Assembly: GCF_014202975.1 (NCBI RefSeq)
Contig: NZ_JACHHZ010000005.1
Span: 1 to 64,000, forward strand
Reading direction: 5' to 3'
Source of the DNA: Povalibacter uvarum
GTDB lineage: Bacteria > Pseudomonadota > Gammaproteobacteria > Steroidobacterales > Steroidobacteraceae
DNA: 64,000 nt
The position numbers and the translations under genes are program-made. Within the stretch, counting starts at the first letter, position 1, and every line of letters starts with the position of its first letter. Positions 1-64,000 of this stretch are shown here, one piece after another. The notes beneath the pieces are model-generated. The model saw only the letters and a program-made list of their open reading frames with translations. It did not search any database and was not told the origin of the DNA.

Positions 1-69
1 AAGGCCACGACAAACCTTAGGCTTCGAGACTCCAGCAGATACACTGGCTCGCAGTGTTGCATCGACCGT

Positions 70-98
70 TTGACTCCGGTAAAGCCGGACCCACAAGT
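70..98. repeat. REP-like hairpin, family B
   Basis: A small hairpin (TCCGG / CCGGA around a short loop) followed by GACCCACAAG, just downstream of the stop of the minus-strand kinase. The same stem and tail recur near 27.75 kb, 61.27-61.39 kb and 62.52 kb. The first 123 bases hold nothing else I can name. Confidence 0.6.
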
Positions 99-123
99 AG
101 AATCCGCACCCCTGCTCCGCTCT

Positions 124-2754
124 CTAGTCTCGCTCACCGCTTCCCAGCTTCTCCCTCGTCTGCCTCGCCAGCGCCGCTCCCTCTCCCTGCGTCGTGACCA
201 GCGCCTGATAGTTCTCGCGCAGCAATGGCATCCCCTCGTCCCTTCGTCCTTCCGCAATGAGCGCATGACCCAGCACAGTCTTCGCCACCACGATGGGTGC
301 GCTGTCGGGCTGCAGTGATTTCTCAGCCATCGCGATGGCGCGGCGAAGCGTTTGCTCAGCGTCTGAAGGGTTGCCCTGACCCAGTTGAGCGCGGCCCAGC
401 GCCGCCAGAGCGGATGCCACGTAGGGGTGATCGGCAGGCAGTGCTTCTCGATAGATCTCCAATGCTGCTCGAATGTCCTGTTCGGCTGCCTTCGCGTTAC
501 CGCGGTCCAGTCGCACGTTCGCGAGACTGACGAGATCGTGGCCGACGAACGGATGTGTGGCGCCTCGCGCGAGGCGGTCATTCGCCAGCACATCCGCCAG
601 CACTTGTTCCGCTCGCTCGAGATCGCCGGTCCGACGCAGGTAGCGGCCGTAGTTCGCCATCGCATCGAGCGTGTTGGGATGGGTGGGGCCGAGAATCCGG
701 CGCAGCATCTGCGTCGATTCCGCGTACATGGGCTCGGCCTCGGGCAGCTTTCCCTGCATCTGCAGCGCGACCGCGATGTCGTGAACGTGCATGGCCACCT
801 GCGGATGATCCTGGCCGAGGGCCTGGCGATCGATGTCGAGCGCGGCGCGGTACAGGGTCTCGGCCTTCGCGAAGTCACCGCGATACGTGTAGAGACCGGC
901 CAGCTCATTCATTGCGGACGCGGCAGCAGTGGTGCGCTCCTGGCCGTGTCGGCGATACAGCGCCAGAGACTCGTTGAAGTAGCGTTCGGCCACATCGAGC
1001 GTGCCGCGACGCTGTGCGAGCTTTGCCTGTGCCAGCAGCGTCGGTGCGATCTCGATCGACTCCGGGCCTTCGAGCTTGCGCTGCATGTCGATCGCCGCGT
1101 TCAGGCGCTTGTCGCACTCGTCCAGCTTGCCCTGTTCGCAGAGGACATTGCCGAGCTCGACCAGTGCGTTCGCGACTTCGGCGTGTTCCGGGCCGTGAAT
1201 GGCGATGCGGGACGCGAGCGCCTCTTCCAGTAGTCCGACCGAATCCGGGTAGAGGCCGAGGCTGCTGTACACGCGGCCGATCGTGCCGAGCAGTGTCGCT
1301 CGTGTTTCCGGCTGATCGGTGAGGCCGACATTGACCCGCCGGGCGCCGATATCGAGCAGCTCACGGGCGGTAACCTGGTTGCCACGGCTGCGCGACGGAT
1401 CGGAGAGCTCGAACAACTCCACGAGGAACGACGACACCTGTTCGGCGCGGGCGCGCTCGGCGGCGACGACGTCACGTTCTCGGGCTATGTGCCGCGCCTG
1501 GATATAAGTGATCGTGGCGAAAATGATCAGCGTGACGATCGCCGCGGCGGACAGGGAAACAGCGACCGTATGCCGCGCCACGAACTTCCGGGTGCGGTAG
1601 ATCCAGCGATCGCTCGTGGCGATGACCGGTTCGCCGTCCAGATGGCGCTGCAGGTCGGCGGACAGCTGTTCCGCCGAGTTGTAGCGGCGCGAAGGGTTCT
1701 TGCGCATCGCCATCATGACGATGTTGTCGAGGTCGCCCCGCAATTCCTTGCGCAACCGGGTCGGCGTCGTCGACCGCGTGGCGACGATGCTCGCCAGGGT
1801 CTGCTGCGACTCGGAGGCGGTGCGATCCACCATCGCGCTGGGCAGCGCGGCCTCCTGTTCGCAGATGATGCGTTCCATGTCGGTCAGGCGGCTGCCGACC
1901 AGGTGGAACGGCTTGCGGCCGCAAAGCAGCTCGTAAAGGAGCACACCGAGCACGTACACATCGCTCGCGGTCGTGATCGTGTCGCCGCGCACCTGCTCCG
2001 GGCTGGCATGCGCCGGCGTCATGACCCGATAGTCGATGTGGGTCATCGCGAGCGTGTGCGCCGAGTGCCGGGTATCGAGAAGCTTGGCGATCCCGAAGTC
2101 CAGCAGTTTCACCTCGCCCGATGCGGTGATCAGAATGTTGTTCGGCTTCAGGTCGCGGTGAACGATCAGGTTCTGGTGGGCGTAGTGCACGGCCGAACAG
2201 ACTGTTCGCACCAGCGCGATCCGCTCGGCGAGGGTGAGGCGGCGCCGGTCGCAGTACGCGTCGATCGGCTCCCCGTCGATGTATTCCATGACGAGGTAGG
2301 GCGTACCGTCCGGCGCGCGCCCCCCGTCGAGCAGCCGGGCTATGTTCGGGTGCTGCAGCCTTGCCAGGATCTGGCGCTCGGTGCGCAGCCGGCCCTGGAC
2401 CTGCGGGGTGAACGCGCCCGCCCGGACGAGCTTGATGGCGACGACCTGGTTGTATTCCTCGTCCGCCCGCTCGGCCAGGTAGACATCGCCCATGCCGCCG
2501 GAGCCCAGCTTGCGCACGATCCGGTACGGGCCGAGACGCTGACCTTCGACAGGTTCGACCGCGACACCGGCGGTCTCCTCGGCTTCGATGTCGTGCCAGT
2601 CCGCGGAGCCCTCGTCCTGGAGCACCATCATCACTCGCGACAGCAAGGTCTCGTCGGCACCGCATGCCTTGCGCACGAAATCGGCGCGTTCGCGCGGCCC
2701 GAGTGCCTGCGCCTGCAGCACGATGCTTTCGAATTTCGGGTCGTTCTCGTTCAT
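124..2754 (-). CDS. Membrane Ser/Thr protein kinase with C-terminal TPR repeats
   Basis: Predicted PknB-type Ser/Thr kinase, 876 residues. Residues 1-70 form an acidic leader of the kind common in these proteins. The kinase domain starts about residue 75 with the glycine loop GSGGMG (84-89), lysine in VAIK (K108), catalytic HRDLKPNN (D201) and DFG (219-221), so it should be active. One membrane helix lies about residues 396-418. The rest, to about 870, is a series of TPR repeats, probably on the far side of the membrane, for protein contacts. Start is the ATG at 2754. It stands alone; its target is unknown. This architecture is frequent in Xanthomonadales-like gammaproteobacteria, often beside ECF sigma genes, but none is adjacent here. 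Confidence 0.9.
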   Translation of the reverse strand: MNENDPKFESIVLQAQALGPRERADFVRKACGADETLLSRVMMVLQDEGSADWHDIEAEETAGVAVEPVEGQRLGPYRIVRKLGSGGMGDVYLAERADEEYNQVVAIKLVRAGAFTPQVQGRLRTERQILARLQHPNIARLLDGGRAPDGTPYLVMEYIDGEPIDAYCDRRRLTLAERIALVRTVCSAVHYAHQNLIVHRDLKPNNILITASGEVKLLDFGIAKLLDTRHSAHTLAMTHIDYRVMTPAHASPEQVRGDTITTASDVYVLGVLLYELLCGRKPFHLVGSRLTDMERIICEQEAALPSAMVDRTASESQQTLASIVATRSTTPTRLRKELRGDLDNIVMMAMRKNPSRRYNSAEQLSADLQRHLDGEPVIATSDRWIYRTRKFVARHTVAVSLSAAAIVTLIIFATITYIQARHIARERDVVAAERARAEQVSSFLVELFELSDPSRSRGNQVTARELLDIGARRVNVGLTDQPETRATLLGTIGRVYSSLGLYPDSVGLLEEALASRIAIHGPEHAEVANALVELGNVLCEQGKLDECDKRLNAAIDMQRKLEGPESIEIAPTLLAQAKLAQRRGTLDVAERYFNESLALYRRHGQERTTAAASAMNELAGLYTYRGDFAKAETLYRAALDIDRQALGQDHPQVAMHVHDIAVALQMQGKLPEAEPMYAESTQMLRRILGPTHPNTLDAMANYGRYLRRTGDLERAEQVLADVLANDRLARGATHPFVGHDLVSLANVRLDRGNAKAAEQDIRAALEIYREALPADHPYVASALAALGRAQLGQGNPSDAEQTLRRAIAMAEKSLQPDSAPIVVAKTVLGHALIAEGRRDEGMPLLRENYQALVTTQGEGAALARQTREKLGSGERD

Positions 2755-2910
2755 TCAAGTTTCGTGTGCGAGCCGACCCGCTTCGATCGGCGCGATGACG
2801 CCGCACGCATCATGCACCAGCGGCTTGCGGGCGTGTAATATCGAAAGCGCGGATAACGCCGCAAATTGTGCAACATGGATCGGAATCGGGGACTGACCCG
2901 GAGGTGACTC

Positions 2911-3216
2911 ATGGCGACGAAGAAGAAGGCGGGCAAGAAGAAGGCCGCCAAGAAGAAGGGCAAGAAGAAGGTCAAGGCGAGCATCGTTCGCACGCCGCAG
3001 AAGAAGGCCAAGACCAAGAAGAAGGCGAAGGTAAAAGCGAAGGCAAAGCCCAAGGCCGCTGCGAAGGTCGTAAAGGCGAAGCCCCGCAAGAAGGCGGCGA
3101 GAAGGAAAGCAGCTCCGGTCGCGGTAGCGGCGCCGGCTCCAGCCCCCGCGCCGGAAGCGCCTCCGGCCGAAGACTCGGTGGGAACGCTCGCCAGCATCGT
3201 TCGCATTCCAGAGTGA
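2911..3216 (+). CDS. Histone H1-like lysine/alanine-rich DNA-binding protein
   Basis: A 101-residue protein, almost entirely Lys and Ala in its first 70 residues (runs such as KKKAGKKKAAKKKGKKK), then a Pro/Ala-rich linker and a short ordered tail ending SIVRIPE. The phrase SIVR occurs twice, about residue 25 and at the end. It resembles bacterial H1-like/AlgP-type proteins that bind and compact DNA nonspecifically. GGAGGTG sits just ahead of the ATG, a very strong ribosome binding site that suggests high expression. A hairpin follows the stop. The composition is clear; the role is inferred. Confidence 0.8.
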   Translation: MATKKKAGKKKAAKKKGKKKVKASIVRTPQKKAKTKKKAKVKAKAKPKAAAKVVKAKPRKKAARRKAAPVAVAAPAPAPAPEAPPAEDSVGTLASIVRIPE

Positions 3217-3226
3217 TCGGGATACG

Positions 3227-3255
3227 GGGCGCCATGTCCGCCGTGGCTGGCGCCC
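3227..3255 (+). terminator. Probable terminator after the histone-like gene
   Basis: GGGCGCCA and TGGCGCCC form an 8-bp perfect stem with a 13-base loop, followed by the pyrimidine-rich TTCCTTTCGTTT. The T tract is imperfect, so termination may be partial. Confidence 0.5.
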
Positions 3256-3270
3256 TTCCTTTCGTTTCCG

Positions 3271-4146
3271 ATGAGCTACACCGCCCGACGCATTGCGCAA
3301 CCCGACACCCTCCGGTTGCGCGGGCTCGATTTCCAGCTCTATCGCTGGCCGGGCGAAGATCCGGATCCGATCGTCCTCCTGCATGGCTGGGGCGACAGCG
3401 CGGAGACGTGGCAGTTCGTTGTCGATGAGCTGTCGCCACGCCGCACGCTGATCGCTTTCGATGCGCGAGGCTTCGGCCGCACCCAATGGCCGGATGACGG
3501 CTATTGGTTTCCTGACTACCTCGCCGATCTCGAGGCGATCCTGAACATCGTCGCTCCCGGCCGTCCGATCGACCTGGTCGGTCACAGCATGGGTGGCAAC
3601 GTCGCGATGATCTACGCCGGCGTGCGGCCGGACCGGATTCGCCGGTTGATCAACCTCGAGGGCGTCGGACTGACGCCGACGAGCGCCGATCAGGCGCCGG
3701 CGCGTTATCGGCAGTGGCTCGATGAAGTTGCCGACGGCAGCCGATTCGCAACGTATGACACTTTCGAACAGTTCGAGTCGGTACTGGCGCGGCGCAATCC
3801 GCGTACCTCGCCGGATCACATCGCCTTCATCGCCCGATCGTGGGCGCGCACCCGGGACGACGGCCGGATTGAACTTCGATCGGATCCGCGGCACAAACGA
3901 ATCAATCCCGTGCTGTATCAGCGCGACCAGGCCGAAGCCTGCTGGAACGCGATCGCCGCGCCCACGCTGCTGGTCATGGGAGCGAAGTCGGAATTTGCAG
4001 AGCGTCTGAAGCCGCAGATCGCTGAAGAGAAAATCGGCGCATTGCTACGCCATGTCAGGCTCGCAACGATCGAAGAGGCCGGGCACATGATGCATCACGA
4101 GCGGCCGGCGGCCGTGGCGGAACTGATCGAGACGTTTTTTCGTTGA
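3271..4146 (+). CDS. Alpha/beta-fold hydrolase
   Basis: A 291-residue soluble alpha/beta hydrolase. LHGWGDS (about 37-43) is the oxyanion-hole HG motif; GHSMGGN (about 107-113) is the nucleophile elbow with the catalytic Ser; EEAGHMMHHE near the C terminus holds the catalytic His; an acid in the MGAKSEF segment may complete the triad. It lacks a signal peptide, so it should be cytoplasmic. The substrate cannot be read from the sequence. It starts at the ATG at 3271, right after the terminator-like hairpin, and is followed by the small membrane protein gene. Confidence 0.85.
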   Translation: MSYTARRIAQPDTLRLRGLDFQLYRWPGEDPDPIVLLHGWGDSAETWQFVVDELSPRRTLIAFDARGFGRTQWPDDGYWFPDYLADLEAILNIVAPGRPIDLVGHSMGGNVAMIYAGVRPDRIRRLINLEGVGLTPTSADQAPARYRQWLDEVADGSRFATYDTFEQFESVLARRNPRTSPDHIAFIARSWARTRDDGRIELRSDPRHKRINPVLYQRDQAEACWNAIAAPTLLVMGAKSEFAERLKPQIAEEKIGALLRHVRLATIEEAGHMMHHERPAAVAELIETFFR

Positions 4147-4192
4147 GGGAAGACCTGTCGTAAGTTGACGAGCGTCATTGCGGGTCGAAATC

Positions 4193-4459
4193 GTGACGAC
4201 ATTCCTGCGCATTACCTACAAGTGGGCGCGACGTTGCGCCATCGCACTGGTGGGCGGGACTGTGGTCCTGATCGGGATCCTGATGATCGTCTTCCCAGGG
4301 CCCGCGATCGTGGTCATTCCCGCCGGCCTCGCCATCCTCAGTCTCGAATTCGCGTGGGCGAAGGACTGGTTGCGTCGCGTCAAGGCGGGCGGCAACTACA
4401 TGATGAACTCGGCGGCGGGGTATTGGTCGCGCAGGAAGAAGACGGACCGCGACGTCTGA
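4193..4459 (+). CDS. Small PGPGW-family membrane protein
   Basis: An 88-residue inner-membrane protein. One long hydrophobic stretch contains the family signature region IVFPGPAIVVIPAGLAIL, then LEFAWAKDWL and a basic cytoplasmic tail. PGPGW proteins are short membrane proteins of unknown function. The start is uncertain: a TTG at 4178 would add five residues; the GTG at 4193 is preferred because it leaves a compact leader. It lies 46 bp after the hydrolase gene and may be co-transcribed with it. Confidence 0.75.
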   Translation: MTTFLRITYKWARRCAIALVGGTVVLIGILMIVFPGPAIVVIPAGLAILSLEFAWAKDWLRRVKAGGNYMMNSAAGYWSRRKKTDRDV

Positions 4460-4488
4460 CGCCCTGTCAGACAGCGATTTCCCGCCTC

Positions 4489-4562
4489 GTCACTCCCGCG
4501 AAAGCGGGAGTCCATGCCCTTCACGACCTGGAGATGGATTCCCGCTTTCGCGGGAATGACGA
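4489..4562. repeat. REP-like pair, family A
   Basis: Two hairpins in opposite polarity, CTCCCGCGAAAGCGGGAG and ATTCCCGCTTTCGCGGGAAT, each ending in the GTCAC or AATGAC edge common to this family. They sit between convergent genes and may act as a transcription stop. Related copies lie at 27.7, 32.3, 42.3, 61.4 and 62.6 kb. Confidence 0.75.
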
Positions 4563-4599
4563 GCGCTGCGGATCGAGCGCTGCGGATGACGACAACGGC

Positions 4600-5997
4600 T
4601 CACAACCAGTACGACAGCAAACTGCTCGCCGCCTCCTTGATCTTGTCCGACAGCGGCCGCTCGCGCCATTTCTCCAGATCGAGTTCGCGCGTGTCTTTCA
4701 GATCGCGTTCGAAAACAGCCTCGAGGCGCTGCGCGAACCCGCTCCCCACGACCACGGCGTTCACTTCGTTGTTGTGCAGAAAGCTGCGCATGTCCAGGTT
4801 GGCTGATCCGACCATCGAGAGTGCACTGTCGATCACCGCGGTCTTCGCGTGCAGCAGCGCGTATCGCTGTTCGTAGATGCGCACGCCGCCTTCGAGCAGC
4901 TCCTCGAAGGTGCTGCGTGACGCGTGGAGGATCAGGCCGGAGTCGGTGAAGCTCGGGACGATGAGTCTCACGTCGACGCCGCGTTTCGCTGCGGCGATCA
5001 GTGCCTGACGGAATTCCTTGTTCGGCGCGAAGTAGGCGTTCGTCAGCCAGAGGCGCTGCGTCGAGTGTTCGACCACCGCCAGGTAGGTTGCATAGATGCG
5101 GGTTTCCGTCTTGTCGTCCGCATCGGTGGCGACGGCGGCAACGAGCTCGCCGCCGGCAGGTTCCGGAGCAGGGAAATACAGGGGATTCGCGTTGTCGATC
5201 TTGCCGCCCGCGCGCGTCCACGTTGCGAGGAACAATGCCTGGAACTGCGTCGCGACCGGTCCTGCCATCTCGACGTGCGTGTCGCGCCAGGCCTCGTCGC
5301 GGCCGGTTTCGGGGCCGGGTCGAGTCGTCGACGAGCTTTCATACGTGCTGCTGATGTTGATGCCGCCGGTGAAGGCGATCCGCCCATCGACGACGACGAT
5401 CTTGCGGTGATCGCGGTTGTTGATCTTCCAGGGCAGCGGCGTGCGAACGGGATCGAGCGGGCGGAACTCGCGTACTTCGACGCCTGCTTCGCGCATGCGA
5501 TCGAAGAACGCCCCCGGCGTGGTCACGCTGCCGATCGCGTCGTAGATCACGCGCACTTCGAGGCCCGCACGCCGACGCGCGATCAACAGGTCGCTGAATT
5601 CGTGACCGACTTCGTCGTCCGCGAAAATGTACGTTTCGACGTGGACATGATGCTTGGCGGATTCGATGGACTTGCGGATCGCGGCGAGTGTCTGCGGACC
5701 GTCGATCAGCAGTGAGACCCGGTTGCCCGCGACCAGCGGCGCGTCCGCTTGCGCGCGAAAGGCGTCGATCAGTTCGCGGACGTGCTCATCGTCCTGTGCG
5801 GGCGCGAGACGTCTATCGACGAGTTGCTCGGCTTTCGCTTCGCTGAGCGCACCGCTCGCGGTCACGATGGCGGGCGCCACCGTTTCGCCCGGTACGACCG
5901 GGCGCGCCTTGGGTGTCGCGCAGCCGGTGCAAAGCAGCGCGACGATCAGCGTCGCGAATCGAAAGGGAATCCTGGAAGGAGAGAACACGTCGCGCAT
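4600..5997 (-). CDS. Phospholipase D-family lipoprotein (cardiolipin synthase-like)
   Basis: A 465-residue protein with two PLD catalytic motifs: HRKIVVVDG followed by TGGIN in the first half, and HAKTAVIDS followed by GSANLD in the second. This is the arrangement of ClsC-like cardiolipin synthases and other phosphatidyltransferases. The N terminus (LIVALLCTGC) is a lipoprotein signal with Cys at about residue 26, so it should be membrane-anchored outside the cytoplasm. The ATG at 5997 is preferred over an upstream TTG at 6039. Headgroup exchange on phospholipids is the likely activity; the exact substrate is inferred. Confidence 0.85.
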   Translation of the reverse strand: MRDVFSPSRIPFRFATLIVALLCTGCATPKARPVVPGETVAPAIVTASGALSEAKAEQLVDRRLAPAQDDEHVRELIDAFRAQADAPLVAGNRVSLLIDGPQTLAAIRKSIESAKHHVHVETYIFADDEVGHEFSDLLIARRRAGLEVRVIYDAIGSVTTPGAFFDRMREAGVEVREFRPLDPVRTPLPWKINNRDHRKIVVVDGRIAFTGGINISSTYESSSTTRPGPETGRDEAWRDTHVEMAGPVATQFQALFLATWTRAGGKIDNANPLYFPAPEPAGGELVAAVATDADDKTETRIYATYLAVVEHSTQRLWLTNAYFAPNKEFRQALIAAAKRGVDVRLIVPSFTDSGLILHASRSTFEELLEGGVRIYEQRYALLHAKTAVIDSALSMVGSANLDMRSFLHNNEVNAVVVGSGFAQRLEAVFERDLKDTRELDLEKWRERPLSDKIKEAASSLLSYWL

Positions 5998-6058
5998 GGG
6001 AAGGCGTTCTCGTGGCGACGTGTTCTGCCCGTACTGCAAGACAGCGTGAGAGTAGGGA

Positions 6059-6283
6059 CTAATCCTTCTTCAGCTCGTCGGCGGCGTCCTTTGCACCTTC
6101 GCGAACGTCATCGACGGCATCGTCGAGCTTGTTCGAGGTCGATTCCTGGCCGTTCTTCATCGTGTCGATCGCCTCGTCGATTTCTTCACCGGCCTGTTCG
6201 ACGGGCCCTTTGTTGTCGCACGCCGCGAGGCCGAGCATCGTTGTGCAGGCAAAGGCGGCGAGAAGTAGGGATCTGCTGCTCAT
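6059..6283 (-). CDS. Small stress-type lipoprotein
   Basis: A 74-residue protein: signal peptide ending in the lipobox LAAC (about residues 19-22), then a short, highly charged helical region rich in Asp, Glu and Lys. It resembles small entericidin- or YgdI-like envelope lipoproteins only in style; I do not recognise a specific family. The start is fixed by GGAGG six bases before the ATG. A perfect EcfG-type promoter lies upstream at 6394-6369 on the minus strand, so it is probably induced by the general stress response encoded next door. Confidence 0.8.
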   Translation of the reverse strand: MSSRSLLLAAFACTTMLGLAACDNKGPVEQAGEEIDEAIDTMKNGQESTSNKLDDAVDDVREGAKDAADELKKD

Positions 6284-6368
6284 GAATATCCTCCGCTGAG
6301 GGGCTGTGAACTCGGTTGTGAACTCAATAGAGCTCAACGGACAGATTGCTGAGCTCACCCGTCGGCGA

Positions 6369-6394
6369 AACGTCCACGCGCTTACCGAAGTTCC
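6369..6394 (-). promoter_or_regulatory. EcfG-type promoter for the small lipoprotein gene
   Basis: On the minus strand, GGAAC (6394-6390), 17 bases, then CGTT (6372-6369). This exactly matches the general-stress sigma consensus GGAAC-N16/17-CGTT. It is 86 bases from the ATG at 6283, in the right orientation. Confidence 0.75.
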
Positions 6395-6467
6395 GGCGCG
6401 ATGCATCGCTGTCGGTGATCTTCAGATCGCTGCTCGAGTTTTCGTCGCTTGACGCCGACCCGGTGCT

Positions 6468-6492
6468 GGAACCAAGGCGATCTTCGGACGTT
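6468..6492 (+). promoter_or_regulatory. EcfG-type promoter for the DUF1328 gene
   Basis: GGAAC (6468-6472), 16 bases, CGTT (6489-6492): a perfect match to the general-stress sigma consensus, 45 bases ahead of the ATG at 6537. An imperfect minus-strand partner (GGAAC 6494-6490, GGTT 6473-6470) overlaps it. Confidence 0.75.
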
Positions 6493-6536
6493 CCGTCGCA
6501 GAGCGGTTCATTCGCAGTTCATTGCCGGAGGTTGTC

Positions 6537-6710
6537 ATGTTGTCGTGGGCACTTACGTTCTTCATCGTCGCGATCATCGCGGCCGTGCTGGGTTTCAGCA
6601 GCATTGCTGGCGCTGCAGCAGGCATAGCGAAGATCCTGTTCTTCATCTTCCTGGTGCTGACTCTGGTCGCACTGGTGGCGGGCGCGATGCGCGGAAGACC
6701 ACCGGTTTGA
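6537..6710 (+). CDS. DUF1328 (YtjA-like) small membrane protein
   Basis: A 57-residue, almost wholly hydrophobic protein with two membrane helices (about 3-23 and 29-49) separated by [11 protein letters not shown], ending AMRGRPPV. This is the pattern of DUF1328/YtjA, short inner-membrane proteins of unknown function often under stress control. GGAGG precedes the ATG at 6537, which decides the start over an upstream TTG. It has an EcfG-type promoter and is divergent from the small lipoprotein, so both are likely general-stress genes. Confidence 0.85.
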
Positions 6711-6773
6711 CGAGAAGGCAGCTAGCTAGAAGTCAGCTAGCCGGCTAGCCATTAGCTGGTAGCCAGATGAAGA

Positions 6774-6802
6774 GAAGGGGCCGAATGGCCCCTTCTTTTT
6801 TT
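6774..6802 (+). terminator. Rho-independent terminator after DUF1328
   Basis: GAAGGGGCC, loop GAAT, GGCCCCTTC, then seven T residues: a 9-bp perfect stem with a U tract on the plus strand. Confidence 0.92.
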
Positions 6803-6830
6803 GCGTCCAGTGTTGACGCTGCGTCGGCGC

Positions 6831-6859
6831 AAAAAAGAGCGGGGCATTTGCCCCGCTCT
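6831..6859 (-). terminator. Rho-independent terminator after phyR
   Basis: Read on the minus strand: AGAGCGGGGC, short loop, GCCCCGCTCT, then a run of T. This is the end of the minus-strand phyR transcript, 45 bases past its stop. Confidence 0.92.
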
Positions 6860-6903
6860 TAGTTCTGAGCTAGTTGCTAGCCGGCTAGTGGCTAGCTGGC
6901 TTT

Positions 6904-7680
6904 CTACGCGAAGAGCAGCGCCTGGCTAATGGCGACTCTCACCGTCTCCGGCACGAACGGCTTCGTCACCAGGAACGTCGGTTCCGGTCGCTCACCCGTC
7001 AGCAGTCGTTCCGGGTAAGCGGTGATGAAGACGATCGGGACGTCGACTTCGCTCAGGATCTGGCGCACCGCGTCGATGCCGGAGCTGCCGTCGGCGAGTT
7101 TGATGTCGGCGAGGACGAGCTCAGGGCTCGTGCGGCGGGCTTCGCGCACTGCTTCATCGCGCGTCGTTGCTGTCGCGATCACCTTGTGACCCATCTCTCG
7201 CACGATGCTCTGCAGGTCGAGGGAAATGATCGGTTCGTCCTCGATGATGAGGACCTTCATGCTCGGCTGGCTCGAAATTTCTCGCACTGCCTGGCCGGTC
7301 ATGCTCTTCACGTCGTCTTCGGACACCCCGAGGATCTTCGCGGCGTCGCTCGTGCCGAAGCCTTCCATCGCTGTGAGCAGCAAAGCCTGGCGATGAGCGG
7401 GCGTGAGTTCTTTCAGCCGCTTCTCGACGTTATCGGCGGCGACGGGGCCGGACCCGGCGACAGGACGCAGGTCGAGATTCGTGGTGTCCCACAGGCGGTG
7501 GAACAGTCGATAGAGCGCAACGCGCGGCGAGGCATCGGCGCCGAGGACCGAGGTGTCAGCCACGATCGCTTCGAGGCACGCTCTCACATAGGCGTCCCCG
7601 CTTTGCTGGGTACCGGTGAGCGCCCGGGCATACCGGCGCAGGTAGGGTAGGTGCTCGGCAATCGCATGAGCTAGAGCCAT
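6904..7680 (-). CDS. phyR: PhyR general stress response regulator (anti-anti-sigma factor)
   Basis: A 258-residue protein with the diagnostic PhyR layout: an ECF-sigma-like domain (about 1-135) lacking DNA-binding use, then a receiver domain (141-258). Receiver landmarks: acidic pair E147/D148, phosphoacceptor D192 in ADIKLADG, the PERLLTGERPEP segment typical of PhyR, and K240 in TKPF. When phosphorylated, PhyR binds NepR and releases EcfG. The ATG at 7680 has a good GGAG site; an ATG at 7716 would add 12 residues. It diverges from nepR-ecfG. I find no EcfG consensus in its own upstream region. Confidence 0.93.
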   Translation of the reverse strand: MALAHAIAEHLPYLRRYARALTGTQQSGDAYVRACLEAIVADTSVLGADASPRVALYRLFHRLWDTTNLDLRPVAGSGPVAADNVEKRLKELTPAHRQALLLTAMEGFGTSDAAKILGVSEDDVKSMTGQAVREISSQPSMKVLIIEDEPIISLDLQSIVREMGHKVIATATTRDEAVREARRTSPELVLADIKLADGSSGIDAVRQILSEVDVPIVFITAYPERLLTGERPEPTFLVTKPFVPETVRVAISQALLFA

Positions 7681-7798
7681 GATTACTCCATCGTTCTTTG
7701 TCGCTGAGAAATGCATGTCACTTTACCGTGCGCATGCACCCGCGCCCCGCGGACGTGACGCTAGTATGTATGAGGGGTCGGGAATGTTCCCTGACCGT

Positions 7799-7824
7799 GG
7801 AACTTTTTCCTGGTCGCCGGCGTT
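7799..7824 (+). promoter_or_regulatory. EcfG-type autoregulatory promoter of nepR-ecfG
   Basis: GGAAC (7799-7803), 17 bases, CGTT (7821-7824): an exact general-stress promoter match, 72 bases ahead of the nepR start. It implies positive autoregulation by EcfG. Confidence 0.82.
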
Positions 7825-7895
7825 GACTGGCGATTCCCACAACTAAGTCAGTGCGTCGTCGGCCGTAAGCCGGCATTTCAGCAGCCATTCCATCC

Positions 7896-8078
7896 ATGAG
7901 CGAAAAAATCAGGCCAGATCAGGCGACTCCCGCTTCGGGTGACCCTCCTGCCGAGCAGGTGCCCGATTGGCTGGGCAATCGTCTGCGCCGCATGTTCTCC
8001 GACGTGATGGAAGAACCCGTTCCGGACGAGTTCAAGGCATTGCTGAAGCAGCTCGAAGACAAGGAGCGCGGGTCCTGA
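7896..8078 (+). CDS. nepR: NepR anti-sigma factor
   Basis: A 60-residue protein whose second half matches the NepR core: LGNRLRRMFSDVMEEPVPDE then FKALLKQLED. NepR holds EcfG inactive until phosphorylated PhyR takes its place as the binding partner. The N-terminal 25 residues are polar and disordered-looking, as is usual. No clear Shine-Dalgarno precedes the ATG. It lies 17 bp before ecfG, in the order nepR-ecfG found in classical loci. Confidence 0.92.
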   Translation: MSEKIRPDQATPASGDPPAEQVPDWLGNRLRRMFSDVMEEPVPDEFKALLKQLEDKERGS

Positions 8079-8095
8079 CCGGGCCGGTACGAAAC

Positions 8096-8668
8096 ATGGC
8101 CGCCCAAGACCCTTTTCTCGACCAAGTCACTGCCTTGCTGCCGGCGCTGCGTGCGTTCGGCCGCTCCTTGTGCGGCGATCCGGCGCGCGCTGACGATCTC
8201 GTGCAGGACACTGTGCTCAAGGCATGGACCAACCGCGAACAATTTCAGTCCGGCAGCAACCTGAAGGCCTGGCTGTTCACGATCCTGCGCAATTGTTACT
8301 ACTCGGAACTGCGCCATCGCAAATTCGAAGTCGAAGACCCTGAGGGTGTCTGCGCGGCGCAGTTGTCCGTCGCTCCCATCCACGATGCCCGGCTGCATCT
8401 GCGCGATCTCAACCGGGCGCTGCAGGAGTTGCCGAACGATCAGCGCGAAGCGCTCGTTCTGGTCTGCGCGACGGGACTCTCTTATGAAGAGGCGGCCGAC
8501 GTCTGCCAGGTGGCGGTCGGTACGATCAAGAGCCGTATCGCGCGGGCGCGCGACCGGCTGATCGAGCTCCTGGGCGAGGATGCGGCCTATGTGACGGATC
8601 CCGCTTCGGCCACGGAACTTCGCAACGACGGTGTTACGATTTCTGCAGGTCGCGCCAAGGCATCCTGA
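8096..8668 (+). CDS. ecfG: EcfG-family general stress sigma factor
   Basis: A 190-residue ECF sigma factor. The sigma-2 region (LLPALRAFGRSLCGDPARAD then DLVQDTVLKAWTN and LKAWLFTILRN) and the HRKFEVED stretch are EcfG-like; sigma-4 follows (LPNDQREALVLV, then YEEAADVCQVAVGTIKSRI). There is an extra tail of about 30 residues. The ATG at 8096 sits 17 bp after the nepR stop and gives the family length. It should read GGAAC-N16/17-CGTT promoters, four of which are visible in this window. Confidence 0.92.
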   Translation: MAAQDPFLDQVTALLPALRAFGRSLCGDPARADDLVQDTVLKAWTNREQFQSGSNLKAWLFTILRNCYYSELRHRKFEVEDPEGVCAAQLSVAPIHDARLHLRDLNRALQELPNDQREALVLVCATGLSYEEAADVCQVAVGTIKSRIARARDRLIELLGEDAAYVTDPASATELRNDGVTISAGRAKAS

Positions 8669-8701
8669 ACACCGTGCGCTGACTAATATCCTGCGTCAGC
8701 C

Positions 8702-10471
8702 ATGAAGTATCAAAAGCCTGATGCCGCGCCGCGCCGCTGGTGGGGGCGCAACGCCGGTCTGCGTCCGCGACTGGTGCTGATCGTCGGTATCGCCATGCTG
8801 GCGCCCGGCGTGCTCGCCGTGCTGCAGGCGATCTCCGGCTACAACAGCAGCGTCCGCTACCTGCAGCAGAATCTCGCCCAGGCCGCGCAGCTCGCGGCCA
8901 ACGAAGAAGAGAACATGATCTCGGCGTCACGCGAGATCCTCACGAGCCTCGCGGCTCATCCCGATGTGCGGGTCGGCCAGGGCGCCGCATGCCGTCGCGC
9001 ACTGCAGAGAGCCATCGGCGGCCTCGATCAGTACGCCGGCGCGATGGTGCTCAACGCCGATGGCGTGACGACCTGTTCCTCGAGCGCCATGAAGTCGGTC
9101 ATCACCGTGGCGAATCAATCCTGGTTCAAGGATGTGATGTCGGGTGATGCATTCGTCGTGAGCGACCTCGTGCAAAGCGAATGGCTGGACGAGTGGGGCA
9201 TGGCGACGGCCGTGCCGCTGGTCGATGACACCGGCGTGATCAGCGGCTCCGTCGCGCTTTTCATCGGCCTGGACTGGGTCACTCGCCGTTACCAGCATGC
9301 CGCGTCGGATGGAAATACGGCACTCGCGCTGCTCGACAGCAAGGGTGATCCCATTACGTCGAAGGGCGACAACTCGCCGTTGCTGGAGGGATTGCCCCGT
9401 CCCGATCTGATCGACGAGCACCTGCGTGCACGCACGCAGACATTCACCGCTCGCGGGCGCGACGGCACGTGGCGCCTCTATGCAATCAGTCCGCTGCTGG
9501 ATGGACGCATCTTCGTGATTCTCGGCACGCCGGTACTGGCGGCGATGGGCCCGCTGGCATTGCAGGTGGCGTGGGGCGTGCTCACACCGCTGCTCATGTG
9601 GGGGCTCGCTATCGCCGTCGTGTGGTTCGGCATCGAACACTTCGTCGTTCGCTGGATCACCTACCTCGATCGCATCACCTCGGCGTACGCAGCGGGTCGT
9701 CATACCGTGCGGCCGGAGCGTGTCGAAGCGGCACCCGCCGAAATCCGCAGTCTCGGCGAAACGTTCGGCCGCATGGCCGATACGATTTCATCGCGCGAAG
9801 CGGAGCTGCGCGAGTCGCTCGCCCAGAAGGAAATCCTGGTGCGGGAGATTCATCACCGCGTGAAGAACAACCTGCAGCTCGTCATGAGCCTGCTCAACCT
9901 GCATGCGCGCCGGATCCGCGATCCTCGCGCCGAAGCGGCGTTCGCCGAGGCCCGCAGCAGAATCAATGCGCTCGCCACGCTGCACCGGCGTCTCTACGAG
10001 TCGGAGAATCTGCAGGAAGTGGATCTGCGCTGGTTCCTCAAGGATCTTTGCGCGGAGCTTCGGCGCGGCGGGCTCGCAGGCACTCAGGATGTCGATCTCA
10101 CCGTGACGGCAGAGGAGGAAGTGATCGGCCCTGACGTCGCCGTGCCGCTCGGTCTGCTGGTGACCGAAGCGATCACGAATGCGTACAAGCACGCGTTCAC
10201 AGGCGTCGACCGCGGACTCATCGAAGTGATCGTCAGGCGCGAGTCGGATACGCAGTTGCTGCTGCTCGTCCGCGACAACGGTCGGGGTTACGACCCGGCG
10301 AGCGAAACGGAACCGGGCGGACTGGGCCGTTCGCTCATCGATGCCTTCGTGCGTCAGCTTCACGGCGAGCTCGAGATCAACTCGGATCAGGGGGTTGAAA
10401 TGAGGGTGAGATTCCGGGCACCGCTCGCCCGCGTCAGCCAGCCGCAGAAGGAGGATCAGTTGGTGCAGTGA
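8702..10471 (+). CDS. Membrane HisKA_2-family sensor histidine kinase (probable PhyR kinase)
   Basis: A 589-residue sensor kinase. Membrane helix about 22-44, a periplasmic sensor of about 240 residues resembling dCache, helices about 275-312, a HAMP-like linker, then the HisKA_2 dimerisation box EIHHRVKNNLQLV (H384/H385) and a HATPase domain with the N box TEAITNAYKHA and G box VRDNGRGYD. Kinases of the HisKA_2/HWE group are the usual PhyR phosphodonors. The gene starts 33 bp after ecfG, so it is probably in the same operon. The signal sensed is unknown. Confidence 0.9.
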   Translation: MKYQKPDAAPRRWWGRNAGLRPRLVLIVGIAMLAPGVLAVLQAISGYNSSVRYLQQNLAQAAQLAANEEENMISASREILTSLAAHPDVRVGQGAACRRALQRAIGGLDQYAGAMVLNADGVTTCSSSAMKSVITVANQSWFKDVMSGDAFVVSDLVQSEWLDEWGMATAVPLVDDTGVISGSVALFIGLDWVTRRYQHAASDGNTALALLDSKGDPITSKGDNSPLLEGLPRPDLIDEHLRARTQTFTARGRDGTWRLYAISPLLDGRIFVILGTPVLAAMGPLALQVAWGVLTPLLMWGLAIAVVWFGIEHFVVRWITYLDRITSAYAAGRHTVRPERVEAAPAEIRSLGETFGRMADTISSREAELRESLAQKEILVREIHHRVKNNLQLVMSLLNLHARRIRDPRAEAAFAEARSRINALATLHRRLYESENLQEVDLRWFLKDLCAELRRGGLAGTQDVDLTVTAEEEVIGPDVAVPLGLLVTEAITNAYKHAFTGVDRGLIEVIVRRESDTQLLLLVRDNGRGYDPASETEPGGLGRSLIDAFVRQLHGELEINSDQGVEMRVRFRAPLARVSQPQKEDQLVQ

Positions 10472-10491
10472 AGCACATACGGCGGGTGCAT

Positions 10492-10511
10492 TACTGGTTT
10501 TATATACAGTA
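10492..10511. promoter_or_regulatory. LexA (SOS) box
   Basis: TACTG-N10-CAGTA with an A/T-rich centre ending TATATA: a perfect match to the E. coli-type LexA operator. It lies 11 bases ahead of the ATG at 10523 and overlaps the earlier in-frame ATG at 10511, which argues against that start. Confidence 0.87.
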
Positions 10512-10522
10512 TGCTCCTGAGC

Positions 10523-11605
10523 ATGGCCACACCCAACCGACCTGTCCCCCGCACCGGCCGCGGCGCAGTGTCCAATCCCGAAGGCCGCTTCGAGAAGACG
10601 ACCACGCAGCCCGTGGATGACGGCTGGGGCAGCCTCGATGAGCCCCTGCCGCCGCTCGAAACGATCGTGCGCGCCGATCCGGCGCGGTCGATCATTGCCC
10701 GCAATAAATCTCCTGACATCGCGTTCGACCAGTCGATCAATCCCTACCGCGGCTGCGAACACGGATGCATCTATTGTTATGCGAGGCCCTCGCACGGCTA
10801 CGTGAATCTGTCGGCCGGACTCGATTTCGAGACCAGGCTCTTCTACAAGCAGGATGCCGCGCGGCTGCTGGAAGGTGAGCTCGCCGTACCGGGCTATCGC
10901 TGTTCGCCGATCACGATCGGCGCCAATACCGATCCTTACCAGCCGATCGAGCGCGAGTACCGGGTCACGCGCAGCATCATCGAGGTGCTGTCACGATACC
11001 GTCATCCGTTCTCGATCATTACGAAGAGCGCGATGATCGAGCGTGACGTCGATCTGCTCGCGCCGATGGCCCGCGACGATCTCGTTCTCGCGCTCGTCAG
11101 CGTGACCACACTGAGCGGCGAGCTCAAGCGGACTCTCGAACCGCGGACGGCATCGCCCGCGGCACGATTGCGAGCAATTCGAACGCTCGCTTCGGCGGGC
11201 ATTCCGGTCGGCGTCATGGTCGCGCCGGTCATTCCCGTGCTGACAGATTCCGAAGTCGAGAAAATCCTGGAGGCTGCCGCGGAGGCAGGAGCACGTTCGG
11301 CCGGTTACGTCGTGCTGCGACTGCCGTACGAAGTGAAGGATCTGTTTCGCGAATGGCTGCGGACGCACGAACCGCTCAAGGCGGAACACGTCATGAGCCG
11401 GATGCAGGCAATGCATGGCGGTCGCGACTACAACTCCGCCTGGGGCGTGCGGCAGCGGGGGCAGGGCGAGTATGCGGCTTTGCTTCATCAACGCTTCAAG
11501 GCAGCCTGCAGGCGCTACGGACTGAGGACAGGCGAACGCTTCATACATAACGTCGGCCTGTTCCAGCGTCCCGTCATCGGACCCGAACAGCTCTCCCTCA
11601 TCTGA
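10523..11605 (+). CDS. PA0069-family radical SAM protein, probably SOS-controlled
   Basis: A 360-residue radical SAM enzyme with the cluster motif CEHGCIYCYA and flanking INPYRGCEHG, SAGLDFETRLFYK, ITIGANTDPYQP and YVVLRLPYEV blocks, as in the PA0069/Rv2578c group related to spore photoproduct lyase-like proteins. The reaction is not established for this group; an SOS operator in front suggests a DNA damage role. From memory, PA0069 itself belongs to the P. aeruginosa LexA regulon. The ATG at 10523 is chosen because the one at 10511 lies in the LexA box. Confidence 0.88.
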   Translation: MATPNRPVPRTGRGAVSNPEGRFEKTTTQPVDDGWGSLDEPLPPLETIVRADPARSIIARNKSPDIAFDQSINPYRGCEHGCIYCYARPSHGYVNLSAGLDFETRLFYKQDAARLLEGELAVPGYRCSPITIGANTDPYQPIEREYRVTRSIIEVLSRYRHPFSIITKSAMIERDVDLLAPMARDDLVLALVSVTTLSGELKRTLEPRTASPAARLRAIRTLASAGIPVGVMVAPVIPVLTDSEVEKILEAAAEAGARSAGYVVLRLPYEVKDLFREWLRTHEPLKAEHVMSRMQAMHGGRDYNSAWGVRQRGQGEYAALLHQRFKAACRRYGLRTGERFIHNVGLFQRPVIGPEQLSLI

Positions 11606-11821
11606 AGCGGCTGCATGCGGCGCCGGGGCGGAAATTTTCGCGCCGGCCGAACGTACAAAGCCGAAACAAAGCTGCGCGTTTTCCCCCGGATGCCTTGTAC
11701 GAACCTTGGCGTATACTCGAACGCAATCGAGGAAAGTCGACACTCAATTACAGTTGGCTGAAGTCGAGCGGCGAAACTTCAGGGACGACCTTCCGCGTTT
11801 CCATCCTGGAGAGTCTTTCAG

Positions 11822-12736
11822 ATGCCACGAGAGTATTCCGGTCGCTCCGCGGACCGTGACGCATCGACGCCCACATCGACAGCGTGTGGGTGTGGCGCGA
11901 ACGCGCCGCGCACGCAGAGCGATTGCCTCGACAGAAGCGCCGGGTCGTCTGTGTCGCGCAACGGATCGTGGCGTGTGGCGGTGGCGATCCTGTCCATGTC
12001 GGGCATGGCCGGTTGCATGACGGCGAAGATCGAGGAAGTCCGCGATGCACCGACGCGCATCACGGCGAACGAGGCAGTCGTGCTGCTCGCGAAGCCGCAT
12101 CTCGAAGGCACCGGCACCGAAGACAAGTTTCTCGACTGCCTCGAACGCGAGCTCGTCGGCGAATCGTTCTCCGCCGATCACGCCAGCGCGAAGAAAAGCG
12201 GCAAGGACCGCGACCCGCGCAGCAACATCAAGGACAAACCTTTCCAGGTCTATGCTGACGATCAGTTCGTGGATGCTTTCTATCCGTGGCTCGAGCCGAG
12301 CACGGCGCCGGTGAACCCGCAGGGGTTCTCCACCTTCCTCTCGCGTCCAGGCGTTTCTGAACGGGTCAGCTCGCTGGGCGTTCGTTTCATCGTATGGGTG
12401 GACGGCGTGACGCAGAAAACCGACGGCGGTGGAAGCATCGCTTGTGCGGTCGGTCCGGGTGGCGCAGGCTGTCTCGGACTGGGTTGGTGGGAAAAGCAGT
12501 CCGACTACGAAGCCACGGTCTGGGATTTGCGTGACGGCGTGAGCGCCGGCACCGTGAGTACGGACGTGAAAGGTACGTCGGTCATGATCGGTGCCGTGGC
12601 GCCCATTCCCATCATCTCGCCGGTGCAGAGCACGGCATGTGACCGGCTGGCGAACCAGTTGCGGTCCTTCCTCGTGGGTGCCGACGATGAAGATCCGGTC
12701 AACGCGCCGCCCAAACAGACGAAGGCGGCGGAATAG
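11822..12736 (+). CDS. Putative lipoprotein, first gene of the vWA/proton-channel locus
   Basis: A 304-residue protein of no family I recognise. A hydrophobic segment ending MSGMAGC (Cys at about residue 65) is a lipobox, but the leader before it is unusually long from the ATG at 11822, which has GGAGAG at good spacing. A GTG at 11951 would give a normal signal peptide but has no clear ribosome site. The mature part holds two paired Cys-containing stretches and a Gly-rich GGGSIACAVGPGGAGCLG segment. It opens a run of eleven same-strand genes and probably sits in the outer membrane. Confidence 0.65.
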   Translation: MPREYSGRSADRDASTPTSTACGCGANAPRTQSDCLDRSAGSSVSRNGSWRVAVAILSMSGMAGCMTAKIEEVRDAPTRITANEAVVLLAKPHLEGTGTEDKFLDCLERELVGESFSADHASAKKSGKDRDPRSNIKDKPFQVYADDQFVDAFYPWLEPSTAPVNPQGFSTFLSRPGVSERVSSLGVRFIVWVDGVTQKTDGGGSIACAVGPGGAGCLGLGWWEKQSDYEATVWDLRDGVSAGTVSTDVKGTSVMIGAVAPIPIISPVQSTACDRLANQLRSFLVGADDEDPVNAPPKQTKAAE

Positions 12737-12965
12737 CGGCACCGACGGACAGATCGGCTCATATAAGAAAACAGGTTCAGGGGGTTGTGCGGCGATGCTG
12801 GGGACGTGAGCGACATTGGTGAAGTGAGATGGCAGGTCGATCGAGGCGGTGGGCGTCGCAATACTCAGCCCGCGTTCAGCTCAGCGGCAGCACGATAAAC
12901 GGCGCCGCTGCGACCGTTGCCAATGTGACCCGTCCTCCAACATCCGACCTGACCCGGAGAGTGCG

Positions 12966-15686
12966 ATGAAGAGAAGCCAGGTACTCGATCGGCTACTTAT
13001 CGCCGCCGCGCAGGTCACAACCGTAGGCACCATCTCCGCCTTCCTCATGGGCGGGTGCGCCGGTCAGCAGTCTTCCTCCAGCATGCCCTCATCGACGATG
13101 CCTTCGGGCGGTTCGTCGGGATCGAGCGGCGGTTCTTCCGGTTCTTCAGGCGGTTCCAGCGGCGGCGGCGGCAGCAGCTCCAGCATGCCGAGCGGCGGGT
13201 CATCGGGCGGCGGCTCGTCCGGCGGCGGCAGTCAGTCGATGCCCTCGGGCGGATCCTCCGGTGGTGGCGGCGGTGGCGGCAGCAGTTCCAGCATGCCCGG
13301 TGGCAGTTCGGGAGGCGGTGCCAGCGGCGGTGCTTCCATGCCGTCGATGCCTTCCATGCCCTCGATGCCGAGCGGCGGCAGCTCCGGCGGATCGAGTGGC
13401 GGCAGCCAGGGCGGCTCACAGGGATCGTCCGGTGGTTCACAGGGATCATCCGGCGGTTCACAGGGTGGCTCATCAGGTGCCGACGGCGGTTCATCCGGCT
13501 CCATGGGCGGCTCCACCGGTTCATCGGGCGGATCGTCTGGGTCGTCGGGGGGTTCGGCCGGCTCGATGGGTGGCGGTGCTTCGGGAGGTGCTTCCGGAGG
13601 CTCGGCCGGTTCGATGGGCGGTGGTTCATCCGGTGGTGCCTCGGGCTCCATGGGTGGCGCCGGCGGCCAGTCGGGCGGTGACGGCGGATCGATCGGCGGT
13701 GCGGGTGGACAGGCCGGGGGCGGATCGCAGGGCGGCGCTTCGGGGGCAGGCGGCGGCTCATCCGGCGGCGGCGGTCAGCCCACGCTCGGAATGCCTTCAG
13801 GCAGCAGTGGCGGCGGCCAGGCGGGTGGCTTCCCAACGCCGAACATGGATACAGGTGCCTCCGGCGGTGGCGGTCAAAGCGGTGGCGGCAGCCAGGGTCA
13901 GAGCGGCGCCGACGCAGCAGGCGGTGCCAGCGGCGGTGCGTCAGCCAACGAAAGTATTTTCCAGGGCTCGAGCGGAGCTTCCGGTGCGCAGAGCACCGCG
14001 AGCGGTGGCGCATCGGGCGGCAGCAGCGGTCAGTCGGGAAGTTCAGGCGGATCCGCGGGATCGTCAGGCGGCGCGGCAGGAAGTGCGGGCGGATCCGCGG
14101 GTGCATCTGGTGGCGCAGCGGGCGCAATGGGTGGCGCTTCCGGCCAGGCCGGCGGTAGCCAGGGCGCAGCCGGTGGCGCTTCAGGTCAGGCCGGCGGTAG
14201 CGGTGGAGCATCAGGAAGTGCTGGTGGTTCTGCCGGTGCTTCGGGTGGCGCCTCGGGTCAGGCCGGCGGTTCAGCGGGTGCCTCGGGCGGCGCGGCCGGC
14301 GCGACGGGGGGAGCTTCAGGGCAGGCCGGCGGCGCATCAGGAAGCGCGGGCGGTTCAGCAGGCGCTTCAGGTGGCGGCGCGGCAGGCACGATGGGTCAGG
14401 CTGGCGGCGGCGGTGCATCCGGCGGTGCTGGTGCATCGGGTGGAGCAGATGGCGCTGCCGCGGGCAGTGCCGGCGGTTCAGCGGGTGCGTCCGGTGGCGC
14501 CGCAGGTGCCATGGGTGGAGCCGCAGGCCAGGCGGGCGGCAGCGCTGGCGCGGCAGGTCAGGCTGGTGGTGCCGGCGGCGGAGCAGGTGACGCGTCCGCG
14601 CAGATGGGTGGTGGCGCGGCCGGCGGCGGTGCATCCGGAAGTGCCGGTGGCGGAGCGAACGGCGACGGATCCTCAGGTGCAGCCGGACAAGCCGGCGGCA
14701 GTGGAGGAGCCGGTGGAAGTGATGGCAATGGCGCGCAGGGTGCGGCCGGTGGCGCGGGCGAAGCGGGCTCAGCCGACGGCGCGAACGCGAATGGCCAGGG
14801 CGGCCAGAACGGCGGCGGCCAGAACGGTGCAAACGGCAGTGCCGGCGGCCAGGGCGGACAGAGCGGAGCCAGCGGCGGCGCTGATGGCCAGGGTGGCCAA
14901 AGTGGCGGTGATGGCCAGAGTGGTGGTGGTGGCCAGAGTGGTGGCGCATCCGGATCGACCGGCAATGCCGATGGCACGAGCGGCGGCGGATCGAACGTTT
15001 CAGTCTCGGTAGCGCTTCCGGCAATCGTGCCGGTATTTGCGCCGACCGGCGGCTCACCCGGCGGACAGAGCGGCGGCGGCGCCCCAGGTGGCGCGGGATC
15101 TCCCGACGGCGCAGGTTCGCGTGGTGGTGCAGGTGGCGGCGGTGGCGCCGGGCCCATGACGACGTCCGAGCGCATGGCGCACATCGACAAGCAGTTCGAT
15201 ATTTCCCTTGGCGTGTTCGACGGACGTATGCGCGACGAGCAGGCCGAGATTGCCGGTCAGCGCAGCGGCCGCGGCGGATCGGGTAACGGCTCAGGCGCCG
15301 GCGCGGGCGGCAGCAATGACTCAGGAGCTGCCGGCGGTGATGGCGGTGAGGGATCCGGTGACGGCAAGGGCGGCAGTGGACAAGGCAACAGCCAGGGCAA
15401 TGGCAAGGGACAAGGTCAGGGCCAAGGCCAGGGCCAGGGTAGCGGCGGTCAGGGGACCGCCGGGGATTCCTCCCAGGGCGGCGGCAGTCGCGGCGGCGGC
15501 GGCGGTGTAGGCGGTGGCGGCCCGAAGGGCGGCGGCGGTCCGAGCACGGTGCCGGCCGACATTCCCGACGGCAGCGACGATGATGTGGTGGCGCGCCAGC
15601 TGCGCGAGGCCGCGATGGCGGAGACCGATCCCGAGCTGCGCGAAAAGCTGTGGCAGGAATACCGGCTCTACAAGAAGGGAAGCTGA
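12966..15686 (+). CDS. Giant Gly/Ser/Ala-rich repetitive lipoprotein
   Basis: A 906-residue protein. The N terminus (helix then LMGGC, Cys about residue 30) is a lipoprotein signal. About 700 residues then consist of degenerate GGS, GGA, GAxGQAGG and GGQSGG units: a flexible, uncharged, likely extended chain. Near the C terminus an ordered island appears (MTTSERMAHIDKQFDISLGV), then more Gly, then a final charged helix (DDDVVARQLREAAMAETD onward). GGAG precedes the ATG at 12966. It may span or coat the envelope as a tether. The low-complexity coding also opens long false frames on both strands. Confidence 0.75.
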   Translation: MKRSQVLDRLLIAAAQVTTVGTISAFLMGGCAGQQSSSSMPSSTMPSGGSSGSSGGSSGSSGGSSGGGGSSSSMPSGGSSGGGSSGGGSQSMPSGGSSGGGGGGGSSSSMPGGSSGGGASGGASMPSMPSMPSMPSGGSSGGSSGGSQGGSQGSSGGSQGSSGGSQGGSSGADGGSSGSMGGSTGSSGGSSGSSGGSAGSMGGGASGGASGGSAGSMGGGSSGGASGSMGGAGGQSGGDGGSIGGAGGQAGGGSQGGASGAGGGSSGGGGQPTLGMPSGSSGGGQAGGFPTPNMDTGASGGGGQSGGGSQGQSGADAAGGASGGASANESIFQGSSGASGAQSTASGGASGGSSGQSGSSGGSAGSSGGAAGSAGGSAGASGGAAGAMGGASGQAGGSQGAAGGASGQAGGSGGASGSAGGSAGASGGASGQAGGSAGASGGAAGATGGASGQAGGASGSAGGSAGASGGGAAGTMGQAGGGGASGGAGASGGADGAAAGSAGGSAGASGGAAGAMGGAAGQAGGSAGAAGQAGGAGGGAGDASAQMGGGAAGGGASGSAGGGANGDGSSGAAGQAGGSGGAGGSDGNGAQGAAGGAGEAGSADGANANGQGGQNGGGQNGANGSAGGQGGQSGASGGADGQGGQSGGDGQSGGGGQSGGASGSTGNADGTSGGGSNVSVSVALPAIVPVFAPTGGSPGGQSGGGAPGGAGSPDGAGSRGGAGGGGGAGPMTTSERMAHIDKQFDISLGVFDGRMRDEQAEIAGQRSGRGGSGNGSGAGAGGSNDSGAAGGDGGEGSGDGKGGSGQGNSQGNGKGQGQGQGQGQGSGGQGTAGDSSQGGGSRGGGGGVGGGGPKGGGGPSTVPADIPDGSDDDVVARQLREAAMAETDPELREKLWQEYRLYKKGS

Positions 15687-15712
15687 TCGAAACCGGACAC
15701 GAGTTGACGACC

Positions 15713-16987
15713 ATGAACGGCTCCATGCGACAGGTTTCCTCGAAGCTCGCCTCCCCACTGATGGTCCTGGCGCTGCTGGCATCCAGTGGTTGCGTGACGC
15801 ATGAGACGCGCCCGCAGCCGCGGCTGAATGCGATCCAGGCGGCGGAAGAAATTCCCGAGGCCCAGCTGCTCGATGTCGGCGTACGCCTCTTCGACGAGAA
15901 CGTGCCCGAAGACGAAAAGAAACGGGAAAAGGAACGCATCTTCCCCGACGTGCGCAAAGCGGAAGCTCGCTACCTGGCGATGCAGGTGCGCAATACGCTC
16001 GAGGGCTCGGGTCAGTGGGGCCAGGTGCGCGTGATCCCGGTCGATGACGAAGCGCTCGACGTTCGCGTCTCGGCGAAGATCCTCGAATCGACGGGCATGA
16101 TGCTGCGTCTCGCCGTCACGGTGGACGATGCCACCGGCCGCGTGTGGTTCCAGAAGGAATACGAGCAGCTCGCCGATACCCGCTCCTACAAGGACACCAC
16201 CGGCAAGCCGCGCGACCCGTTCCAGAATCTCTACGCAACGCTGGCCAACGACATCCTCGCGCATCGCCAGACGCTGGTGGCGGCGGATCTCGAAACGATC
16301 CGCAACGTCTCGGAACTGCGTTTCGCCCGGGATCTGGCGCCCTATGCATTCGAGAGCTATCTGGGCACGGACAAGAAGAAGGGCACGTACCAGGTGCTGC
16401 GGCTGCCTTCTTCCGACGATCCGATGCTGGTCCGGATGGATCGCATCCGCGAGCGCGACTACGCGCTGCTCGATACGGTCAACGAACACTACGCCCTGTT
16501 CACGGACAACATGTCCGAGTCGTACACGAACTGGCGTCGTTACAGTCACGACGAAATCGAAGCGCATGACGAAGCACAGCGCTCGGCGACGACGCGCAAG
16601 CTGCTGGGTGCGGCCGCGATCATCGGCGGCCTCGTCATGGGCACGCAGTCGAATACTTACGTAGGTCAGGCGGCTGCCACAGCCGGCGTGTTCGGCGGTG
16701 CGTACGCGGTCAAGAGCGGTTTCGACAAGGGTGCGGAAGTGAAGATGCACTCCGACTCCCTGAAGCAGCTGGGCGAATCCTTCCAGGCCGAGATCCAGCC
16801 GATGGTCGTCGAAGTCGAAGGCCGTACGCTGCAATTGCGCGGCACCGCAGAAGAGCAGTACCAGGAGTGGCGGCGGCTGCTCAAGGAACTCTACGAGAAC
16901 GAGACAGGTCTTCCCGTTGTCACGGCGCCCGTCGCCGACGGGCAGGCTGCAGCCCCCACGGCGAATGCCGGCGGTGGCACACGATAG
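15713..16987 (+). CDS. Putative lipoprotein with glycine-zipper-like segment
   Basis: A 424-residue protein, function unknown. Signal peptide with lipobox LLASSGC (Cys about residue 26). The first 200 residues look like a mixed alpha/beta envelope domain (QGxWGQVRVIP, VDDATGRVWFQKEY). A long helical region follows, then a Gly/Ala-rich hydrophobic pair (LLGAAAIIGGLVMG, AAATAGVFGGAYAV) like a glycine zipper, and a charged helix. It starts 26 bp after the repetitive lipoprotein gene, so the two are probably co-translated partners on the outer membrane. No strong ribosome site marks the start. Confidence 0.7.
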   Translation: MNGSMRQVSSKLASPLMVLALLASSGCVTHETRPQPRLNAIQAAEEIPEAQLLDVGVRLFDENVPEDEKKREKERIFPDVRKAEARYLAMQVRNTLEGSGQWGQVRVIPVDDEALDVRVSAKILESTGMMLRLAVTVDDATGRVWFQKEYEQLADTRSYKDTTGKPRDPFQNLYATLANDILAHRQTLVAADLETIRNVSELRFARDLAPYAFESYLGTDKKKGTYQVLRLPSSDDPMLVRMDRIRERDYALLDTVNEHYALFTDNMSESYTNWRRYSHDEIEAHDEAQRSATTRKLLGAAAIIGGLVMGTQSNTYVGQAAATAGVFGGAYAVKSGFDKGAEVKMHSDSLKQLGESFQAEIQPMVVEVEGRTLQLRGTAEEQYQEWRRLLKELYENETGLPVVTAPVADGQAAAPTANAGGGTR

Positions 16988-17018
16988 TTTTCCGTCACTA
17001 CCTCTCTACAATTCATTC

Positions 17019-19376
17019 ATGCTGGAAAGCGGGCAGGAGCTCTCTGCAAGGTTCGTCTTGGTTCGCGCCCTCGGGTCAGGCGGCAGCGGGAGCGTCTGGC
17101 TTGCGCAGGACAAAGAGCTCGGACGCTTCGTCGCGGTCAAGGTGCTGGCCGATGAGTTGATGCAGGACGTGGCTGCGGTCACGGCGTTGCAGCGCGAATG
17201 CGACCGGCTGAAGGCGCTGGAGCATCCCAACATCATCCAGGTCGACGGAGTGCATCGCTCCGCCCGGCACACCTGGATCGCAATGGAGTACGTATCGGGC
17301 GGCGACCTCACTTCCTGGCGCGGCCGCGGCGCGACTGAGGTCCTGAGAGTCACGTTGCCGATCGCCGAGGCTCTCGCTCACGCCCATCGTGCCGGCGTAG
17401 TGCACCGGGACGTCAAGCCGGCCAACGTCCTGCTGACGTCGGATGGCGTGCCCAAGCTGACCGATTTCGGCATCGCGCTGGCACTGAACGAACTGCCTGC
17501 CGCCCGCGCGGGCCGCGGTTCCCTGTTCACGATGAGTCCGCAGCAACTCGACGGGGCCGCCGCCGCTGCGAGCGACGATGTTTACGGATTCGGTGCGCTG
17601 CTCTACGAACTGCTCTCCGGCTACCCCCCGCTGTATCCGAACGCAACGCCGGAAAGCATTCGCAACGAACGTCCTCGCTCGCTGACGGAAGCTGCATCGG
17701 TGCCTGCTCCCCTCGCACAGCTCATCGATCGCTGCCTGGAAAAATCTCCCGCGGATCGGCCGCCGGGCATGGACACGATCGTGCGCGAACTGACCGCGGC
17801 GATGGCTGGCATTCCCGCGGTAAACATTATTCAGACCCCAGCGGCGGTTTCGCGTCCTGCCGTGGCGCCGCCATCGATCCGCCCGCCGGTGGCGCAGGGC
17901 GAGCCGTTGCGCAGCGAATGGAAGCGGCCGGCAGTCACTGCGCGCAGCGACGACGAATTGCGGCGACAGGGTTTCCGTCGCGGCCTGGGAGTCGCCGTGG
18001 CGATTCTCGCTGTCATCGGGATCGGGTTCGTGTTCTTCGCGCTGCCTCGCTGGTTCCCGGAAGCGCCGAAGGCGAAGCCTGCGCAAACCGCAAAGGAAGT
18101 CGAGGCGCCGAAGACCGAGCCGCGCAAGGAAACAGACTTCGCCGCGCTGGCACGGGCGAAACAGGAAGCCGAGGAACAACGCACCGCCATCGAAGGACGC
18201 TTCGAGAAGCTGCGCGCCCGGGCTGTCGATCTGTGGGGCGGCGCGGAGTTCAAGCAGGCAAGCGACGAACTCGCAGCCGGCGATCGCGACTTCGCGGCTC
18301 GCGAATACGTGACGGCACGAGACCACTTCAAGGCTATCGCACCGCTGATCGACGTGTTGGAGAAGCGCGCGACGGAAGTACTCGCGCATCAGCTGGCGGC
18401 AGGCAATAAGGCAATCGCCGAGGGCCGGTCGGCCGACGCGAAGACAGCTTTCGAGCTCGCGCTGAAACTGGACGCCGGAAACGCGGTCGCAACGCGCGGT
18501 CTGAAGCGATCGGCAACGCTGGATGAAGTGCTCGCGCTCGTCGCAACGGGCGAACGGCTGGAGAAGGAAGGCAACATCACCGCTGCCGCGGAAACCTTCC
18601 GCAAGGCGCTGGCGCTCGATGCCGATACTGCTCGTGCCTCGGACGGCCTTGCGCGCGTCGATGCACGAGTGTCGAGCGACGCGTTCGCTAGTTCGATGGC
18701 GCGCGGATTCGATGCTCTGACGGCTCGCCGATACGGCGAAGCACGATCCGCTTTCGATGCTGCTGCCCGCGTCCGGCCGGGATCGCCCGAGGTCGCTCAG
18801 GCCCTCAGGCAGATCGAACAGGAGGAGCGCACTCGCAGCATCTCCGCCAAACTCGAAGTCGCGAGCGCATTCGAGTCGAAAGAACGCTGGGCGGAGGCGT
18901 TGAAAGAGTATCGCGATGTCGTGCAGCTCGATTCGACTGTTGCGGCTGCCAGCGAGGGGGTCTCCCGCACAGCGCCGCGAGCGCAGTTGAACGAAGAGCT
19001 CGACCTCTATCTCACTCAGCCCGAGCGGCTCTTCAGTGCGCCGGTGCGCAGCGCCGCACGCCAGACGCTCGGACAAGCGAAGCAAGTCGCGCCGGCAGGT
19101 CCGGTGCTTCAAAAGCAGATCGCGACGCTGAGCGACTGGCTCGCCCGCGCCGATGTTCCTGTGCAAGTCGCCCTCAGGTCAGACAACCTTACGCAGATCA
19201 CGATCCATCGCATCGGTGCACTCGGCAGTTTCGAGCAGCGCTCGGTCGAACTGCCTCCCGGCAACTACACCGTCGTCGGGACGCGGCCGGGATATCGCGA
19301 TGTGCGGCGTGAAATCCATGTCGTGCCCGGCACTGCGTTGCAGCCCGTCGTCGTTCGCTGCGAGGAAAAGATTTGA
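17019..19376 (+). CDS. Transmembrane Ser/Thr protein kinase with periplasmic repeats and PEGA-like end
   Basis: 785 residues. Cytoplasmic PknB-type kinase domain at about 10-265: GSGGSGSV loop, K41, HRDVKPANV (D131), DFG (149-151), so catalytically complete. A Pro-rich linker leads to a membrane helix at about 322-342. Outside are coiled/TPR-like repeats and a C-terminal PEGA-like beta domain (ELPPGNYTVVGTRPGYRDV). It is translationally coupled to the next gene (overlap TTGA). FHA domains, which bind phosphothreonine, are encoded in the next gene and three genes beyond it, so this kinase probably regulates the assembly of the locus. Confidence 0.88.
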   Translation: MLESGQELSARFVLVRALGSGGSGSVWLAQDKELGRFVAVKVLADELMQDVAAVTALQRECDRLKALEHPNIIQVDGVHRSARHTWIAMEYVSGGDLTSWRGRGATEVLRVTLPIAEALAHAHRAGVVHRDVKPANVLLTSDGVPKLTDFGIALALNELPAARAGRGSLFTMSPQQLDGAAAAASDDVYGFGALLYELLSGYPPLYPNATPESIRNERPRSLTEAASVPAPLAQLIDRCLEKSPADRPPGMDTIVRELTAAMAGIPAVNIIQTPAAVSRPAVAPPSIRPPVAQGEPLRSEWKRPAVTARSDDELRRQGFRRGLGVAVAILAVIGIGFVFFALPRWFPEAPKAKPAQTAKEVEAPKTEPRKETDFAALARAKQEAEEQRTAIEGRFEKLRARAVDLWGGAEFKQASDELAAGDRDFAAREYVTARDHFKAIAPLIDVLEKRATEVLAHQLAAGNKAIAEGRSADAKTAFELALKLDAGNAVATRGLKRSATLDEVLALVATGERLEKEGNITAAAETFRKALALDADTARASDGLARVDARVSSDAFASSMARGFDALTARRYGEARSAFDAAARVRPGSPEVAQALRQIEQEERTRSISAKLEVASAFESKERWAEALKEYRDVVQLDSTVAAASEGVSRTAPRAQLNEELDLYLTQPERLFSAPVRSAARQTLGQAKQVAPAGPVLQKQIATLSDWLARADVPVQVALRSDNLTQITIHRIGALGSFEQRSVELPPGNYTVVGTRPGYRDVRREIHVVPGTALQPVVVRCEEKI

Positions 19377-21805
19377 ACGCATCGGCACTCCAGGAAGAAA
19401 CCCTGATCGTCCGCGAACCGCAGGGCGAGCGGCGCTTTGGCGCGCCCGATTTTCCTCTCGGCTTCGGCGGCGCGGGCAGCGTCGTGGTGTTGAGCGGCCG
19501 GCCCGAAGGCGTCGAAGCGTGGCTCGGCGTGCACGAAGATCAGTTGTTCGTGCAGCCTGCCGAAGGCAAGGATGTGCTCCACAACGGGTTGCGCATCACG
19601 CAGTCCGCCTGGCTGAAGGCGGGCGACGTCGTGAACCTCGGCAACGCGCGCCTGCGGGTGGTGGAAGATCGCGGACAGCGAACGATCGAAGTCGATGACG
19701 GCAGCGCGGGCAACATCACTGCACCGCCGATCATTCAGCACGATGCGCGGTTGCGAGGCGACAGCGACGCGGAAGCAGAGCCGATCGCGGCAGTGCGCTT
19801 CCGCGCGAGCGAAGGTGCGGCGCGCAAGCGCACGGTGACTTTCAATCCCACTCGTGTCTTGTTGACGGTCATTGCACTCATCGCCGGTGGCGTGCTGTGG
19901 TTCGTGCTCACCGCGACTTCGATCGGTGTGTCGACAGCGCCGGTGAAGGCCCGGATCGATATCGCGGGAGGATTGCCGGCGGTGCCGGTGGGCGGGCGCT
20001 TCCTGCTGCGGCCCGGCGAGTACACGATTCGCGCAAGCTCTCCCGGATACGCGCCGGCTGAGATCAAAGTCAAAGTCACCGAAGCCGCCAACCAGCAGTT
20101 CGCGCTCTCGCTGGCGAAGCTGCCCGGCATGCTCAGCATTCAGGTCCCGGTCGAAGCGAAGCTGTCCATCGACGGCCAGGAAGTCGGCTCCGCGCCCGGC
20201 GAGTTCGAGTTGCAGCCGGGCACCCACACCGTCGCGATCAACGCGCCGCGATATCAGCCTTTCAGCGGCACCGTCGAGGTCGAAGGGCTCGGCAAGAAGC
20301 AGGTCTTCACACCGGCACTCGTGGCCGCCTGGGCGAACGTCACGATCACGTCCGAACCGGCCGGCGCGCAAGTCATCGTGGCAGGTGAACAGCGCGGCGT
20401 GACACCACTGACCACCGAAGTGATGGCGGGCAACCAGCCGCTCGAACTCAGGCTCGAAGGCTTCAAGGCCTGGACGACCGACATCCAGGTGAAGGCGAGC
20501 GAAGCGATGACGGTCGGTCCAGTGCGGCTCGGATTGCCCGACGGTCGACTGGCACTGCGGTCCGAGCCTTCAGGTGCGAGCGTGACGATCAGCGGCGTGT
20601 ATCGCGGCGTGACACCGCTCGATGTCGAGGTCCGGCCTGATATGGAGCAGTCGATCGTGTTCTCGCGCCCCGGCTACGAGCCGGCGACGCGACAGGCGAC
20701 GCTGAAGTCGGGCGAAAGGCAGACGATGAGCGTTGCGCTCACAGGCGTGTACGGTGAAGTCGCCGTTCGCGCGCAGCCCGCCGATGCCCAGGTATTCGTC
20801 GACGGCAGACCCGCCGGCAATGTGAACCAGACGCTGCGGCTCGTCGCGACGACCCACGAGATCGAGATCCGCAAGGCCGGGTTCGTCGATTTCAAGACGA
20901 CGGTTACGCCCCGGCCCGGTTTGCCGCAGGTCGTCGAGACGAAGCTCCTGACGGCGGAACAGACGCGCATCGCCGCGACACCCGCTGTCGTGACGACGAA
21001 GGTGTCGCAGCAGCTGAAGCTCATGCCGCTCGGTCGATTCACCATGGGCAGTCCGCGCCGCGAGCCGGGCCGTCGTGCGAACGAGGCGCAGCGCGACGTC
21101 GAGTTCAAGCGCGGGTTCTATGTGGGCGTGCGTGAAGTGACGAACGCCGAGTTCAAGCGCTTCAAGTCCGATCACCGCTCCGGAATCGTGCCGCCGAACA
21201 CGCTGGAGCTCGACAATCAGCCCGTCGTGAACGTGCGCTGGGAGCAGGCGGCCGCGTACTGCAACTGGCTGTCGGAGCAGGAAGGGCTGCAGCCTGCTTA
21301 CGTGAAGGACGGCGAGTCGCTCGTGCCGGCCAATCCGATGACCAATGGCTACCGATTGCCGACCGATGCGGAGTGGGAATGGGTTGCCCGCTACTCATCC
21401 GATGGCAAGGCGCGTCGTTATCCGTGGGGCGATGCGTTGCCGGTGGCGCCTGCGTCGGGCAACTACGCCGACTACACGGCGCGCGTCGTGTTGCAGGACA
21501 TCGTGCCGGGTTACGACGATGGTTACGCCGTCACCGCGCCCGTCGGGAAATTCCCGCCGAACGTGCTCGGACTCTATGACATCGGCGGCAACGTCGCGGA
21601 GTGGGCGCACGACTACTACACTGTCAGCACCGACTCGACCCAGGTCGCGGTCGATACGATGGGCCCGGCGCAGGGCAAGAATCACGTGATCCGCGGATCG
21701 AGCTGGAAGCAGTCGAGCGTGACCGACCTGCGTCTGTCCGCGCGCGACTTCGGCGACGTGCAGCGAAACGACGTCGGCTTCCGGGTCGCGCGTTACGTGC
21801 AATGA
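19373..21805 (+). CDS. FHA-like / PEGA repeat / sulfatase-modifying-factor fusion membrane protein
   Basis: 810 residues. An FHA-like beta domain at about 10-105 faces the cytoplasm, a membrane helix at about 161-180 follows, then four or five PEGA repeats (motifs PGEYTIRASSPGYAP, PGTHTVAINAPRYQP, EPAGAQVIVAGEQRGVTPL, EPSGASVTISGVYRGVTPL), then an FGE-sulfatase/SUMF domain from about 545 (LMPLGRFTMGSPRREPG, GYRLPTDAEWEWVARY, GLYDIGGNVAEWAHDYY, GFRVARY). Such domains either make formylglycine or act as binding folds; no sulfatase is nearby. The TTG start at 19373 has AGGAAAAG ahead and overlaps the kinase stop. Confidence 0.87.
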   Translation: MNASALQEETLIVREPQGERRFGAPDFPLGFGGAGSVVVLSGRPEGVEAWLGVHEDQLFVQPAEGKDVLHNGLRITQSAWLKAGDVVNLGNARLRVVEDRGQRTIEVDDGSAGNITAPPIIQHDARLRGDSDAEAEPIAAVRFRASEGAARKRTVTFNPTRVLLTVIALIAGGVLWFVLTATSIGVSTAPVKARIDIAGGLPAVPVGGRFLLRPGEYTIRASSPGYAPAEIKVKVTEAANQQFALSLAKLPGMLSIQVPVEAKLSIDGQEVGSAPGEFELQPGTHTVAINAPRYQPFSGTVEVEGLGKKQVFTPALVAAWANVTITSEPAGAQVIVAGEQRGVTPLTTEVMAGNQPLELRLEGFKAWTTDIQVKASEAMTVGPVRLGLPDGRLALRSEPSGASVTISGVYRGVTPLDVEVRPDMEQSIVFSRPGYEPATRQATLKSGERQTMSVALTGVYGEVAVRAQPADAQVFVDGRPAGNVNQTLRLVATTHEIEIRKAGFVDFKTTVTPRPGLPQVVETKLLTAEQTRIAATPAVVTTKVSQQLKLMPLGRFTMGSPRREPGRRANEAQRDVEFKRGFYVGVREVTNAEFKRFKSDHRSGIVPPNTLELDNQPVVNVRWEQAAAYCNWLSEQEGLQPAYVKDGESLVPANPMTNGYRLPTDAEWEWVARYSSDGKARRYPWGDALPVAPASGNYADYTARVVLQDIVPGYDDGYAVTAPVGKFPPNVLGLYDIGGNVAEWAHDYYTVSTDSTQVAVDTMGPAQGKNHVIRGSSWKQSSVTDLRLSARDFGDVQRNDVGFRVARYVQ

Positions 21806-21818
21806 GGACGGGTGACTT

Positions 21819-22190
21819 ATGAGAGCAGCCTCCTACCTGATCATGCTCACCGTCGCTTCGGCGACCGGTCACTTCCTGTTCAACGCCGACACCGAATCGG
21901 GATCGGGTGGCGGGCAGGGCGGCGGTACGCGCATGGCGGCCGCTGAAGAATCACCGCCCGCGGAGAAGCCGGTGACACCATCGCAGAGCCCCGCGGCCGA
22001 AGAAGAGGCAGCGGCAAAGAAGGCAGCGCCAAGCACGGAAGAGGAAGCCGCCGCCGCGGAGAAGGACGGCAAGACCCCCGCCGACAAGGCGGCGGACAAG
22101 GGCAGCGCCGCGAAGGGCTCGCCGCAACGTTTCATTCCATCCGAGCAGGTCCGCGCCGATTTCGACGTGTCCTTCCCGGTGGACATCTGA
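21819..22190 (+). CDS. Small secreted or anchored Ala/Glu/Lys-rich protein
   Basis: 123 residues: an N-terminal hydrophobic helix (about 3-23) that could be a signal or anchor, a Gly patch, about 65 residues of Ala, Glu, Lys and Pro that look disordered, and an ordered last segment, RFIPSEQVRADFDVSFPVDI. The contrast between the variable linker and the precise tail suggests the tail is a docking peptide for another part of the machine. It lies 13 bp after the FHA/PEGA gene. No family recognised. Confidence 0.68.
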   Translation: MRAASYLIMLTVASATGHFLFNADTESGSGGGQGGGTRMAAAEESPPAEKPVTPSQSPAAEEEAAAKKAAPSTEEEAAAAEKDGKTPADKAADKGSAAKGSPQRFIPSEQVRADFDVSFPVDI

Positions 22191-22224
22191 TCACGCTCCG
22201 CCACAACGGAACATCGAGAGATTC

Positions 22225-23058
22225 ATGGTCACAGCCACTGCCAATCCGCCGAGCGCACGCCGCCGCTTCCAGTATCCGAGCGAGTTCGCCTGGACGCTGT
22301 TCGCGCTCGTCTTCACGCTCATGGCCGTTCACGCCACTTACGTTGCATGGATTCGTCCCCAGGGCGAGGCGATCACGCAGATCGAGCTCGAGCGCATGAA
22401 GGAAGACAAGACCTACATTCCGAAGCGTTCGTTCTTCCTGGTCATCAAGGACTTCGAGCAGGAGCTCGAGATCATGCACTTCGTCTGGGCCATGCTGATC
22501 ATCGGCTACAAGGCCGTGCTGGTACGACGCGAGCGCAAGTTCCTGGAGCGCGAGCTGATCCAGGTGCCCGAAGGCATCAAGGTGCTGCCGGAAGACGCGA
22601 AGGACTATGCGCGCCAGCTCGAATCGCTGCCGCAAGAGGACAAGCAGCGTCTCGTCGTTCGCGCCCTGCAGCGCACGCTCGATCGATTCGCCGCGACCCG
22701 CAGCATTCGCGACTCTGCCGAGACATCGAGCGCGGTCTGCGATTCGGAGGCCGATCGCCTCGACTCCAGTCTCGCGATGATCCGGTACATCGCCTGGGCC
22801 ATCCCGGCCATCGGCTTCATCGGCACCGTGCGCCACATCGGCGACGCGCTGCTGCAGGCCAACCAGGCCGTCAGCGGCGACATCACGTCGGTGACGTCGA
22901 GCCTCGGTATCGCATTCAACGCCACGTTCGTCGCCCTGTCGCTCACCATCGTGCTCATGTTCTTCCTGCACCAGCTCCAGCAGTCGCAGGAAGATCTCGT
23001 CCACGACACGGATCAATGGGTGGATCAGAGACTGATCCGTCACATGCAGGTGAGATGA
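22225..23058 (+). CDS. MotA/TolQ/ExbB-family proton channel subunit
   Basis: 277 residues with about four membrane helices: FAWTLFALVFTLMAVHATYV (about 20-40), IMHFVWAMLIIGYKAVLV, and the paired C-terminal helices IAWAIPAIGFIGTVRHIGDA and SLGIAFNATFVALSLTIVLM, which match the MotA/ExbB core. Such proteins surround the single helix of a partner (MotB, TolR, ExbD) and pass protons past its Asp. Here the partners are probably the two vWA proteins downstream, which have an Asp in their only helix. Start ATG at 22225 with GAGAG upstream. Confidence 0.87.
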   Translation: MVTATANPPSARRRFQYPSEFAWTLFALVFTLMAVHATYVAWIRPQGEAITQIELERMKEDKTYIPKRSFFLVIKDFEQELEIMHFVWAMLIIGYKAVLVRRERKFLERELIQVPEGIKVLPEDAKDYARQLESLPQEDKQRLVVRALQRTLDRFAATRSIRDSAETSSAVCDSEADRLDSSLAMIRYIAWAIPAIGFIGTVRHIGDALLQANQAVSGDITSVTSSLGIAFNATFVALSLTIVLMFFLHQLQQSQEDLVHDTDQWVDQRLIRHMQVR

Positions 23059-23071
23059 GAGCGAGTCGACC

Positions 23072-24481
23072 ATGCTCTGCCTCGAACTCATCGATGCCGG
23101 CCTCATTCTCACGCAGCAACGCGGCGAGGGAGTGACCGTTCTCTCCGAAGCGCCCGGCGTGGCCGTGCTCGAAGACGCGGCGACTGTGACGGGTGAACCG
23201 GCGATGCAACGCATACGCGTCAAGCCGCTGCAGGCGCAGACCAACTACTGGCGTGCACTCAGCACCGAGTCACTGACGCGTCCGTCTCGGCTCGTTCGGA
23301 CGACAGCGGATGTTGCGTTCGCTCAAGCGAGCGAGCTGCTCGAGCCGCACAAGTCCGATAGCGAAGGGGTGCTGCTCGCGATTCCCGCCGGCTACAGCCG
23401 CGAGCAGCTCGGCCTGCTGCTCGGTGTCATCAATGAGACCGGTGTGAGCGTCGCGGGAGTCGTAGACGCGGCGCTGGCAGCGTGCAGTCTGGAGTCGGCA
23501 CCTGCGCGTGCGCTGCACCTCGATCTCGAACTGCATCAGGCGCTGCTGACGGTGCTCGACTACGCGGGCACGAAGGGCGGCGGCGATCACGGCGGTCTGA
23601 AGCGCAACCGCTACGAAATCGCGCCACGACGCGGAATGATGGCGCTGCATCAGACGTGGATGCAGATGATCGCGGAAAACTTCGTGCGCAACACCCGCTT
23701 CGATCCTTTGCACGATGCGTCGAGCGAACAGCGATTGCTGAACATGCTGCCGACGTGGCTTGCGGAGCTGGCGGGCAATGAAAAGCTGACACTGTCGATG
23801 CAATTCGGCGATCGGCCGCTCGAGGTGGAAGTGGAGCGGTCTCAGTTCATCGCCGCCGCGGAGCCGCACTACGCCGAACTGCTCAGACTCGTCCAGGACG
23901 CGCGAGTCGCGGGATTGCCGATCGAGCTGCGGGTATCGCAGCGCGTCGCCTCGTTGCCGGGCCTGACGGATCGACTCTCGACATTGCGCGATTGCGTGCT
24001 GAAGGTTCTGCCGCGCGGCGCTGCGGCATTGGGTGCCCTGATGCATCGCGCGACGATCGAGCGCACGCCAGATGCGCTGGCGCTCGTCTATCAGCTGCCG
24101 CTGGAACGGGCCGAGGGCAACACTGCGAGCACGGCTCACGAAGCGACTCCGCCGCAGCTGCGCCCGACGCATGTGCTCTACCAGGGGCGTGCATGGAGAA
24201 TTTCAGACCGGCCGCTGGCAGTCGGCTGGTCGCCGGCGGCGGATCGATCCCTCGTGTTGCCGAGTGCCGCGCCGGGGCTTTCCCGGTCGCATTGCACGCT
24301 GGTTCGCCGCAACGGCTCCGTGGTCGTAGAGGATCGCAGTACTTACGGTTCGTTCGTCAACGAAGAACGAGTGGTGGGCGAGACGGTACTCACGGTCGGC
24401 GACCGGCTGCGGCTCGGTTCGCCGGGAGTGACGCTCGACATGATTCAACTGGTGCAGGACGATGGCGCGCCGCAAGACTGA
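23072..24481 (+). CDS. FHA-domain protein with a possible actin/HSP70-like N-terminal domain
   Basis: 469 residues, no signal peptide, so cytoplasmic. The C-terminal 100 residues form a canonical FHA domain: LSRSHCTL (phosphopeptide-binding SRSH), then VVVEDRSTYGSFVNEERV and VGDRLRLGS. The first 370 residues read like an actin/HSP70-type fold (VAGVVDAALAACSLE, LHLDLELHQALLTVLDY), but I cannot place every nucleotide-binding motif, so that part is tentative. It should read phosphothreonines made by the locus kinase and couple them to the membrane complex. It overlaps the next gene by 20 bp. Confidence 0.78.
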   Translation: MLCLELIDAGLILTQQRGEGVTVLSEAPGVAVLEDAATVTGEPAMQRIRVKPLQAQTNYWRALSTESLTRPSRLVRTTADVAFAQASELLEPHKSDSEGVLLAIPAGYSREQLGLLLGVINETGVSVAGVVDAALAACSLESAPARALHLDLELHQALLTVLDYAGTKGGGDHGGLKRNRYEIAPRRGMMALHQTWMQMIAENFVRNTRFDPLHDASSEQRLLNMLPTWLAELAGNEKLTLSMQFGDRPLEVEVERSQFIAAAEPHYAELLRLVQDARVAGLPIELRVSQRVASLPGLTDRLSTLRDCVLKVLPRGAAALGALMHRATIERTPDALALVYQLPLERAEGNTASTAHEATPPQLRPTHVLYQGRAWRISDRPLAVGWSPAADRSLVLPSAAPGLSRSHCTLVRRNGSVVVEDRSTYGSFVNEERVVGETVLTVGDRLRLGSPGVTLDMIQLVQDDGAPQD

Positions 24482-25556
24482 AGTCTTCAGCATGTCGTTC
24501 CTCGATTGCATCACCTGTGCATTCGGGTCGGTGGTGCTCGTCTACGTGCTCATCAACGCCAAGGGCGGATTGCGCGCGACGACGCAGACCCGGGCAATGC
24601 AGGCCGAAGTGCAGCAACTCGAGGAGCAGGTGCTCGAGGGCTACCAGAACCTCGTCGTGCTGCGTAACTCGATGGTCCAGACACAAAGCGAGGAGGTCCG
24701 GACCGAGGGCATGGGCGAACGCGTGCTCGCCGAGACCGAACAGCTCAAGGTCCAGCTCGCGGATTCCAACAAAGAAGCGCTCTCGCGCCGTGAAGCGATC
24801 GAGCGCCTGAAGGCGGATCTGAAGTCACTCGAAGAAGGCACGCGCCGGCTGGAAGGCGCATCCGAACGTTCGGACACGACCGGCACCCGCGTGCGCGGCT
24901 TCACCGGCGATGGTGATCGGCAGTACCTCACGGGCCTGCGCGTCGGCGGCGAGCGAATCCTCATCATGGTGGATGCGTCGGCGAGCATGCTCGACGAGAC
25001 CGTCGTCAACGTGCTGCGCATGCGGAACATGTCCGATACCCGCAAGATGATGTCGGATAAGTGGCGGCGCACACTGTCGACGATGGACTGGCTCGCGGCC
25101 CAGCTCCCCCTCGAAAGCGAGTTCCAGATCTACGCCTTCAACACGCAGCCGTGGCCGTTGAAAGAGGGCACCGAAGGAAAGTGGCTGAAGGTCAATGACG
25201 CCACGGCGCTCAACGAGTCGCTGACCAACCTGCGCAAGGCGATCCCGAAGGACGGCACGAGCCTCGAGAATGCCTTCCAGGCGATTGCCGCCCTGAACCC
25301 GAAGCCGGACAACGTCATCCTGATCACTGACGGCCTGCCGACCCAGGGGACGAGCGCCCCGCTGATCAAGAAGACCGTCGACGGCGACGACCGTCTCAAG
25401 TTCTTCGAACGCGCCATCGCGAAGTATCCGAAGAACGTCCCGCTCAACGTGATTCTCATGCCGATGGAAGGCGATCCTTCCGCCCCGAGCGCCTTCTGGC
25501 TCGCCTCACGCCGCACCGGCGGCTCGTTCATCAGCCCGTCGAAGGATTGGCCATGA
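24462..25556 (+). CDS. Membrane-anchored vWA protein 1 with MotB/ExbD-like helix
   Basis: 364 residues. Short basic N terminus, one membrane helix (about 11-32) beginning SFLDCITCAFGSVVL with Asp15 and a CxxC inside it, a coiled coil (about 40-135), then a von Willebrand A domain from about 160 with MIDAS motif DASAS (171-175), the TSLENA threonine/serine region and ITDGLP. The layout (charged short N terminus, Asp-bearing helix, outside coiled coil) copies MotB/TolR/ExbD, with a vWA head replacing the peptidoglycan-binding domain. Probably driven by the adjacent MotA-like channel. Confidence 0.85.
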   Translation: MARRKTEVFSMSFLDCITCAFGSVVLVYVLINAKGGLRATTQTRAMQAEVQQLEEQVLEGYQNLVVLRNSMVQTQSEEVRTEGMGERVLAETEQLKVQLADSNKEALSRREAIERLKADLKSLEEGTRRLEGASERSDTTGTRVRGFTGDGDRQYLTGLRVGGERILIMVDASASMLDETVVNVLRMRNMSDTRKMMSDKWRRTLSTMDWLAAQLPLESEFQIYAFNTQPWPLKEGTEGKWLKVNDATALNESLTNLRKAIPKDGTSLENAFQAIAALNPKPDNVILITDGLPTQGTSAPLIKKTVDGDDRLKFFERAIAKYPKNVPLNVILMPMEGDPSAPSAFWLASRRTGGSFISPSKDWP

Positions 25557-25565
25557 TAGGAAGAA

Positions 25566-25700
25566 GTGGATGGCGGATAGCGGATAGCGGATGGGTAGAG
25601 CCGCAGAGGCCACCCTCCGCGGTTCGCTCGCTTTCGTCATCTGGTCTGCGCGCAAAGAGCATCCTTTCCGGCTATCCGCCATCCGCTGTCCGCTATCTAC
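25566..25700. repeat. Heptad-arm inverted element H2 inside the operon
   Basis: Left arm 25566-25597 repeats GCGGATA/GCGGATG; right arm 25670-25700 is its inverted copy (TATCCGC/CATCCGC). The core of about 70 bases has no ORF. It separates the two vWA genes and could form a long RNA hairpin that affects downstream expression. The arms start a few bases from the stop and start codons on each side. Confidence 0.75.
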
Positions 25701-25706
25701 TTCCTC

Positions 25707-26795
25707 ATGCCTCGCCGTAACGAACGTCGCGAAACGGAGATCTTCAGCATCTCCTTCCTGGACTGCATCACGTGCGGTCTCGGTTCGGTCGTGCTGCTGC
25801 TCGTGCTGAGCGACATGAAATCGCCGGAGGCTGAGCGGTCGCAGGAGGATCTGCAGGCGCAGATGGTCAAGCTCCAGGACGAGCTGGTCGATATCGCGGG
25901 GCAGGCGGAAATCCTGAATCGTGATCTCACGGCGCGACAGCAGCAGCTCTCCGAGGAGAAAGCGAAGATCGCGCGCTTGCGCGGCGACCTGACCGACATC
26001 CGCGGCCAGTTTGCGGCTTCGAAGAAGGAAGCCGACGTTGCGAACGAGATCGAAGGCCGGCTGGTATCGGCGCAGCAGTCCTTGAGCGAAGAGATGAAGC
26101 GCGTGCTCGGCCGCGGATTCCATCGCAAGAAGGACGATGCCATCGGCGGTATTCCGGTCGACAGCGAATACATCATCTTCGTCGTGGATACTTCCGGCAG
26201 CATGGTGAACTACGCCTGGCCGATGCTCATCCAGAAGGTGGAAGAGACGCTCAACCTGTATCCGCGCGTGAAGGGCTTCCAGGTGATGGACGACGAGGGC
26301 GGATACATGTTCTCCGGCTACCGGGGGAAGTGGATTCCCGACACGCCCGCGCAACGCAAGATCGTGATCGACCGCATCCGCAACTGGAATGCGTTCTCGA
26401 ACTCGAGTCCGATCGAAGGCATCGTCGAGGCGATCCGCACGTACTACTCGAAGGACAAGAAAATCAGCATCTACGTGTTCGGCGACGAATTCACCGGACC
26501 GTCGATCGACGCGGTGGTCAAGAGCGTAGATGTGCTGAATCGTGCGGACGACACCGGCGAGCGCAGAGTCCGTATCCATGCGATCGGTTTTCCGGTGCGG
26601 CCCGACGCGCCCCAGTACACGAGCATTCGCTTTGCCACGCTGATGCGAATCCTGTGCGCCAAGAACGGCGGTACTTTCGTGGGACTGGATGATCCGAAGC
26701 GCGGCGGACCCGCGTTCCGGATTGGCGGCACATCGCAAGAGGACGCGCCGGGCCAGGTCGCATTGCAGGCAGATCCCGCGTCGAATCCTTCCTGA
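25707..26795 (+). CDS. Membrane-anchored vWA protein 2 with MotB/ExbD-like helix
   Basis: 362 residues, paralogous in layout to the preceding vWA protein. Basic N terminus, membrane helix (about 15-36) starting SFLDCITCGLGSVVLL with Asp19 and CxxC, a coiled coil (about 42-130), then a vWA domain with MIDAS motif DTSGS (161-165) and a conserved-looking YVFGDEF strand. The N-terminal motif is nearly identical to that of protein 1, while the vWA domains differ greatly. Two such arms could form a heterodimer in one channel, as MotB forms a dimer. The start is the ATG at 25707, just after the H2 element. Confidence 0.85.
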   Translation: MPRRNERRETEIFSISFLDCITCGLGSVVLLLVLSDMKSPEAERSQEDLQAQMVKLQDELVDIAGQAEILNRDLTARQQQLSEEKAKIARLRGDLTDIRGQFAASKKEADVANEIEGRLVSAQQSLSEEMKRVLGRGFHRKKDDAIGGIPVDSEYIIFVVDTSGSMVNYAWPMLIQKVEETLNLYPRVKGFQVMDDEGGYMFSGYRGKWIPDTPAQRKIVIDRIRNWNAFSNSSPIEGIVEAIRTYYSKDKKISIYVFGDEFTGPSIDAVVKSVDVLNRADDTGERRVRIHAIGFPVRPDAPQYTSIRFATLMRILCAKNGGTFVGLDDPKRGGPAFRIGGTSQEDAPGQVALQADPASNPS

Positions 26796-26823
26796 CCTTC
26801 TTTTCCGACAGGCCGAGGTCGTT

Positions 26824-27687
26824 TTGAAACCGATAACAACAACAGGCGCGCCACGCATCGCCGGATGGCTTCGGCCGATGGCGCTCGCGGCAGCCACGGC
26901 CTCGATGCTCGTCGTTGCCGGCTGCGGCCCGGTCAAGCTCGTGGCGACGACGAACATTCCGACGCCGCTCGTCGTGAAGATTCCCGTGTCCGTCGCCGTG
27001 TTCGTGCCGAAAGAGTTTTCCGGCTTCGTGCATGACGAAGAGCGCTCGGGAACGGACTGGCACGTCGAGCTCGGCAGGGCACAGACGGACGGATTGATGC
27101 GTCTGCTGAACGCGATGTTCCAGCACGTCGTTGTCGTGGACAGCCTGAATGTGGGACCTCAGGGAGACGTGCGGGCCATCCTCGAGCCCAGCGTCGAAGA
27201 GTATGCGTTCGTCACTCCGCGCGATGCCGGTTCGCCGTTCTTCGCGGTCAGCATCAAGTACCGCATCAACGTCTACACGCCCGATGGGAAGCTCGCCGAC
27301 TCCTGGGGCTTCACAGGCTACGGCACGGCGCCTTCACAGGGAATTTCGAGCGACGCACCGCTCACGCAGGCGACGGCACTGGCGCTGCGTGATGCGGGCG
27401 CGAAGCTCGCCGTCGAATTCAGGGAACAGGCGATCGTGCGCGGCTTGTTGCCCGAAGGCGCTGTTCCCGATACGCCGGTCCTGCCGCCGACGGGTTTGCC
27501 GGCTCCGGCGCCGAGCCAGCAGCCGCCCGCATCGGCGCCCGCCGAAGCACCGCCGGCACAGAGCGAGCCGGCGGCGACGGAACCGCCTGCTGGAGGCGAG
27601 AGTGCGCCGGAGGCGAAGCCCTCCGAGCCGGTCGAGAAAGAAGAAGAGAAGAAGCCAGAGCCGGCGAGGGTCGAGTCGCTGGTTTAG
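26824..27687 (+). CDS. Putative lipoprotein with Pro/Ala/Glu-rich tail, last gene of the locus
   Basis: 287 residues. From a TTG at 26824 (GAGG ahead) the protein has a signal peptide with lipobox LVVAGC (Cys about residue 33). The folded part (about 40-195) has alternating strands (VAVFVPKEFSGFVHDE, FFAVSIKYRINVYTPDG) reminiscent of auxiliary outer-membrane lipoproteins that inhibit or guide trans-envelope complexes, though no family is certain. The last 90 residues are a Pro/Ala/Glu-rich tail. It closes the eleven-gene run, 28 bp after the second vWA gene. An ATG at 26878 is an alternative start but shortens the signal. Confidence 0.7.
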   Translation: MKPITTTGAPRIAGWLRPMALAAATASMLVVAGCGPVKLVATTNIPTPLVVKIPVSVAVFVPKEFSGFVHDEERSGTDWHVELGRAQTDGLMRLLNAMFQHVVVVDSLNVGPQGDVRAILEPSVEEYAFVTPRDAGSPFFAVSIKYRINVYTPDGKLADSWGFTGYGTAPSQGISSDAPLTQATALALRDAGAKLAVEFREQAIVRGLLPEGAVPDTPVLPPTGLPAPAPSQQPPASAPAEAPPAQSEPAATEPPAGGESAPEAKPSEPVEKEEEKKPEPARVESLV

Positions 27688-27699
27688 TAGGGATCGGAC

Positions 27700-27779
27700 G
27701 GATGGACTCCCGCTTTCGCGGGAGTGACGAAGACCAGATCGCTATCGCGATGACGTCCGGCTGAAGCCGGACCCACAAC
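27700..27779. repeat. REP-like pair, families A and B
   Basis: Family A hairpin (ACTCCCGCTTTCGCGGGAGT, about 27706-27725) followed by family B (GTCCGGCTGAAGCCGGAC, about 27754-27771) with its GACCCACAA tail. It fills the gap between the convergent ends of the locus and the TPR gene. Confidence 0.75.
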
Positions 27780-27807
27780 AGGAAACTCCTGTTTTGCGGA
27801 CCGGCGC

Positions 27808-29232
27808 TTACTCCGTTTCTTTCGCTCCGCCGCGCTGCCGGAAGATCTGGCGGAAACCTACTGCAGTGGTCACTATCGGTTTGCCGTCGACGAACTTCGG
27901 GCGGTAGCGCGAAGAGCGAATCGCTTCCAGCGACTGCGAAACCTGTCGCTCGGTCGCATCCTGCCCGACCACTCGTTCATCCGAAACGCTGCCGTCTTCG
28001 TGCACGGTGAACTCGAGCTGCACGAACCGTTCGACGACCTCGTTGGGCGGACGATTGAGATTGCGCGTGGCCAGCGACGGGATCGGGTAGTACACCTGCG
28101 CAGGGAAACTGAGGAGCGACTGCAGGTTGGCGGCGTCCTGGCCCTTGGCTTCGGCGATCAGCTTCGCCGCTTGCTCGTAGTAGGGCATCGATCGCGCCGG
28201 CGTCTGCTTGAACATGAACCAGTCGCCCGTCTGCACGAGCGCCCCGGCGTACGTCTGGACCGATCGGTCGGGAGTGGTTTCCAGGATCTTCAACGCCCGC
28301 AGCAATGCGCGTTCACCTTCGCCGCTGAGATAGCGCGGATTCATCGGCTCCATGATCATCGTGGTTTCGGGCTGCGGCAGTTTGTCGCTGCGCGTCACGA
28401 TGCCGAGGTGCGAAAGCACGATCTCTTTTGGAAAGCTCTGCGCAAGCGCGAGCAGCGGCTGCACGACGCCCACATGATCCGCACCGAGTTTGCGTGACGC
28501 GAGCGAAACGCCCTGTCGATAGAGCTGGCGCGCGGGTTCAACGAGCCCGACTTCCAGATACCAATCGCCGACGACGCAGAAGAGGGGGACCATGCGAGGG
28601 TCATCCTCGCCGTACACGTGTTCGCCCACGCGCAGCACGTACTGCATGTGGCGTTCGGCTTCTGGTGCCGCGCCGACGCGGGTCAGGCTGTCGGCGAGCT
28701 GGCGCAGCAGCCCTTGCTGCGACAGGTCGAACAAACCGGCCGAGCGTCGCGAGATGAGCAGCGCGCGATCCATGTAAGGGATGGCCTGTGCGTGCTTGTT
28801 CTGGGTTGCCAACGTGTAGCCCAGCCCGCGCAGAGGATCGATGAGTGCGGCGCTGGTCCGGGAGCCGTATTTTTCCGCGAGCTGAACCGCTTCGGTGAAT
28901 GCCTGCTCGGCGGCAACGAGGTTTCCTTTGTTCAGCTGTGCGCCGCCGAGCAACGACAGTGCTTCTGACAGTCGCAAACCGGTGTCCGCGGTGGCAGGTC
29001 TCGAAGCGGCCACGAGCTGTTCAGCTGACGCGATAGCCGCGTCCCAATCCTTGTTGTCGAAACGGGCCCAGTACTCCTGCTGCCAGGAAGGCTGAGCAAC
29101 GGGCTGCGCCGCGCTCATGCCCGACCAGGTGGCGATGAGGCCGCAGATCACCGCGGCCCCCATCCATCGCCTCAACGACGGTTGCGCGATGCTGGCTGAT
29201 CGACTACGACGCGGGTGACAACTTTGCAGCAT
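27808..29232 (-). CDS. Periplasmic TPR protein with C-terminal TonB domain
   Basis: 474 residues from the ATG at 29232 (an upstream TTG at 29283 is less likely). Signal peptide (GAAVICGLIATWSGMSAAQP), then TPR-like helices over about 330 residues, and a TonB_C domain at the end (VERFVQLEFTVHEDGSVSDE, then IRSSRYRPKFVDGKP). Stand-alone TonB_C domains fused to TPRs usually work in the periplasm as interaction modules, not as energy transducers, since there is no membrane helix and Pro-rich spacer. The gene is convergent with the vWA locus and may or may not be connected to it. Confidence 0.8.
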   Translation of the reverse strand: MLQSCHPRRSRSASIAQPSLRRWMGAAVICGLIATWSGMSAAQPVAQPSWQQEYWARFDNKDWDAAIASAEQLVAASRPATADTGLRLSEALSLLGGAQLNKGNLVAAEQAFTEAVQLAEKYGSRTSAALIDPLRGLGYTLATQNKHAQAIPYMDRALLISRRSAGLFDLSQQGLLRQLADSLTRVGAAPEAERHMQYVLRVGEHVYGEDDPRMVPLFCVVGDWYLEVGLVEPARQLYRQGVSLASRKLGADHVGVVQPLLALAQSFPKEIVLSHLGIVTRSDKLPQPETTMIMEPMNPRYLSGEGERALLRALKILETTPDRSVQTYAGALVQTGDWFMFKQTPARSMPYYEQAAKLIAEAKGQDAANLQSLLSFPAQVYYPIPSLATRNLNRPPNEVVERFVQLEFTVHEDGSVSDERVVGQDATERQVSQSLEAIRSSRYRPKFVDGKPIVTTAVGFRQIFRQRGGAKETE

Positions 29233-29340
29233 GACGATCGACGCCGTCTCGCTCGAGTGGACTGATGTCGAGGCTACAGGCAAGGCCTGCCGGGCGGAAG
29301 TGCGGTCCGCCTCATTTCATCCGGATGCTGAAGACGGAGC

Positions 29341-29361
29341 CCAGGTCAGTAGGTGACCTGG
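29341..29361. promoter_or_regulatory. Perfect inverted repeat upstream of the TPR gene
   Basis: CCAGGTCA, five bases, TGACCTGG. It lies between the HD gene stop and the TPR gene start (109 bases ahead of the latter). With no T tract it is more likely an operator than a terminator. The regulator is unknown. Confidence 0.45.
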
Positions 29362-29409
29362 CAGCGCGATTGCGTTCTCCCGAAATCCCTACAAGCGCGA
29401 CGAGAACAT

Positions 29410-30015
29410 TCAGCCGGTCGCCGGCTGCTTGTCCTTCGGCACGTAGATCGAGTTCTTCACGTTGGTCAGAACGCGACGGACCATCGGCTCGAAGGCTTCG
29501 AGCGGCATGTTCCTGAACTTGGGATCGAACGCGGGACCGTCATACAGGCGACAGAATTCTTCCGTATGGGCGTACCACGGATGCTCGTGGAACTGATCGC
29601 GCATGTTCCGGTCGAGCCCGAGGTAGTGGAAGAAGTAGTAGCCCTGGAAGATCGCGTGCTTCTCGACCATCCAGTGATTCTGCTCCGACACGAAAGGCTT
29701 GAGGATCGCGGCGGCCACATCGGCGTGATTGCGCGGGCCGAGCGTGTCGCCGATGTCGTGGAGCAGAGCGCAGACGACATATTCCTCATCGCGCCCGTCC
29801 TGGTGAGCACGTGTGGCCGTTTGCAGGCAATGCTGGAGCCGGTCGACCGCGAAGCCGCCGCAATCGCCATCGAGCAGGCGCAGATGCGCGAGCACTCGAT
29901 CGGGCAGATCCTGGATGAAGGGCTTCATCGCCCGATTGATGATCGACCAGTCTTCCCGGGTGCCATCGACCATCGTGTGAAACTGAGCGCGCGGCCCATG
30001 ATCGCCGTCAGCCAT
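29410..30015 (-). CDS. HD-domain metal-dependent protein (PhnZ/MIOX-like)
   Basis: 201 residues. HD signature: His in LQHCLQT, LLHDIGD, then NHADVAAAIL and VEKHAIFQGYYF, with a C-terminal TEEFCRLYDGPAF segment like that of PhnZ-type diiron HD oxygenases. These metal sites fit either a phosphohydrolase or an oxygenase; no phosphonate genes are nearby. The ATG at 30015 is chosen because GGGAG precedes it by six bases; an in-frame TTG lies at 30045. Confidence 0.75.
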   Translation of the reverse strand: MADGDHGPRAQFHTMVDGTREDWSIINRAMKPFIQDLPDRVLAHLRLLDGDCGGFAVDRLQHCLQTATRAHQDGRDEEYVVCALLHDIGDTLGPRNHADVAAAILKPFVSEQNHWMVEKHAIFQGYYFFHYLGLDRNMRDQFHEHPWYAHTEEFCRLYDGPAFDPKFRNMPLEAFEPMVRRVLTNVKNSIYVPKDKQPATG

Positions 30016-30120
30016 CGCCGTCTCCCAATCGCTGGATGGCTGCAAGGTACGGGCGGGCTCGGAGGCCTGTCAATCAGCCGGACGCTGGTGTCCCGTCAAA
30101 GTCGCCGCGCCTCGGGCGCC

Positions 30121-32022
30121 TTATGCGGCAGAGCGCAGTGACTGCGTTGCACCGGCCTGTGCCGACGGCTGCGATGCAGAACGACGCTGGGTTTCGGCAC
30201 CGATCGAGAAGTTGGAAACGGCATCCATCAGGTTCTGGACCTGGTCGCGCAGCGAGCCTGCAACGGCAGCTGTCTGCTCGACGCGTGCAGCATTCTGCTG
30301 CGTGTCGCCGTCGATTCGTTCGATGGCCTTGTTCAGCGTGCCGATGTCTTCGCTCTGCGAACGGCTCGCACGCGCGATCTCGTTCATGATCTCGGAGACG
30401 CGGGTGACCGACTTGAGGATGTCGCTCATGGCCGTGCCGGCGCTGCTGACGAGCGAAGCGCCCTTCTCCACGTCTTCGATGGAAGTGCCGATGAGTTTCT
30501 TGATCTCATCCGCGGCAGATGCCGAACGCTGCGCGAGATTGCGCACTTCGCTTGCAACCACGGCGAACCCGCGGCCCTGCTCACCAGCGCGAGCGGCTTC
30601 CACCGCGGCGTTCAACGCGAGCAGGTTGGTCTGGAACGCGATGTCGTCGATCACGCCGATGATGTCGCCGATCTTGCGCGAGGAGCCGGTGATCGTGTTC
30701 ATCGTCGCGACGACCTGGCTCACGACTTCGTTGCCGCGCGACACCGTGCCGCGAGCGTCGTCAACCAGGCGGTTCGCGTTGAGCGCGCTGTCGAGGTTGC
30801 GCTGCACGACTGTGGCCACCTGCTGCGCACTGTCCGCCGTCTCGCGAACAGCCGCCGACTGCGACGATTCGCGCTGAGCGAGCTCGTCGTTGGCCTGTGC
30901 GATCTGCTGGCCCGCATCGTCGATCGTCTGAGTCGCTTCGCGAATGCGAACGATCAGGGATTGAAGCTCCCGGCGGCTGACGTCGAAGGCTTCGATCAGC
31001 ATGGCGATCTCGTCGGCACCACGCGCCGAATAGTTCGTCGTGAGGTCGCCGCTCGCAAGCTTGCGCATGCGCAGCAGCAATGCACCGAAGCCGCGAAGGT
31101 TCGAGACGTAGAAGCTGGTGATGAGGTACGCCACGATCACCAGGCTGACGAGGGAGATGAACAGCAGGTTGTTGCGATGGCTCTTGAAGCCATCGATTCG
31201 CTTCGCGAGCAGTTCATCGAGCACAGAGGCCGTATCCTGCGACGCCGCGAGCGTCTCGACGATCAGTGCGCGGCCTGCATCCGCCCGAACCGAAGCCGCT
31301 GCTGCAAGGTCAGTGCTCTGCCGCAACGTCTCGGCGTTCGTGCGGAACTCGCGCCAGGCGCGATCGACGCCGCTCGTGTCGAGCTTCGAAGACAGCGAAG
31401 GATTGGCGCCGACAGCGCGGCGGATCGCGGTCGTCAGAGAGTCGTAGTAAGTCGAAACGCGCGCGATGATGAATTGCGCATTGGCGCGGTCTTCGGCCGT
31501 CACCGTTCCAGCCGTACGCACGGCAGCGGTGAGCGTGTCGAGCTGCGCTGCGGCGACGGCGAGTTTCGGCGCGTAGTCCATCGTGAGCGCCATGGCGTAA
31601 TAGGAATCGAGGTCGGGGTCGAGCGTCAGCTTCGAGTTGTCGCTCACCACGGAATAGAGCAGCACGGTCGCGGCGGGTGCATCTTGCGCACTGGCACTGC
31701 GAACTTGGTCGAGAGCGGTATCAATTTCGAGCGCGCGGGCCTGCGTCCGGTTCAGATCTCCAAGCGCGGCGATCTCGGCATCCGCGCGCTGCGACTGCAG
31801 CTGGGATTCCAGCACGTTGTTCAGCGGCGCGATCCACGCGCTGCCGAGCTGTTCCGCCTCGGCGAAGGCAATGTTGCTGCTCGAATAGCCCACCACGCCG
31901 TAGATCGCGATGCCGAGCGGCACCATGAACGCAAGGCTGATCAGGGCGAATTTCGCGGGCAGCCGCAAGTTCTGCATCATGCCGATGCCGGGGCGGATGG
32001 CTGCTTCGAATACTGAACTCAT
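30121..32022 (-). CDS. Methyl-accepting chemotaxis protein
   Basis: 633 residues. Membrane helices at about 20-42 and about 292-313 bracket a 250-residue periplasmic helical sensor. A HAMP domain follows (LRKLASGDLTTNYSARGADE region), then the cytoplasmic signalling hairpin with the conserved tip EAARAGEQGRGFAVVASEVR. There is no NWETF-type C-terminal methyltransferase-docking peptide. It senses an unknown ligand and would signal to CheA, which is not in the window. Start ATG at 32022; a GTG at 32052 is possible. Confidence 0.92.
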   Translation of the reverse strand: MSSVFEAAIRPGIGMMQNLRLPAKFALISLAFMVPLGIAIYGVVGYSSSNIAFAEAEQLGSAWIAPLNNVLESQLQSQRADAEIAALGDLNRTQARALEIDTALDQVRSASAQDAPAATVLLYSVVSDNSKLTLDPDLDSYYAMALTMDYAPKLAVAAAQLDTLTAAVRTAGTVTAEDRANAQFIIARVSTYYDSLTTAIRRAVGANPSLSSKLDTSGVDRAWREFRTNAETLRQSTDLAAAASVRADAGRALIVETLAASQDTASVLDELLAKRIDGFKSHRNNLLFISLVSLVIVAYLITSFYVSNLRGFGALLLRMRKLASGDLTTNYSARGADEIAMLIEAFDVSRRELQSLIVRIREATQTIDDAGQQIAQANDELAQRESSQSAAVRETADSAQQVATVVQRNLDSALNANRLVDDARGTVSRGNEVVSQVVATMNTITGSSRKIGDIIGVIDDIAFQTNLLALNAAVEAARAGEQGRGFAVVASEVRNLAQRSASAADEIKKLIGTSIEDVEKGASLVSSAGTAMSDILKSVTRVSEIMNEIARASRSQSEDIGTLNKAIERIDGDTQQNAARVEQTAAVAGSLRDQVQNLMDAVSNFSIGAETQRRSASQPSAQAGATQSLRSAA

Positions 32023-32485
32023 CGGACACTCGCGAAAAGTCGCTGCGCGCACCAGCGGACGGTCTGCGCCTGATTCTTGGGCTCACGCCGTCGCAGGCCC
32101 CATCGCAACGCGCACGGCCCTGTCGGATAAGGTCATGAAATCGCTGCGAGGCGCTGAACGGCGGATTCGGCGCTTAACCTCCCATCGGCGGTCTCCGGCG
32201 TTTCTTGAGAGAGACAAAGCCCGTCTGGACCGGTCGAGTTGTGGACTGCGTCACACGTTTCGGGGGAGGGGTCCGTGCGTCACTCCCGCGATAGCGGGAG
32301 TCCATGCCGGGGCATGCAGCGGGAGTCCCGCGGGGCCGAGATGGATCCCGCTTTCGCGGGGATGACCGAGGGCGGACCTTTCGGGCCCCCGCAGGCGTTG
32401 TGGACGAATCAGCGTCGTCGGTACGCCGACAAGCCCCCGCGGGCTGGACGCTCCGGCCACATATATAAGCCCTGCAACCGGACCC
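32023..32485. other. 463-bp divergent gap between the chemoreceptor and treS
   Basis: Holds a family A REP-like cluster (32279-32370) and, 17-24 bases ahead of the treS ATG, a TATATAA stretch (32462-32468) that could be a -10 element. I see no EcfG or LexA site and no credible small ORF. Confidence 0.5.
32279..32370. repeat. REP-like cluster, family A
   Basis: ACTCCCGCGATAGCGGGAGT, an incomplete middle copy (GCGGGAGTCCCGCGGGG) and ATCCCGCTTTCGCGGGGAT. The outer two are in opposite orientation. Confidence 0.75.
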
Positions 32486-35800
<3,315 letters not shown>

Positions 35801-35872
35801 CTCATCGACGGCGCGGGAGGAGAGATGTTCATGGGTGAGCGTGAAGCCGCGGCGCGTCCGCATCGCGTGCGT

Positions 35873-36451
35873 TCAGTCGCGTTCCCCAAAGCTTTCGGTC
35901 GTGTAGCGATGGATCTGCATGTCCGGTGCCCAGAACGTCGCGGGCCAACCCGCCTTCTGCTTCAGATGGCGCAGGAACTCGGCCGGCTGCGGCACTTGCT
36001 CCCATACCGATGGCAGGAACGTCGCCTGCGAAGTACCTCTTCGCAGCAGCAATCCGTCGATGCCGGGCCGCAGGATCGCGAGCAGCTCCGCTTCACTCAT
36101 CGAAGGCAGAACCTCGAGTCGACTCAGCGCGGAGATGTGGACGTCGATCCGCGGATACTCCGCGGATGTCAGCGGCGGGAAGCGTGGATCGTTGAACGCT
36201 GATGCCCATGCGTTTCGCCATACATCGCCCGCAAGCGAGTGCTGCGGCTCCATCGTTCCGCAGCAACCGCGCAATGCGTCCTGGATGCGCAGTGTGACGA
36301 ACGTTGCGCGAGGCTCCTCGAGCGCGGCATCGTGCGCTGCAGGCGCGTAGGTGCTGCGCTGACCGGTACGCAGACCTGCCTCGATGGACTGTCGCGCCAG
36401 GCCGATCAGTCCCCGGCGTTGTGCGGGATCAAGAGAGTGAGGCGGGCTCAT
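35873..36451 (-). CDS. amrA: AmmeMemoRadiSam system protein A (AMMECR1 domain)
   Basis: 192 residues. AMMECR1 landmarks: FVTLRIQDALRGCCGTMEPQ, then VWRNAWASAFNDPRFPPLTSAEYP and IDVHISALSRLEVLP, with GIDGLLLRRG later. AMMECR1, MEMO and a radical SAM protein often occur together and are thought to form one modification system whose substrate is unknown. The ATG at 36451 lies inside the end of the MEMO gene (23-bp overlap), with no ribosome site, so translation is probably coupled. Confidence 0.9.
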   Translation of the reverse strand: MSPPHSLDPAQRRGLIGLARQSIEAGLRTGQRSTYAPAAHDAALEEPRATFVTLRIQDALRGCCGTMEPQHSLAGDVWRNAWASAFNDPRFPPLTSAEYPRIDVHISALSRLEVLPSMSEAELLAILRPGIDGLLLRRGTSQATFLPSVWEQVPQPAEFLRHLKQKAGWPATFWAPDMQIHRYTTESFGERD

Positions 36452-37262
36452 GGATGGCAAACGCACCGTAGCCGACGACTCGCTGCCGGTCGCCCGCTGT
36501 GTCTCCTGAATTCATGCGAAGGATCTCGCTCACGTCCAGCGGACGATGGCGGGCGAGATGCAGAAGTCCATTGATGCACACTGCACCACAAGCTTGCTCG
36601 CCTGTGAGCGTGATCTGCTTCTGGAGGATCGCTTCACTCGTATCACCATCGATCCGCCGGGCGAGATCGTAAGTGTGATAGTGGCTCAGGTCCGAGCTGA
36701 TCAGGACGAGCGTCTCTTCGTCGCCCCAGGCCGCGTCGAGTACAGCAGCGACGTGAGCCGGTTCCGCGGTGCCGGCAACGAGAGGCAACAACTCGAAGTC
36801 ACCGAGCAGCATCTGCAGGAACGGCAGCTGTACTTCGAGCGAGTGCTCCTGCGCGTGCGGCGCGTCCGCCGACATCACTTCACCACTTGCTATCAGCTTG
36901 TGGCGCCGTTCAGCGTCGACGGGGATTTCCCCGAGCGGTGTGGCGAACGAATCGGATCGGGGGACGGCGACGCCATGCAGGTACACGCGATGACTTGGAC
37001 CGAGCAGAACAACTCGTCTGATCGTATCGCGTCGCGCCGCGATGGCTGCGTATGCGGCAGCAGCCACGCGACCCGAGTAGATGTAGCCGGCGTGAGGGAC
37101 GATCAGCGCTTTGGGCGTTCCTTGCGGCGTGCGTAAGGAATCGCTCGACGCACTGTCGAGGTAGCGAGCGACTTCGCTGCGCAGCTCTTGCGGATCGGCG
37201 GGATAGAAGAAGCCCGCGACGGCAGCGGGACGTACGCTTGTCTTTTCCGAGGCCGGGCGCAT
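36429..37262 (-). CDS. amrB: AmmeMemoRadiSam system protein B (MEMO family)
   Basis: 277 residues of the MEMO/extradiol-dioxygenase-like fold: VRPAAVAGFFYPADP start, LIVPHAGYIYSGRVAA, LLGPSHRVY, EHSLEVQLPFLQ, SSDLSHYHTYD. The conserved His and Cys residues of MEMO metal sites are present. The start is the ATG at 37262, giving a 62-bp divergent gap to the radical SAM partner. Function in the trio is unknown. Confidence 0.92.
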   Translation of the reverse strand: MRPASEKTSVRPAAVAGFFYPADPQELRSEVARYLDSASSDSLRTPQGTPKALIVPHAGYIYSGRVAAAAYAAIAARRDTIRRVVLLGPSHRVYLHGVAVPRSDSFATPLGEIPVDAERRHKLIASGEVMSADAPHAQEHSLEVQLPFLQMLLGDFELLPLVAGTAEPAHVAAVLDAAWGDEETLVLISSDLSHYHTYDLARRIDGDTSEAILQKQITLTGEQACGAVCINGLLHLARHRPLDVSEILRMNSGDTAGDRQRVVGYGAFAIHEPASLS

Positions 37263-37324
37263 GATCCGTATATACGCCGTTACCCATCGCAAGAGAAGCG
37301 AGGGTTTCCGGGCTTCGGAACGCA

Positions 37325-38404
37325 ATGACGGACCTGCATCCCACCCGCTACTGGCACGTTCTCGACGACGGTCGCGTTCAATGCGACGTTTGTCCGCGCG
37401 CGTGCAAGATGCACGAAGGCCAGCGCGGGTTGTGTTTCGTGCGCGGCGTGGAACAGGGCGAAGTGAAATTGTTCACCTATGGACGATCGAGTGGATTCTG
37501 CGTGGACCCGATCGAGAAGAAGCCTCTCAATCACTTCCTGCCGGGGACTTCAGTGCTGTCGTTCGGTACGGCGGGCTGCAATCTTGCGTGCAAGTTCTGC
37601 CAGAACTGGGACATGAGCAAGTCGCGTGAGATGGACACGCTCGCCGATCGCGCGCCGCCGCGGATGCTGGCGGATGCTGCAAAGAAGCTGGGATGCGCGA
37701 GCGTGGCGTACACCTACAACGACCCCGTCATCTTCATGGAGTATGCGATGGACGTTGCGGATGCCTGCCGCGAGGCGGGCGTTCGCAGTGTCGCAGTGAC
37801 GGCTGGATACATCTGCGACGCGCCACGTCGGGAGTTCTACCGTCACATGGATGCCGCCAACGTCGACCTGAAGGCATTCAGTGAGCACTTCTATCGGCGG
37901 ATCTGCGGCGCCGATCTTGGCAACGTTCTCGAAACGCTCGAATATCTGAAGAACGAAACCAGCGTCTGGTTCGAGATCACGACGCTCCTCATTCCGGGAG
38001 AGAACGACTCGGATGCCGAAATCGATGCGATGACGCAATGGGTCATGACGAAGCTCGGGTCTGACGTGCCGCTGCATTTCACGGCGTTCCATCCCGACTG
38101 GAAGATGATGGACAAGCCCCGCACACCCGCGTCAACGTTGACGCGGGCGCGATCGATCGCCATGAAGAACGGATTGCGCCATGTCTACACCGGCAACGTT
38201 CACGATAGTGAAGGGTCGAGCACCTACTGTTCTGGCTGCGGCACGCGTGTCATCGAGCGTGACTGGTACGAGCTCGGCGAGTGGAAGCTCGATGCCACGG
38301 GGCGCTGCATGGCATGCGGTGTCCAGGTCCCCGGAGTCTTCGATGGCAAGCCAGGGGCGTGGGGAGCGCGTCGATTGCCGGTGAGACTGACGGCTGAAGT
38401 CTGA
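37325..38404 (+). CDS. amrS: AmmeMemoRadiSam system radical SAM enzyme
   Basis: 359 residues. An N-terminal Cys-containing segment (VQCDVCPRACKMHEGQRGLC) precedes the radical SAM cluster motif CNLACKFC in GTAGCNLACKFCQNWD. Blocks ASVAYTYNDPVIFMEY, VTAGYICDAPRR and LLIPGENDS resemble pyruvate-formate-lyase-activating enzymes. A C-terminal Cys cluster (CSGCG, CMACG) probably binds a metal. It is divergent from the A and B genes rather than in one operon with them. Confidence 0.92.
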   Translation: MTDLHPTRYWHVLDDGRVQCDVCPRACKMHEGQRGLCFVRGVEQGEVKLFTYGRSSGFCVDPIEKKPLNHFLPGTSVLSFGTAGCNLACKFCQNWDMSKSREMDTLADRAPPRMLADAAKKLGCASVAYTYNDPVIFMEYAMDVADACREAGVRSVAVTAGYICDAPRREFYRHMDAANVDLKAFSEHFYRRICGADLGNVLETLEYLKNETSVWFEITTLLIPGENDSDAEIDAMTQWVMTKLGSDVPLHFTAFHPDWKMMDKPRTPASTLTRARSIAMKNGLRHVYTGNVHDSEGSSTYCSGCGTRVIERDWYELGEWKLDATGRCMACGVQVPGVFDGKPGAWGARRLPVRLTAEV

Positions 38405-38481
38405 GCTCTGTGAATGCGCGCGCTCGCATACCATCGTCCGCTGTCCTGCCTGTGGCCTTCCGATCTTCACAAGGAGCGCAC

Positions 38482-38841
38482 ATGAAACTCGGCGCAGCAC
38501 GCATCTTCGTCAGGAGCTTCACCGAAGCCAAGACTTTCTACGCCGATCGTCTCGGTCTGCGGATCGAGGCTTGCGATGATTCTCACGGGTTCTGCATGTT
38601 CGATACGGGCGCCGCGAAGCTGATCGTCGAATCGATCGGTGACCACGACGACGAAGGTGAGCGACTCGTCGGCCGGTTCACCGGGCTGTCTTTTCCCGTC
38701 GACGACATTCAGGCGACGCATCGCGAGCTCTCGGCGCTCGGCGTCGAGTTCAGCGGCGTGCCGGAGCAGCAGCCGTGGGGCGGGTGGCTCGCGACATTCA
38801 GGGATCCATCGGGCAACGGTCTGCAACTCGCCCAGCAATAG
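38482..38841 (+). CDS. VOC-family (glyoxalase/bleomycin resistance-like) protein
   Basis: 119 residues with two beta-alpha-beta-beta-beta units: IFVRSFTEAKTFYADRLGLR at the start and FPVDDIQATHRELSALGVEF then FRDPSGNGLQLAQ at the end. The pattern is the vicinal oxygen chelate fold; the metal ligands and substrate cannot be assigned. AAGGAG precedes the ATG at 38482, which replaces an earlier in-frame start at 38410. Followed 17 bp later by the RidA-like gene. Confidence 0.8.
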   Translation: MKLGAARIFVRSFTEAKTFYADRLGLRIEACDDSHGFCMFDTGAAKLIVESIGDHDDEGERLVGRFTGLSFPVDDIQATHRELSALGVEFSGVPEQQPWGGWLATFRDPSGNGLQLAQQ

Positions 38842-38858
38842 TTCTGCAAGAGGTCATT

Positions 38859-39245
38859 TTGGCGATCATTCAGCACAACCCGTCCGAGCTGTTCCCGCCG
38901 TATCGCGGTTACGTCCACGCGACGGAGATCATAGGCGGGGCACGCCTGCTGTTCATCAGCGGACTCAATGGATTCGAACGCGACGGGGTGACGATGCCCG
39001 AGACGTTCGAGGCGCAGGCAGAGCTGATCTGGAAGCACATACGAACGATCCTCGCCTCGGCCAACATGACTATCGAGAACCTGGTCTCGCTGCGGACGTA
39101 TCTGGCTGATCCGAAATTTGACGAGCCGAACGCGCGCATGCGGGCAGCGCAACTCGGCGGGCATCGGGTTTCATCGACGGTTGTCTGCTGTCAGTTGCTC
39201 GAGCCGAACTGGAAGCTGGAGATCGAGGCCGTCGCAGCGGGGTAG
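38859..39245 (+). CDS. RidA/YjgF-family protein
   Basis: 128 residues of the RidA fold: HATEIIGGARLLFISGLNGF, QAELIWKHIRTILASANMT, LVSLRTYLADP, ARMRAAQLGGHRVSSTVV and a C-terminal LEIEAVAA. RidA proteins deaminate reactive enamine/imine intermediates; the key Arg of true RidA is not obvious here, so it may be a divergent subgroup. The TTG at 38859 with AAGAGG upstream is the likely start. Confidence 0.8.
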   Translation: MAIIQHNPSELFPPYRGYVHATEIIGGARLLFISGLNGFERDGVTMPETFEAQAELIWKHIRTILASANMTIENLVSLRTYLADPKFDEPNARMRAAQLGGHRVSSTVVCCQLLEPNWKLEIEAVAAG

Positions 39246-39320
39246 GTCCGTAGATCCGTGCCGCGAGCGCGACGTTTCTTCTATGATCTCGCGACAGACG
39301 CAGCCCCCTACGGACACGCA

Positions 39321-39842
39321 ATGACCCAACTCGATTCCATTCCGCGCAGGGCGGGCCAGGTTTGCATTCTCGGCAGCGCTGAACCGGGATCGCCGGCCTA
39401 TGAACTTGCGGGCGCCGCGGGCGAGATGCTCGCGCGAGCCGGCATCACCGTCGTGAGTGGTTGCGGAAGCCCCGCCACGCGAGTTGCGGCTGAGCGGGCT
39501 CTTGCCGCGGGCGGACTCGTCGTCAGCATCGTGCCTTCGGATGACATCGGCCTGAAGGACTGGCCCTGCAGCGTGCTGATTCCATGCGGCATGGGAGACG
39601 CGAGAAACCTGCTGATGGCGCTGGCGGGCGATGCCTGCATCGTGATCGGCGGACGAGCGGGCACGATTTCAGAGGTCTGCCTCGCCTGGCTGCATCGTCG
39701 TCCGCTGCTTCCGCTGACGGGATGCGGCGGCTGGTCGGATCAGTTGGAACGCAATCCTCCCGACGAACGGAAGAACTCGAAGATCCTTTCCTGGGGATCG
39801 GTCGACGAGCTGAAGGGAAGGCTTGCCGAACTGGGCTTGTGA
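39321..39842 (+). CDS. LOG-like (TIGR00725-type) nucleotide-binding protein
   Basis: 173 residues of the lysine-decarboxylase-like/LOG fold: VCILGSAEPGSPAYELAGAA, ITVVSGCGSPATRVAAERA, CGMGDARNLLMALAGDACI and IVIGGRAGTISEV. The GRAGTISE motif replaces the classical PGGxGTxxE, as in the TIGR00725 group whose activity is unclear. The ATG at 39321 is taken as the start. A shared hairpin separates it from the convergent barrel gene. Confidence 0.78.
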   Translation: MTQLDSIPRRAGQVCILGSAEPGSPAYELAGAAGEMLARAGITVVSGCGSPATRVAAERALAAGGLVVSIVPSDDIGLKDWPCSVLIPCGMGDARNLLMALAGDACIVIGGRAGTISEVCLAWLHRRPLLPLTGCGGWSDQLERNPPDERKNSKILSWGSVDELKGRLAELGL

Positions 39843-39849
39843 ACCAGCA

Positions 39850-39879
39850 GAGGGTGACTCACTCCCGTGAGCCACCCTC
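39850..39879. terminator. Possible bidirectional hairpin between convergent genes
   Basis: GAGGGTGACTCA and TGAGCCACCCTC form a 12-bp stem with one mismatch and a 6-base loop, 8 bases past the plus-strand stop. T tracts are weak on both sides. Confidence 0.5.
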
Positions 39880-39907
39880 TATTCAGGCGCCTGCAGACGT
39901 CAGGCGA

Positions 39908-40516
39908 TCAGAACCGCCACGCGCCCGAGAGCCAGATCGCGTCGGCATCATCGACATCGTTGGAGTCGATCTTCTCGTACTCGAGTCGGGCATGCAGGTG
40001 CTCGAAGAACGTCGCACCGACGCCGACGCCGTAGAGGAAGTCCTCGCCGCTGTCGCTCGAGCTGAACACGTCGCCGCCCAGATCGTCGAAGTCGGCCGTG
40101 ACGTCCACGTCATAGAAGTAGTAGCCGGCCTTCGCGAACAATTCGACCGGACCCAGCGGCAGCGTGCCGATGACGTACGGTGCGAAGCCGCTCAGCTCGA
40201 TCTGGTAGTCGCCGCTCGAACCGTTGGCTTCGAAGGTGTCGGACGGACCGCCGAAGTCGATGTATGCGGCTTCGACCGAGATATAGGGGTTGAAGCGGTA
40301 GCCGGCGAAAAGCTTCCAGGAAGTATCGTCGTCATCGAGCCGCTCGATCGCCTCGTCGGTGTCGTCGACGTCGTCGATCTGCACGTTGAATTGACCTACG
40401 CCGCCACCGACGTAGAAGCCTTTCTCGTTCTCTGCATGCGCTGCCGCGGTCCATGTGCCCGTCAGTGCGAACAACGTTGCTGTTGCCAGAAGTGGATTCA
40501 TGCTGGGTCGACTCAT
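39908..40516 (-). CDS. Outer-membrane beta-barrel protein
   Basis: 202 residues: signal peptide ending AAAHAEN (about 29), then alternating amphipathic strands (GFYVGGGVGQFNVQID, TSWKLFAGYRFNPYISVEAA, LFAKAGYYFYDVDV, ARLEYEKID) with acidic loops and the C-terminal aromatic end LSGAWRF that outer-membrane insertion needs. It resembles the small OmpA-like/OmpW-like barrels. AAAGGAG lies seven bases ahead of the ATG at 40516. A perfect EcfG-type promoter upstream suggests general stress induction. Confidence 0.87.
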   Translation of the reverse strand: MSRPSMNPLLATATLFALTGTWTAAAHAENEKGFYVGGGVGQFNVQIDDVDDTDEAIERLDDDDTSWKLFAGYRFNPYISVEAAYIDFGGPSDTFEANGSSGDYQIELSGFAPYVIGTLPLGPVELFAKAGYYFYDVDVTADFDDLGGDVFSSSDSGEDFLYGVGVGATFFEHLHARLEYEKIDSNDVDDADAIWLSGAWRF

Positions 40517-40598
40517 GCTCGTCTCCTTTCACATTGATCTGCTTTGCGGGCAGCAACGACGGTGTTGCGAAATCGACCCACATAGCGCGTGCTGTCAC

Positions 40599-40623
40599 AA
40601 CGCGCGGAGTGCAATGCGGTTCC
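40599..40623 (-). promoter_or_regulatory. EcfG-type promoter for the outer-membrane barrel gene
   Basis: On the minus strand, GGAAC (40623-40619), 16 bases, CGTT (40602-40599): an exact match to the general-stress sigma consensus, 83 bases ahead of the ATG. Confidence 0.75.
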
Positions 40624-40755
40624 TGCAGGTGCGCAGAGCATGGTTGTGTCGGCGGGAGACGCGGCGTACGCGCAACAGAATCAGCAGAGAAAAAGCCTAC
40701 GCGCAATTTTCCCATCGAGAAAAGTTCCCGCGCACGGCGGATTTCACCGGTCTTC

Positions 40756-42207
40756 TCACTGGCCGAAGACCCAGCGGATCAGTTCGCTCTGAATGATCTC
40801 CGCCGAGCCGTTCTGTGCGCCGGGATGATTGACCAGAATGACGACGACGTAAGTCTTGCCGGAAGCCGCATTCACGAAACCCGCGAGCCCGCTGACGTCG
40901 TCGATGCGTCCTGTCTTCATGCGCAAGCGGCCCTGCATGCCGGCGGCACGGAATCGATTGCGCAATGTGCCATCGGTTGCCGACAACGGCAGCGACGCTG
41001 CGAACTCCGGCATGAAAGGGCTATGCCACGCGATGTCGAGGAGGTCAGCCATTCCTCGCGCGGTCACGCGTTCGTCTCGCGATAGACCGGAGCCGTTGTC
41101 GAGCGCGAAGCCAGGCATGCGGATGTCATGTTCCTCCAGCCACAGCCGAATCGCTTCGCGACCGTTCTGAGTCGTCGCCGGAGCGCCGAAGCGTTCCGCG
41201 CCGAGCGTGAGCAGCAGATGTCTCGCCATCAGGTTGTTGGAGAACTTGTTGACGAGCCGGATGATCTCCGGCAGCGGCAGCGAATCGTGCTCGTAGTGCA
41301 GGACCGCGTCAGCGGGCAGCGGTGCCACGCGCAATCCGCCGTCGATGGCTCCGCCTGACTGCGTCCACATCGTGCGGAACGTTCCGTAGGCGTAGTCGGG
41401 CGCGGTCATGATCGCGCGACTGATGGAGAAGCGGCCGCACGAGGCGGGCAGCGTTCCGCTGACTGCAATCGTCGCGGGATCGTTCGGCTCCGGCGTCGTG
41501 AAGCTGATGCCGCGGTTGTAGCCGTCGCATTTTCCGGTGCCGACCTGCGCGAGATTCCTGACGACGAGATTCGACGGCAGCGGATTCACGGCGATCTGCG
41601 GACGGATGCGCTGCGGATTCACGTTGAGCGTGAAGCGCGACGTCTGGAAGTTCACCATGAGCGCATCGGGCAGCACGTTGTAGCTGCGCCAGGGCTGATC
41701 GTCGAAGTCGCCACGCGACGCAACGATCGGCGCGAAGTAGGTGTTGTCGATGATGATGTCGCCGGTGATCTTCGCGATCCCCGTCTCGCGGAGCGCCTGG
41801 ACGAAGCTCCACCAACGCTCGCTGGTCATGTAGGGATCACCGCCGCCGACCAGGATCAGATCGCCCGTCAGCACGCCATTCGCGAGCCGGCCGCGCCGAT
41901 AGACGCGGGTCTTCCAGGTATAGGACGGACCGAGCATGTCGAGGGCGACGAAGGTCGTCATCACCTTGATGGTCGATGCGGGGCTGCGCAGCCGATCGCC
42001 GTTGAGATCGATCACGGCCTCATCGGTGCCGGCATCCCGAACGTAGATGCTGACGTTCCGATCCGGAATACCGGCCTGTTTCATGGCGCGAACGATGGAA
42101 GGCGGCGCCGGCGGCGCTTCCCGCGCGAAGCCGTGCCCGAAGACACAGAGTCCGATGACGACGACCAGCGTCCTGAAATGGGGCGGTACTGTTGCGAAGG
42201 AGGGCAT
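40756..42207 (-). CDS. dacB: D-alanyl-D-alanine carboxypeptidase/endopeptidase (PBP4, DacB)
   Basis: 483 residues. Signal peptide at the N terminus, then the three penicillin-binding motifs of the class C (PBP4) group: STIK (S78-K81), SNN in KFSNNLMARHLL, and KTG in RMKTGRIDDVSGLAG. A large insertion between the first two motifs is typical of PBP4. It cleaves D-Ala-D-Ala and cross-bridges in the periplasm during peptidoglycan remodelling. The start is the ATG at 42207. Confidence 0.93.
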   Translation of the reverse strand: MPSFATVPPHFRTLVVVIGLCVFGHGFAREAPPAPPSIVRAMKQAGIPDRNVSIYVRDAGTDEAVIDLNGDRLRSPASTIKVMTTFVALDMLGPSYTWKTRVYRRGRLANGVLTGDLILVGGGDPYMTSERWWSFVQALRETGIAKITGDIIIDNTYFAPIVASRGDFDDQPWRSYNVLPDALMVNFQTSRFTLNVNPQRIRPQIAVNPLPSNLVVRNLAQVGTGKCDGYNRGISFTTPEPNDPATIAVSGTLPASCGRFSISRAIMTAPDYAYGTFRTMWTQSGGAIDGGLRVAPLPADAVLHYEHDSLPLPEIIRLVNKFSNNLMARHLLLTLGAERFGAPATTQNGREAIRLWLEEHDIRMPGFALDNGSGLSRDERVTARGMADLLDIAWHSPFMPEFAASLPLSATDGTLRNRFRAAGMQGRLRMKTGRIDDVSGLAGFVNAASGKTYVVVILVNHPGAQNGSAEIIQSELIRWVFGQ

Positions 42208-42240
42208 CGAGACGATACGGCAGGAAGGATTCAGGTCGGC

Positions 42241-42276
42241 GCGTCAAGCTCAGCAGGAGGCAAGTGTACTTGACGC
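42241..42276. promoter_or_regulatory. Inverted repeat upstream of dacB
   Basis: GCGTCAAG and CTTGACGC, 20 bases apart, lie 34 bases upstream of the dacB ATG. It could be an operator or a hairpin; no regulator is evident. Confidence 0.35.
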
Positions 42277-42283
42277 ACCTCAG

Positions 42284-42349
42284 TCATTTCCCGCGAAAGC
42301 GGGAATCCATCGGATACCAGATGGACTCCCGCGTACGCGGGAGTGACAG
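42284..42349. repeat. REP-like pair, family A
   Basis: ATTTCCCGCGAAAGCGGGAA and ACTCCCGCGTACGCGGGAGT in opposite polarity, between dacB and DUF502. Confidence 0.75.
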
Positions 42350-42435
42350 CACCGCAGCGTTCGGATTTCTCTTAGCGCACACAGCACCGCATACTTGTTC
42401 CAGGTAATCGCGCGCAGCCGCGCAGCGGGGAGATC

Positions 42436-43026
42436 ATGCGGCGACTCTGGAATACGTTTCTGAAAGGCCTGGCAGCAGTGCTGCCGGTCGCTCTGACCAT
42501 TTACGTGGTCTTCTGGCTGGCCACGACGGCGGAGTCGATCCTGAGCGGGCCGCTGCGGGTCGTTCTGCCGCGCGATCACTATTGGCCCGGCCTCGGTCTG
42601 ATCGTCGCGTTCGTGCTGATCCTGCTGGTCGGGGTCATAGTCGATGCGTACATCGTTCGTCGGCTGTTCCGGTTCGGCGAGTCGCTGCTCGCCCGCATCC
42701 CGATCGTGAAGACGGTCTTCGGCGCGCTGAAGGACTTCACGCGCTTCCTGCCAGCGGGCGGCAAGGGACGCGATCTGAAGCGCGTGGTCCTTTGGCGATT
42801 CAATTCCGCGCGGCTGGTCGGTTTCGTCACCGAGGATCATCTCAATCCCCGGCTGTTCGGATCCGACGGCGAGGACATCGTGGCCGTGTACTTTCCGATG
42901 AGCTACCAGATCGGCGGTTACACGCTGTACCTGCACAAGTCGGACCTCGAGGAGACGCAGCTGTCCGTCGAGGAAGCGATGCGGATGGTGCTGATCGGCG
43001 GAGTCACGGCAGAGGCGAGCAGATAG
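42436..43026 (+). CDS. DUF502 membrane protein
   Basis: 196 residues. Two membrane helices (LKGLAAVLPVALTIYVVFWL about 9-28; LGLIVAFVLILLVGVIVDAYI about 53-73), then a soluble domain with the DUF502 signature IPIVKTVFGALKDFTRFL and VVLWRFNSARLVGFVTE, PMSYQIGGYTLYL. Function unknown. GGGGAG precedes the ATG at 42436. The stop codon lies inside a lone heptad arm (GCGGATAGC, 43018-43037). Confidence 0.88.
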   Translation: MRRLWNTFLKGLAAVLPVALTIYVVFWLATTAESILSGPLRVVLPRDHYWPGLGLIVAFVLILLVGVIVDAYIVRRLFRFGESLLARIPIVKTVFGALKDFTRFLPAGGKGRDLKRVVLWRFNSARLVGFVTEDHLNPRLFGSDGEDIVAVYFPMSYQIGGYTLYLHKSDLEETQLSVEEAMRMVLIGGVTAEASR

Positions 43027-43180
43027 CGGATAGCGCCTCTTCTTTGTGATGCACTTAACGACCTGCCAATTCTTGTCACCCCCGAAATGTGGCCGGTTTA
43101 ACAATTCGTAAGGCGCGCGTCCCGTCGGCCGAAGCACTACGCTACGATTTTGCTTATTGCATCGACCTGACTCGCTCATC

Positions 43181-45337
43181 GTGGCCGAAGGAAACATCCG
43201 ACCATTGCGAGTGCTGCACGTGGTGAGTACCGCCGGAGTAAGCGGTACGACCCAGCAGGCACTCTTCATGCCCCTGCTGACGCGGATGCCCAAGCATCGC
43301 GTCAAGACGCAGGTGGTGTCGCTCGCGCCTGGTTTCACCGCGGGTGCGGTCCTGCGCCAGAACGGTATTCCCGTCCACGACGTTGCGCTCTCCCGCAAGC
43401 GATTCTCGCTCGGCGCCTTGGGCGAGCTCATGAAGGTGGCCGAACAATTCCGTCCCGACGTGATCCAGGCATGGGGTCATACGGCCCAGCTCGTTTCGCT
43501 CGCCGTGTCTTCGCGATGCGAATGGGAACCGAAAGTGGTCTGGAGCGCCGGCGAGACAGCGCCGCTGCCGAAGGACGCGGGCTTCATCGACAACCAGAAA
43601 CTCAAGTGGCTCGCGAAGCGCTCGGCGAAGCCCGAGCGCATCGTCTACACATCAGAAGCTTCGGCCGTTCTGCATCGCCGCGCCGGTTTCCCGGATGGCG
43701 GGCACGTTGTGGTTCCGCCGGGCGTGGATCCCATCCGTTTCAAGCCGGACTTCGCTGCGCGCAAGAAGGTACGTGAGCAGCTGGGACTCGGCGGCGAAGC
43801 TTTCGTCATCGGCATGGCCGCTCCGTTCCTGCCGGTGCACGACCATGCGACGCTCATCAAGGCGGTCGGCGAGTTGGTCAAGACGAATCCGCACATTGCG
43901 CTCCTGCTCGCGGGTCACGGCGTTCAGAAGGGCAACGGCGCGCTGATGGCGCTCGTGGGCGGCGGCACGATGGGTACGCGTACCCACCTGCTCGGCGAAT
44001 GGTCGGACATGTCGTCGTTCTTCAACGCATGCGACGTCGCCTGCTCGAGTTCGCAGACCGACAACGGCCGCATGACCCTCGTGATGGCGATGCTGTGCGG
44101 CGTCCCTTGCGTCGGCACCGGCATGGGCGGCCAGGGCGAAGTGATCGGACAGTTCGGCGTAGCCGTCGAACCTGGCAGTCCGGCAGCCTTCATTCGCGGG
44201 ATCACGCGCATCATGCAGATGCCAGCGGACAAGCGCGCGTTCATGGCGCAGGGTGCTCGCAAACACGCCCTCAACAATTTCGTACCCGTACGTTCGATGC
44301 AGAAGTACCTGCAGATGTACTTCGATATCGTCGGACGCAACGCACTCGCGGCGGAAGACGTGCCGACGCAGGAGATCGATGCGGCGATCCCAGCGCCGCC
44401 GTCGGACATGCAGATCATCGCGAAGGTGAGCTCGAAGTCCAAGACCGTGGACAACGTGTCGATGACCGACCTGTCCGATCCGGATTCGATCGAGTCGAAG
44501 GTCCAGGCCTCGTCGGTGTCGTACAAGAAATACAAGGCCGATCCGGCGCCGGAACCAGAGGTGGTGGCAGCGCCGCCGCCGCGCGAAGGCGACGTTCTCG
44601 AGATCTTCGAATCGGATCAGGCGAATTCCAAGGCCAGCACCCAGTCGGCAATGACAGAGCGGGCTCGCGGTGTCGCGGACGACATGGAAGATCTGCTCAC
44701 GCCTGAGGAGTACCAGACCGGCGACAAGCTCCCCGCGCTTGCGCCCGTGAAGACGCCGGAGATGGCTGCGGCACCGGTGCCAGCGCCGAAGGAATCGAAG
44801 CCTGCTGTCGCAGCGACGGTTGCTGCAGTAACAGCAGCGCCTCAGGTTGCGGCTCCGCCAGCGGAAAGCAAACCGGCCAGGATGCCGATCGAAACGAAGA
44901 GCGTCGCACCGATCGCCCCTGCGGTCGTGCAGCCTGTCGAGTCGCCAAGGCCCGCTGCAATCGAGAGCAACCCGGTCGAGAGTTCAGTCGCTGCGGACGA
45001 GATCGAACTGAAGTTGATGGAGACCGGGATCATCTTCGCGCAGGTCATCGAACCCGCGGCTCCGGTTGTCGAGAGCAAGCCTGTCACCGCGGTTGCCGCG
45101 TCTCCGGCGCCAGCTCCGCTGGCAGCGCCGGTACAGTCGCCGGCAGCCGTACCGGCAATGGATTCAGCGCCCACCGAACCCGACACGATGAATCTCGAGT
45201 TGAAGTTCGGAGAGGCGCCGCCTGCGGCGCTGCCGCTCGAGGCGCCGTCCACGCCGGCCGCGGAAGAGACGTTCCAGCTGGAACTGCTTGCGGATCCACC
45301 GCCGCCCGAAGAACTGAAGAAGGCGGCCAGCCAATAA
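43181..45337 (+). CDS. Glycosyltransferase family 4 protein with a long low-complexity tail
   Basis: About 718 residues. Residues 1-380 are a GT-B glycosyltransferase: LHVVSTAGVSGTTQQ start, PPGVDPIRFKPDF, MAAPFLPVHDHATLIKAV, LLLAGHG, SSSQTDNGRMTLVMAMLCGV (the donor-binding E/D region is degenerate). The remaining 330 residues are rich in Pro, Ala, Glu and Val and look disordered, with repeated short acidic helices (EIELKLMETG, MNLELKFGE, FQLELLADP). A tail this long is unusual for the family. The start is uncertain (GTG 43181 or TTG 43157; no ribosome site). Confidence 0.78.
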   Translation: MAEGNIRPLRVLHVVSTAGVSGTTQQALFMPLLTRMPKHRVKTQVVSLAPGFTAGAVLRQNGIPVHDVALSRKRFSLGALGELMKVAEQFRPDVIQAWGHTAQLVSLAVSSRCEWEPKVVWSAGETAPLPKDAGFIDNQKLKWLAKRSAKPERIVYTSEASAVLHRRAGFPDGGHVVVPPGVDPIRFKPDFAARKKVREQLGLGGEAFVIGMAAPFLPVHDHATLIKAVGELVKTNPHIALLLAGHGVQKGNGALMALVGGGTMGTRTHLLGEWSDMSSFFNACDVACSSSQTDNGRMTLVMAMLCGVPCVGTGMGGQGEVIGQFGVAVEPGSPAAFIRGITRIMQMPADKRAFMAQGARKHALNNFVPVRSMQKYLQMYFDIVGRNALAAEDVPTQEIDAAIPAPPSDMQIIAKVSSKSKTVDNVSMTDLSDPDSIESKVQASSVSYKKYKADPAPEPEVVAAPPPREGDVLEIFESDQANSKASTQSAMTERARGVADDMEDLLTPEEYQTGDKLPALAPVKTPEMAAAPVPAPKESKPAVAATVAAVTAAPQVAAPPAESKPARMPIETKSVAPIAPAVVQPVESPRPAAIESNPVESSVAADEIELKLMETGIIFAQVIEPAAPVVESKPVTAVAASPAPAPLAAPVQSPAAVPAMDSAPTEPDTMNLELKFGEAPPAALPLEAPSTPAAEETFQLELLADPPPPEELKKAASQ

Positions 45338-45362
45338 GGCTCCGCCTGTGGCTATTGCCTCG

Positions 45363-45989
45363 TCAGCGCCTCCTCATCTCCGCCGCATCCCTCGCCAGCT
45401 CCTCGATTCCCTTCCAGTCCCCCGCCCGGACCTTGTCGGCTGGTGCCACCCACGAGCCGCCGATACACGCCACATTGGGCAGGTCGAGAAAATCCGGTGC
45501 GGTCGCACGCGTGATGCCGCCGGTCGGACAGAACACGATGTCGGGGAACGGGCCATTCAGCGCTTTCAGCATGTTCACACCGCCCGCCTGCTGAGCCGGG
45601 AAGAGCTTGAACGTATCGAAGCCCCAGCCCAGACCGGCGATCAGCTCGCTCGGCGTCATGATTCCAGGAAGCAGCGGAAACGGTGCCTTCTTCGCCGCAG
45701 CGGCGAGCTCGGCAGTCAGTCCGGGACTCACGCCGAATTGCGCACCGGCGTTCGCCGACGACACGAAATCTTCCGCGCGTGTGATCGTGCCGACACCCAC
45801 AACGGCTTCAGGCACTGACTTGCGCATTGCTTCGATCGCCGGCAGGCATGCTGGTGTTCGCAGCGTCACTTCGAGTACCCGCAATCCACCCGCCGCGAGC
45901 GCCTTCGCGAGCGGCACGGCGTGTTCCACCTTCTCGATGGTGAGGACGGGAATGACGGGAGCGATGGCGAGGGTGGTTCTGACAGACAT
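45363..45989 (-). CDS. eda: KDPG aldolase
   Basis: 208 residues of 2-keto-3-deoxy-6-phosphogluconate aldolase: VIPVLTIEKVEHAVPLAKAL, LRVLEVTLRTPACL (catalytic Glu), VGVGTITRAEDF, FDTFKLFPAQQAGG (Schiff-base Lys), FCPTGGITRATA and VACIGGSWVAP. It splits KDPG to pyruvate and glyceraldehyde-3-phosphate, the last Entner-Doudoroff step. The ATG at 45989 is chosen; a longer frame upstream would only translate the repeat arm. It follows edd after a heptad-arm element. Confidence 0.95.
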   Translation of the reverse strand: MSVRTTLAIAPVIPVLTIEKVEHAVPLAKALAAGGLRVLEVTLRTPACLPAIEAMRKSVPEAVVGVGTITRAEDFVSSANAGAQFGVSPGLTAELAAAAKKAPFPLLPGIMTPSELIAGLGWGFDTFKLFPAQQAGGVNMLKALNGPFPDIVFCPTGGITRATAPDFLDLPNVACIGGSWVAPADKVRAGDWKGIEELARDAAEMRRR

Positions 45990-46112
45990 AGCGGTTGGCG
46001 GTTGGCGGTTGGCGGTTAGCAAGAAAAGACCCGAGATTCAGGCATGGAGAGTAGCACCGGCAGTGCGGCGATGAAGCGAAGTCCCTTCTGAACTAACCGC
46101 CAACCGCTCCTC
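45990..46112. repeat. Heptad-arm inverted element H3
   Basis: Left arm from 45990 to about 46020 repeats GCGGTTG/GCGGTTA; right arm from about 46091 to 46112 is the inverted copy (TAACCGCCAACCGC). The core of 65-70 bases is non-coding. It lies between edd and eda; one arm abuts the eda ATG and the other the edd stop codon. Confidence 0.75.
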
Positions 46113-47933
46113 CTACATGCTTGCAATCGCCCCCATCTCCGCGTCGCCGGCGGCGGCGCGGAAGGTGGCGAAGAGTTCCCGGCCGACGCCGTGGTTGTTG
46201 CGGCTGAGGTCGGGGGCGGTCGTGGCGCGGCGAGCGAGTACGTCATCAGCGACGTGCACCTGCAGTGCGCCGGAGAAACTGTCGAGCGTGATCACGTCGC
46301 CGTTCTGGACGCGCGCGAGTGGGCCGCCCGAGAGGCTTTCGGGTGTGAGGTGAATCGCTGCGGGAACCGCGCCTGACGCGCCGGACATGCGGCCGTCGGT
46401 GACGAGGGCCACTTTGAAGCCCTTGCTTTGCAGGGATGTCAGTGCCGGCGTCAATTGATGCAGTTCCGGCATGCCGTTCGCCTTCGGACCCTGGTAGCGG
46501 ACGACGACGATGCAATCGCGATTGAGGTCGCCGGCCTTGAAGGCTTTCATGACGTCTTCCTGGTCTTCGAACACCGCGGCGGGTGCTTCAACGACGCGAT
46601 GATGCGCGTGCACGGCGGACGTCTTGATCACTGCGCGGCCGAGATTGCCTTGCAGCAGCTTCAGGCCGCCATCGGTACCGAACGGATCAGTGACCGGGCG
46701 AAGCACATCGCGATCGCCCGTTGCTGCAGGCGCATCGCGCCAGGCGAGGCCATTCGGCGAAAGCCAGGGTTCCTGTGTGTAGGCACGCAGTCCTGTACCC
46801 ATCACCGTCGTCGTGTCGCCGTGGAGCAGGCCGGCCGACAGCAGTTCGCGAATCAGGAATCCCATGCCGCCAGCGGCGTGGAAGTGATTCACGTCGGCGC
46901 TGCCGTTCGGATAGATGCGCGCGAGGAGCGGCACCACTTCCGACAGGTCGCTGAAATCATCCCAGTTGATGACGATGCCCGCAGCGCGTGCCATCGCGAC
47001 GAGATGCAGCGTGTGATTCGTCGACCCGCCCGTTGCGAGCAGACCCACGATGGCGTTGACGATCGCGCGTTCGTCGATCGTGCGGGCAAGCGGCAAGTAA
47101 TTCTCGCCGAGCGAAGTGATACGTGAAACGCGCTTCGCGGCTTCGCTCGTGAGCGCATCGCGCAGCGGCGTGTTGGGCGATACGAACGCTGCGCCGGGAA
47201 GATGCAGGCCCATGACCTCCATCAGCATCTGGTTGCTGTTGGCGGTGCCGTAGAACGTGCAGGTACCCGCCGAGTGATAGCTCTGTGCCTCCGACTCGAG
47301 CAAGGCATCGCGGCCGACTTTGCCCTCCGCGAACAATTGCCGGGTGCGCGCCTTCTCCTTGTTGGGAATACCGGAGGGCATCGGTCCGGCCGGCACGAAG
47401 ATCGTCGGCAGGTGGCCGAACGTCAGCGCACCCATCAAAAGGCCCGGGACGATCTTGTCGCAGACGCCGAGGCACAGCGTCGCATCGAACATGTTGTGCG
47501 ACAGCGCGATGGCCGTGGACATCGCGATCACATCGCGACTGAACAGCGACAGCTCCATGCCGGGCTGGCCCTGCGTGACGCCATCGCACATTGCGGGCAC
47601 GCCGCCGGCGAACTGCGCGACTGCTCCAGCTTCGCGCGCGGCGAGCTTGATGAGCTGCGGATAGCGATCGAGCGGTTGATGCGCCGAAAGCATGTCGTTG
47701 TAGGAGGACACGATGGCGAGATTCGGCCATCGCATCTGTTTCAGTGCTTCCTTGTCCGCAGGATTCGAAGCAGCGAAGCCGTGCGCCAGGTTGGTACAAG
47801 CCAGCGATGCCCGCGTCGTCTCGCGCCGCCGCGCGTCATCCATCCGCTCCAGATAGTCGGAGCGCGTGTCTTTGCTGCGCTCGCGAATTCTCGAGGTGAC
47901 GATGCGGACGCGGTCGTTCAGGGGCGCGGTCAA
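46113..47933 (-). CDS. edd: Phosphogluconate dehydratase
   Basis: 606 residues. Edd/IlvD family: [43 protein letters not shown] (iron-sulfur ligand Cys), [43 protein letters not shown] near the end. It dehydrates 6-phosphogluconate to KDPG. The frame is open further upstream, but the TTG at 47933 has GGAG at good spacing and gives the usual N terminus ([18 protein letters not shown]) and length. Confidence 0.94.
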
Positions 47934-48059
47934 AGCGGTACTCCAGGCGAGGGCAACGGGTCGGGGAAGAGGACGCGGGGTATACAGTCGATTGTAGAGA
48001 GTCAGGTCCAACCTCGCACTCGCTGCGCCTGCGGCAGTGCGACGCGTCCCGGTACGTAA

Positions 48060-48076
48060 ATTCCGTGATCCGGAAT
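48060..48076. promoter_or_regulatory. Palindromic operator candidate 1
   Basis: ATTCCG, five bases, CGGAAT: perfect dyad in the edd/zwf gap. It does not match the HexR sites I know; the regulator is unassigned. Confidence 0.5.
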
Positions 48077-48090
48077 GCGAATCCGCGCAC

Positions 48091-48104
48091 TGAAACCGCT
48101 TTCA
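48091..48104. promoter_or_regulatory. LacI-family-type operator in the edd/zwf gap
   Basis: TGAAACCGCTTTCA fits the LacI/GalR-type consensus TGNAANCGNTTNCA at every fixed position, and the flanking C and G extend the dyad to 16 bp (48090-48105). Its central position suggests one sugar-responsive regulator controls both operons. Confidence 0.65.
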
Positions 48105-48245
48105 GCCCCGGGAAAACGGCCGACGCAATGCATACGAATTCATGGAGCCGGAACTGCGGAAATCAGGCCCCCGAACGTCGTCCCGTTTGCGACCGGAAAC
48201 AGCGGGCTGTACCTTACCGGCGCCTCGAACGACCACAGGTAATGC

Positions 48246-49706
<1,461 letters not shown>

Positions 49707-49868
49707 GAGCAGCGGTTAGCGGTTAGCGGTTAGCGGTTGGCGGTTGGCGGTTGGTTCAGAATAGGAAACCGGCGGATCTGGCCGGGCACGCTAAGCTTTG
49801 CCGCCAGTGATCGCGTAAGCTCTGCCTCTTACTAACCGCCAACCGCTGACCGCCAACCGCTTCTCCGA
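49707..49868. repeat. Heptad-arm inverted element H4
   Basis: Left arm 49709-49755 has six or more units of GCGGTTA/GCGGTTG; right arm about 49829-49866 is an inverted copy (CTAACCGCCAACCGC). The core of about 75 bases has no ORF. It fills the zwf-pgl gap. Confidence 0.78.
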
Positions 49869-49869
49869 C

Positions 49870-50577
49870 ATGCCTTCCCGCTGGGTTCACGAACACCGCT
49901 TTCCTGATTCGACGGCGCTGGCGCATGCGCTGGCGGGGGAATTGCGCGTCGATCTCGAGGAAGCGATCGGTGTGCGCAAGGCGGCGAGTCTCGTCGTGTC
50001 GGGTGGGCGCACGCCGCTCAAGCTCTTCGGGCAGTTGCGAACGGAAAAGCTCGAGTGGTCCAAGGTCTGGGTGACGCTGGCGGATGAGCGCTGGGTCGAG
50101 ACGACCGCGGAAGAAAGCAACGAGCGCATGATGCGTGAGCATCTGGGCAAGGATCTGGCCGCCGATGCGCATTTCGTGGGATTGAAGAATCCGGCGCCGA
50201 CGCCGGAAGCCGGGGCGGACTGGTCATGGCGCGCACTGAGTCGCGTGCCGCGGCCGTTCGATGTGGTCCTGCTGGGAATGGGAGAGGACGGACACACCGC
50301 CTCGCTCTTTCCCGGATCGATGACCCTGGCCCGCGCGTTGGATCCCAGCGCGCCGCCGGGATGTGTCGCGGTGAATGCGCTGAAGGCGCCGCATGCGCGG
50401 GTCAGCCTCAATCTCGCGGCTTTGCTGGATGCACGACGGATAATTTTGCACATCGAGGGGGAAGCCAAGTGGCACGTCTATCAGCGGGCACGAATGCCCG
50501 GATCAACCGCGGAGTTGCCGGTGCGCGCCGTCCTGCATCAGAAAGAGGTGCCGGTTGATGTCTACTGGTCGCCCTGA
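49870..50577 (+). CDS. pgl: 6-phosphogluconolactonase
   Basis: 235 residues of the DevB-type lactonase: SLVVSGGRTPLKLFGQL, VWVTLADERWVETTAEESN, VVLLGMGEDGHTASLFPGS and RISLNLAALL-like end. It hydrolyses 6-phosphogluconolactone between the Zwf and Edd steps. Its last codons overlap the glk start by 20 bp, so the two are translated together. Confidence 0.94.
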   Translation: MPSRWVHEHRFPDSTALAHALAGELRVDLEEAIGVRKAASLVVSGGRTPLKLFGQLRTEKLEWSKVWVTLADERWVETTAEESNERMMREHLGKDLAADAHFVGLKNPAPTPEAGADWSWRALSRVPRPFDVVLLGMGEDGHTASLFPGSMTLARALDPSAPPGCVAVNALKAPHARVSLNLAALLDARRIILHIEGEAKWHVYQRARMPGSTAELPVRAVLHQKEVPVDVYWSP

Positions 50578-51556
50578 AAGTGCGCCGCGGCTGATCGCAG
50601 ACATCGGCGGAACCAACGCACGCTTCGCCCTGCTCGAGGGTCAGTCGCATCGGGATGAGATCGTCCTCGCCTGCGCCGATTATCCTGATTTCGTTTCCGC
50701 CGCCGAACACTACCTGACCCAGGTCGGTGCGGCGCAGAAGGGCAAACGCCCCGTCGAAGCCGCGGTTGCGATTGCCGGCCCGATCACCGGCGACATCATT
50801 CGCATGACCAATCACGTGTGGCAGTTCTCCGCCGCCCGCGTGCGGCAGCAGCTTGGTTTTTCGCGGCTCATCTTTCTAAACGATTTCACTGCGCTCGCGA
50901 TGGCCGTCAGACACCTGCCCGAGAGCGAGCTCGAACCGATCGGTGGCGGTCGTCCGGTACCGAACGCGGCGATCGGATTGATCGGCCCCGGCACGGGGCT
51001 CGGCGTTTCGGGACTCATTCCCTCGGGCTCGCACTGGATCGCGCTGCAAGGCGAGGGCGGTCACGCGACGCTGTCAGTGATGAACGAGCGCGAGATGGCC
51101 GTGTTGCGGCAACTGCATCAGCGCTTCTCGCATGTCTCCGCCGAACGCGTGATCTCGGGCCCCGGCCTCGTGAACCTGTACGAAGCGATCAGCGTGATCG
51201 AACGCAAAGTCCCTGACGCACTGACGCCGAAAGAAATCACGCGCCGCGCGAGCGAAGGCTCCTGCGCCCGCTGCCTCGAAGCCGTGAACATGTTCTGTGC
51301 CCTGTTCGGCACGATGGCGGGCAACCTCGTGCTCACCCTCGGTGCAGTCGGCGGCCTCTACATCGGCGGCGGTGTCGTCCCGCACCTGGGCCGATTGTTC
51401 AAATCTTCGCCCTTCCGTGATCGTTTCGAGGACAAGGGCCGATACGCGGAGTACCTGAGCGCGGTGCCGGTGTATCTGATTCGGTCGCCGCTGCCCGCGT
51501 TTGTGGGGTTGGCGAGATCGTTTATTGATCCGGGTCCACGGCTGGAAGCGGAATAG
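50558..51556 (+). CDS. glk: Glucokinase
   Basis: 332 residues of the bacterial Glk family: LIADIGGTNARFALLEG phosphate-binding loop, VAIAGPITGDIIRMTNHVWQ, LIFLNDFTALAMAV, IGPGTGLGVSGL, LQGEGGHATLS and LTLGAVGGLYIGGGVVP. It phosphorylates glucose to feed Zwf. The ATG at 50558 has AGAGGTG upstream. Ends just before heptad-arm element H5. Confidence 0.95.
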   Translation: MSTGRPESAPRLIADIGGTNARFALLEGQSHRDEIVLACADYPDFVSAAEHYLTQVGAAQKGKRPVEAAVAIAGPITGDIIRMTNHVWQFSAARVRQQLGFSRLIFLNDFTALAMAVRHLPESELEPIGGGRPVPNAAIGLIGPGTGLGVSGLIPSGSHWIALQGEGGHATLSVMNEREMAVLRQLHQRFSHVSAERVISGPGLVNLYEAISVIERKVPDALTPKEITRRASEGSCARCLEAVNMFCALFGTMAGNLVLTLGAVGGLYIGGGVVPHLGRLFKSSPFRDRFEDKGRYAEYLSAVPVYLIRSPLPAFVGLARSFIDPGPRLEAE

Positions 51557-51560
51557 GAAG

Positions 51561-51686
51561 CGATGAGCGGCGAGCGGTGAGCTGCGAGCCAGATCAAGAA
51601 GCCTCGCCTCTGGCACCACTCGCCGCTCATTGCGTCCCCTCCGATTCTGGCTCGCCGCTCATAGCTCGCCGCTCGTAGCCCCCCTG
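51561..51686. repeat. Heptad-arm inverted element H5
   Basis: Left arm about 51561-51593 repeats GAGCGGC/GAGCGGT/GAGCTGC; right arm about 51647-51681 is the inverted copy (CTCGCCGCTCATAGCTCG). A short third piece (CTCGCCGCTCA, near 51620) sits in the core. Both arms have GAGCCAGA at their inner end. Confidence 0.75.
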
Positions 51687-51735
51687 GCATCCTCCTTGCA
51701 CCCCTCCGGCTATCCCAACCACTGGATCGCCCATC

Positions 51736-52308
51736 GTGCGTGTACTGGTCATTGCCGAGTCGTCCGAACGAGCGGACATCGTGCGCCGGGGCTTGTTGCT
51801 GGCGGGTCATGAAACGGCGAACGTCGCTGCGCCGGATGGTCCGCTGCCGTCCGCGATGGAGCAGGCGCGTCCCGATGCGATCGTCCTGGAAACCCATTCA
51901 CCGAAGATCGATCTGCTCGATCGCATCATCGATGCCATGGGCGAGAAGCCATTGCCGCTCGTGATTTTTTCCGAGGATCCTTCAGAACAGACCATCAGCC
52001 AGGCGGTTCGCGCCGGTGCGGCGGCATACGTCGTCGATGGGCTGAACGCGGCGCGCGTCCCTGCGATTTTCCAGGTCGCGCTCGCACGCTTCGAACTGAT
52101 GACCGACCTGCGCAGCGAGCTCTCCGTCGCCCAGCAGAAACTCACCGAACGCAAATTTGTCGAGCGCGCCAAGGGCCTGCTGATGAAGGCCCGCAACCTG
52201 AGCGAAGACGAGGCGTATCACACGCTCCGTCGCATGGCGATGGAACGCAACCGCCGTATGGGAGATGTGGCGAAGTCGGTGCTCGAGATGGCGGATTTGT
52301 TGAACTAG
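51736..52308 (+). CDS. ANTAR-domain regulator with a degenerate receiver (NasT-like)
   Basis: 190 residues. Residues 1-120 are a receiver fold, and 130-185 an ANTAR RNA-binding domain (ERAKGLLMKARNLSEDEAYH then LRRMAMERNRRMG). ANTAR proteins bind two-hairpin RNA motifs to stop transcription termination. In the NasT group the phosphoacceptor is Asp; here the equivalent LETHSP position is Glu52, and an acid-pocket Asp also reads Glu (VIAESS). A phosphomimetic, always-on form is plausible. GTG start at 51736. No nitrate genes nearby. Confidence 0.87.
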   Translation: MRVLVIAESSERADIVRRGLLLAGHETANVAAPDGPLPSAMEQARPDAIVLETHSPKIDLLDRIIDAMGEKPLPLVIFSEDPSEQTISQAVRAGAAAYVVDGLNAARVPAIFQVALARFELMTDLRSELSVAQQKLTERKFVERAKGLLMKARNLSEDEAYHTLRRMAMERNRRMGDVAKSVLEMADLLN

Positions 52309-52358
52309 CACACGGCGGTGCAGGGCGCGGCGAGGGTGCACTAGGAGAGGGCAGGAGG

Positions 52359-52436
52359 CCATGAGCGGTGAGCTACAAGCTATGAGCCGGAACCGGAAGA
52401 CGGGTTCCTCCATCTGGCGCACCGCTCGCAGCCCTC
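52359..52436. repeat. Heptad-arm element H6, partly decayed
   Basis: Left arm GAGCGGTGAGCTACAAGCTATGAGCC region; right arm about 52415-52436 (GCGCACCGCTCGCAGCCC) is a looser inverted match. A GGAACC/GGGTTCC hairpin lies between them. It lies between the ANTAR gene and the kup stop. Confidence 0.55.
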
Positions 52437-52438
52437 TC

Positions 52439-54334
52439 TCACAGCTTCACCAGACTACTGACCTCCAGCAGTCTGTGCGTCGGCACGCCAAAGTGAATCG
52501 CCGCCAGCTGGCTGTTGCGGCCCATGAAGGCGAACAGGCGTTTGCGCCAGAGCGGCATGCCGGAGCCGATTGCGAATACCGGGTTCTCGCGGCCGACGAC
52601 GTACACCGTCGACTCGGCCTGGTATTCGATCCCCTTCTCCTCGGCGGCGCGCAGAGTGGCGACGACGTTCGGTGTTTCCATGAAGCCGTAGCGTGCAATC
52701 ACGCGACACAGGTTCGGGGCGAGCGTCTGCACTTCGATACGCTCCTCCGGCGCCACGTACGGCGACTCGGGGCGCACGAACGTCAGCAGGATGTTGCGTT
52801 CGTGCAGGACGCGATTGAATCGCAGGTTGTTGAGCAGCGCGCGCGGCATGCCGCCGGCTTCGCTCGCGAGATACACCGCTGTGCCTTCCACGATGTGCGG
52901 TGGATCTTTCTGCAGCAGCGCGAGGAAATCGTGGACTGGCATCTGTTCGCGAGCGATCAGCCAGTTCAGAGTGCGGCGACCTTCCTGCCACGTGCTCATC
53001 AATATATAGACGACGACTGCCGCCGCGACCGGCAGCCAGCCGCCGTCGTCGAGCTTGAATGTGTTTGCCGCGAAGAACGCGAACTCGATGGCCACGATGA
53101 ACGCGAGTACCGCGATATAGAACCGATAGTGTGGTTCCTTGCGCACCTTCAGCAACATGATGACGAGGATGCCGTCGATCAGCATCGTGCTCGAAATCGC
53201 GATGCCGTATGCGCCAGCGAGCGCGCTCGATGACTGATAGGCGAGCACGAGCGTCATCGTGCCGATGAACAGCACCCAGTTCACCATCGGCACGTACACC
53301 TGGCCGATCTCGTGCTCCGACGAATGCTCGATGCGCAGGCGCGGCAGGTACCCCAGGTTCAGCGCTTGCCGGGTGACGGAGAACACACCGGAGATCACGG
53401 CCTGTGATGCGATCACAGTAGCCGCGGTTGCGAGCATGATGAGCAACGGCAGCAGCCAGCTGGGCGCAAGCAAGTAGAACGGGTTCGAGATCGCACTCGG
53501 ATTCTGCAGCAGCAGCGCGCCTTGCCCGAAGTAGTTGAGCACGAGTGCCGGCAGCACGATCCAGAACCAGCCGCGCCGGATCGGCGAGCGGCCGAAGTGA
53601 CCCATGTCGGCATAAAGTGCTTCGCCGCCGGTGATGGCGAGGAACACGGAAGCGAGGACGAGGAAGCCCGCGACACCGTTGTGAACGAAGAACATCACCG
53701 CGTGAACCGGATTGATCGCGAGCAGCACACCCGGCTCGGTGACGATCCAGCGCACCCCGAGCAGCGCGAGGGTCGCAAGCCACACGAGTGTGATCGGGCC
53801 GAACAGTCGGCCCATCGCGCCCGTGCCGCGCTTCTGCATCAGGAACAGGAGGAACAGGATCAGCATGGCCCCGGGCACGACGAAATGCTCGAGCTGCGGC
53901 GTCGCGACGGTGAGTCCTTCCATGGCGCTGAGCACTGAAATCGCCGGCGTGATGAATCCATCGCCGAAGAAAAGCGCGGCACCGAACAACCCAACGGCGC
54001 TGATGGGGCCCCACACGCGCCAGTCGCGACTCGCATTCGACAGCAGCGTACTCAGCGCAAGCACGCCGCCTTCGCCGCGATTGTCCGCACGCAGCACGAG
54101 CGTCACGTACTTCACCGAGATCACGAGGATCAGCGACCAGAGAATCAGCGACAGCAGTCCCAGGACGTTCTCGCTGTTGACTCCGATTCCGTGATCGGGA
54201 CTGAAGCACTCACGCAGTGCGTAGAGCGGGCTGGTGCTGATGTCTCCGAAGACGACGCCGAGCGCGGTGAGGACGAGCTTGCGGTCCGCGGCGGGATGAT
54301 CGCCCGCGGCCTCTGGAGCAGCACTCGAACGCAT
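52439..54334 (-). CDS. kup: Kup-family potassium uptake permease
   Basis: 631 residues. Kup/HAK signature near the N terminus (LGVVFGDISTSPLYALRE), VKYVTLVLRADNRGEGGVLA, SVLSAMEGLTVATPQLE, then about ten further membrane helices and a cytoplasmic C-terminal domain of about 170 residues. It imports K+ with protons across the inner membrane. The ATG at 54334 is the start. No kdp or trk genes are nearby. Confidence 0.95.
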   Translation of the reverse strand: MRSSAAPEAAGDHPAADRKLVLTALGVVFGDISTSPLYALRECFSPDHGIGVNSENVLGLLSLILWSLILVISVKYVTLVLRADNRGEGGVLALSTLLSNASRDWRVWGPISAVGLFGAALFFGDGFITPAISVLSAMEGLTVATPQLEHFVVPGAMLILFLLFLMQKRGTGAMGRLFGPITLVWLATLALLGVRWIVTEPGVLLAINPVHAVMFFVHNGVAGFLVLASVFLAITGGEALYADMGHFGRSPIRRGWFWIVLPALVLNYFGQGALLLQNPSAISNPFYLLAPSWLLPLLIMLATAATVIASQAVISGVFSVTRQALNLGYLPRLRIEHSSEHEIGQVYVPMVNWVLFIGTMTLVLAYQSSSALAGAYGIAISSTMLIDGILVIMLLKVRKEPHYRFYIAVLAFIVAIEFAFFAANTFKLDDGGWLPVAAAVVVYILMSTWQEGRRTLNWLIAREQMPVHDFLALLQKDPPHIVEGTAVYLASEAGGMPRALLNNLRFNRVLHERNILLTFVRPESPYVAPEERIEVQTLAPNLCRVIARYGFMETPNVVATLRAAEEKGIEYQAESTVYVVGRENPVFAIGSGMPLWRKRLFAFMGRNSQLAAIHFGVPTHRLLEVSSLVKL

Positions 54335-54587
54335 GATTTTTCTTGGGTTCGCCAGCCTTGGAGAGCGGCGCGTATCTTAGTCGCCTTGGGCGGCCATGTC
54401 CGGTCAGAGGGCGGAGAAGAAGGAAGATTCTCCACGGGGGACACGGGGAGCACTGGGCAGAGAAGAGCTCAGAAGCACGAGTTTCCGAATGATATCCAGG
54501 AGGCGGTGACGCTTCCTTGTAGATATGTCTTGCCCCCGTGGAACCCCGTGTTCCCCGTGGAAAATCTTCTCCGGGGTCTCTCCTTCC
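54335..54587. repeat. Long imperfect inverted repeat between kup and the anti-sigma gene
   Basis: Arms near 54414-54453 and 54530-54587 share GATTCTCCACGGGGGACACG-like text, the right one inverted (CCGTGGAACCCCGTGTTCCC), built of CCACGGGG/AACACGGGG units of about 9 bp. The core of about 75 bases has no ORF. Layout resembles the heptad-arm elements with a different unit. Confidence 0.65.
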
Positions 54588-55148
54588 TCAGTCCGCGACC
54601 TTGGCCAGCCACCCCGCCAGCAGGCCGCCGATGCCGGCGCCGATCATGGCGATGAGGGCAGTCTGAATGGTGCTGGCATTGCCGCCGATGCTCGCGCCTT
54701 CGGCTGCGATCTTGCCGGCGAGTCCTGACGTATCGAAGTAGCCGGCGAGTGCGAAGGCCAGCACGATGCCGCCCACGACGCCCGGGATGACGAAGGCAAG
54801 CGCACGGCGCCAGCTTCGCGACAGGGCACGCAGGTTTTCCTGCAGTTCTTCCTCGACGCGCTGACGCGCAGCGGCGCGCTTCGTTTCGTCGATGGCATCG
54901 ATCTGCGCGAACAGCTCGTCGTCGAACGCAGCGTTCAATTCGGGTGCGGGCGCGGCGCTGAACAGCGCTTCATCGATCCTTTCGAGTGCGGCCATCTGCT
55001 GCTGGCAGATGTCGCAGCCGCCCAGATGCGATTCGACGGCCGCGCGATCGGCGGCATCGATGTCGCCATCGAGCCAGTCCTGCAGACGATCGTTCCAGTC
55101 GAGCTGGTGCTCGAGAATCTGTTGCGGCGATGAAGGTTGAGTGGCCAT
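54588..55148 (-). CDS. Membrane anti-sigma factor with zinc-finger-like motif
   Basis: 186 residues. An N-terminal ASD-type zinc motif (His, then CDICQQQM with two Cys, about 42-51), a helical region, and two membrane helices (about 116-137 and 162-182). It should bind the ECF sigma factor encoded six bases upstream and hold it at the inner membrane until a signal arrives. Start ATG at 55148. Sigma and anti-sigma are co-transcribed in this order. Confidence 0.88.
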   Translation of the reverse strand: MATQPSSPQQILEHQLDWNDRLQDWLDGDIDAADRAAVESHLGGCDICQQQMAALERIDEALFSAAPAPELNAAFDDELFAQIDAIDETKRAAARQRVEEELQENLRALSRSWRRALAFVIPGVVGGIVLAFALAGYFDTSGLAGKIAAEGASIGGNASTIQTALIAMIGAGIGGLLAGWLAKVAD

Positions 55149-55154
55149 GGAAAA

Positions 55155-55742
55155 CTACGCATCCAACGCGGATTCAGACTGGTCGGTTTCGGACTCGCGC
55201 GTCAGTTCGATTAGGCGCTTGCGGGCGCGGTGAAGCAAGGCTTTGACCGTGCCCAGGGGCAGGCCGAGGCTTTCGGCTGTCTGCTCGTAAGATTTGTCTT
55301 CCATGTAGAAGAGCGTGACCGCCTGCCGGTAACGCTCGGGCAGCTTGTCGAGCATCTGGGTGACGCTGACGGTCGCTGAGTCGTCCGGGTCGGGGGCAGC
55401 CAGGGCGGCAACCTCGGCGTCGTACTCGTCCTCGTCACCGTCCATGGAGACAGTGGGCCGCTTTTTACGCAGCTCGGACAGGCAAGCGTTGCGCGAAATC
55501 GCGTAGATCCACGTCGACAGTGAGGACTGTCCCGCGTACCCCGGCAGGGCACGCCAGATCCTCAGGAAAACATCCTGAGTCGTGTCCTCGGCCATGGCGT
55601 GATTGCGTAACATACTGAATGTCAAGCGAAAAACCTTGTCCCGGTACCTCGGCAACAGCAGCGAGAAAGCCTCGCGGTACTTTTTGACCTGGAGCAGCGC
55701 CTGGACATCGGCGTCGGCTTGGGGGGCGGCTGCCAAAGTCAT
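55155..55742 (-). CDS. ECF RNA polymerase sigma factor
   Basis: 195 residues. Sigma-2: FRLTFSMLRNHAMAEDTTQD then VFLRIWRALPGY; a short acidic spacer; sigma-4: LPERYRQAVTLFYMEDKSYE then QTAESLGLPLGTVKALLHRARKRL. This is an RpoE-like ECF group distinct from EcfG in this window. Its partner is the adjacent anti-sigma gene. ATG at 55742; I could not identify its own promoter motif. Confidence 0.93.
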   Translation of the reverse strand: MTLAAAPQADADVQALLQVKKYREAFSLLLPRYRDKVFRLTFSMLRNHAMAEDTTQDVFLRIWRALPGYAGQSSLSTWIYAISRNACLSELRKKRPTVSMDGDEDEYDAEVAALAAPDPDDSATVSVTQMLDKLPERYRQAVTLFYMEDKSYEQTAESLGLPLGTVKALLHRARKRLIELTRESETDQSESALDA

Positions 55743-56032
55743 TGGAGGTTTGTGACGTTGCTCGGGCGGAAAAGGTTGCGCCGGGATCTTTTATGTAAGG
55801 CCCCACCAGATGGGTCGGCACTCTAGCAGCCGACCCGGGCTCCCGAGCCTCCGTCTACCGGCCGCTGGCCGCCATCGACCGATGATCCCCTGGCGTCAGG
55901 TCCGGGCCCCCGCATCTCTATAGGTCGAGCTCGTGAACGCTTGTCGTGGATGGCCGTGCAACCCTGGGGAAGGACGCTGCGTCTGAAGTCTCACTCGCAC
56001 ATACTCGCGTTCACCCAAGAGGCATTTCAACA

Positions 56033-56482
56033 ATGTTGTCGGATCTGGTCCCCATCGTCGCCATCACGTTCGGCGTCGGCTTCATCCCGGCCATCGTGTG
56101 GATCATTCTCAACTACCGCAAGCGCCGTCGCTTCATGGAGCTGCATCACGCAGAGCGCATGGCAGCCATCGAGCGCGGCATGGATATCCCGGCGCTGCCG
56201 ATCGAGCTGATCGATGGCGGCAGCCCGCGTCGTCGCCGCTCTTCCCTGCAGGCGGGCCTCGTGTGGTTCTTCATCGGCCTGGCCATGGTCGTCGGCATGG
56301 CGATGGACGGCGACACCCCCTCGATCGCCGGACTCGTGCCGCTGGGGATTGGCCTCGCGTTCCTGATCTACTATTTTCTCGAAGGCAAGAAGATCGAAGC
56401 CCAGCTGCTGGAATTCGATCTGCGCGACCGCAGCGTGAGCGCCAATGGCCGCCAGGTCGTGAGGCAGGATTCGACACTGTAA
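56033..56482 (+). CDS. DUF6249-like membrane protein
   Basis: 149 residues: helix about 3-25 (SDLVPIVAITFGVGFIPAIV), a charged region with RKRRRFMELHHAERMAAIERG, then two helices (LVWFFIGLAMVVGMAM; IAGLVPLGIGLAFLIYYFL) and a short cytoplasmic tail. This is the DUF6249 pattern; function unknown. The neighbourhood (divergent from an ECF sigma/anti-sigma pair) suggests it may be part of that envelope regulon. The ATG at 56033 is preferred over frame extensions upstream. Confidence 0.78.
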   Translation: MLSDLVPIVAITFGVGFIPAIVWIILNYRKRRRFMELHHAERMAAIERGMDIPALPIELIDGGSPRRRRSSLQAGLVWFFIGLAMVVGMAMDGDTPSIAGLVPLGIGLAFLIYYFLEGKKIEAQLLEFDLRDRSVSANGRQVVRQDSTL

Positions 56483-56530
56483 CGCCCGGCTGGGTGCAAC
56501 CCGATTTGTTGTAACAAAAGCACGCGCACG

Positions 56531-56557
56531 GGGTTCTCATGGACCTGATGAGAACCC
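56531..56557. terminator. Perfect hairpin after DUF6249
   Basis: GGGTTCTCAT, seven bases, ATGAGAACCC: 10-bp perfect stem about 50 bases past the stop. It lacks a T tract, so it may stop transcription weakly or protect the mRNA 3' end. Confidence 0.45.
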
Positions 56558-56743
56558 ACGTCGCAGGTCGCCATTGATTCCGCTCACAGCAGTCCCGCCG
56601 GCTTCGTGCCGGAAATCGCCGAACTGTTCTCTCGGTTCACGCCCCTCGACTGATTCCGTGTTTCCGGCCAGGCTGCCGCAAGGCGGCCTGGCCCGTCATT
56701 CCGTCATCGCGCTACCCCGTCACCCCTTCTGACCGGTGTCCCC

Positions 56744-57637
56744 ATGCTTGCGATCCGCAATATCTCCAAGACCTACAGCAACGGTGTCGCTGCGCTGCGC
56801 GGCGTGTCGCTCGACATCCCCGCGGGAATGTTTGGTCTGCTCGGCCCGAACGGCGCCGGCAAGTCGTCGCTCATGCGAACGATCGCGACCCTGCAGGATC
56901 CGGACTCGGGGACCATTACGTTCGACGGCATCGACGTGGTGAACCAGAAGGATCGCATCCGCCGCACGCTCGGCTATCTGCCGCAGGATTTCGGTGTGTA
57001 TCCGAAGGTCAGCGCGCAGGACATGCTCGATCACTTCGCCGTGCTCAAGGGCTTCGTGAAACGCGGGGAACGCAAGGATGTCGTCGAAGGGCTGCTGCGC
57101 AAGGTGAACCTGTGGGATGTGCGCAAGCGCAAGCTCGGAACGTTCTCCGGCGGCATGCGCCAGCGCTTTGGTATCGCGCAGGCGCTGATCGGCGATCCAC
57201 GCCTGGTGATCGTCGATGAACCGACGGCGGGTCTCGATCCGGAAGAGCGCAATCGATTCCTGAATCTGCTGGCCGAGATCGGTGAGCAGGTGGTCGTGAT
57301 TCTCTCCACGCACATCGTCGAAGACGTGGCGGATCTGTGTCCGCGCATGGCGATCATCTCGAAGGGGGAAGTGCTGATGAGCGGCGAGCCGCGCGAGGCG
57401 ATCGCCGCGATGCGCGAGCGCGTGTGGAGCCGGATCGTCCCGAAAGCCGAGCTCACCGAGTATCAGCAGCGCTTCACCGTGCTTTCGACGCGGTTGATCG
57501 CGGGCCAGCCGCTCATTCATGTCTACAACGATGCGGCGCCGGAGCCCGGCTTCGACTCGATCGATCCGGATCTGGAGGACGTGTATTTCCATCGCCTGCG
57601 TCAGCACGGCGTCGCGAGCGCGAACCATGCTCGCTGA
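56744..57637 (+). CDS. ABC transporter ATP-binding protein
   Basis: 297 residues. Walker A LGPNGAGKSSLM, signature FSGGMRQRFGIAQAL, Walker B LVIVDEPTAGLDPEE and the His switch in STHIVED. A C-terminal extension of about 75 residues follows. It should energise the membrane protein encoded by the next gene, whose ATG lies inside its last codons (11-bp overlap). The cargo is unknown. Confidence 0.93.
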   Translation: MLAIRNISKTYSNGVAALRGVSLDIPAGMFGLLGPNGAGKSSLMRTIATLQDPDSGTITFDGIDVVNQKDRIRRTLGYLPQDFGVYPKVSAQDMLDHFAVLKGFVKRGERKDVVEGLLRKVNLWDVRKRKLGTFSGGMRQRFGIAQALIGDPRLVIVDEPTAGLDPEERNRFLNLLAEIGEQVVVILSTHIVEDVADLCPRMAIISKGEVLMSGEPREAIAAMRERVWSRIVPKAELTEYQQRFTVLSTRLIAGQPLIHVYNDAAPEPGFDSIDPDLEDVYFHRLRQHGVASANHAR

Positions 57638-60600
57638 GTTCTTCCGCTTCGATCTGCGCCAGCAATTGCGATCGCCGCTGCTGTGGGTCGCGGGTCTCCT
57701 GTTCGCTCTCTTCGCCTTCGGTGCGACGAGCTCTGATTTCATCCAGCTCGGCGGCGCGATCGGCAATGTGAATCGCAACGCGCCGGGCGTGATCGTGAAC
57801 ATGTTCATCAACTTCAGCCTGCTGGGGTTGTTCGTGGTGACGTTCTTCATCGCTCAGCCGCTGTTGCGCGATTTCGAGCTGGGCACCGATGAGCTGTTCT
57901 TCTCATCACCAATGAAGCCGCGTGCCTATCTCGCGGGTCGTGTCCTCGCGGGCATGGTTGCCGCACTCGCTATCTTCGTGCTCACGAGCGGGGGCCTGTT
58001 CCTCGGTGCGGCGATGCCCTGGGTCGATCCTGCGAAGCTGGGCCCGTTTTCACTGACTCCGCATCTCTGGTCCTTCGCGGTCATCGTGATCCCCAACCTG
58101 ATCTTCATGACGGCAATGCTGAGCCTGCTCGCGGTGACGGCTCGCAACCTGATGTCGGTCTACCTCGGCGTCATTGCCTTCTTCATTCTGTGGCTGGTCG
58201 CCAACGTGCTGGCGCAGGACATGCAGTACGACGCCATCGCTTCGTTGCTCGATCCATTCGGATCGAGAGCCCTGGAAAGGACGATGCGCTATTGGTCCGC
58301 GATCGAGAGCAACGCACAACTACCGGAGCTGACGAACTACCTGCTCGTCAATCGCGCGGTTTGGCTCGCAGTGTCGGCGGTGCTGCTGACTCTGACCTTT
58401 GCGCTGTTCAAGCCGCAGCGGCTGCGTGGCGGTAAGAAGGCGCGCGCGAAGCGCGAGAAACAGGCCGAGGTAGCTGCCGCTGTGCCGGTCGTTGTCGCAC
58501 CAGCGGCACTGCCTGCGCGGTCGTTCACCGTGTCGACGACGGTCGGACAATTCTGGCGTCAGCTGCGCTTCGATACGATCGGCGTTCTGAAGAGCATTCC
58601 GTTCCTCGTGCTGCTCGCCTTCGGTGCCTTGAATCTGGGCGGCGGCTCTGTCGGGCTGGATCAGCTCTTCGGCACGGCAGTGCTGCCCGTGACTTCGGTC
58701 ATGCTGAGGCTCATCGAGGGCAGTTACCTGTTCCTGCTGATCCTGATCGTCGGCTTCTATGCCGGCGAGCTCGTCTGGCGCGAGCGCGGCGTCAAGCTCG
58801 CCGAACTTACGGACACACTGCCTGTACCGAACTGGTTACCGATTCTCGCGAAGATCGGCGCGCTGACTGCGGTAGTCGTCGTGTTCATGCTGCTTGGCGC
58901 GGTGATCTCGATCATTGTTCAGCTGTTGCGCGGCTACACGAATCTCGAGCTCGACCTGTACGTGCGCGGACTTTTCGTGCTCTCCGCGCAGTTCATTCTG
59001 ATGGGGGCGGCGGCCGTCGTGCTGCAGGTCGTGAGCAACAACAAGGTGGTCGGCTACCTGCTGTACGTCGTCGTGATCATCATGCAGATCGCGATGCCGC
59101 CGATGCATCTCGAGAACAATCTCTATCGATTCGCCAGTGGCCCCGACACGCCGTACTCCGATATGAACGGCTACGGGCACTTCATCGCGGGCTGGGCGTG
59201 GTTCCAGCTCTACTGGGCGCTGTTCACGACGATGCTCGTCGTGGTCGGCACTGCTTTCTGGGTCCGCGGTGTGGCGCCGTCGTGGCGCGGCCGGCTGAAC
59301 ATGGCCCGCAACAATCTGCGCGGCGCGCCTTCGGCGTTGCTCGCCGGGCTCGCACTTGCCTTCATCGGCGTGGGCGGCTGGATCTACTACAACACGAGCG
59401 TCGTCAACGAGTACCTGCCGTCCGATGTTGCGTTCGACCGGCTCGCGCACTACGAGCGCGAGTACCGCAAGCTCAAGGATGTTCCCCAGCCGCGCATCGT
59501 CGATGTGAAGGCCGATGTCGACATCTTTCCGTCCGAGCGGCGCGTCGAGATTCGCGGTCACTACCGGCTGATCAACAAGACCTCGCGGCCGATCGAGGAA
59601 CTGCATCTTCTCCTCGATCCGCGCGTCAAGCTGATTCGCTGGCGGCTCGCGGACGCGGCGATCCTCAAGGAGGATCCGCTGGCGGGGTATCGTCTGCTGA
59701 AACTGCGAACCCCGCTCGATCCCGGCGCCGCTGCGGATTTCGAGTTCACGATCGCGCGCGCCGAGCACGGGTTCACGAACGATGGCTTGCCGCCCTCGAG
59801 CGGTGCCGGCGACATGCGGTCGGTGCTGAACTACAACGGCACGTTCTTCAACAGCATGGGCATGTTCCCGCACTTCGGCTACAACGAGGGTGCACAGCTC
59901 ATCGATCGTAATGAACGGCGCAAGCGCGGGCTCGGCGACGTGCCGCGCATGGCAAAGCTCGAAGACGAAGCCGCCCGCAAGGACATGGGATTCCCCGACG
60001 CTGACTGGATCAATTTCGAAACGACGGTCAGCACGAGCGAGGATCAGATCGCGCTGGCGCCTGGGTACCTGCAGCGCGAATGGACCGAGAACGGCCGCCG
60101 CTATTTCCACTACAAGATGGACCAGCCGATGCTGCCGTTCTTCTGCTACCTGTCCGCGCGCTGGGAAGTGAAGCGCGACGAATGGAAGGGCCTGCCGATC
60201 GAGGTCTACTACGACGCGAAGCACCCCTACAACATCGATCGCATGATCGATGGCACGAAGAAGTCGCTCGACTACTTTACCGAGAACTTCTCGCCATACC
60301 AGCACAAGCAGATGCGGATCCTCGAGTTCCCACGCTATGCGAGGTTTGCACAGAGCTTCGCAAACACCGTCCCGTATTCGGAATCGATCGGATTCATCGC
60401 GGACCTGCGCAAACCCGAGAACGTCGACTACGTCTTCTACGTGACCGCGCATGAAGTCGCGCATCAATGGTGGGCGCACCAGGTGATCGGCGCAGGCATG
60501 CAGGGCCAGGGCATGCTGACGGAATCGCTGTCGCAGTACTCGGCGATGATGGTGATGGAGAAGGAATACGGACGCGAGAAGATGCGCAAGTTCCTCAAGT

Positions 60601-61235
60601 ACGAGCTCGACCGCTACCTGCGCGGTCGCGGGGGCGAGCTCGTCGAAGAGCTGCCGCTGATGCGCGTCGAAGACCAGCCGTATGTCCACTACCAGAAGGG
60701 CTCGCTGATCTTCTATCGCCTGCGCGATGAAATCGGCGAGGAGAACCTGAACCGCGCGCTGGCGAACTTCCTGCGCGACAAGTCATTCGAGCAACCGCCG
60801 TTCACCACGACGAACGAGCTGCTCGACTACATTCGTGCCGAGACGCCACCCGGGAAGCACGAGCTCCTCGATGAACTGTTCGCCAAGATCATCCTGTACG
60901 ACAACAAGGTGACCGATGCGAAGGTGACGAAGCTCGCCGACGGCAAGTACGAAGTCACGATGGATGTCGCAACCGTGAAGCGCGAAGCCGACGGCGCCGG
61001 TCGCGAAACGGATCTGCCGGTCGATGACTGGATGGATGTCGGAGTGTTCGCGCGCAAGGAGGGCGACAAGGAAGAGAACGAACGCGTGCTCTTTCTCGAG
61101 AAGCAGCACATCACGGCCGACACGAAGCGGATCAAGGTCGTCGTGGACGAGGAGCCCTACGAAGTCGGCATCGATCCGTACAACAAGCTGATCGACCGGA
61201 TTCCGGATGACAACAGGAAAGCTATTAGCGACTAG
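57627..61235 (+). CDS. ABC permease fused to an M1-family aminopeptidase
   Basis: About 1202 residues. The first 600 hold ABC-2-type permease segments with some 12 membrane helices (for example LLWVAGLLFALFAFG, LLGLFVVTFFIAQPLL, FLVLLAFGALNLGGG). The C-terminal 600 residues are a gluzincin peptidase: TAHEVAHQWWAHQV (HExxH) with the third Zn ligand Glu in LTESLSQY about 18 residues later. The peptidase should lie outside the membrane, trimming a peptide as the pump moves it or acting on its own. Its stop codon falls inside heptad-arm element H7. Confidence 0.9.
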   Translation: MLAEFFRFDLRQQLRSPLLWVAGLLFALFAFGATSSDFIQLGGAIGNVNRNAPGVIVNMFINFSLLGLFVVTFFIAQPLLRDFELGTDELFFSSPMKPRAYLAGRVLAGMVAALAIFVLTSGGLFLGAAMPWVDPAKLGPFSLTPHLWSFAVIVIPNLIFMTAMLSLLAVTARNLMSVYLGVIAFFILWLVANVLAQDMQYDAIASLLDPFGSRALERTMRYWSAIESNAQLPELTNYLLVNRAVWLAVSAVLLTLTFALFKPQRLRGGKKARAKREKQAEVAAAVPVVVAPAALPARSFTVSTTVGQFWRQLRFDTIGVLKSIPFLVLLAFGALNLGGGSVGLDQLFGTAVLPVTSVMLRLIEGSYLFLLILIVGFYAGELVWRERGVKLAELTDTLPVPNWLPILAKIGALTAVVVVFMLLGAVISIIVQLLRGYTNLELDLYVRGLFVLSAQFILMGAAAVVLQVVSNNKVVGYLLYVVVIIMQIAMPPMHLENNLYRFASGPDTPYSDMNGYGHFIAGWAWFQLYWALFTTMLVVVGTAFWVRGVAPSWRGRLNMARNNLRGAPSALLAGLALAFIGVGGWIYYNTSVVNEYLPSDVAFDRLAHYEREYRKLKDVPQPRIVDVKADVDIFPSERRVEIRGHYRLINKTSRPIEELHLLLDPRVKLIRWRLADAAILKEDPLAGYRLLKLRTPLDPGAAADFEFTIARAEHGFTNDGLPPSSGAGDMRSVLNYNGTFFNSMGMFPHFGYNEGAQLIDRNERRKRGLGDVPRMAKLEDEAARKDMGFPDADWINFETTVSTSEDQIALAPGYLQREWTENGRRYFHYKMDQPMLPFFCYLSARWEVKRDEWKGLPIEVYYDAKHPYNIDRMIDGTKKSLDYFTENFSPYQHKQMRILEFPRYARFAQSFANTVPYSESIGFIADLRKPENVDYVFYVTAHEVAHQWWAHQVIGAGMQGQGMLTESLSQYSAMMVMEKEYGREKMRKFLKYELDRYLRGRGGELVEELPLMRVEDQPYVHYQKGSLIFYRLRDEIGEENLNRALANFLRDKSFEQPPFTTTNELLDYIRAETPPGKHELLDELFAKIILYDNKVTDAKVTKLADGKYEVTMDVATVKREADGAGRETDLPVDDWMDVGVFARKEGDKEENERVLFLEKQHITADTKRIKVVVDEEPYEVGIDPYNKLIDRIPDDNRKAISD

Positions 61236-61480
61236 CCCGTGAGCTGTTAGCCAGAGGGCTGTCTCCCTGTGGGTCCGACTTTAGTCGGACGTCATGCCGA
61301 CAGGCATGTCTCGCTGGGGTCCGGCTACGCCGGACCCGCAAGCGCAAAGAGTGCCTATCGGCATGACGTCCGGCTGAAGCCGGACCCACAAGCGGAGCGA
61401 CCCTGATGGACTCCCGCGTACGCGGGAGTGACGAACTTCTGGCTACCCGCTAGCCGGCTACCAGCTAACGGCTTCTTTCC
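61216..61480. repeat. Heptad-arm element H7 enclosing four REP-like hairpins
   Basis: Left arm about 61216-61259 and right arm about 61437-61480 both begin, read inward, GGAAAG and end near TAGCCAGA. Each supplies the last codons and stop codon of the convergent gene on its side (peptidase fusion; pirin). Between them lie three family B hairpins (61268-61293, 61316-61338, 61363-61390) and one family A (61405-61433). Confidence 0.75.
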
Positions 61481-62379
61481 GGTATCACCCCAAACCGTCC
61501 GCTCTGATAATCCACGAACGCCTGCTCGATCTGCTCGCGGGTGTTCATCACGAACGGGCCATAGCGTACGACGGGTTCGTTGAGCGGGCGGCCGGAAAGC
61601 AGCAGCACTTCCGCTGACTCTTTCGCCTCCGAAGGAACGCTGATCGAGACGGTGTCGCCGCTTCCCAGCAGCGCGGCCTGGCCTTCGCTGACATCACGCT
61701 TTTCGTCGCCGATCTGCGTGGTGCCTTTGAAGACATAGATCATGCCGTTCTGGGCGGCGGGCACGGACTGCAGCAGCGAACCGCCCGGCGCGATCGTCAG
61801 ATGCAGCATCTGAATCGGCACTCGCGTGTCGATCGCTGCACTCACGCCCAGCGATTCACCCGCGATCACTCGCGCGTGAACCAGCCCATCCGGCGATTTC
61901 GCCTGCGGGATCTCGCTCGCACGCAGCGTCTGATACCGAGGCGTCATCATCTTGTCCTTGGCCGGCAGGTTCACCCAGATCTGGAAGCCCTGCTGCAGCC
62001 CACCTTTCCGGTGAAACTCCGGCGTCGGCATTTCCGCGTGAATCACTCCGGCGCCGGCGGTCATCCACTGGACGTCGCCCGGCCGCAGGACATCGGTATT
62101 GCCGAAGGAGTCCCGGTGCTCGTTCTCGCCGGCCAGCACGTAGGTGACCGTCTCGAAGCCCCGATGCGGATGGTCCGGCGCCCCGATCGGGGTGCCCGGC
62201 TTCCATTCCACGGGCCCGAGGTGGTCGACCAGCAGGAACGGGTCGAAATGGCTGAATCCCTGGATCGGAAACGGCCGCCGAACCGGAAAGCCACCGCCTT
62301 CCAGCGTACTCAAGGCATTGATTACCCGCGCAACCGGGCGGGAAGCCGGCGTCTCGTGACGAAGGGGAGTGGTGTTCAT
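61465..62379 (-). CDS. Pirin family protein
   Basis: 304 residues with the two-cupin pirin fold: FSHFDPFLLVDHLGP, DHPHRGFETVTYVLAGE (metal His residues), WMTAGAGVIHAEMP and the C-terminal domain VLLLSGRPLNEPVVRYGPFV. Pirins bind iron and some act as quercetinases or transcription co-factors. Start ATG at 62379. The last residues (ERSR) are encoded by the heptad arm. Confidence 0.92.
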   Translation of the reverse strand: MNTTPLRHETPASRPVARVINALSTLEGGGFPVRRPFPIQGFSHFDPFLLVDHLGPVEWKPGTPIGAPDHPHRGFETVTYVLAGENEHRDSFGNTDVLRPGDVQWMTAGAGVIHAEMPTPEFHRKGGLQQGFQIWVNLPAKDKMMTPRYQTLRASEIPQAKSPDGLVHARVIAGESLGVSAAIDTRVPIQMLHLTIAPGGSLLQSVPAAQNGMIYVFKGTTQIGDEKRDVSEGQAALLGSGDTVSISVPSEAKESAEVLLLSGRPLNEPVVRYGPFVMNTREQIEQAFVDYQSGRFGVIPERSR

Positions 62380-62792
62380 GGGGATTAGGGTGGCACAAGG
62401 CGGGGGCAGGATCTGCGGGGTTCGGGGAATGGGAGATATTCTCTGAAGGGGCTACTGGCGACTGGCCACTGGCTACTGGCGGCTGGCCAGAGGGAGATGG
62501 CAGAAGCGGGGGCTCTGTTGTGGGTCCGGCTTCAGCCGGACGTCATCGCCGCCAGGCGATTCCGGAATCGGGCAGCAGCCCGAGGTTCGTCACTCCCGCG
62601 CAGGCGGGAGTCCATCGGGGTCCGGAATGGATTCCCGCGTGCGCGGGAAATGACGGATTTGGCTAGATGGCTCAGTGGCTCATCGCTCGCAGTCCCTCCT
62701 TGCTGCACCGCTCCTGATCGACCTGCCATCCGCCAGTAGGCCCCGTCCGCACTCCGACGTAAACTCCGTTGACTGGTCACTGGGGGTCCACC
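62380..62792. repeat. 413-bp gap with heptad-arm element H8 and REP-like hairpins
   Basis: Left arm about 62443-62500 repeats GGCGACT/GGCCACT/GGCTACT; a looser right arm lies about 62660-62698. Between them are a family B hairpin (about 62516-62545, GTCCGGCTTCAGCCGGAC) and a family A pair (about 62590-62655). No ORF of note. An alkB promoter must lie downstream, but I see no clear match to consensus. Confidence 0.7.
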
Positions 62793-63971
62793 ATGTCTTT
62801 CGTCGCTCAAGCCGCCGACGGCACCACGATTCGTTACATCGACGGCAAGCGCTACCTGTGGTTCGCGTCGCTGACGGGACCCTGCATTCCGATGATCGGC
62901 GTTGCTCTTTACTTCGCCCTGGGCGGCAACGCGCTCGCGACGATCTTTCCTCTGGCGTACACCTTCATCCTGGTGCCGCTCCTCGATGCCATCTTCGGCG
63001 AGGACACGCACAACCCGCCGGAGGAAGTCGTTCCTCTCATGTCGAAGGACAACTACTACCGCTACCTGCTGTATGTAGCGATCGCGCTGCTGTACATCGA
63101 TTTCTTCGTCGTCGCATGGTTCCTCGGTACGCAGAGTCTGCCGTGGTGGGCGTACCTGGTCATGACGCTGGGGACGGGATTCTCCAGTGCCGGCGCCATC
63201 CTCATCGGGCATGAGCTGGGCCACAAGTCGAACAAGTCGGATCGGCTGGCGGCGCAGATCGTGAACGGGCTAGTCGGCTACGGTCATTTCTGCATCGAGC
63301 ACAACCGCGGTCATCACGTGCACGTGGCGACGCCGGAAGATTGCGTGAGCGCGCGCATGGGCGAGAGCATCTATCGGTTCGTCCTGCGGGAAATTCCCGG
63401 TGCTTTCAGTCGAGGATGGAAGCTCGAGAAGGAGCGACTGGAGAAGATGGGCAAGAGCACGTGGTCGCTGGAGAACGACGTGCTGCAGTCGTGGGGCCTG
63501 ACGCTGATCGTCGGCGTCGCTTTGCTTGCGATCTTCGGCTGGGTGCTGCTGCCGTTCCTGATCATTCATCATGTGTATGCGTGGTACGGTCTCACGCAGG
63601 CCAACTACGTGGAGCACTACGGGCTGCTGCGCCAGAAGCTGCCGAATGGTCGCTATGAGCTGACCGAGCCGCGGCACTCGTGGAACACGAACCACATCTA
63701 TTCGAATCTCATCTCCTTCCATCTGCAACGTCATTCGGATCATCACGCGAATTCGCTGCGTCCCTACCAGGCGCTACGTGACTTCAAGGATCTGCCGCGC
63801 CTTCCCAGCGGCTATCCCGGCAGCTTCGGTCTCGCAGCGATCCCCTGGCTTTGGTTCAAGGTGATGGACCCCAAGCTCATGGAATGGGCTGGCGGCGACA
63901 TCACCAAGGTGAACGTCGATCCGAAGAGGAAAACGAAGCTCTATGCCCGCTACGGGGCGGCAGTCGCATAA
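62793..63971 (+). CDS. alkB: Alkane 1-monooxygenase (AlkB family)
   Basis: 392 residues, integral-membrane diiron hydroxylase. The His motifs are all present: GHELGHKSNK, EHNRGHHVHVATPEDCVSAR, NYVEHYGLL, QRHSDHHANSLRPYQAL. Six membrane helices are visible. It hydroxylates the terminal carbon of alkanes with electrons from rubredoxin; no rubredoxin or reductase gene is in the window. GGGGGT precedes the ATG at 62793, which decides the start over an upstream in-frame codon at 62769. Confidence 0.93.
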   Translation: MSFVAQAADGTTIRYIDGKRYLWFASLTGPCIPMIGVALYFALGGNALATIFPLAYTFILVPLLDAIFGEDTHNPPEEVVPLMSKDNYYRYLLYVAIALLYIDFFVVAWFLGTQSLPWWAYLVMTLGTGFSSAGAILIGHELGHKSNKSDRLAAQIVNGLVGYGHFCIEHNRGHHVHVATPEDCVSARMGESIYRFVLREIPGAFSRGWKLEKERLEKMGKSTWSLENDVLQSWGLTLIVGVALLAIFGWVLLPFLIIHHVYAWYGLTQANYVEHYGLLRQKLPNGRYELTEPRHSWNTNHIYSNLISFHLQRHSDHHANSLRPYQALRDFKDLPRLPSGYPGSFGLAAIPWLWFKVMDPKLMEWAGGDITKVNVDPKRKTKLYARYGAAVA

Positions 63972-64000
63972 GAAGCAAGAGTTTCACGCGGAGCTCACGG

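Follow-up and report, generated by a model that had tools for sequence, protein, structure and literature searches.

Why would the genome of a gammaproteobacterium carry, next to a phyR gene, two exact and divergently oriented matches to the promoter motif of EcfG, the sigma factor of the alphaproteobacterial general stress response (GSR)? The window, by which we mean the whole stretch of 64,000 nucleotides that was analysed, comes from Povalibacter uvarum. This source genome belongs to the Steroidobacteraceae within the Gammaproteobacteria, and the system is therefore not limited to Alphaproteobacteria. The NCBI taxonomy likewise places Steroidobacter in the Gammaproteobacteria.

The usual picture of the GSR assigns it to RpoS in other proteobacteria and to EcfG in Alphaproteobacteria. 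Indeed, passages of a 2013 paper restrict EcfG to Alphaproteobacteria (PMC3892343), and passages of a 2021 review still treat it as alphaproteobacterial (PMC8103513). In the open-access literature that was searched, with subscription literature mostly outside the search, we found no gammaproteobacterium reported to have PhyR, NepR or EcfG, and no paper that linked EcfG to Steroidobacter or ECF15 to Gammaproteobacteria. The predicted promoters described here would be ordinary in an alphaproteobacterium, and it is the gammaproteobacterial host that makes them notable. From the sequence comparisons presented below, we consider it highly probable that the paired sites are divergent sigma-EcfG promoters belonging to a complete alpha-type GSR in a Steroidobacter-group gammaproteobacterium.

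Two predicted promoters back to back in a 253-bp gap

An earlier note on this DNA had claimed an exact divergent pair of EcfG sites, and both sites lie where they were claimed to be, with spacers of 17 and 16 nucleotides. The region contains the following features.

4600–5997, minus strand: phospholipase-D (PLD) family gene (PLDc_2), 61 bp behind the lipoprotein gene and on the same strand
6059–6283, minus strand: small lipoprotein gene (open reading frame; lipobox LAAC read from the sequence)
6369–6394, minus strand: predicted sigma-EcfG promoter facing the lipoprotein gene, exact match to GGAAC-N17-CGTT
6468–6492, plus strand: predicted sigma-EcfG promoter facing the DUF1328 gene, exact match to GGAAC-N16-CGTT
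6470–6494, minus strand: near-match GGAAC-N16-GGTT, overlapping the DUF1328 promoter
6537–6710, plus strand: DUF1328 small membrane protein gene (PF07043, 57.4 bits)

The expectation for exact sites in this gap is 0.0038, and the Poisson probability of at least two is p ~7e-6. The start of the DUF1328 gene is an ATG with GGAGG ahead of it, and was chosen also from relatives. Searches with Pfam and with curated NCBI models returned no confident family for the lipoprotein. The PLD gene is probably co-transcribed with the lipoprotein gene, and would then be read from the lipoprotein-side promoter.

A near-match overlapping the second site on the opposite strand had also been pointed out, and it is present with one mismatch, running from 6494 to 6470. 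It exists because CC comes after CGTT in the DUF1328-side site. This CC is missing in most relatives, the near-match is not kept in most of them, and it is probably a by-product rather than a promoter. Between the DUF1328 gene and phyR (window 6720–6905), short repeat runs resembling TAGCTAG/GCTAGC lie around two apparent terminator hairpins.

The adjoining PhyR-NepR-EcfG-kinase module

The pair had been described as lying next to phyR. Profile searches identify a phyR-nepR-ecfG-HisKA_2 kinase cluster beside it, arranged as follows.

6904–7680, minus strand: phyR (PRK09191/PhyR, 359 bits with a cut-off of 240)
7896–8078, plus strand: nepR (PF18557, 54.6 bits with a cut-off of 25.7)
8096–8668, plus strand: ecfG (Sigma70_r2 and r4_2; 5uxx_A, 165 bits)
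8702–10471, plus strand: HisKA_2 histidine kinase gene, PhyK-like (PF07568, 91.4 bits)

The PhyR protein carries both sigma-like and receiver domains (PF22029, PF22233 and Response_reg) and matches the solved PhyR 3n0r from end to end. NepR, which is encoded beside EcfG, matches the NepR chain 3t0y_B and scores 38.3 of the 100 needed to reach the curated NCBI model NF051865. EcfG lies below the curated NCBI sigma subfamily cut-offs (220 of 270 and 208 of 219), none of the models used being specific to ECF15, and in a tree its clade groups with alphaproteobacterial EcfG, apart from actinobacterial ECFs, at 100/100, as befits an EcfG-type factor. The kinase bears the HisKA_2 domain and scores 372 bits with the PhyK model NF051872, below that model's cut-off of 750. 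The motif GGAAC-N16/17-CGTT stands before nepR-ecfG and before the genes of the predicted regulon.

The alphaproteobacterial GSR (PhyR-NepR-EcfG, with EcfG in group ECF15) uses the same proteins, and the gene order phyR / nepR-ecfG-kinase is common to the window and to Glycocaulis and Hyphobacterium (L052, L053). Promoter word and spacing are the same as well, and passages of a study of R. etli give the EcfG1 motif as GGAAC-N16-CGTT (PMC3892343). Autoregulation of nepR-ecfG, which is predicted here, is a further shared trait, and a DUF1328 gene near ecfG with a preceding site recurs in three alphaproteobacterial loci (L043, L048 and L050).

By homology with the systems that have been studied, the HisKA_2 kinase would phosphorylate PhyR, and PhyR would draw NepR off EcfG. 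Free EcfG would then transcribe nepR-ecfG, the lipoprotein gene (probably with the PLD gene) and the DUF1328 gene, and would also read some tens of other genes concerned with the envelope, DNA repair, oxidative defence and signalling. By analogy, we infer that the predicted EcfG promoters are transcribed and are induced by stress.

Conservation of the sites among relatives

Site conservation was assessed in 13 loci, comprising the window and 12 others (L031–L042), and the window is included in each of the following counts. On the lipoprotein side, all 13 loci have an exact match at the corresponding position, with a spacer of 16 or 17, and the nepR-side site is likewise exact in all 13. The DUF1328-side site is exact in 12 of the 13, L042 being without it. 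The lipoprotein itself was found behind its site in 12 of the 13 loci, weakly in L042; in L039, no lipoprotein was found, and the lipoprotein-side site lies directly before the PLD gene. Spacer sequences have diverged among the loci and spacer length alternates between 16 and 17. Therefore, the conserved part consists of the two words GGAAC and CGTT.

The motif also follows the presence of PhyR. For all 10 DUF1328 genes in eight PhyR-less genomes of the family, the 350 bp upstream proved free of the motif, also when one mismatch was allowed, whereas the same scan of genomes with PhyR finds it before DUF1328 in three of three.

Placement of the motif across genomes

All 134 exact sites in the source genome were examined with their flanking DNA, using a custom hexamer gene caller that trims some starts. 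As the control, we used the same GGAAC and CGTT words at spacings of 6–15 and 18–30 in the same DNA. The reversed pattern was rejected as a control: across 40 family genomes, the ratio of motif to reversed pattern varies with base composition, from well under to well over one. By plain count, the motif is weakly represented in the source genome (134 matches versus 92 for the reversed pattern), and most family genomes show no genome-wide enrichment over that pattern.

Placement is far more informative. Outside genes lie 60 of the 134 sites, though only 12.4% of the examined DNA is non-coding, versus 12 of 80 at control spacings (Fisher p=6e-6); equal motif density in coding DNA was what the earlier note had named as counting against its reading. 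Of these 60 sites, 52 face a start within 250 bp, which makes 52 of 134 versus 4 of 80 at control spacings (Fisher p=7e-9). Orientation matters also, with 24 sites facing a start in the promoter direction only and five in the opposite direction only. The other 74 sites are inside genes, and therefore those are probably chance occurrences for the most part.

A second genome, that of S. gossypii, behaves in the same way. Among 99 of its 142 sites, 61 are outside genes (versus 5 of 37 at control spacings) and 50 face a start (versus 2 of 37), with Fisher p between 6e-6 and 7e-9. In the same 99, 29 face a start in the promoter direction only and four in the opposite direction only.

Within the window, further sites and their targets are as follows.

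4119–4144, plus strand: exact match within the last part of a hydrolase gene; a PGPGW membrane-protein gene follows 33 bp further on
7799–7824, plus strand: predicted sigma-EcfG promoter facing nepR-ecfG, GGAAC-N17-CGTT, kept in 13 of 13 loci
39908–40516, minus strand: OmpA-like outer-membrane barrel gene (PF13505, PF01389), target of the 40599 site
40599–40623, minus strand: predicted sigma-EcfG promoter facing the OmpA-like gene, exact match to GGAAC-N16-CGTT

Four exact matches, all properly oriented upstream of genes, had been proposed for the window. This description fits the four intergenic sites (6369, 6468, 7799 and 40599), each of which faces a start correctly, but the window total is six, because the sites at 4119 (plus strand) and 5140 (minus strand) are inside coding DNA. 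The 4119 site is kept only in L031, and coding constraint alone could explain that. The accompanying estimate of about 0.1 chance matches was sound: 0.105 are expected in the window's 6,916 non-coding bases, and the Poisson probability of at least four intergenic exact matches in the window is p ~5e-6. When the whole window is subjected to dinucleotide shuffles, 0.96 exact matches are expected, versus the six present.

Shared targets and predicted regulon content

The source genome has 56 targets, four of them served by sites that lie within genes. Nineteen of them gave a BLASTP match to S. gossypii targets, and two of these (L137 and L169, 23% and 27% identical) were set aside as likely paralogues. 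Consequently, at least 17 of the 56 correspond to homologous targets in S. gossypii, as judged from 99 of its 142 sites. Fewer than one shared target would be expected by chance, assuming about 6,500 S. gossypii genes, which is a rough guess for 7.1 Mb. The shared targets are the lipoprotein, DUF1328, nepR, the OmpA-like gene (L264 in S. gossypii), LigD, the divergent DUF3617 gene, DUF883, DUF4398, two EF-hand proteins, a CHASE3 kinase and its divergent neighbor, a PLD protein, and four without a family.

A Pfam search covering 43 of the 56 targets revealed additional proteins in the source genome, including an Fe/Mn superoxide dismutase, a general stress protein 26-like protein (PF16242), Host_attach, MgtC, hemerythrin and glyoxalase. 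Passages of a study of the S. melonis EcfG regulon list Ku, general stress protein 26, a host-cell attachment protein and outer-membrane proteins, types that overlap with the LigD, PF16242, PF10116 and OmpA-like targets found here (PMC6599016).

A conserved element without CGTT facing phyR

One component of the module lacks the expected site. In PhyR-NepR-EcfG systems, an EcfG promoter before phyR is common, if not universal. At this position the window holds the following.

7762–7790, minus strand: phyR-facing element, GGAAC-N17-CATACTA, with the -35 word kept and CGTT absent

No exact EcfG site with CGTT faces phyR in any of the 13 Steroidobacter-group loci, and all 13 instead have GGAAC-N16/17-CATA-N-TA facing phyR, with its GGAAC located 8–9 bp from the -35 word before nepR. 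Besides the gammaproteobacterial host, this is what distinguishes the present system from the alphaproteobacterial GSR, in which five of the six loci examined have an exact EcfG site before phyR (nepR starts having been set roughly). The element might be read by a different sigma factor, or by EcfG itself despite a changed -10 word. Perhaps phyR has thereby been taken out of strong EcfG feedback.

PhyR and RpoS among relatives

The EcfG loci nearest to that of the window come from Steroidobacter, Peristeroidobacter and other gammaproteobacterial records (81–90% identity over the best segment), and alphaproteobacterial EcfG loci come next (47–57% identity). The sigma-like domain of PhyR scores above 70 bits in two of 369 genomes of the class (the source genome and G003), both of this genus, with the others at 41 bits or less. 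In the family, it does so in three of 60 genomes (these two and G410), all again of this genus. At a threshold of 1e-35, a search with the full PhyR protein matches 92 of 398 genomes of the phylum, which are the source genome and 91 outside the class, with no other in the class. Among 14 genomes of the genus, full-length PhyR is present in 12 (77–100% identity), G434 has residues 1–141, and G028 retains decayed pieces.

PF22233 alone was rejected as a PhyR marker because it is too loose. It matches in 122 of 369 class genomes at E<=0.001, 50 of which reach the cut-off, and the matches of 41 bits or less, in all but the source genome and G003, resemble ordinary sigma region 4. In the family, 24 of 60 genomes reach the PF22233 cut-off, only three of them with more than 41 bits.

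The cut-off of the RpoS model is reached in none of the 60 family genomes, versus 125 of 185 class genomes and also E. coli. In most family genomes, the best match to this model scores about 285–295 bits in a frame of more than 600 amino acids, which we call RpoD-like, and the next, in a frame of around 300 amino acids that we call RpoH-like, scores about 150 bits. In another family of the same order, a protein from one genome falls just under the RpoS cut-off (374.9 of 378.7). Most sampled family members appear to be without both RpoS and PhyR, and therefore RpoS was probably lost before the alpha-type switch was gained.

DUF1328 is a type of cargo shared with the RpoS response: according to passages of a Salmonella study, this protein (YtjA) is among the small proteins under tight sigma-S control (PMC5437024). 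Unlike in that response, the DUF1328 gene of the source genome has a predicted EcfG promoter, and no sampled genome of the family reaches the RpoS cut-off. The EcfG system may stand in for the missing RpoS response, but the case is circumstantial, as most of the family members sampled seem to have neither.

A decaying switch in one genome of the genus

The genome G028 belongs to the same genus and comprises one contig of 3.5 Mb, in which phyR is in pieces. At about 196000–197200 of this contig (G028:C1; L199 8021–9254), phyR is decayed, nepR was not found, and ecfG is kept, its frame retained with 79% identity. The 16-kb stretch examined yields no match to nepR or DUF1328 and no credible match to the lipoprotein, and DUF1328 was not found anywhere in the G028 genome. 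By plain genome-wide count, uncorrected for composition, G028 has 32 motif matches, versus 76 in the equally large genome G003, and this low number would fit a loss of the regulon.

Alternative explanations and origin

A nine-base pattern may recur by chance in GC-rich DNA, and the abundance of matches inside genes, together with totals that in many relatives are no better than those of the reversed pattern, suggests that such occurrences contribute. Nevertheless, it is scarcely credible that the four intergenic sites of the window, the pair among them, are of this kind, given the conservation seen in 12 or 13 of 13 loci, a placement that is specific to spacing and orientation, and the targets shared between species. 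It is also improbable that the sites serve a different ECF sigma factor, such as one like RpoE, whose -35 word is similar. The word GGAAC is common to several ECF groups, and E. coli RpoE targets GGAACTT in the passages of PMC8103513 concerned. However, both the -10 word and the spacing of 16/17 agree with what passages of PMC3892343 give for EcfG, the site before nepR-ecfG is present in every locus sampled, DUF1328 is motif-free in the eight PhyR-less genomes, and matches are fewer where phyR has decayed. The footprints, the genome-wide placement, the second genome and the motif-free relatives without PhyR all argue for the proposal in the earlier note that the lipoprotein and DUF1328 genes have EcfG promoters.

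The alpha-type GSR was probably acquired horizontally in a lineage apparently without RpoS. The Steroidobacter clade is recovered at 100/100 in a PhyR tree of 52 rows and at 95/94 in an EcfG tree of 30 rows, neither of which places the donor. If the module were instead an old proteobacterial inheritance kept by this genus alone, the Steroidobacter clade need not fall among Alphaproteobacteria, and the EcfG tree does not nest it there; the branch with 14 alphaproteobacterial rows on one side has support of 25/8, which decides nothing. We regard this explanation as unlikely, because PhyR is limited to one genus in both the class and family samples, and one gain is therefore likelier than many independent losses.

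Horizontal gain leads to a broader account, toward which we lean slightly. A genus whose family had already lost RpoS may have taken up the alpha-type switch and built around it a regulon of about 40–50 promoters that includes genes of a type under sigma-S in enterics, with phyR removed from the usual EcfG feedback by a change in the -10 word and with the switch since decaying in one genome, where motif sites are few. If this is true, then the whole GSR master switch can be transplanted between classes. The family would also offer a natural case for the gain and loss of a regulon, as it includes members with neither switch and one genome in which the switch is decaying. Direct testing is possible in named, cultured relatives, which include S. 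gossypii, S. agaridevorans and Peristeroidobacter soli.

Other arrangements of sites

Two additional site clusters in the source genome deserve mention. In the gap between ligD and the DUF3617 gene (L115 1601–1628; C2:316628-316655), one site on each strand overlaps the other with an offset of two bases, and this overlapping pair is kept in S. gossypii too (L220). The resulting near-palindrome may promote transcription in both directions. Elsewhere (L126; C2:869397-869493), a response-regulator gene and a multi-HAMP gene flank three exact sites that lie within 100 bp of one another, and this triple site may place a further signalling input under EcfG control.

Follow-up and report, generated by a model that had tools for sequence, protein, structure and literature searches.

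The closest described counterpart of the locus analysed here is a motor proposed in 2025 (Mol Biol Evol, PMC12204202, Fig. 4c,d), in which TolQ is combined with a pair of "transpore-helix vWA" proteins. According to the section and figure legend devoted to this motor, which was inferred with AF3, a TolQ-like gene lies beside a heterologous vWA pair, the transpore helix carries an Asp that binds the proton, a Thr ring is present, and tolR/exbD is missing. The same section reports the motor in Proteobacteria and Verrucomicrobia, as an energised machine without a known job.

Other envelope systems resemble the locus in part. Tol-Pal is alike in its proton channel subunit and its lipoproteins, in a weakly TolB-domain-1-like fold and in a TonB_C-type neighbour. 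The T9SS/gliding system GldKLMN also has an FGE-fold protein adjoining a proton motor, the T6SS threonine phosphorylation pathway has kinase, FHA, SUMF-like and lipoprotein parts, and Zorya has a MotA-like channel with a partner ending in the periplasm.

The window, that is, the whole stretch of DNA analysed, is 64,000 nt of Povalibacter uvarum (contig NZ_JACHHZ010000005.1), and the block of interest lies at 11822-27687 on the + strand. A first-pass annotation had described eleven same-strand genes in this block, and all eleven ORFs were present on the + strand: lpA, GS (the Gly/Ser tether lipoprotein, hereafter tether), lpB, STK, FPS, sml, Mot, FHA, vA1 (vWA1), vA2 (vWA2) and lpC. Several of the listed ORFs start too early. 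With the likelier starts of lpA (~11951), the tether (~12966), lpB (~15713), STK (~17019) and lpC (~26878), the gene overlaps mostly vanish. The features are as follows.

11951 to 12736, + strand: lpA, lipoprotein with no recognised fold (lipobox MAGC; likely GTG start ~11951 in an ORF open from 11822)
12966 to 15686, + strand: tether (GS), lipoprotein with a long low-complexity linker of Gly/Ser (lipobox MGGC; ORF open from 12849)
15549 to 15683, + strand: C-terminal tail peptide of the tether, near-invariant (PDGSDDDVVARQLREAAMAETDPELREKLWQEYRLYKKGS), from residue frequencies in 61 loci
15713 to 16987, + strand: lpB, core lipoprotein with a TolB-domain-1-like alpha/beta domain and a long helical hairpin (AlphaFold2, Foldseek, SSGC)
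17019 to 19376, + strand: STK, cytoplasmic Ser/Thr kinase with one TM and a periplasmic TPR and PEGA-like region (Pfam; HRD/DFG intact here)
19373 to 21805, + strand: FPS, FGE/SUMF domain and five PEGA repeats, with one TM (~157-175) and an N terminus that is weakly FHA-like (Pfam)
21819 to 22190, + strand: sml, small secreted protein with a disordered linker and an invariant C terminus ending FPxDI ([FYW]PxDI count)
22225 to 23058, + strand: Mot, MotA/TolQ-like channel subunit with four predicted TM helices (Pfam; TolQ alignment)
23072 to 24481, + strand: Hsp70/DnaK-like nucleotide-binding-domain fold plus an FHA domain that is degenerate in part; an optional cytoplasmic component (AlphaFold2, DnaK profile, Foldseek)
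24462 to 25556, + strand: vA1, one TM carrying the invariant F13-L14-D15, a coiled coil and, in the periplasm, a vWA with MIDAS DxSxS (Pfam, conservation)
25707 to 26795, + strand: vA2, one TM carrying the invariant L18-D19, a coiled coil and, in the periplasm, a vWA with MIDAS DTSGS (conservation)
26878 to 27687, + strand: lpC, lipoprotein with no recognised fold (ORF opens at 26689; lipobox VAGC; 60 homologues)
27808 to 29283, - strand: TPR protein with a TonB_C-like C-terminal end (TPR_12 1.6e-16, TonB_C 5.4e-5)

The Pfam searches of the window proteins gave Pkinase (2e-43) and TPRs in STK, MotA_ExbB in Mot (1.8e-12), an FHA domain (2.2e-11) and weak vWA matches (6e-5); in FPS they gave five PEGA repeats and an FGE-sulfatase domain (3e-54, 3e-45). 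Pfam and conservation thus support the kinase, the MotA/TolQ-like channel and the two vWA proteins of the first-pass annotation. Its small secreted protein has a signal sequence, and its giant Gly/Ser-rich lipoprotein has both the lipobox and the low-complexity linker. Its count of three lipoproteins was too low: lpA, the tether and lpC match the lipobox and lpB reads SSGC, which makes four. The FHA-like/PEGA/SUMF fusion was borne out for the PEGA and SUMF parts, but the FHA-like part is a weak match (Yop-YscD_cpl, E=0.03). In addition, the TPR protein with the TonB_C-like end, which lies beyond the block as first delimited, is probably a twelfth component. Its homologues adjoin the locus in many relatives and stand directly upstream of the tether in Halieaceae.

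The comparison with the 2025 proposal depends on the three motor proteins. The hydropathy scan of Mot gave three hydrophobic stretches, and TM3 was placed through the alignment with TolQ, which, followed by MotA, is the nearest solved relative of Mot (both with weak E-values). T201 and T234 of Mot are invariant in 86 sequences and are aligned with T145 and T178 of TolQ, the Thr residues that line the proton path of TolQ. In both vA1 and vA2, a basic stretch is followed by one helix opening S-F-L-D, in which the FLD motif shows little or no variation. The frequency of its Asp was 1.00 for D15 of vA1 (122 sequences) and also for D19 of vA2 (117 sequences), and this Asp has the position that is occupied by the Asp of P-[LM]-[VIL]-D in ExbD/TolR proteins from the same order. 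vA1 and vA2 share ~34% identity over the N-terminal part, that is, they are a heterologous pair. The MIDAS (metal-site) residues are invariant in both vWA domains, and the PDB profile searches with the two proteins gave mainly coiled-coil matches. When the genome was searched for the ExbD family, ten matches were obtained, none of them in the window. Taking together the invariant Asp, the kept metal sites and the lack of ExbD in the window, we think that vA1 and vA2 most likely replace the ExbD/TolR/MotB dimer. We also infer a 5:2 stoichiometry and a vA1:vA2 heterodimer.

Four traits given in the section of PMC12204202 on this motor were found here, namely, the vWA linkage, the heterologous pair, the Asp with the Thr ring, and the lack of tolR/exbD. 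As judged from the sequences, the motor of the locus is of the type proposed there, and the motor core is therefore not new. The first-pass annotation had found no match to a described machine; this does not hold for the motor core and does hold for the remaining components. That is, the tether and its tail, sml with its FPxDI end, lpA, lpB and lpC, FPS, the periplasmic part of STK and the Hsp70-FHA protein do not appear in the section and figure legend of PMC12204202 that treat the motor. Our literature searches on the domain combinations, which covered few subscription journals, gave no match other than this paper. The locus thus offers a candidate parts list for one TolQ-vWA motor, with a gene order kept across several phyla.

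The first-pass annotation had proposed to look for recurrence of the set as a unit across genomes. We counted the 68 loci having at least 9.4 kb upstream of vA2. The six core genes lpB, STK, FPS, Mot, vA1 and vA2 were co-located in the same order and on the same strand in 63 of them; the tether was found in 57 and sml in 61. Mot was on the same strand and upstream of vA2 in 65 of the 68, and vA1 and vA2 were paired in 67. Gene order was also kept in the neighbourhoods of 20 relatives; the near ones have the full set, and most of the distant ones have the six core genes. The co-location of the gene block is far above chance, and the conserved block with its Asp/Thr signature agrees with the earlier description of a recurring proton-motor-like trans-envelope gene set.

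The block is present in every genome of the sample of its own genus, with stable neighbours. Among 60 related genomes, 46 gave a match to the vA2 query, in most cases with vA1 adjoining; class-wide, matches were obtained in 21 of 276 genomes, and a few of these matches were weak. Elsewhere the distribution is patchy: 348 genomes from the phylum gave about 10 strong matches, and a Desulfobacterota sample of 148 gave 3. The 80 named loci belong to Gammaproteobacteria, Desulfobacterota, Acidobacteriota, Kiritimatiellota and Myxococcota (where the locus is split in two). The gammaproteobacterial carriers are Halieaceae, Microbulbifer, Bowmanella, Lysobacterales, Chromatiales and Woeseiaceae. In one Verrucomicrobia locus, vA2 and the tether tail were found, and the other profiles gave no match there. 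Compared with the range given in the motor section of PMC12204202, the locus thus extends also to Desulfobacterota, Acidobacteriota, Kiritimatiellota and Myxococcota. In the vA2 tree, which is a quick tree of moderate support, the Desulfobacterota rows and one Kiritimatiellota row were nested among Gammaproteobacteria, and this placement suggests that the whole block may have been transferred between phyla. Several cultured carriers (Microbulbifer, Bowmanella, Kineobactrum, Seongchinamella) are open to genetics.

Some variants of the locus were also observed. In the Myxococcales locus L114 the operon is split, with Mot-FHA-vA1-vA2 on one strand and lpB-STK-FPS on the other. Another genome (G003) has a full copy and, on contig C4, an extra vA1-vA2 pair without the remaining operon (L042). 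In much of the family, lpC is placed as it is here, after vA2. In Halieaceae and relatives, a gene of an M48 metallopeptidase directly follows lpC-lpA (L119, 12287-13726; also L120, L124, L135, L149 and L153).

Two of the components outside the motor core end in conserved tails. Homologues of the tether occupy the same position upstream of lpB. They are mostly 237-741 aa long (the ORF in the window has 945 aa), and across 61 loci their linker is variable in both composition and length. In the same 61 loci, the last ~40 residues read PDGxDDD(I/V)VARQLREAAMxExDPELREKLWEEYRKYKxG, in which D, D, Q, R, E, A, A, E, L, W, E and Y have a frequency of 1.00. When the tail alone was used as the query against 12 genomes of several phyla, 11 of them had a single match; this match was always inside the vA2 locus, and outside the window its E value was between 1e-10 and 1e-18. 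The tether appears to be secreted without lipidation in several Desulfobacterota and related members. The build of sml is the same: the signal sequence is followed by a variable linker and a C terminus that reads [FYW]PxDI in 68 of 69 hits. Neither the tether tail nor sml belongs to a Pfam or NCBIfam family, and neither was found in the literature searched, in which few subscription journals were covered. With two peptide signatures that occur once per locus, the missing partner of the vWA arms becomes directly testable.

The other lipoproteins and FPS were analysed by profile and structure searches. In lpA, C65 and many other residues are invariant in 49 homologues, and it has no Pfam or PDB match; the PDB profile searches with lpA, lpB and lpC likewise gave none. 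In the AlphaFold2 model of lpB (pLDDT 78.8), an N-terminal alpha/beta domain is combined with a hairpin that contains a helix of 75 residues. The best Foldseek match of the alpha/beta domain was domain 1 of TolB, which was weak (E 2e-3, TM 0.20), the TM value being low because the match covers only part of lpB. We assume that lpA, the tether, lpB and lpC are located in the outer membrane. With regard to FPS, the active-site segment of the FGE domain has no Cys in 74 rows, and the catalytic Cys pair is thus lacking. This rules out FPS as an active formylglycine-generating enzyme.

We consider it on balance probable that the locus encodes a proton-driven 5:2 motor, the vA1/vA2 arms of which grip tails on flexible linkers and convey force or release signals to outer-membrane lipoproteins. 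Mot would form a pentamer, and the vA1-vA2 heterodimer would be its axle, each protein putting one helix into the pore with its proton-carrying Asp (D15 or D19) facing T201 and T234, the Thr ring of Mot. At its tips, the axle would carry in the periplasm two vWA domains that differ from each other and keep their metal sites, and these would replace a peptidoglycan-binding domain. These motor-driven arms may hold tails, chiefly the ~40-aa tail of the outer-membrane tether and also the FPxDI end of sml. By a cycle of grip and release, force or release signals would be handed to the lipoproteins of the outer membrane; TolA acts likewise with TolB/Pal. lpB, with its TolB-domain-1-like part, may form the scaffold together with the periplasmic PEGA, FGE and TPR domains, and the kinase, FHA and Hsp70-like parts would be cytoplasmic regulators gained in some lineages. 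The idea of tail gripping comes from the presence of two tethered acidic tails beside two metal-site vWA domains. It is our guess that the arms grip the tails of the tether and sml at MIDAS, and both the tail-vWA binding and the force-transfer cycle are hypothetical.

We also raise, tentatively, the possibility that the locus encodes a trans-envelope machine of a class not described so far: a proton motor would drive two different vWA "hands", and these would catch dedicated peptide tails on long disordered tethers, one of them anchored in the outer membrane. If so, its working stroke would reach the outer membrane by a low-complexity string, not by a rigid rod of the TolA/TonB type.

Other readings of the locus have to be weighed against the tail-gripping motor. 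First, the block may be a paralogue of or substitute for Tol-Pal that secures the attachment of the outer membrane at division. In such a system, Mot/vA would correspond to TolQ/TolR, lpB to TolB and the tether to Pal, and the transducer would be the TPR-TonB_C protein. The TolB-D1-like domain of lpB, the TonB_C end of the TPR neighbour and the position of TolQ as the best solved relative of Mot are consistent with this. However, the vWA pair stands in TolR's place, the Pfam searches gave no TolR/ExbD, beta-propeller or OmpA/Pal domain, so that neither a TolB propeller nor a Pal/OmpA domain is found in the block, and no TolB_N was found in the window. Moreover, TolB is encoded on another contig (C1) of the same genome, with an ExbD/TolR-family gene ~1 kb away. 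This indicates that the block is additional and is not the host's Tol-Pal. A replacement of Tol-Pal is thereby ruled out, and we regard the reading as a whole as unlikely.

Second, the motor could move factors tethered to the outer membrane along the envelope, as a machine of surface motility or export like Agl-Glt or T9SS. FPS has a GldK-like FGE fold (NCBIfam GldK 3e-35), a MotA-like motor is present, and there are TPR and TonB_C proteins as in Glt (PMC3169522). The match of FPS to the GldK equivalog model, however, is far under the cut-off (122 bits against 350), and the Pfam and NCBIfam searches of the block found no GldM or GldN, SprA, ExbD of the AglQ/S type or Glt barrel. We therefore think that this reading is quite doubtful.

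Third, the locus may be a phospho-signalling device resembling the T6SS threonine phosphorylation pathway PpkA-Fha-TagR (PpkA, Fha, TagQRST), in which the kinase senses the envelope via TPR/PEGA and FHA readers switch the assembly of the channel. The first-pass annotation had likewise suggested phosphothreonine-FHA gating of assembly. The parts list in the window is similar, with an intact kinase (HRD, DFG), an FHA domain, a SUMF-like protein and lipoproteins. The FHA domain was also detected in 16 of the 18 members having both the kinase and the FHA protein, as against 6 of the 33 without the kinase. This raw count is suggestive of co-inheritance, but the state of the kinase changes at least 6 times on the tree, there are at most 4 independent pairs, and the association is without significance when relatedness is taken into account; the tree thus gives it no support.

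Conservation of the cytoplasmic parts also argues against the phospho-signalling device. About two thirds of the STK homologues have no kinase domain, the conserved part being that with the TM, TPR and PEGA, and the cytoplasmic FHA-like part is missing in about half of the FPS homologues. The FHA protein itself is absent from one group of loci, and its FHA domain is undetectable in most Halieaceae-type members. The canonical GR...S..H...NG motif is not kept, since the Arg of GR was found in 4 of 64 rows. In the window, Trp stands for this Arg and YG for NG, and Ser and His are kept. The FHA domain named by the first-pass annotation is real in the window, but an Hsp70/DnaK-like nucleotide-binding domain at the N terminus of the same protein had been missed (AlphaFold2 pLDDT 91.5; DnaK profile 1.6e-7; Foldseek Hsp70, E 5e-18).

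From the missing kinase and the eroded FHA sites, we conclude that phosphothreonine gating, that is, canonical pThr reading, is not the core mechanism. A link to T6SS is ruled out by missing co-occurrence: TssB was found in 9 of 60 relatives compared with 46 of 60 for vA2, and the TssB of the present genome is on another contig, not with the block. Unlike the T6SS pathway, the block has a motor and its kinase is optional. Taken together, we judge the phospho-signalling device to be very unlikely. Since the kinase, the FHA protein and the cytoplasmic part of FPS are optional, cytoplasmic regulation appears to be an add-on, and a conserved periplasmic machine can be set apart from it and from its Hsp70 part. 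In the window, where both kinase and FHA are present, phospho-regulation is possible as such an add-on.

Finally, a Zorya-related anti-phage defence system is scarcely credible and, like other defence, was ruled out, because Mot matches ZorA only weakly (0.0014), the matches of the kinase to the PD-T4-6 and Mad6 models are those expected of any kinase, PADLOC gave no match to ZorB (OmpA/peptidoglycan-binding), ZorC, ZorD or ZorE in seven block proteins, and the block is constant within the genus sample and linked to envelope lipoproteins, with no nucleases. With no ZorB/C/D, no TolR/ExbD and no Pal domain, the earlier separation of the block from Zorya, Tol-Pal, Mot and Exb stands.

Several other genes of the window were observed. 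At 124-2754 on the - strand, another Ser/Thr kinase is encoded, which has a long array of TPRs (Pkinase 3e-47, TPR_12 3e-56). A PhyR-type response regulator with PhyR sigma2/sigma-like and receiver parts lies at 6904-7716 (- strand), and a HisKA_2/HWE histidine kinase with a Cache domain lies at 8702-10471 (+ strand). PhyR and an HWE kinase are parts of the general stress response usually credited to Alphaproteobacteria, and here they are found in a gammaproteobacterium. At 35873-38404, a Memo-like protein (PF01875, 2.4e-51) is encoded beside proteins that are AMMECR1-like and radical SAM-like by sequence; Memo, AMMECR1 and radical SAM form a known trio.
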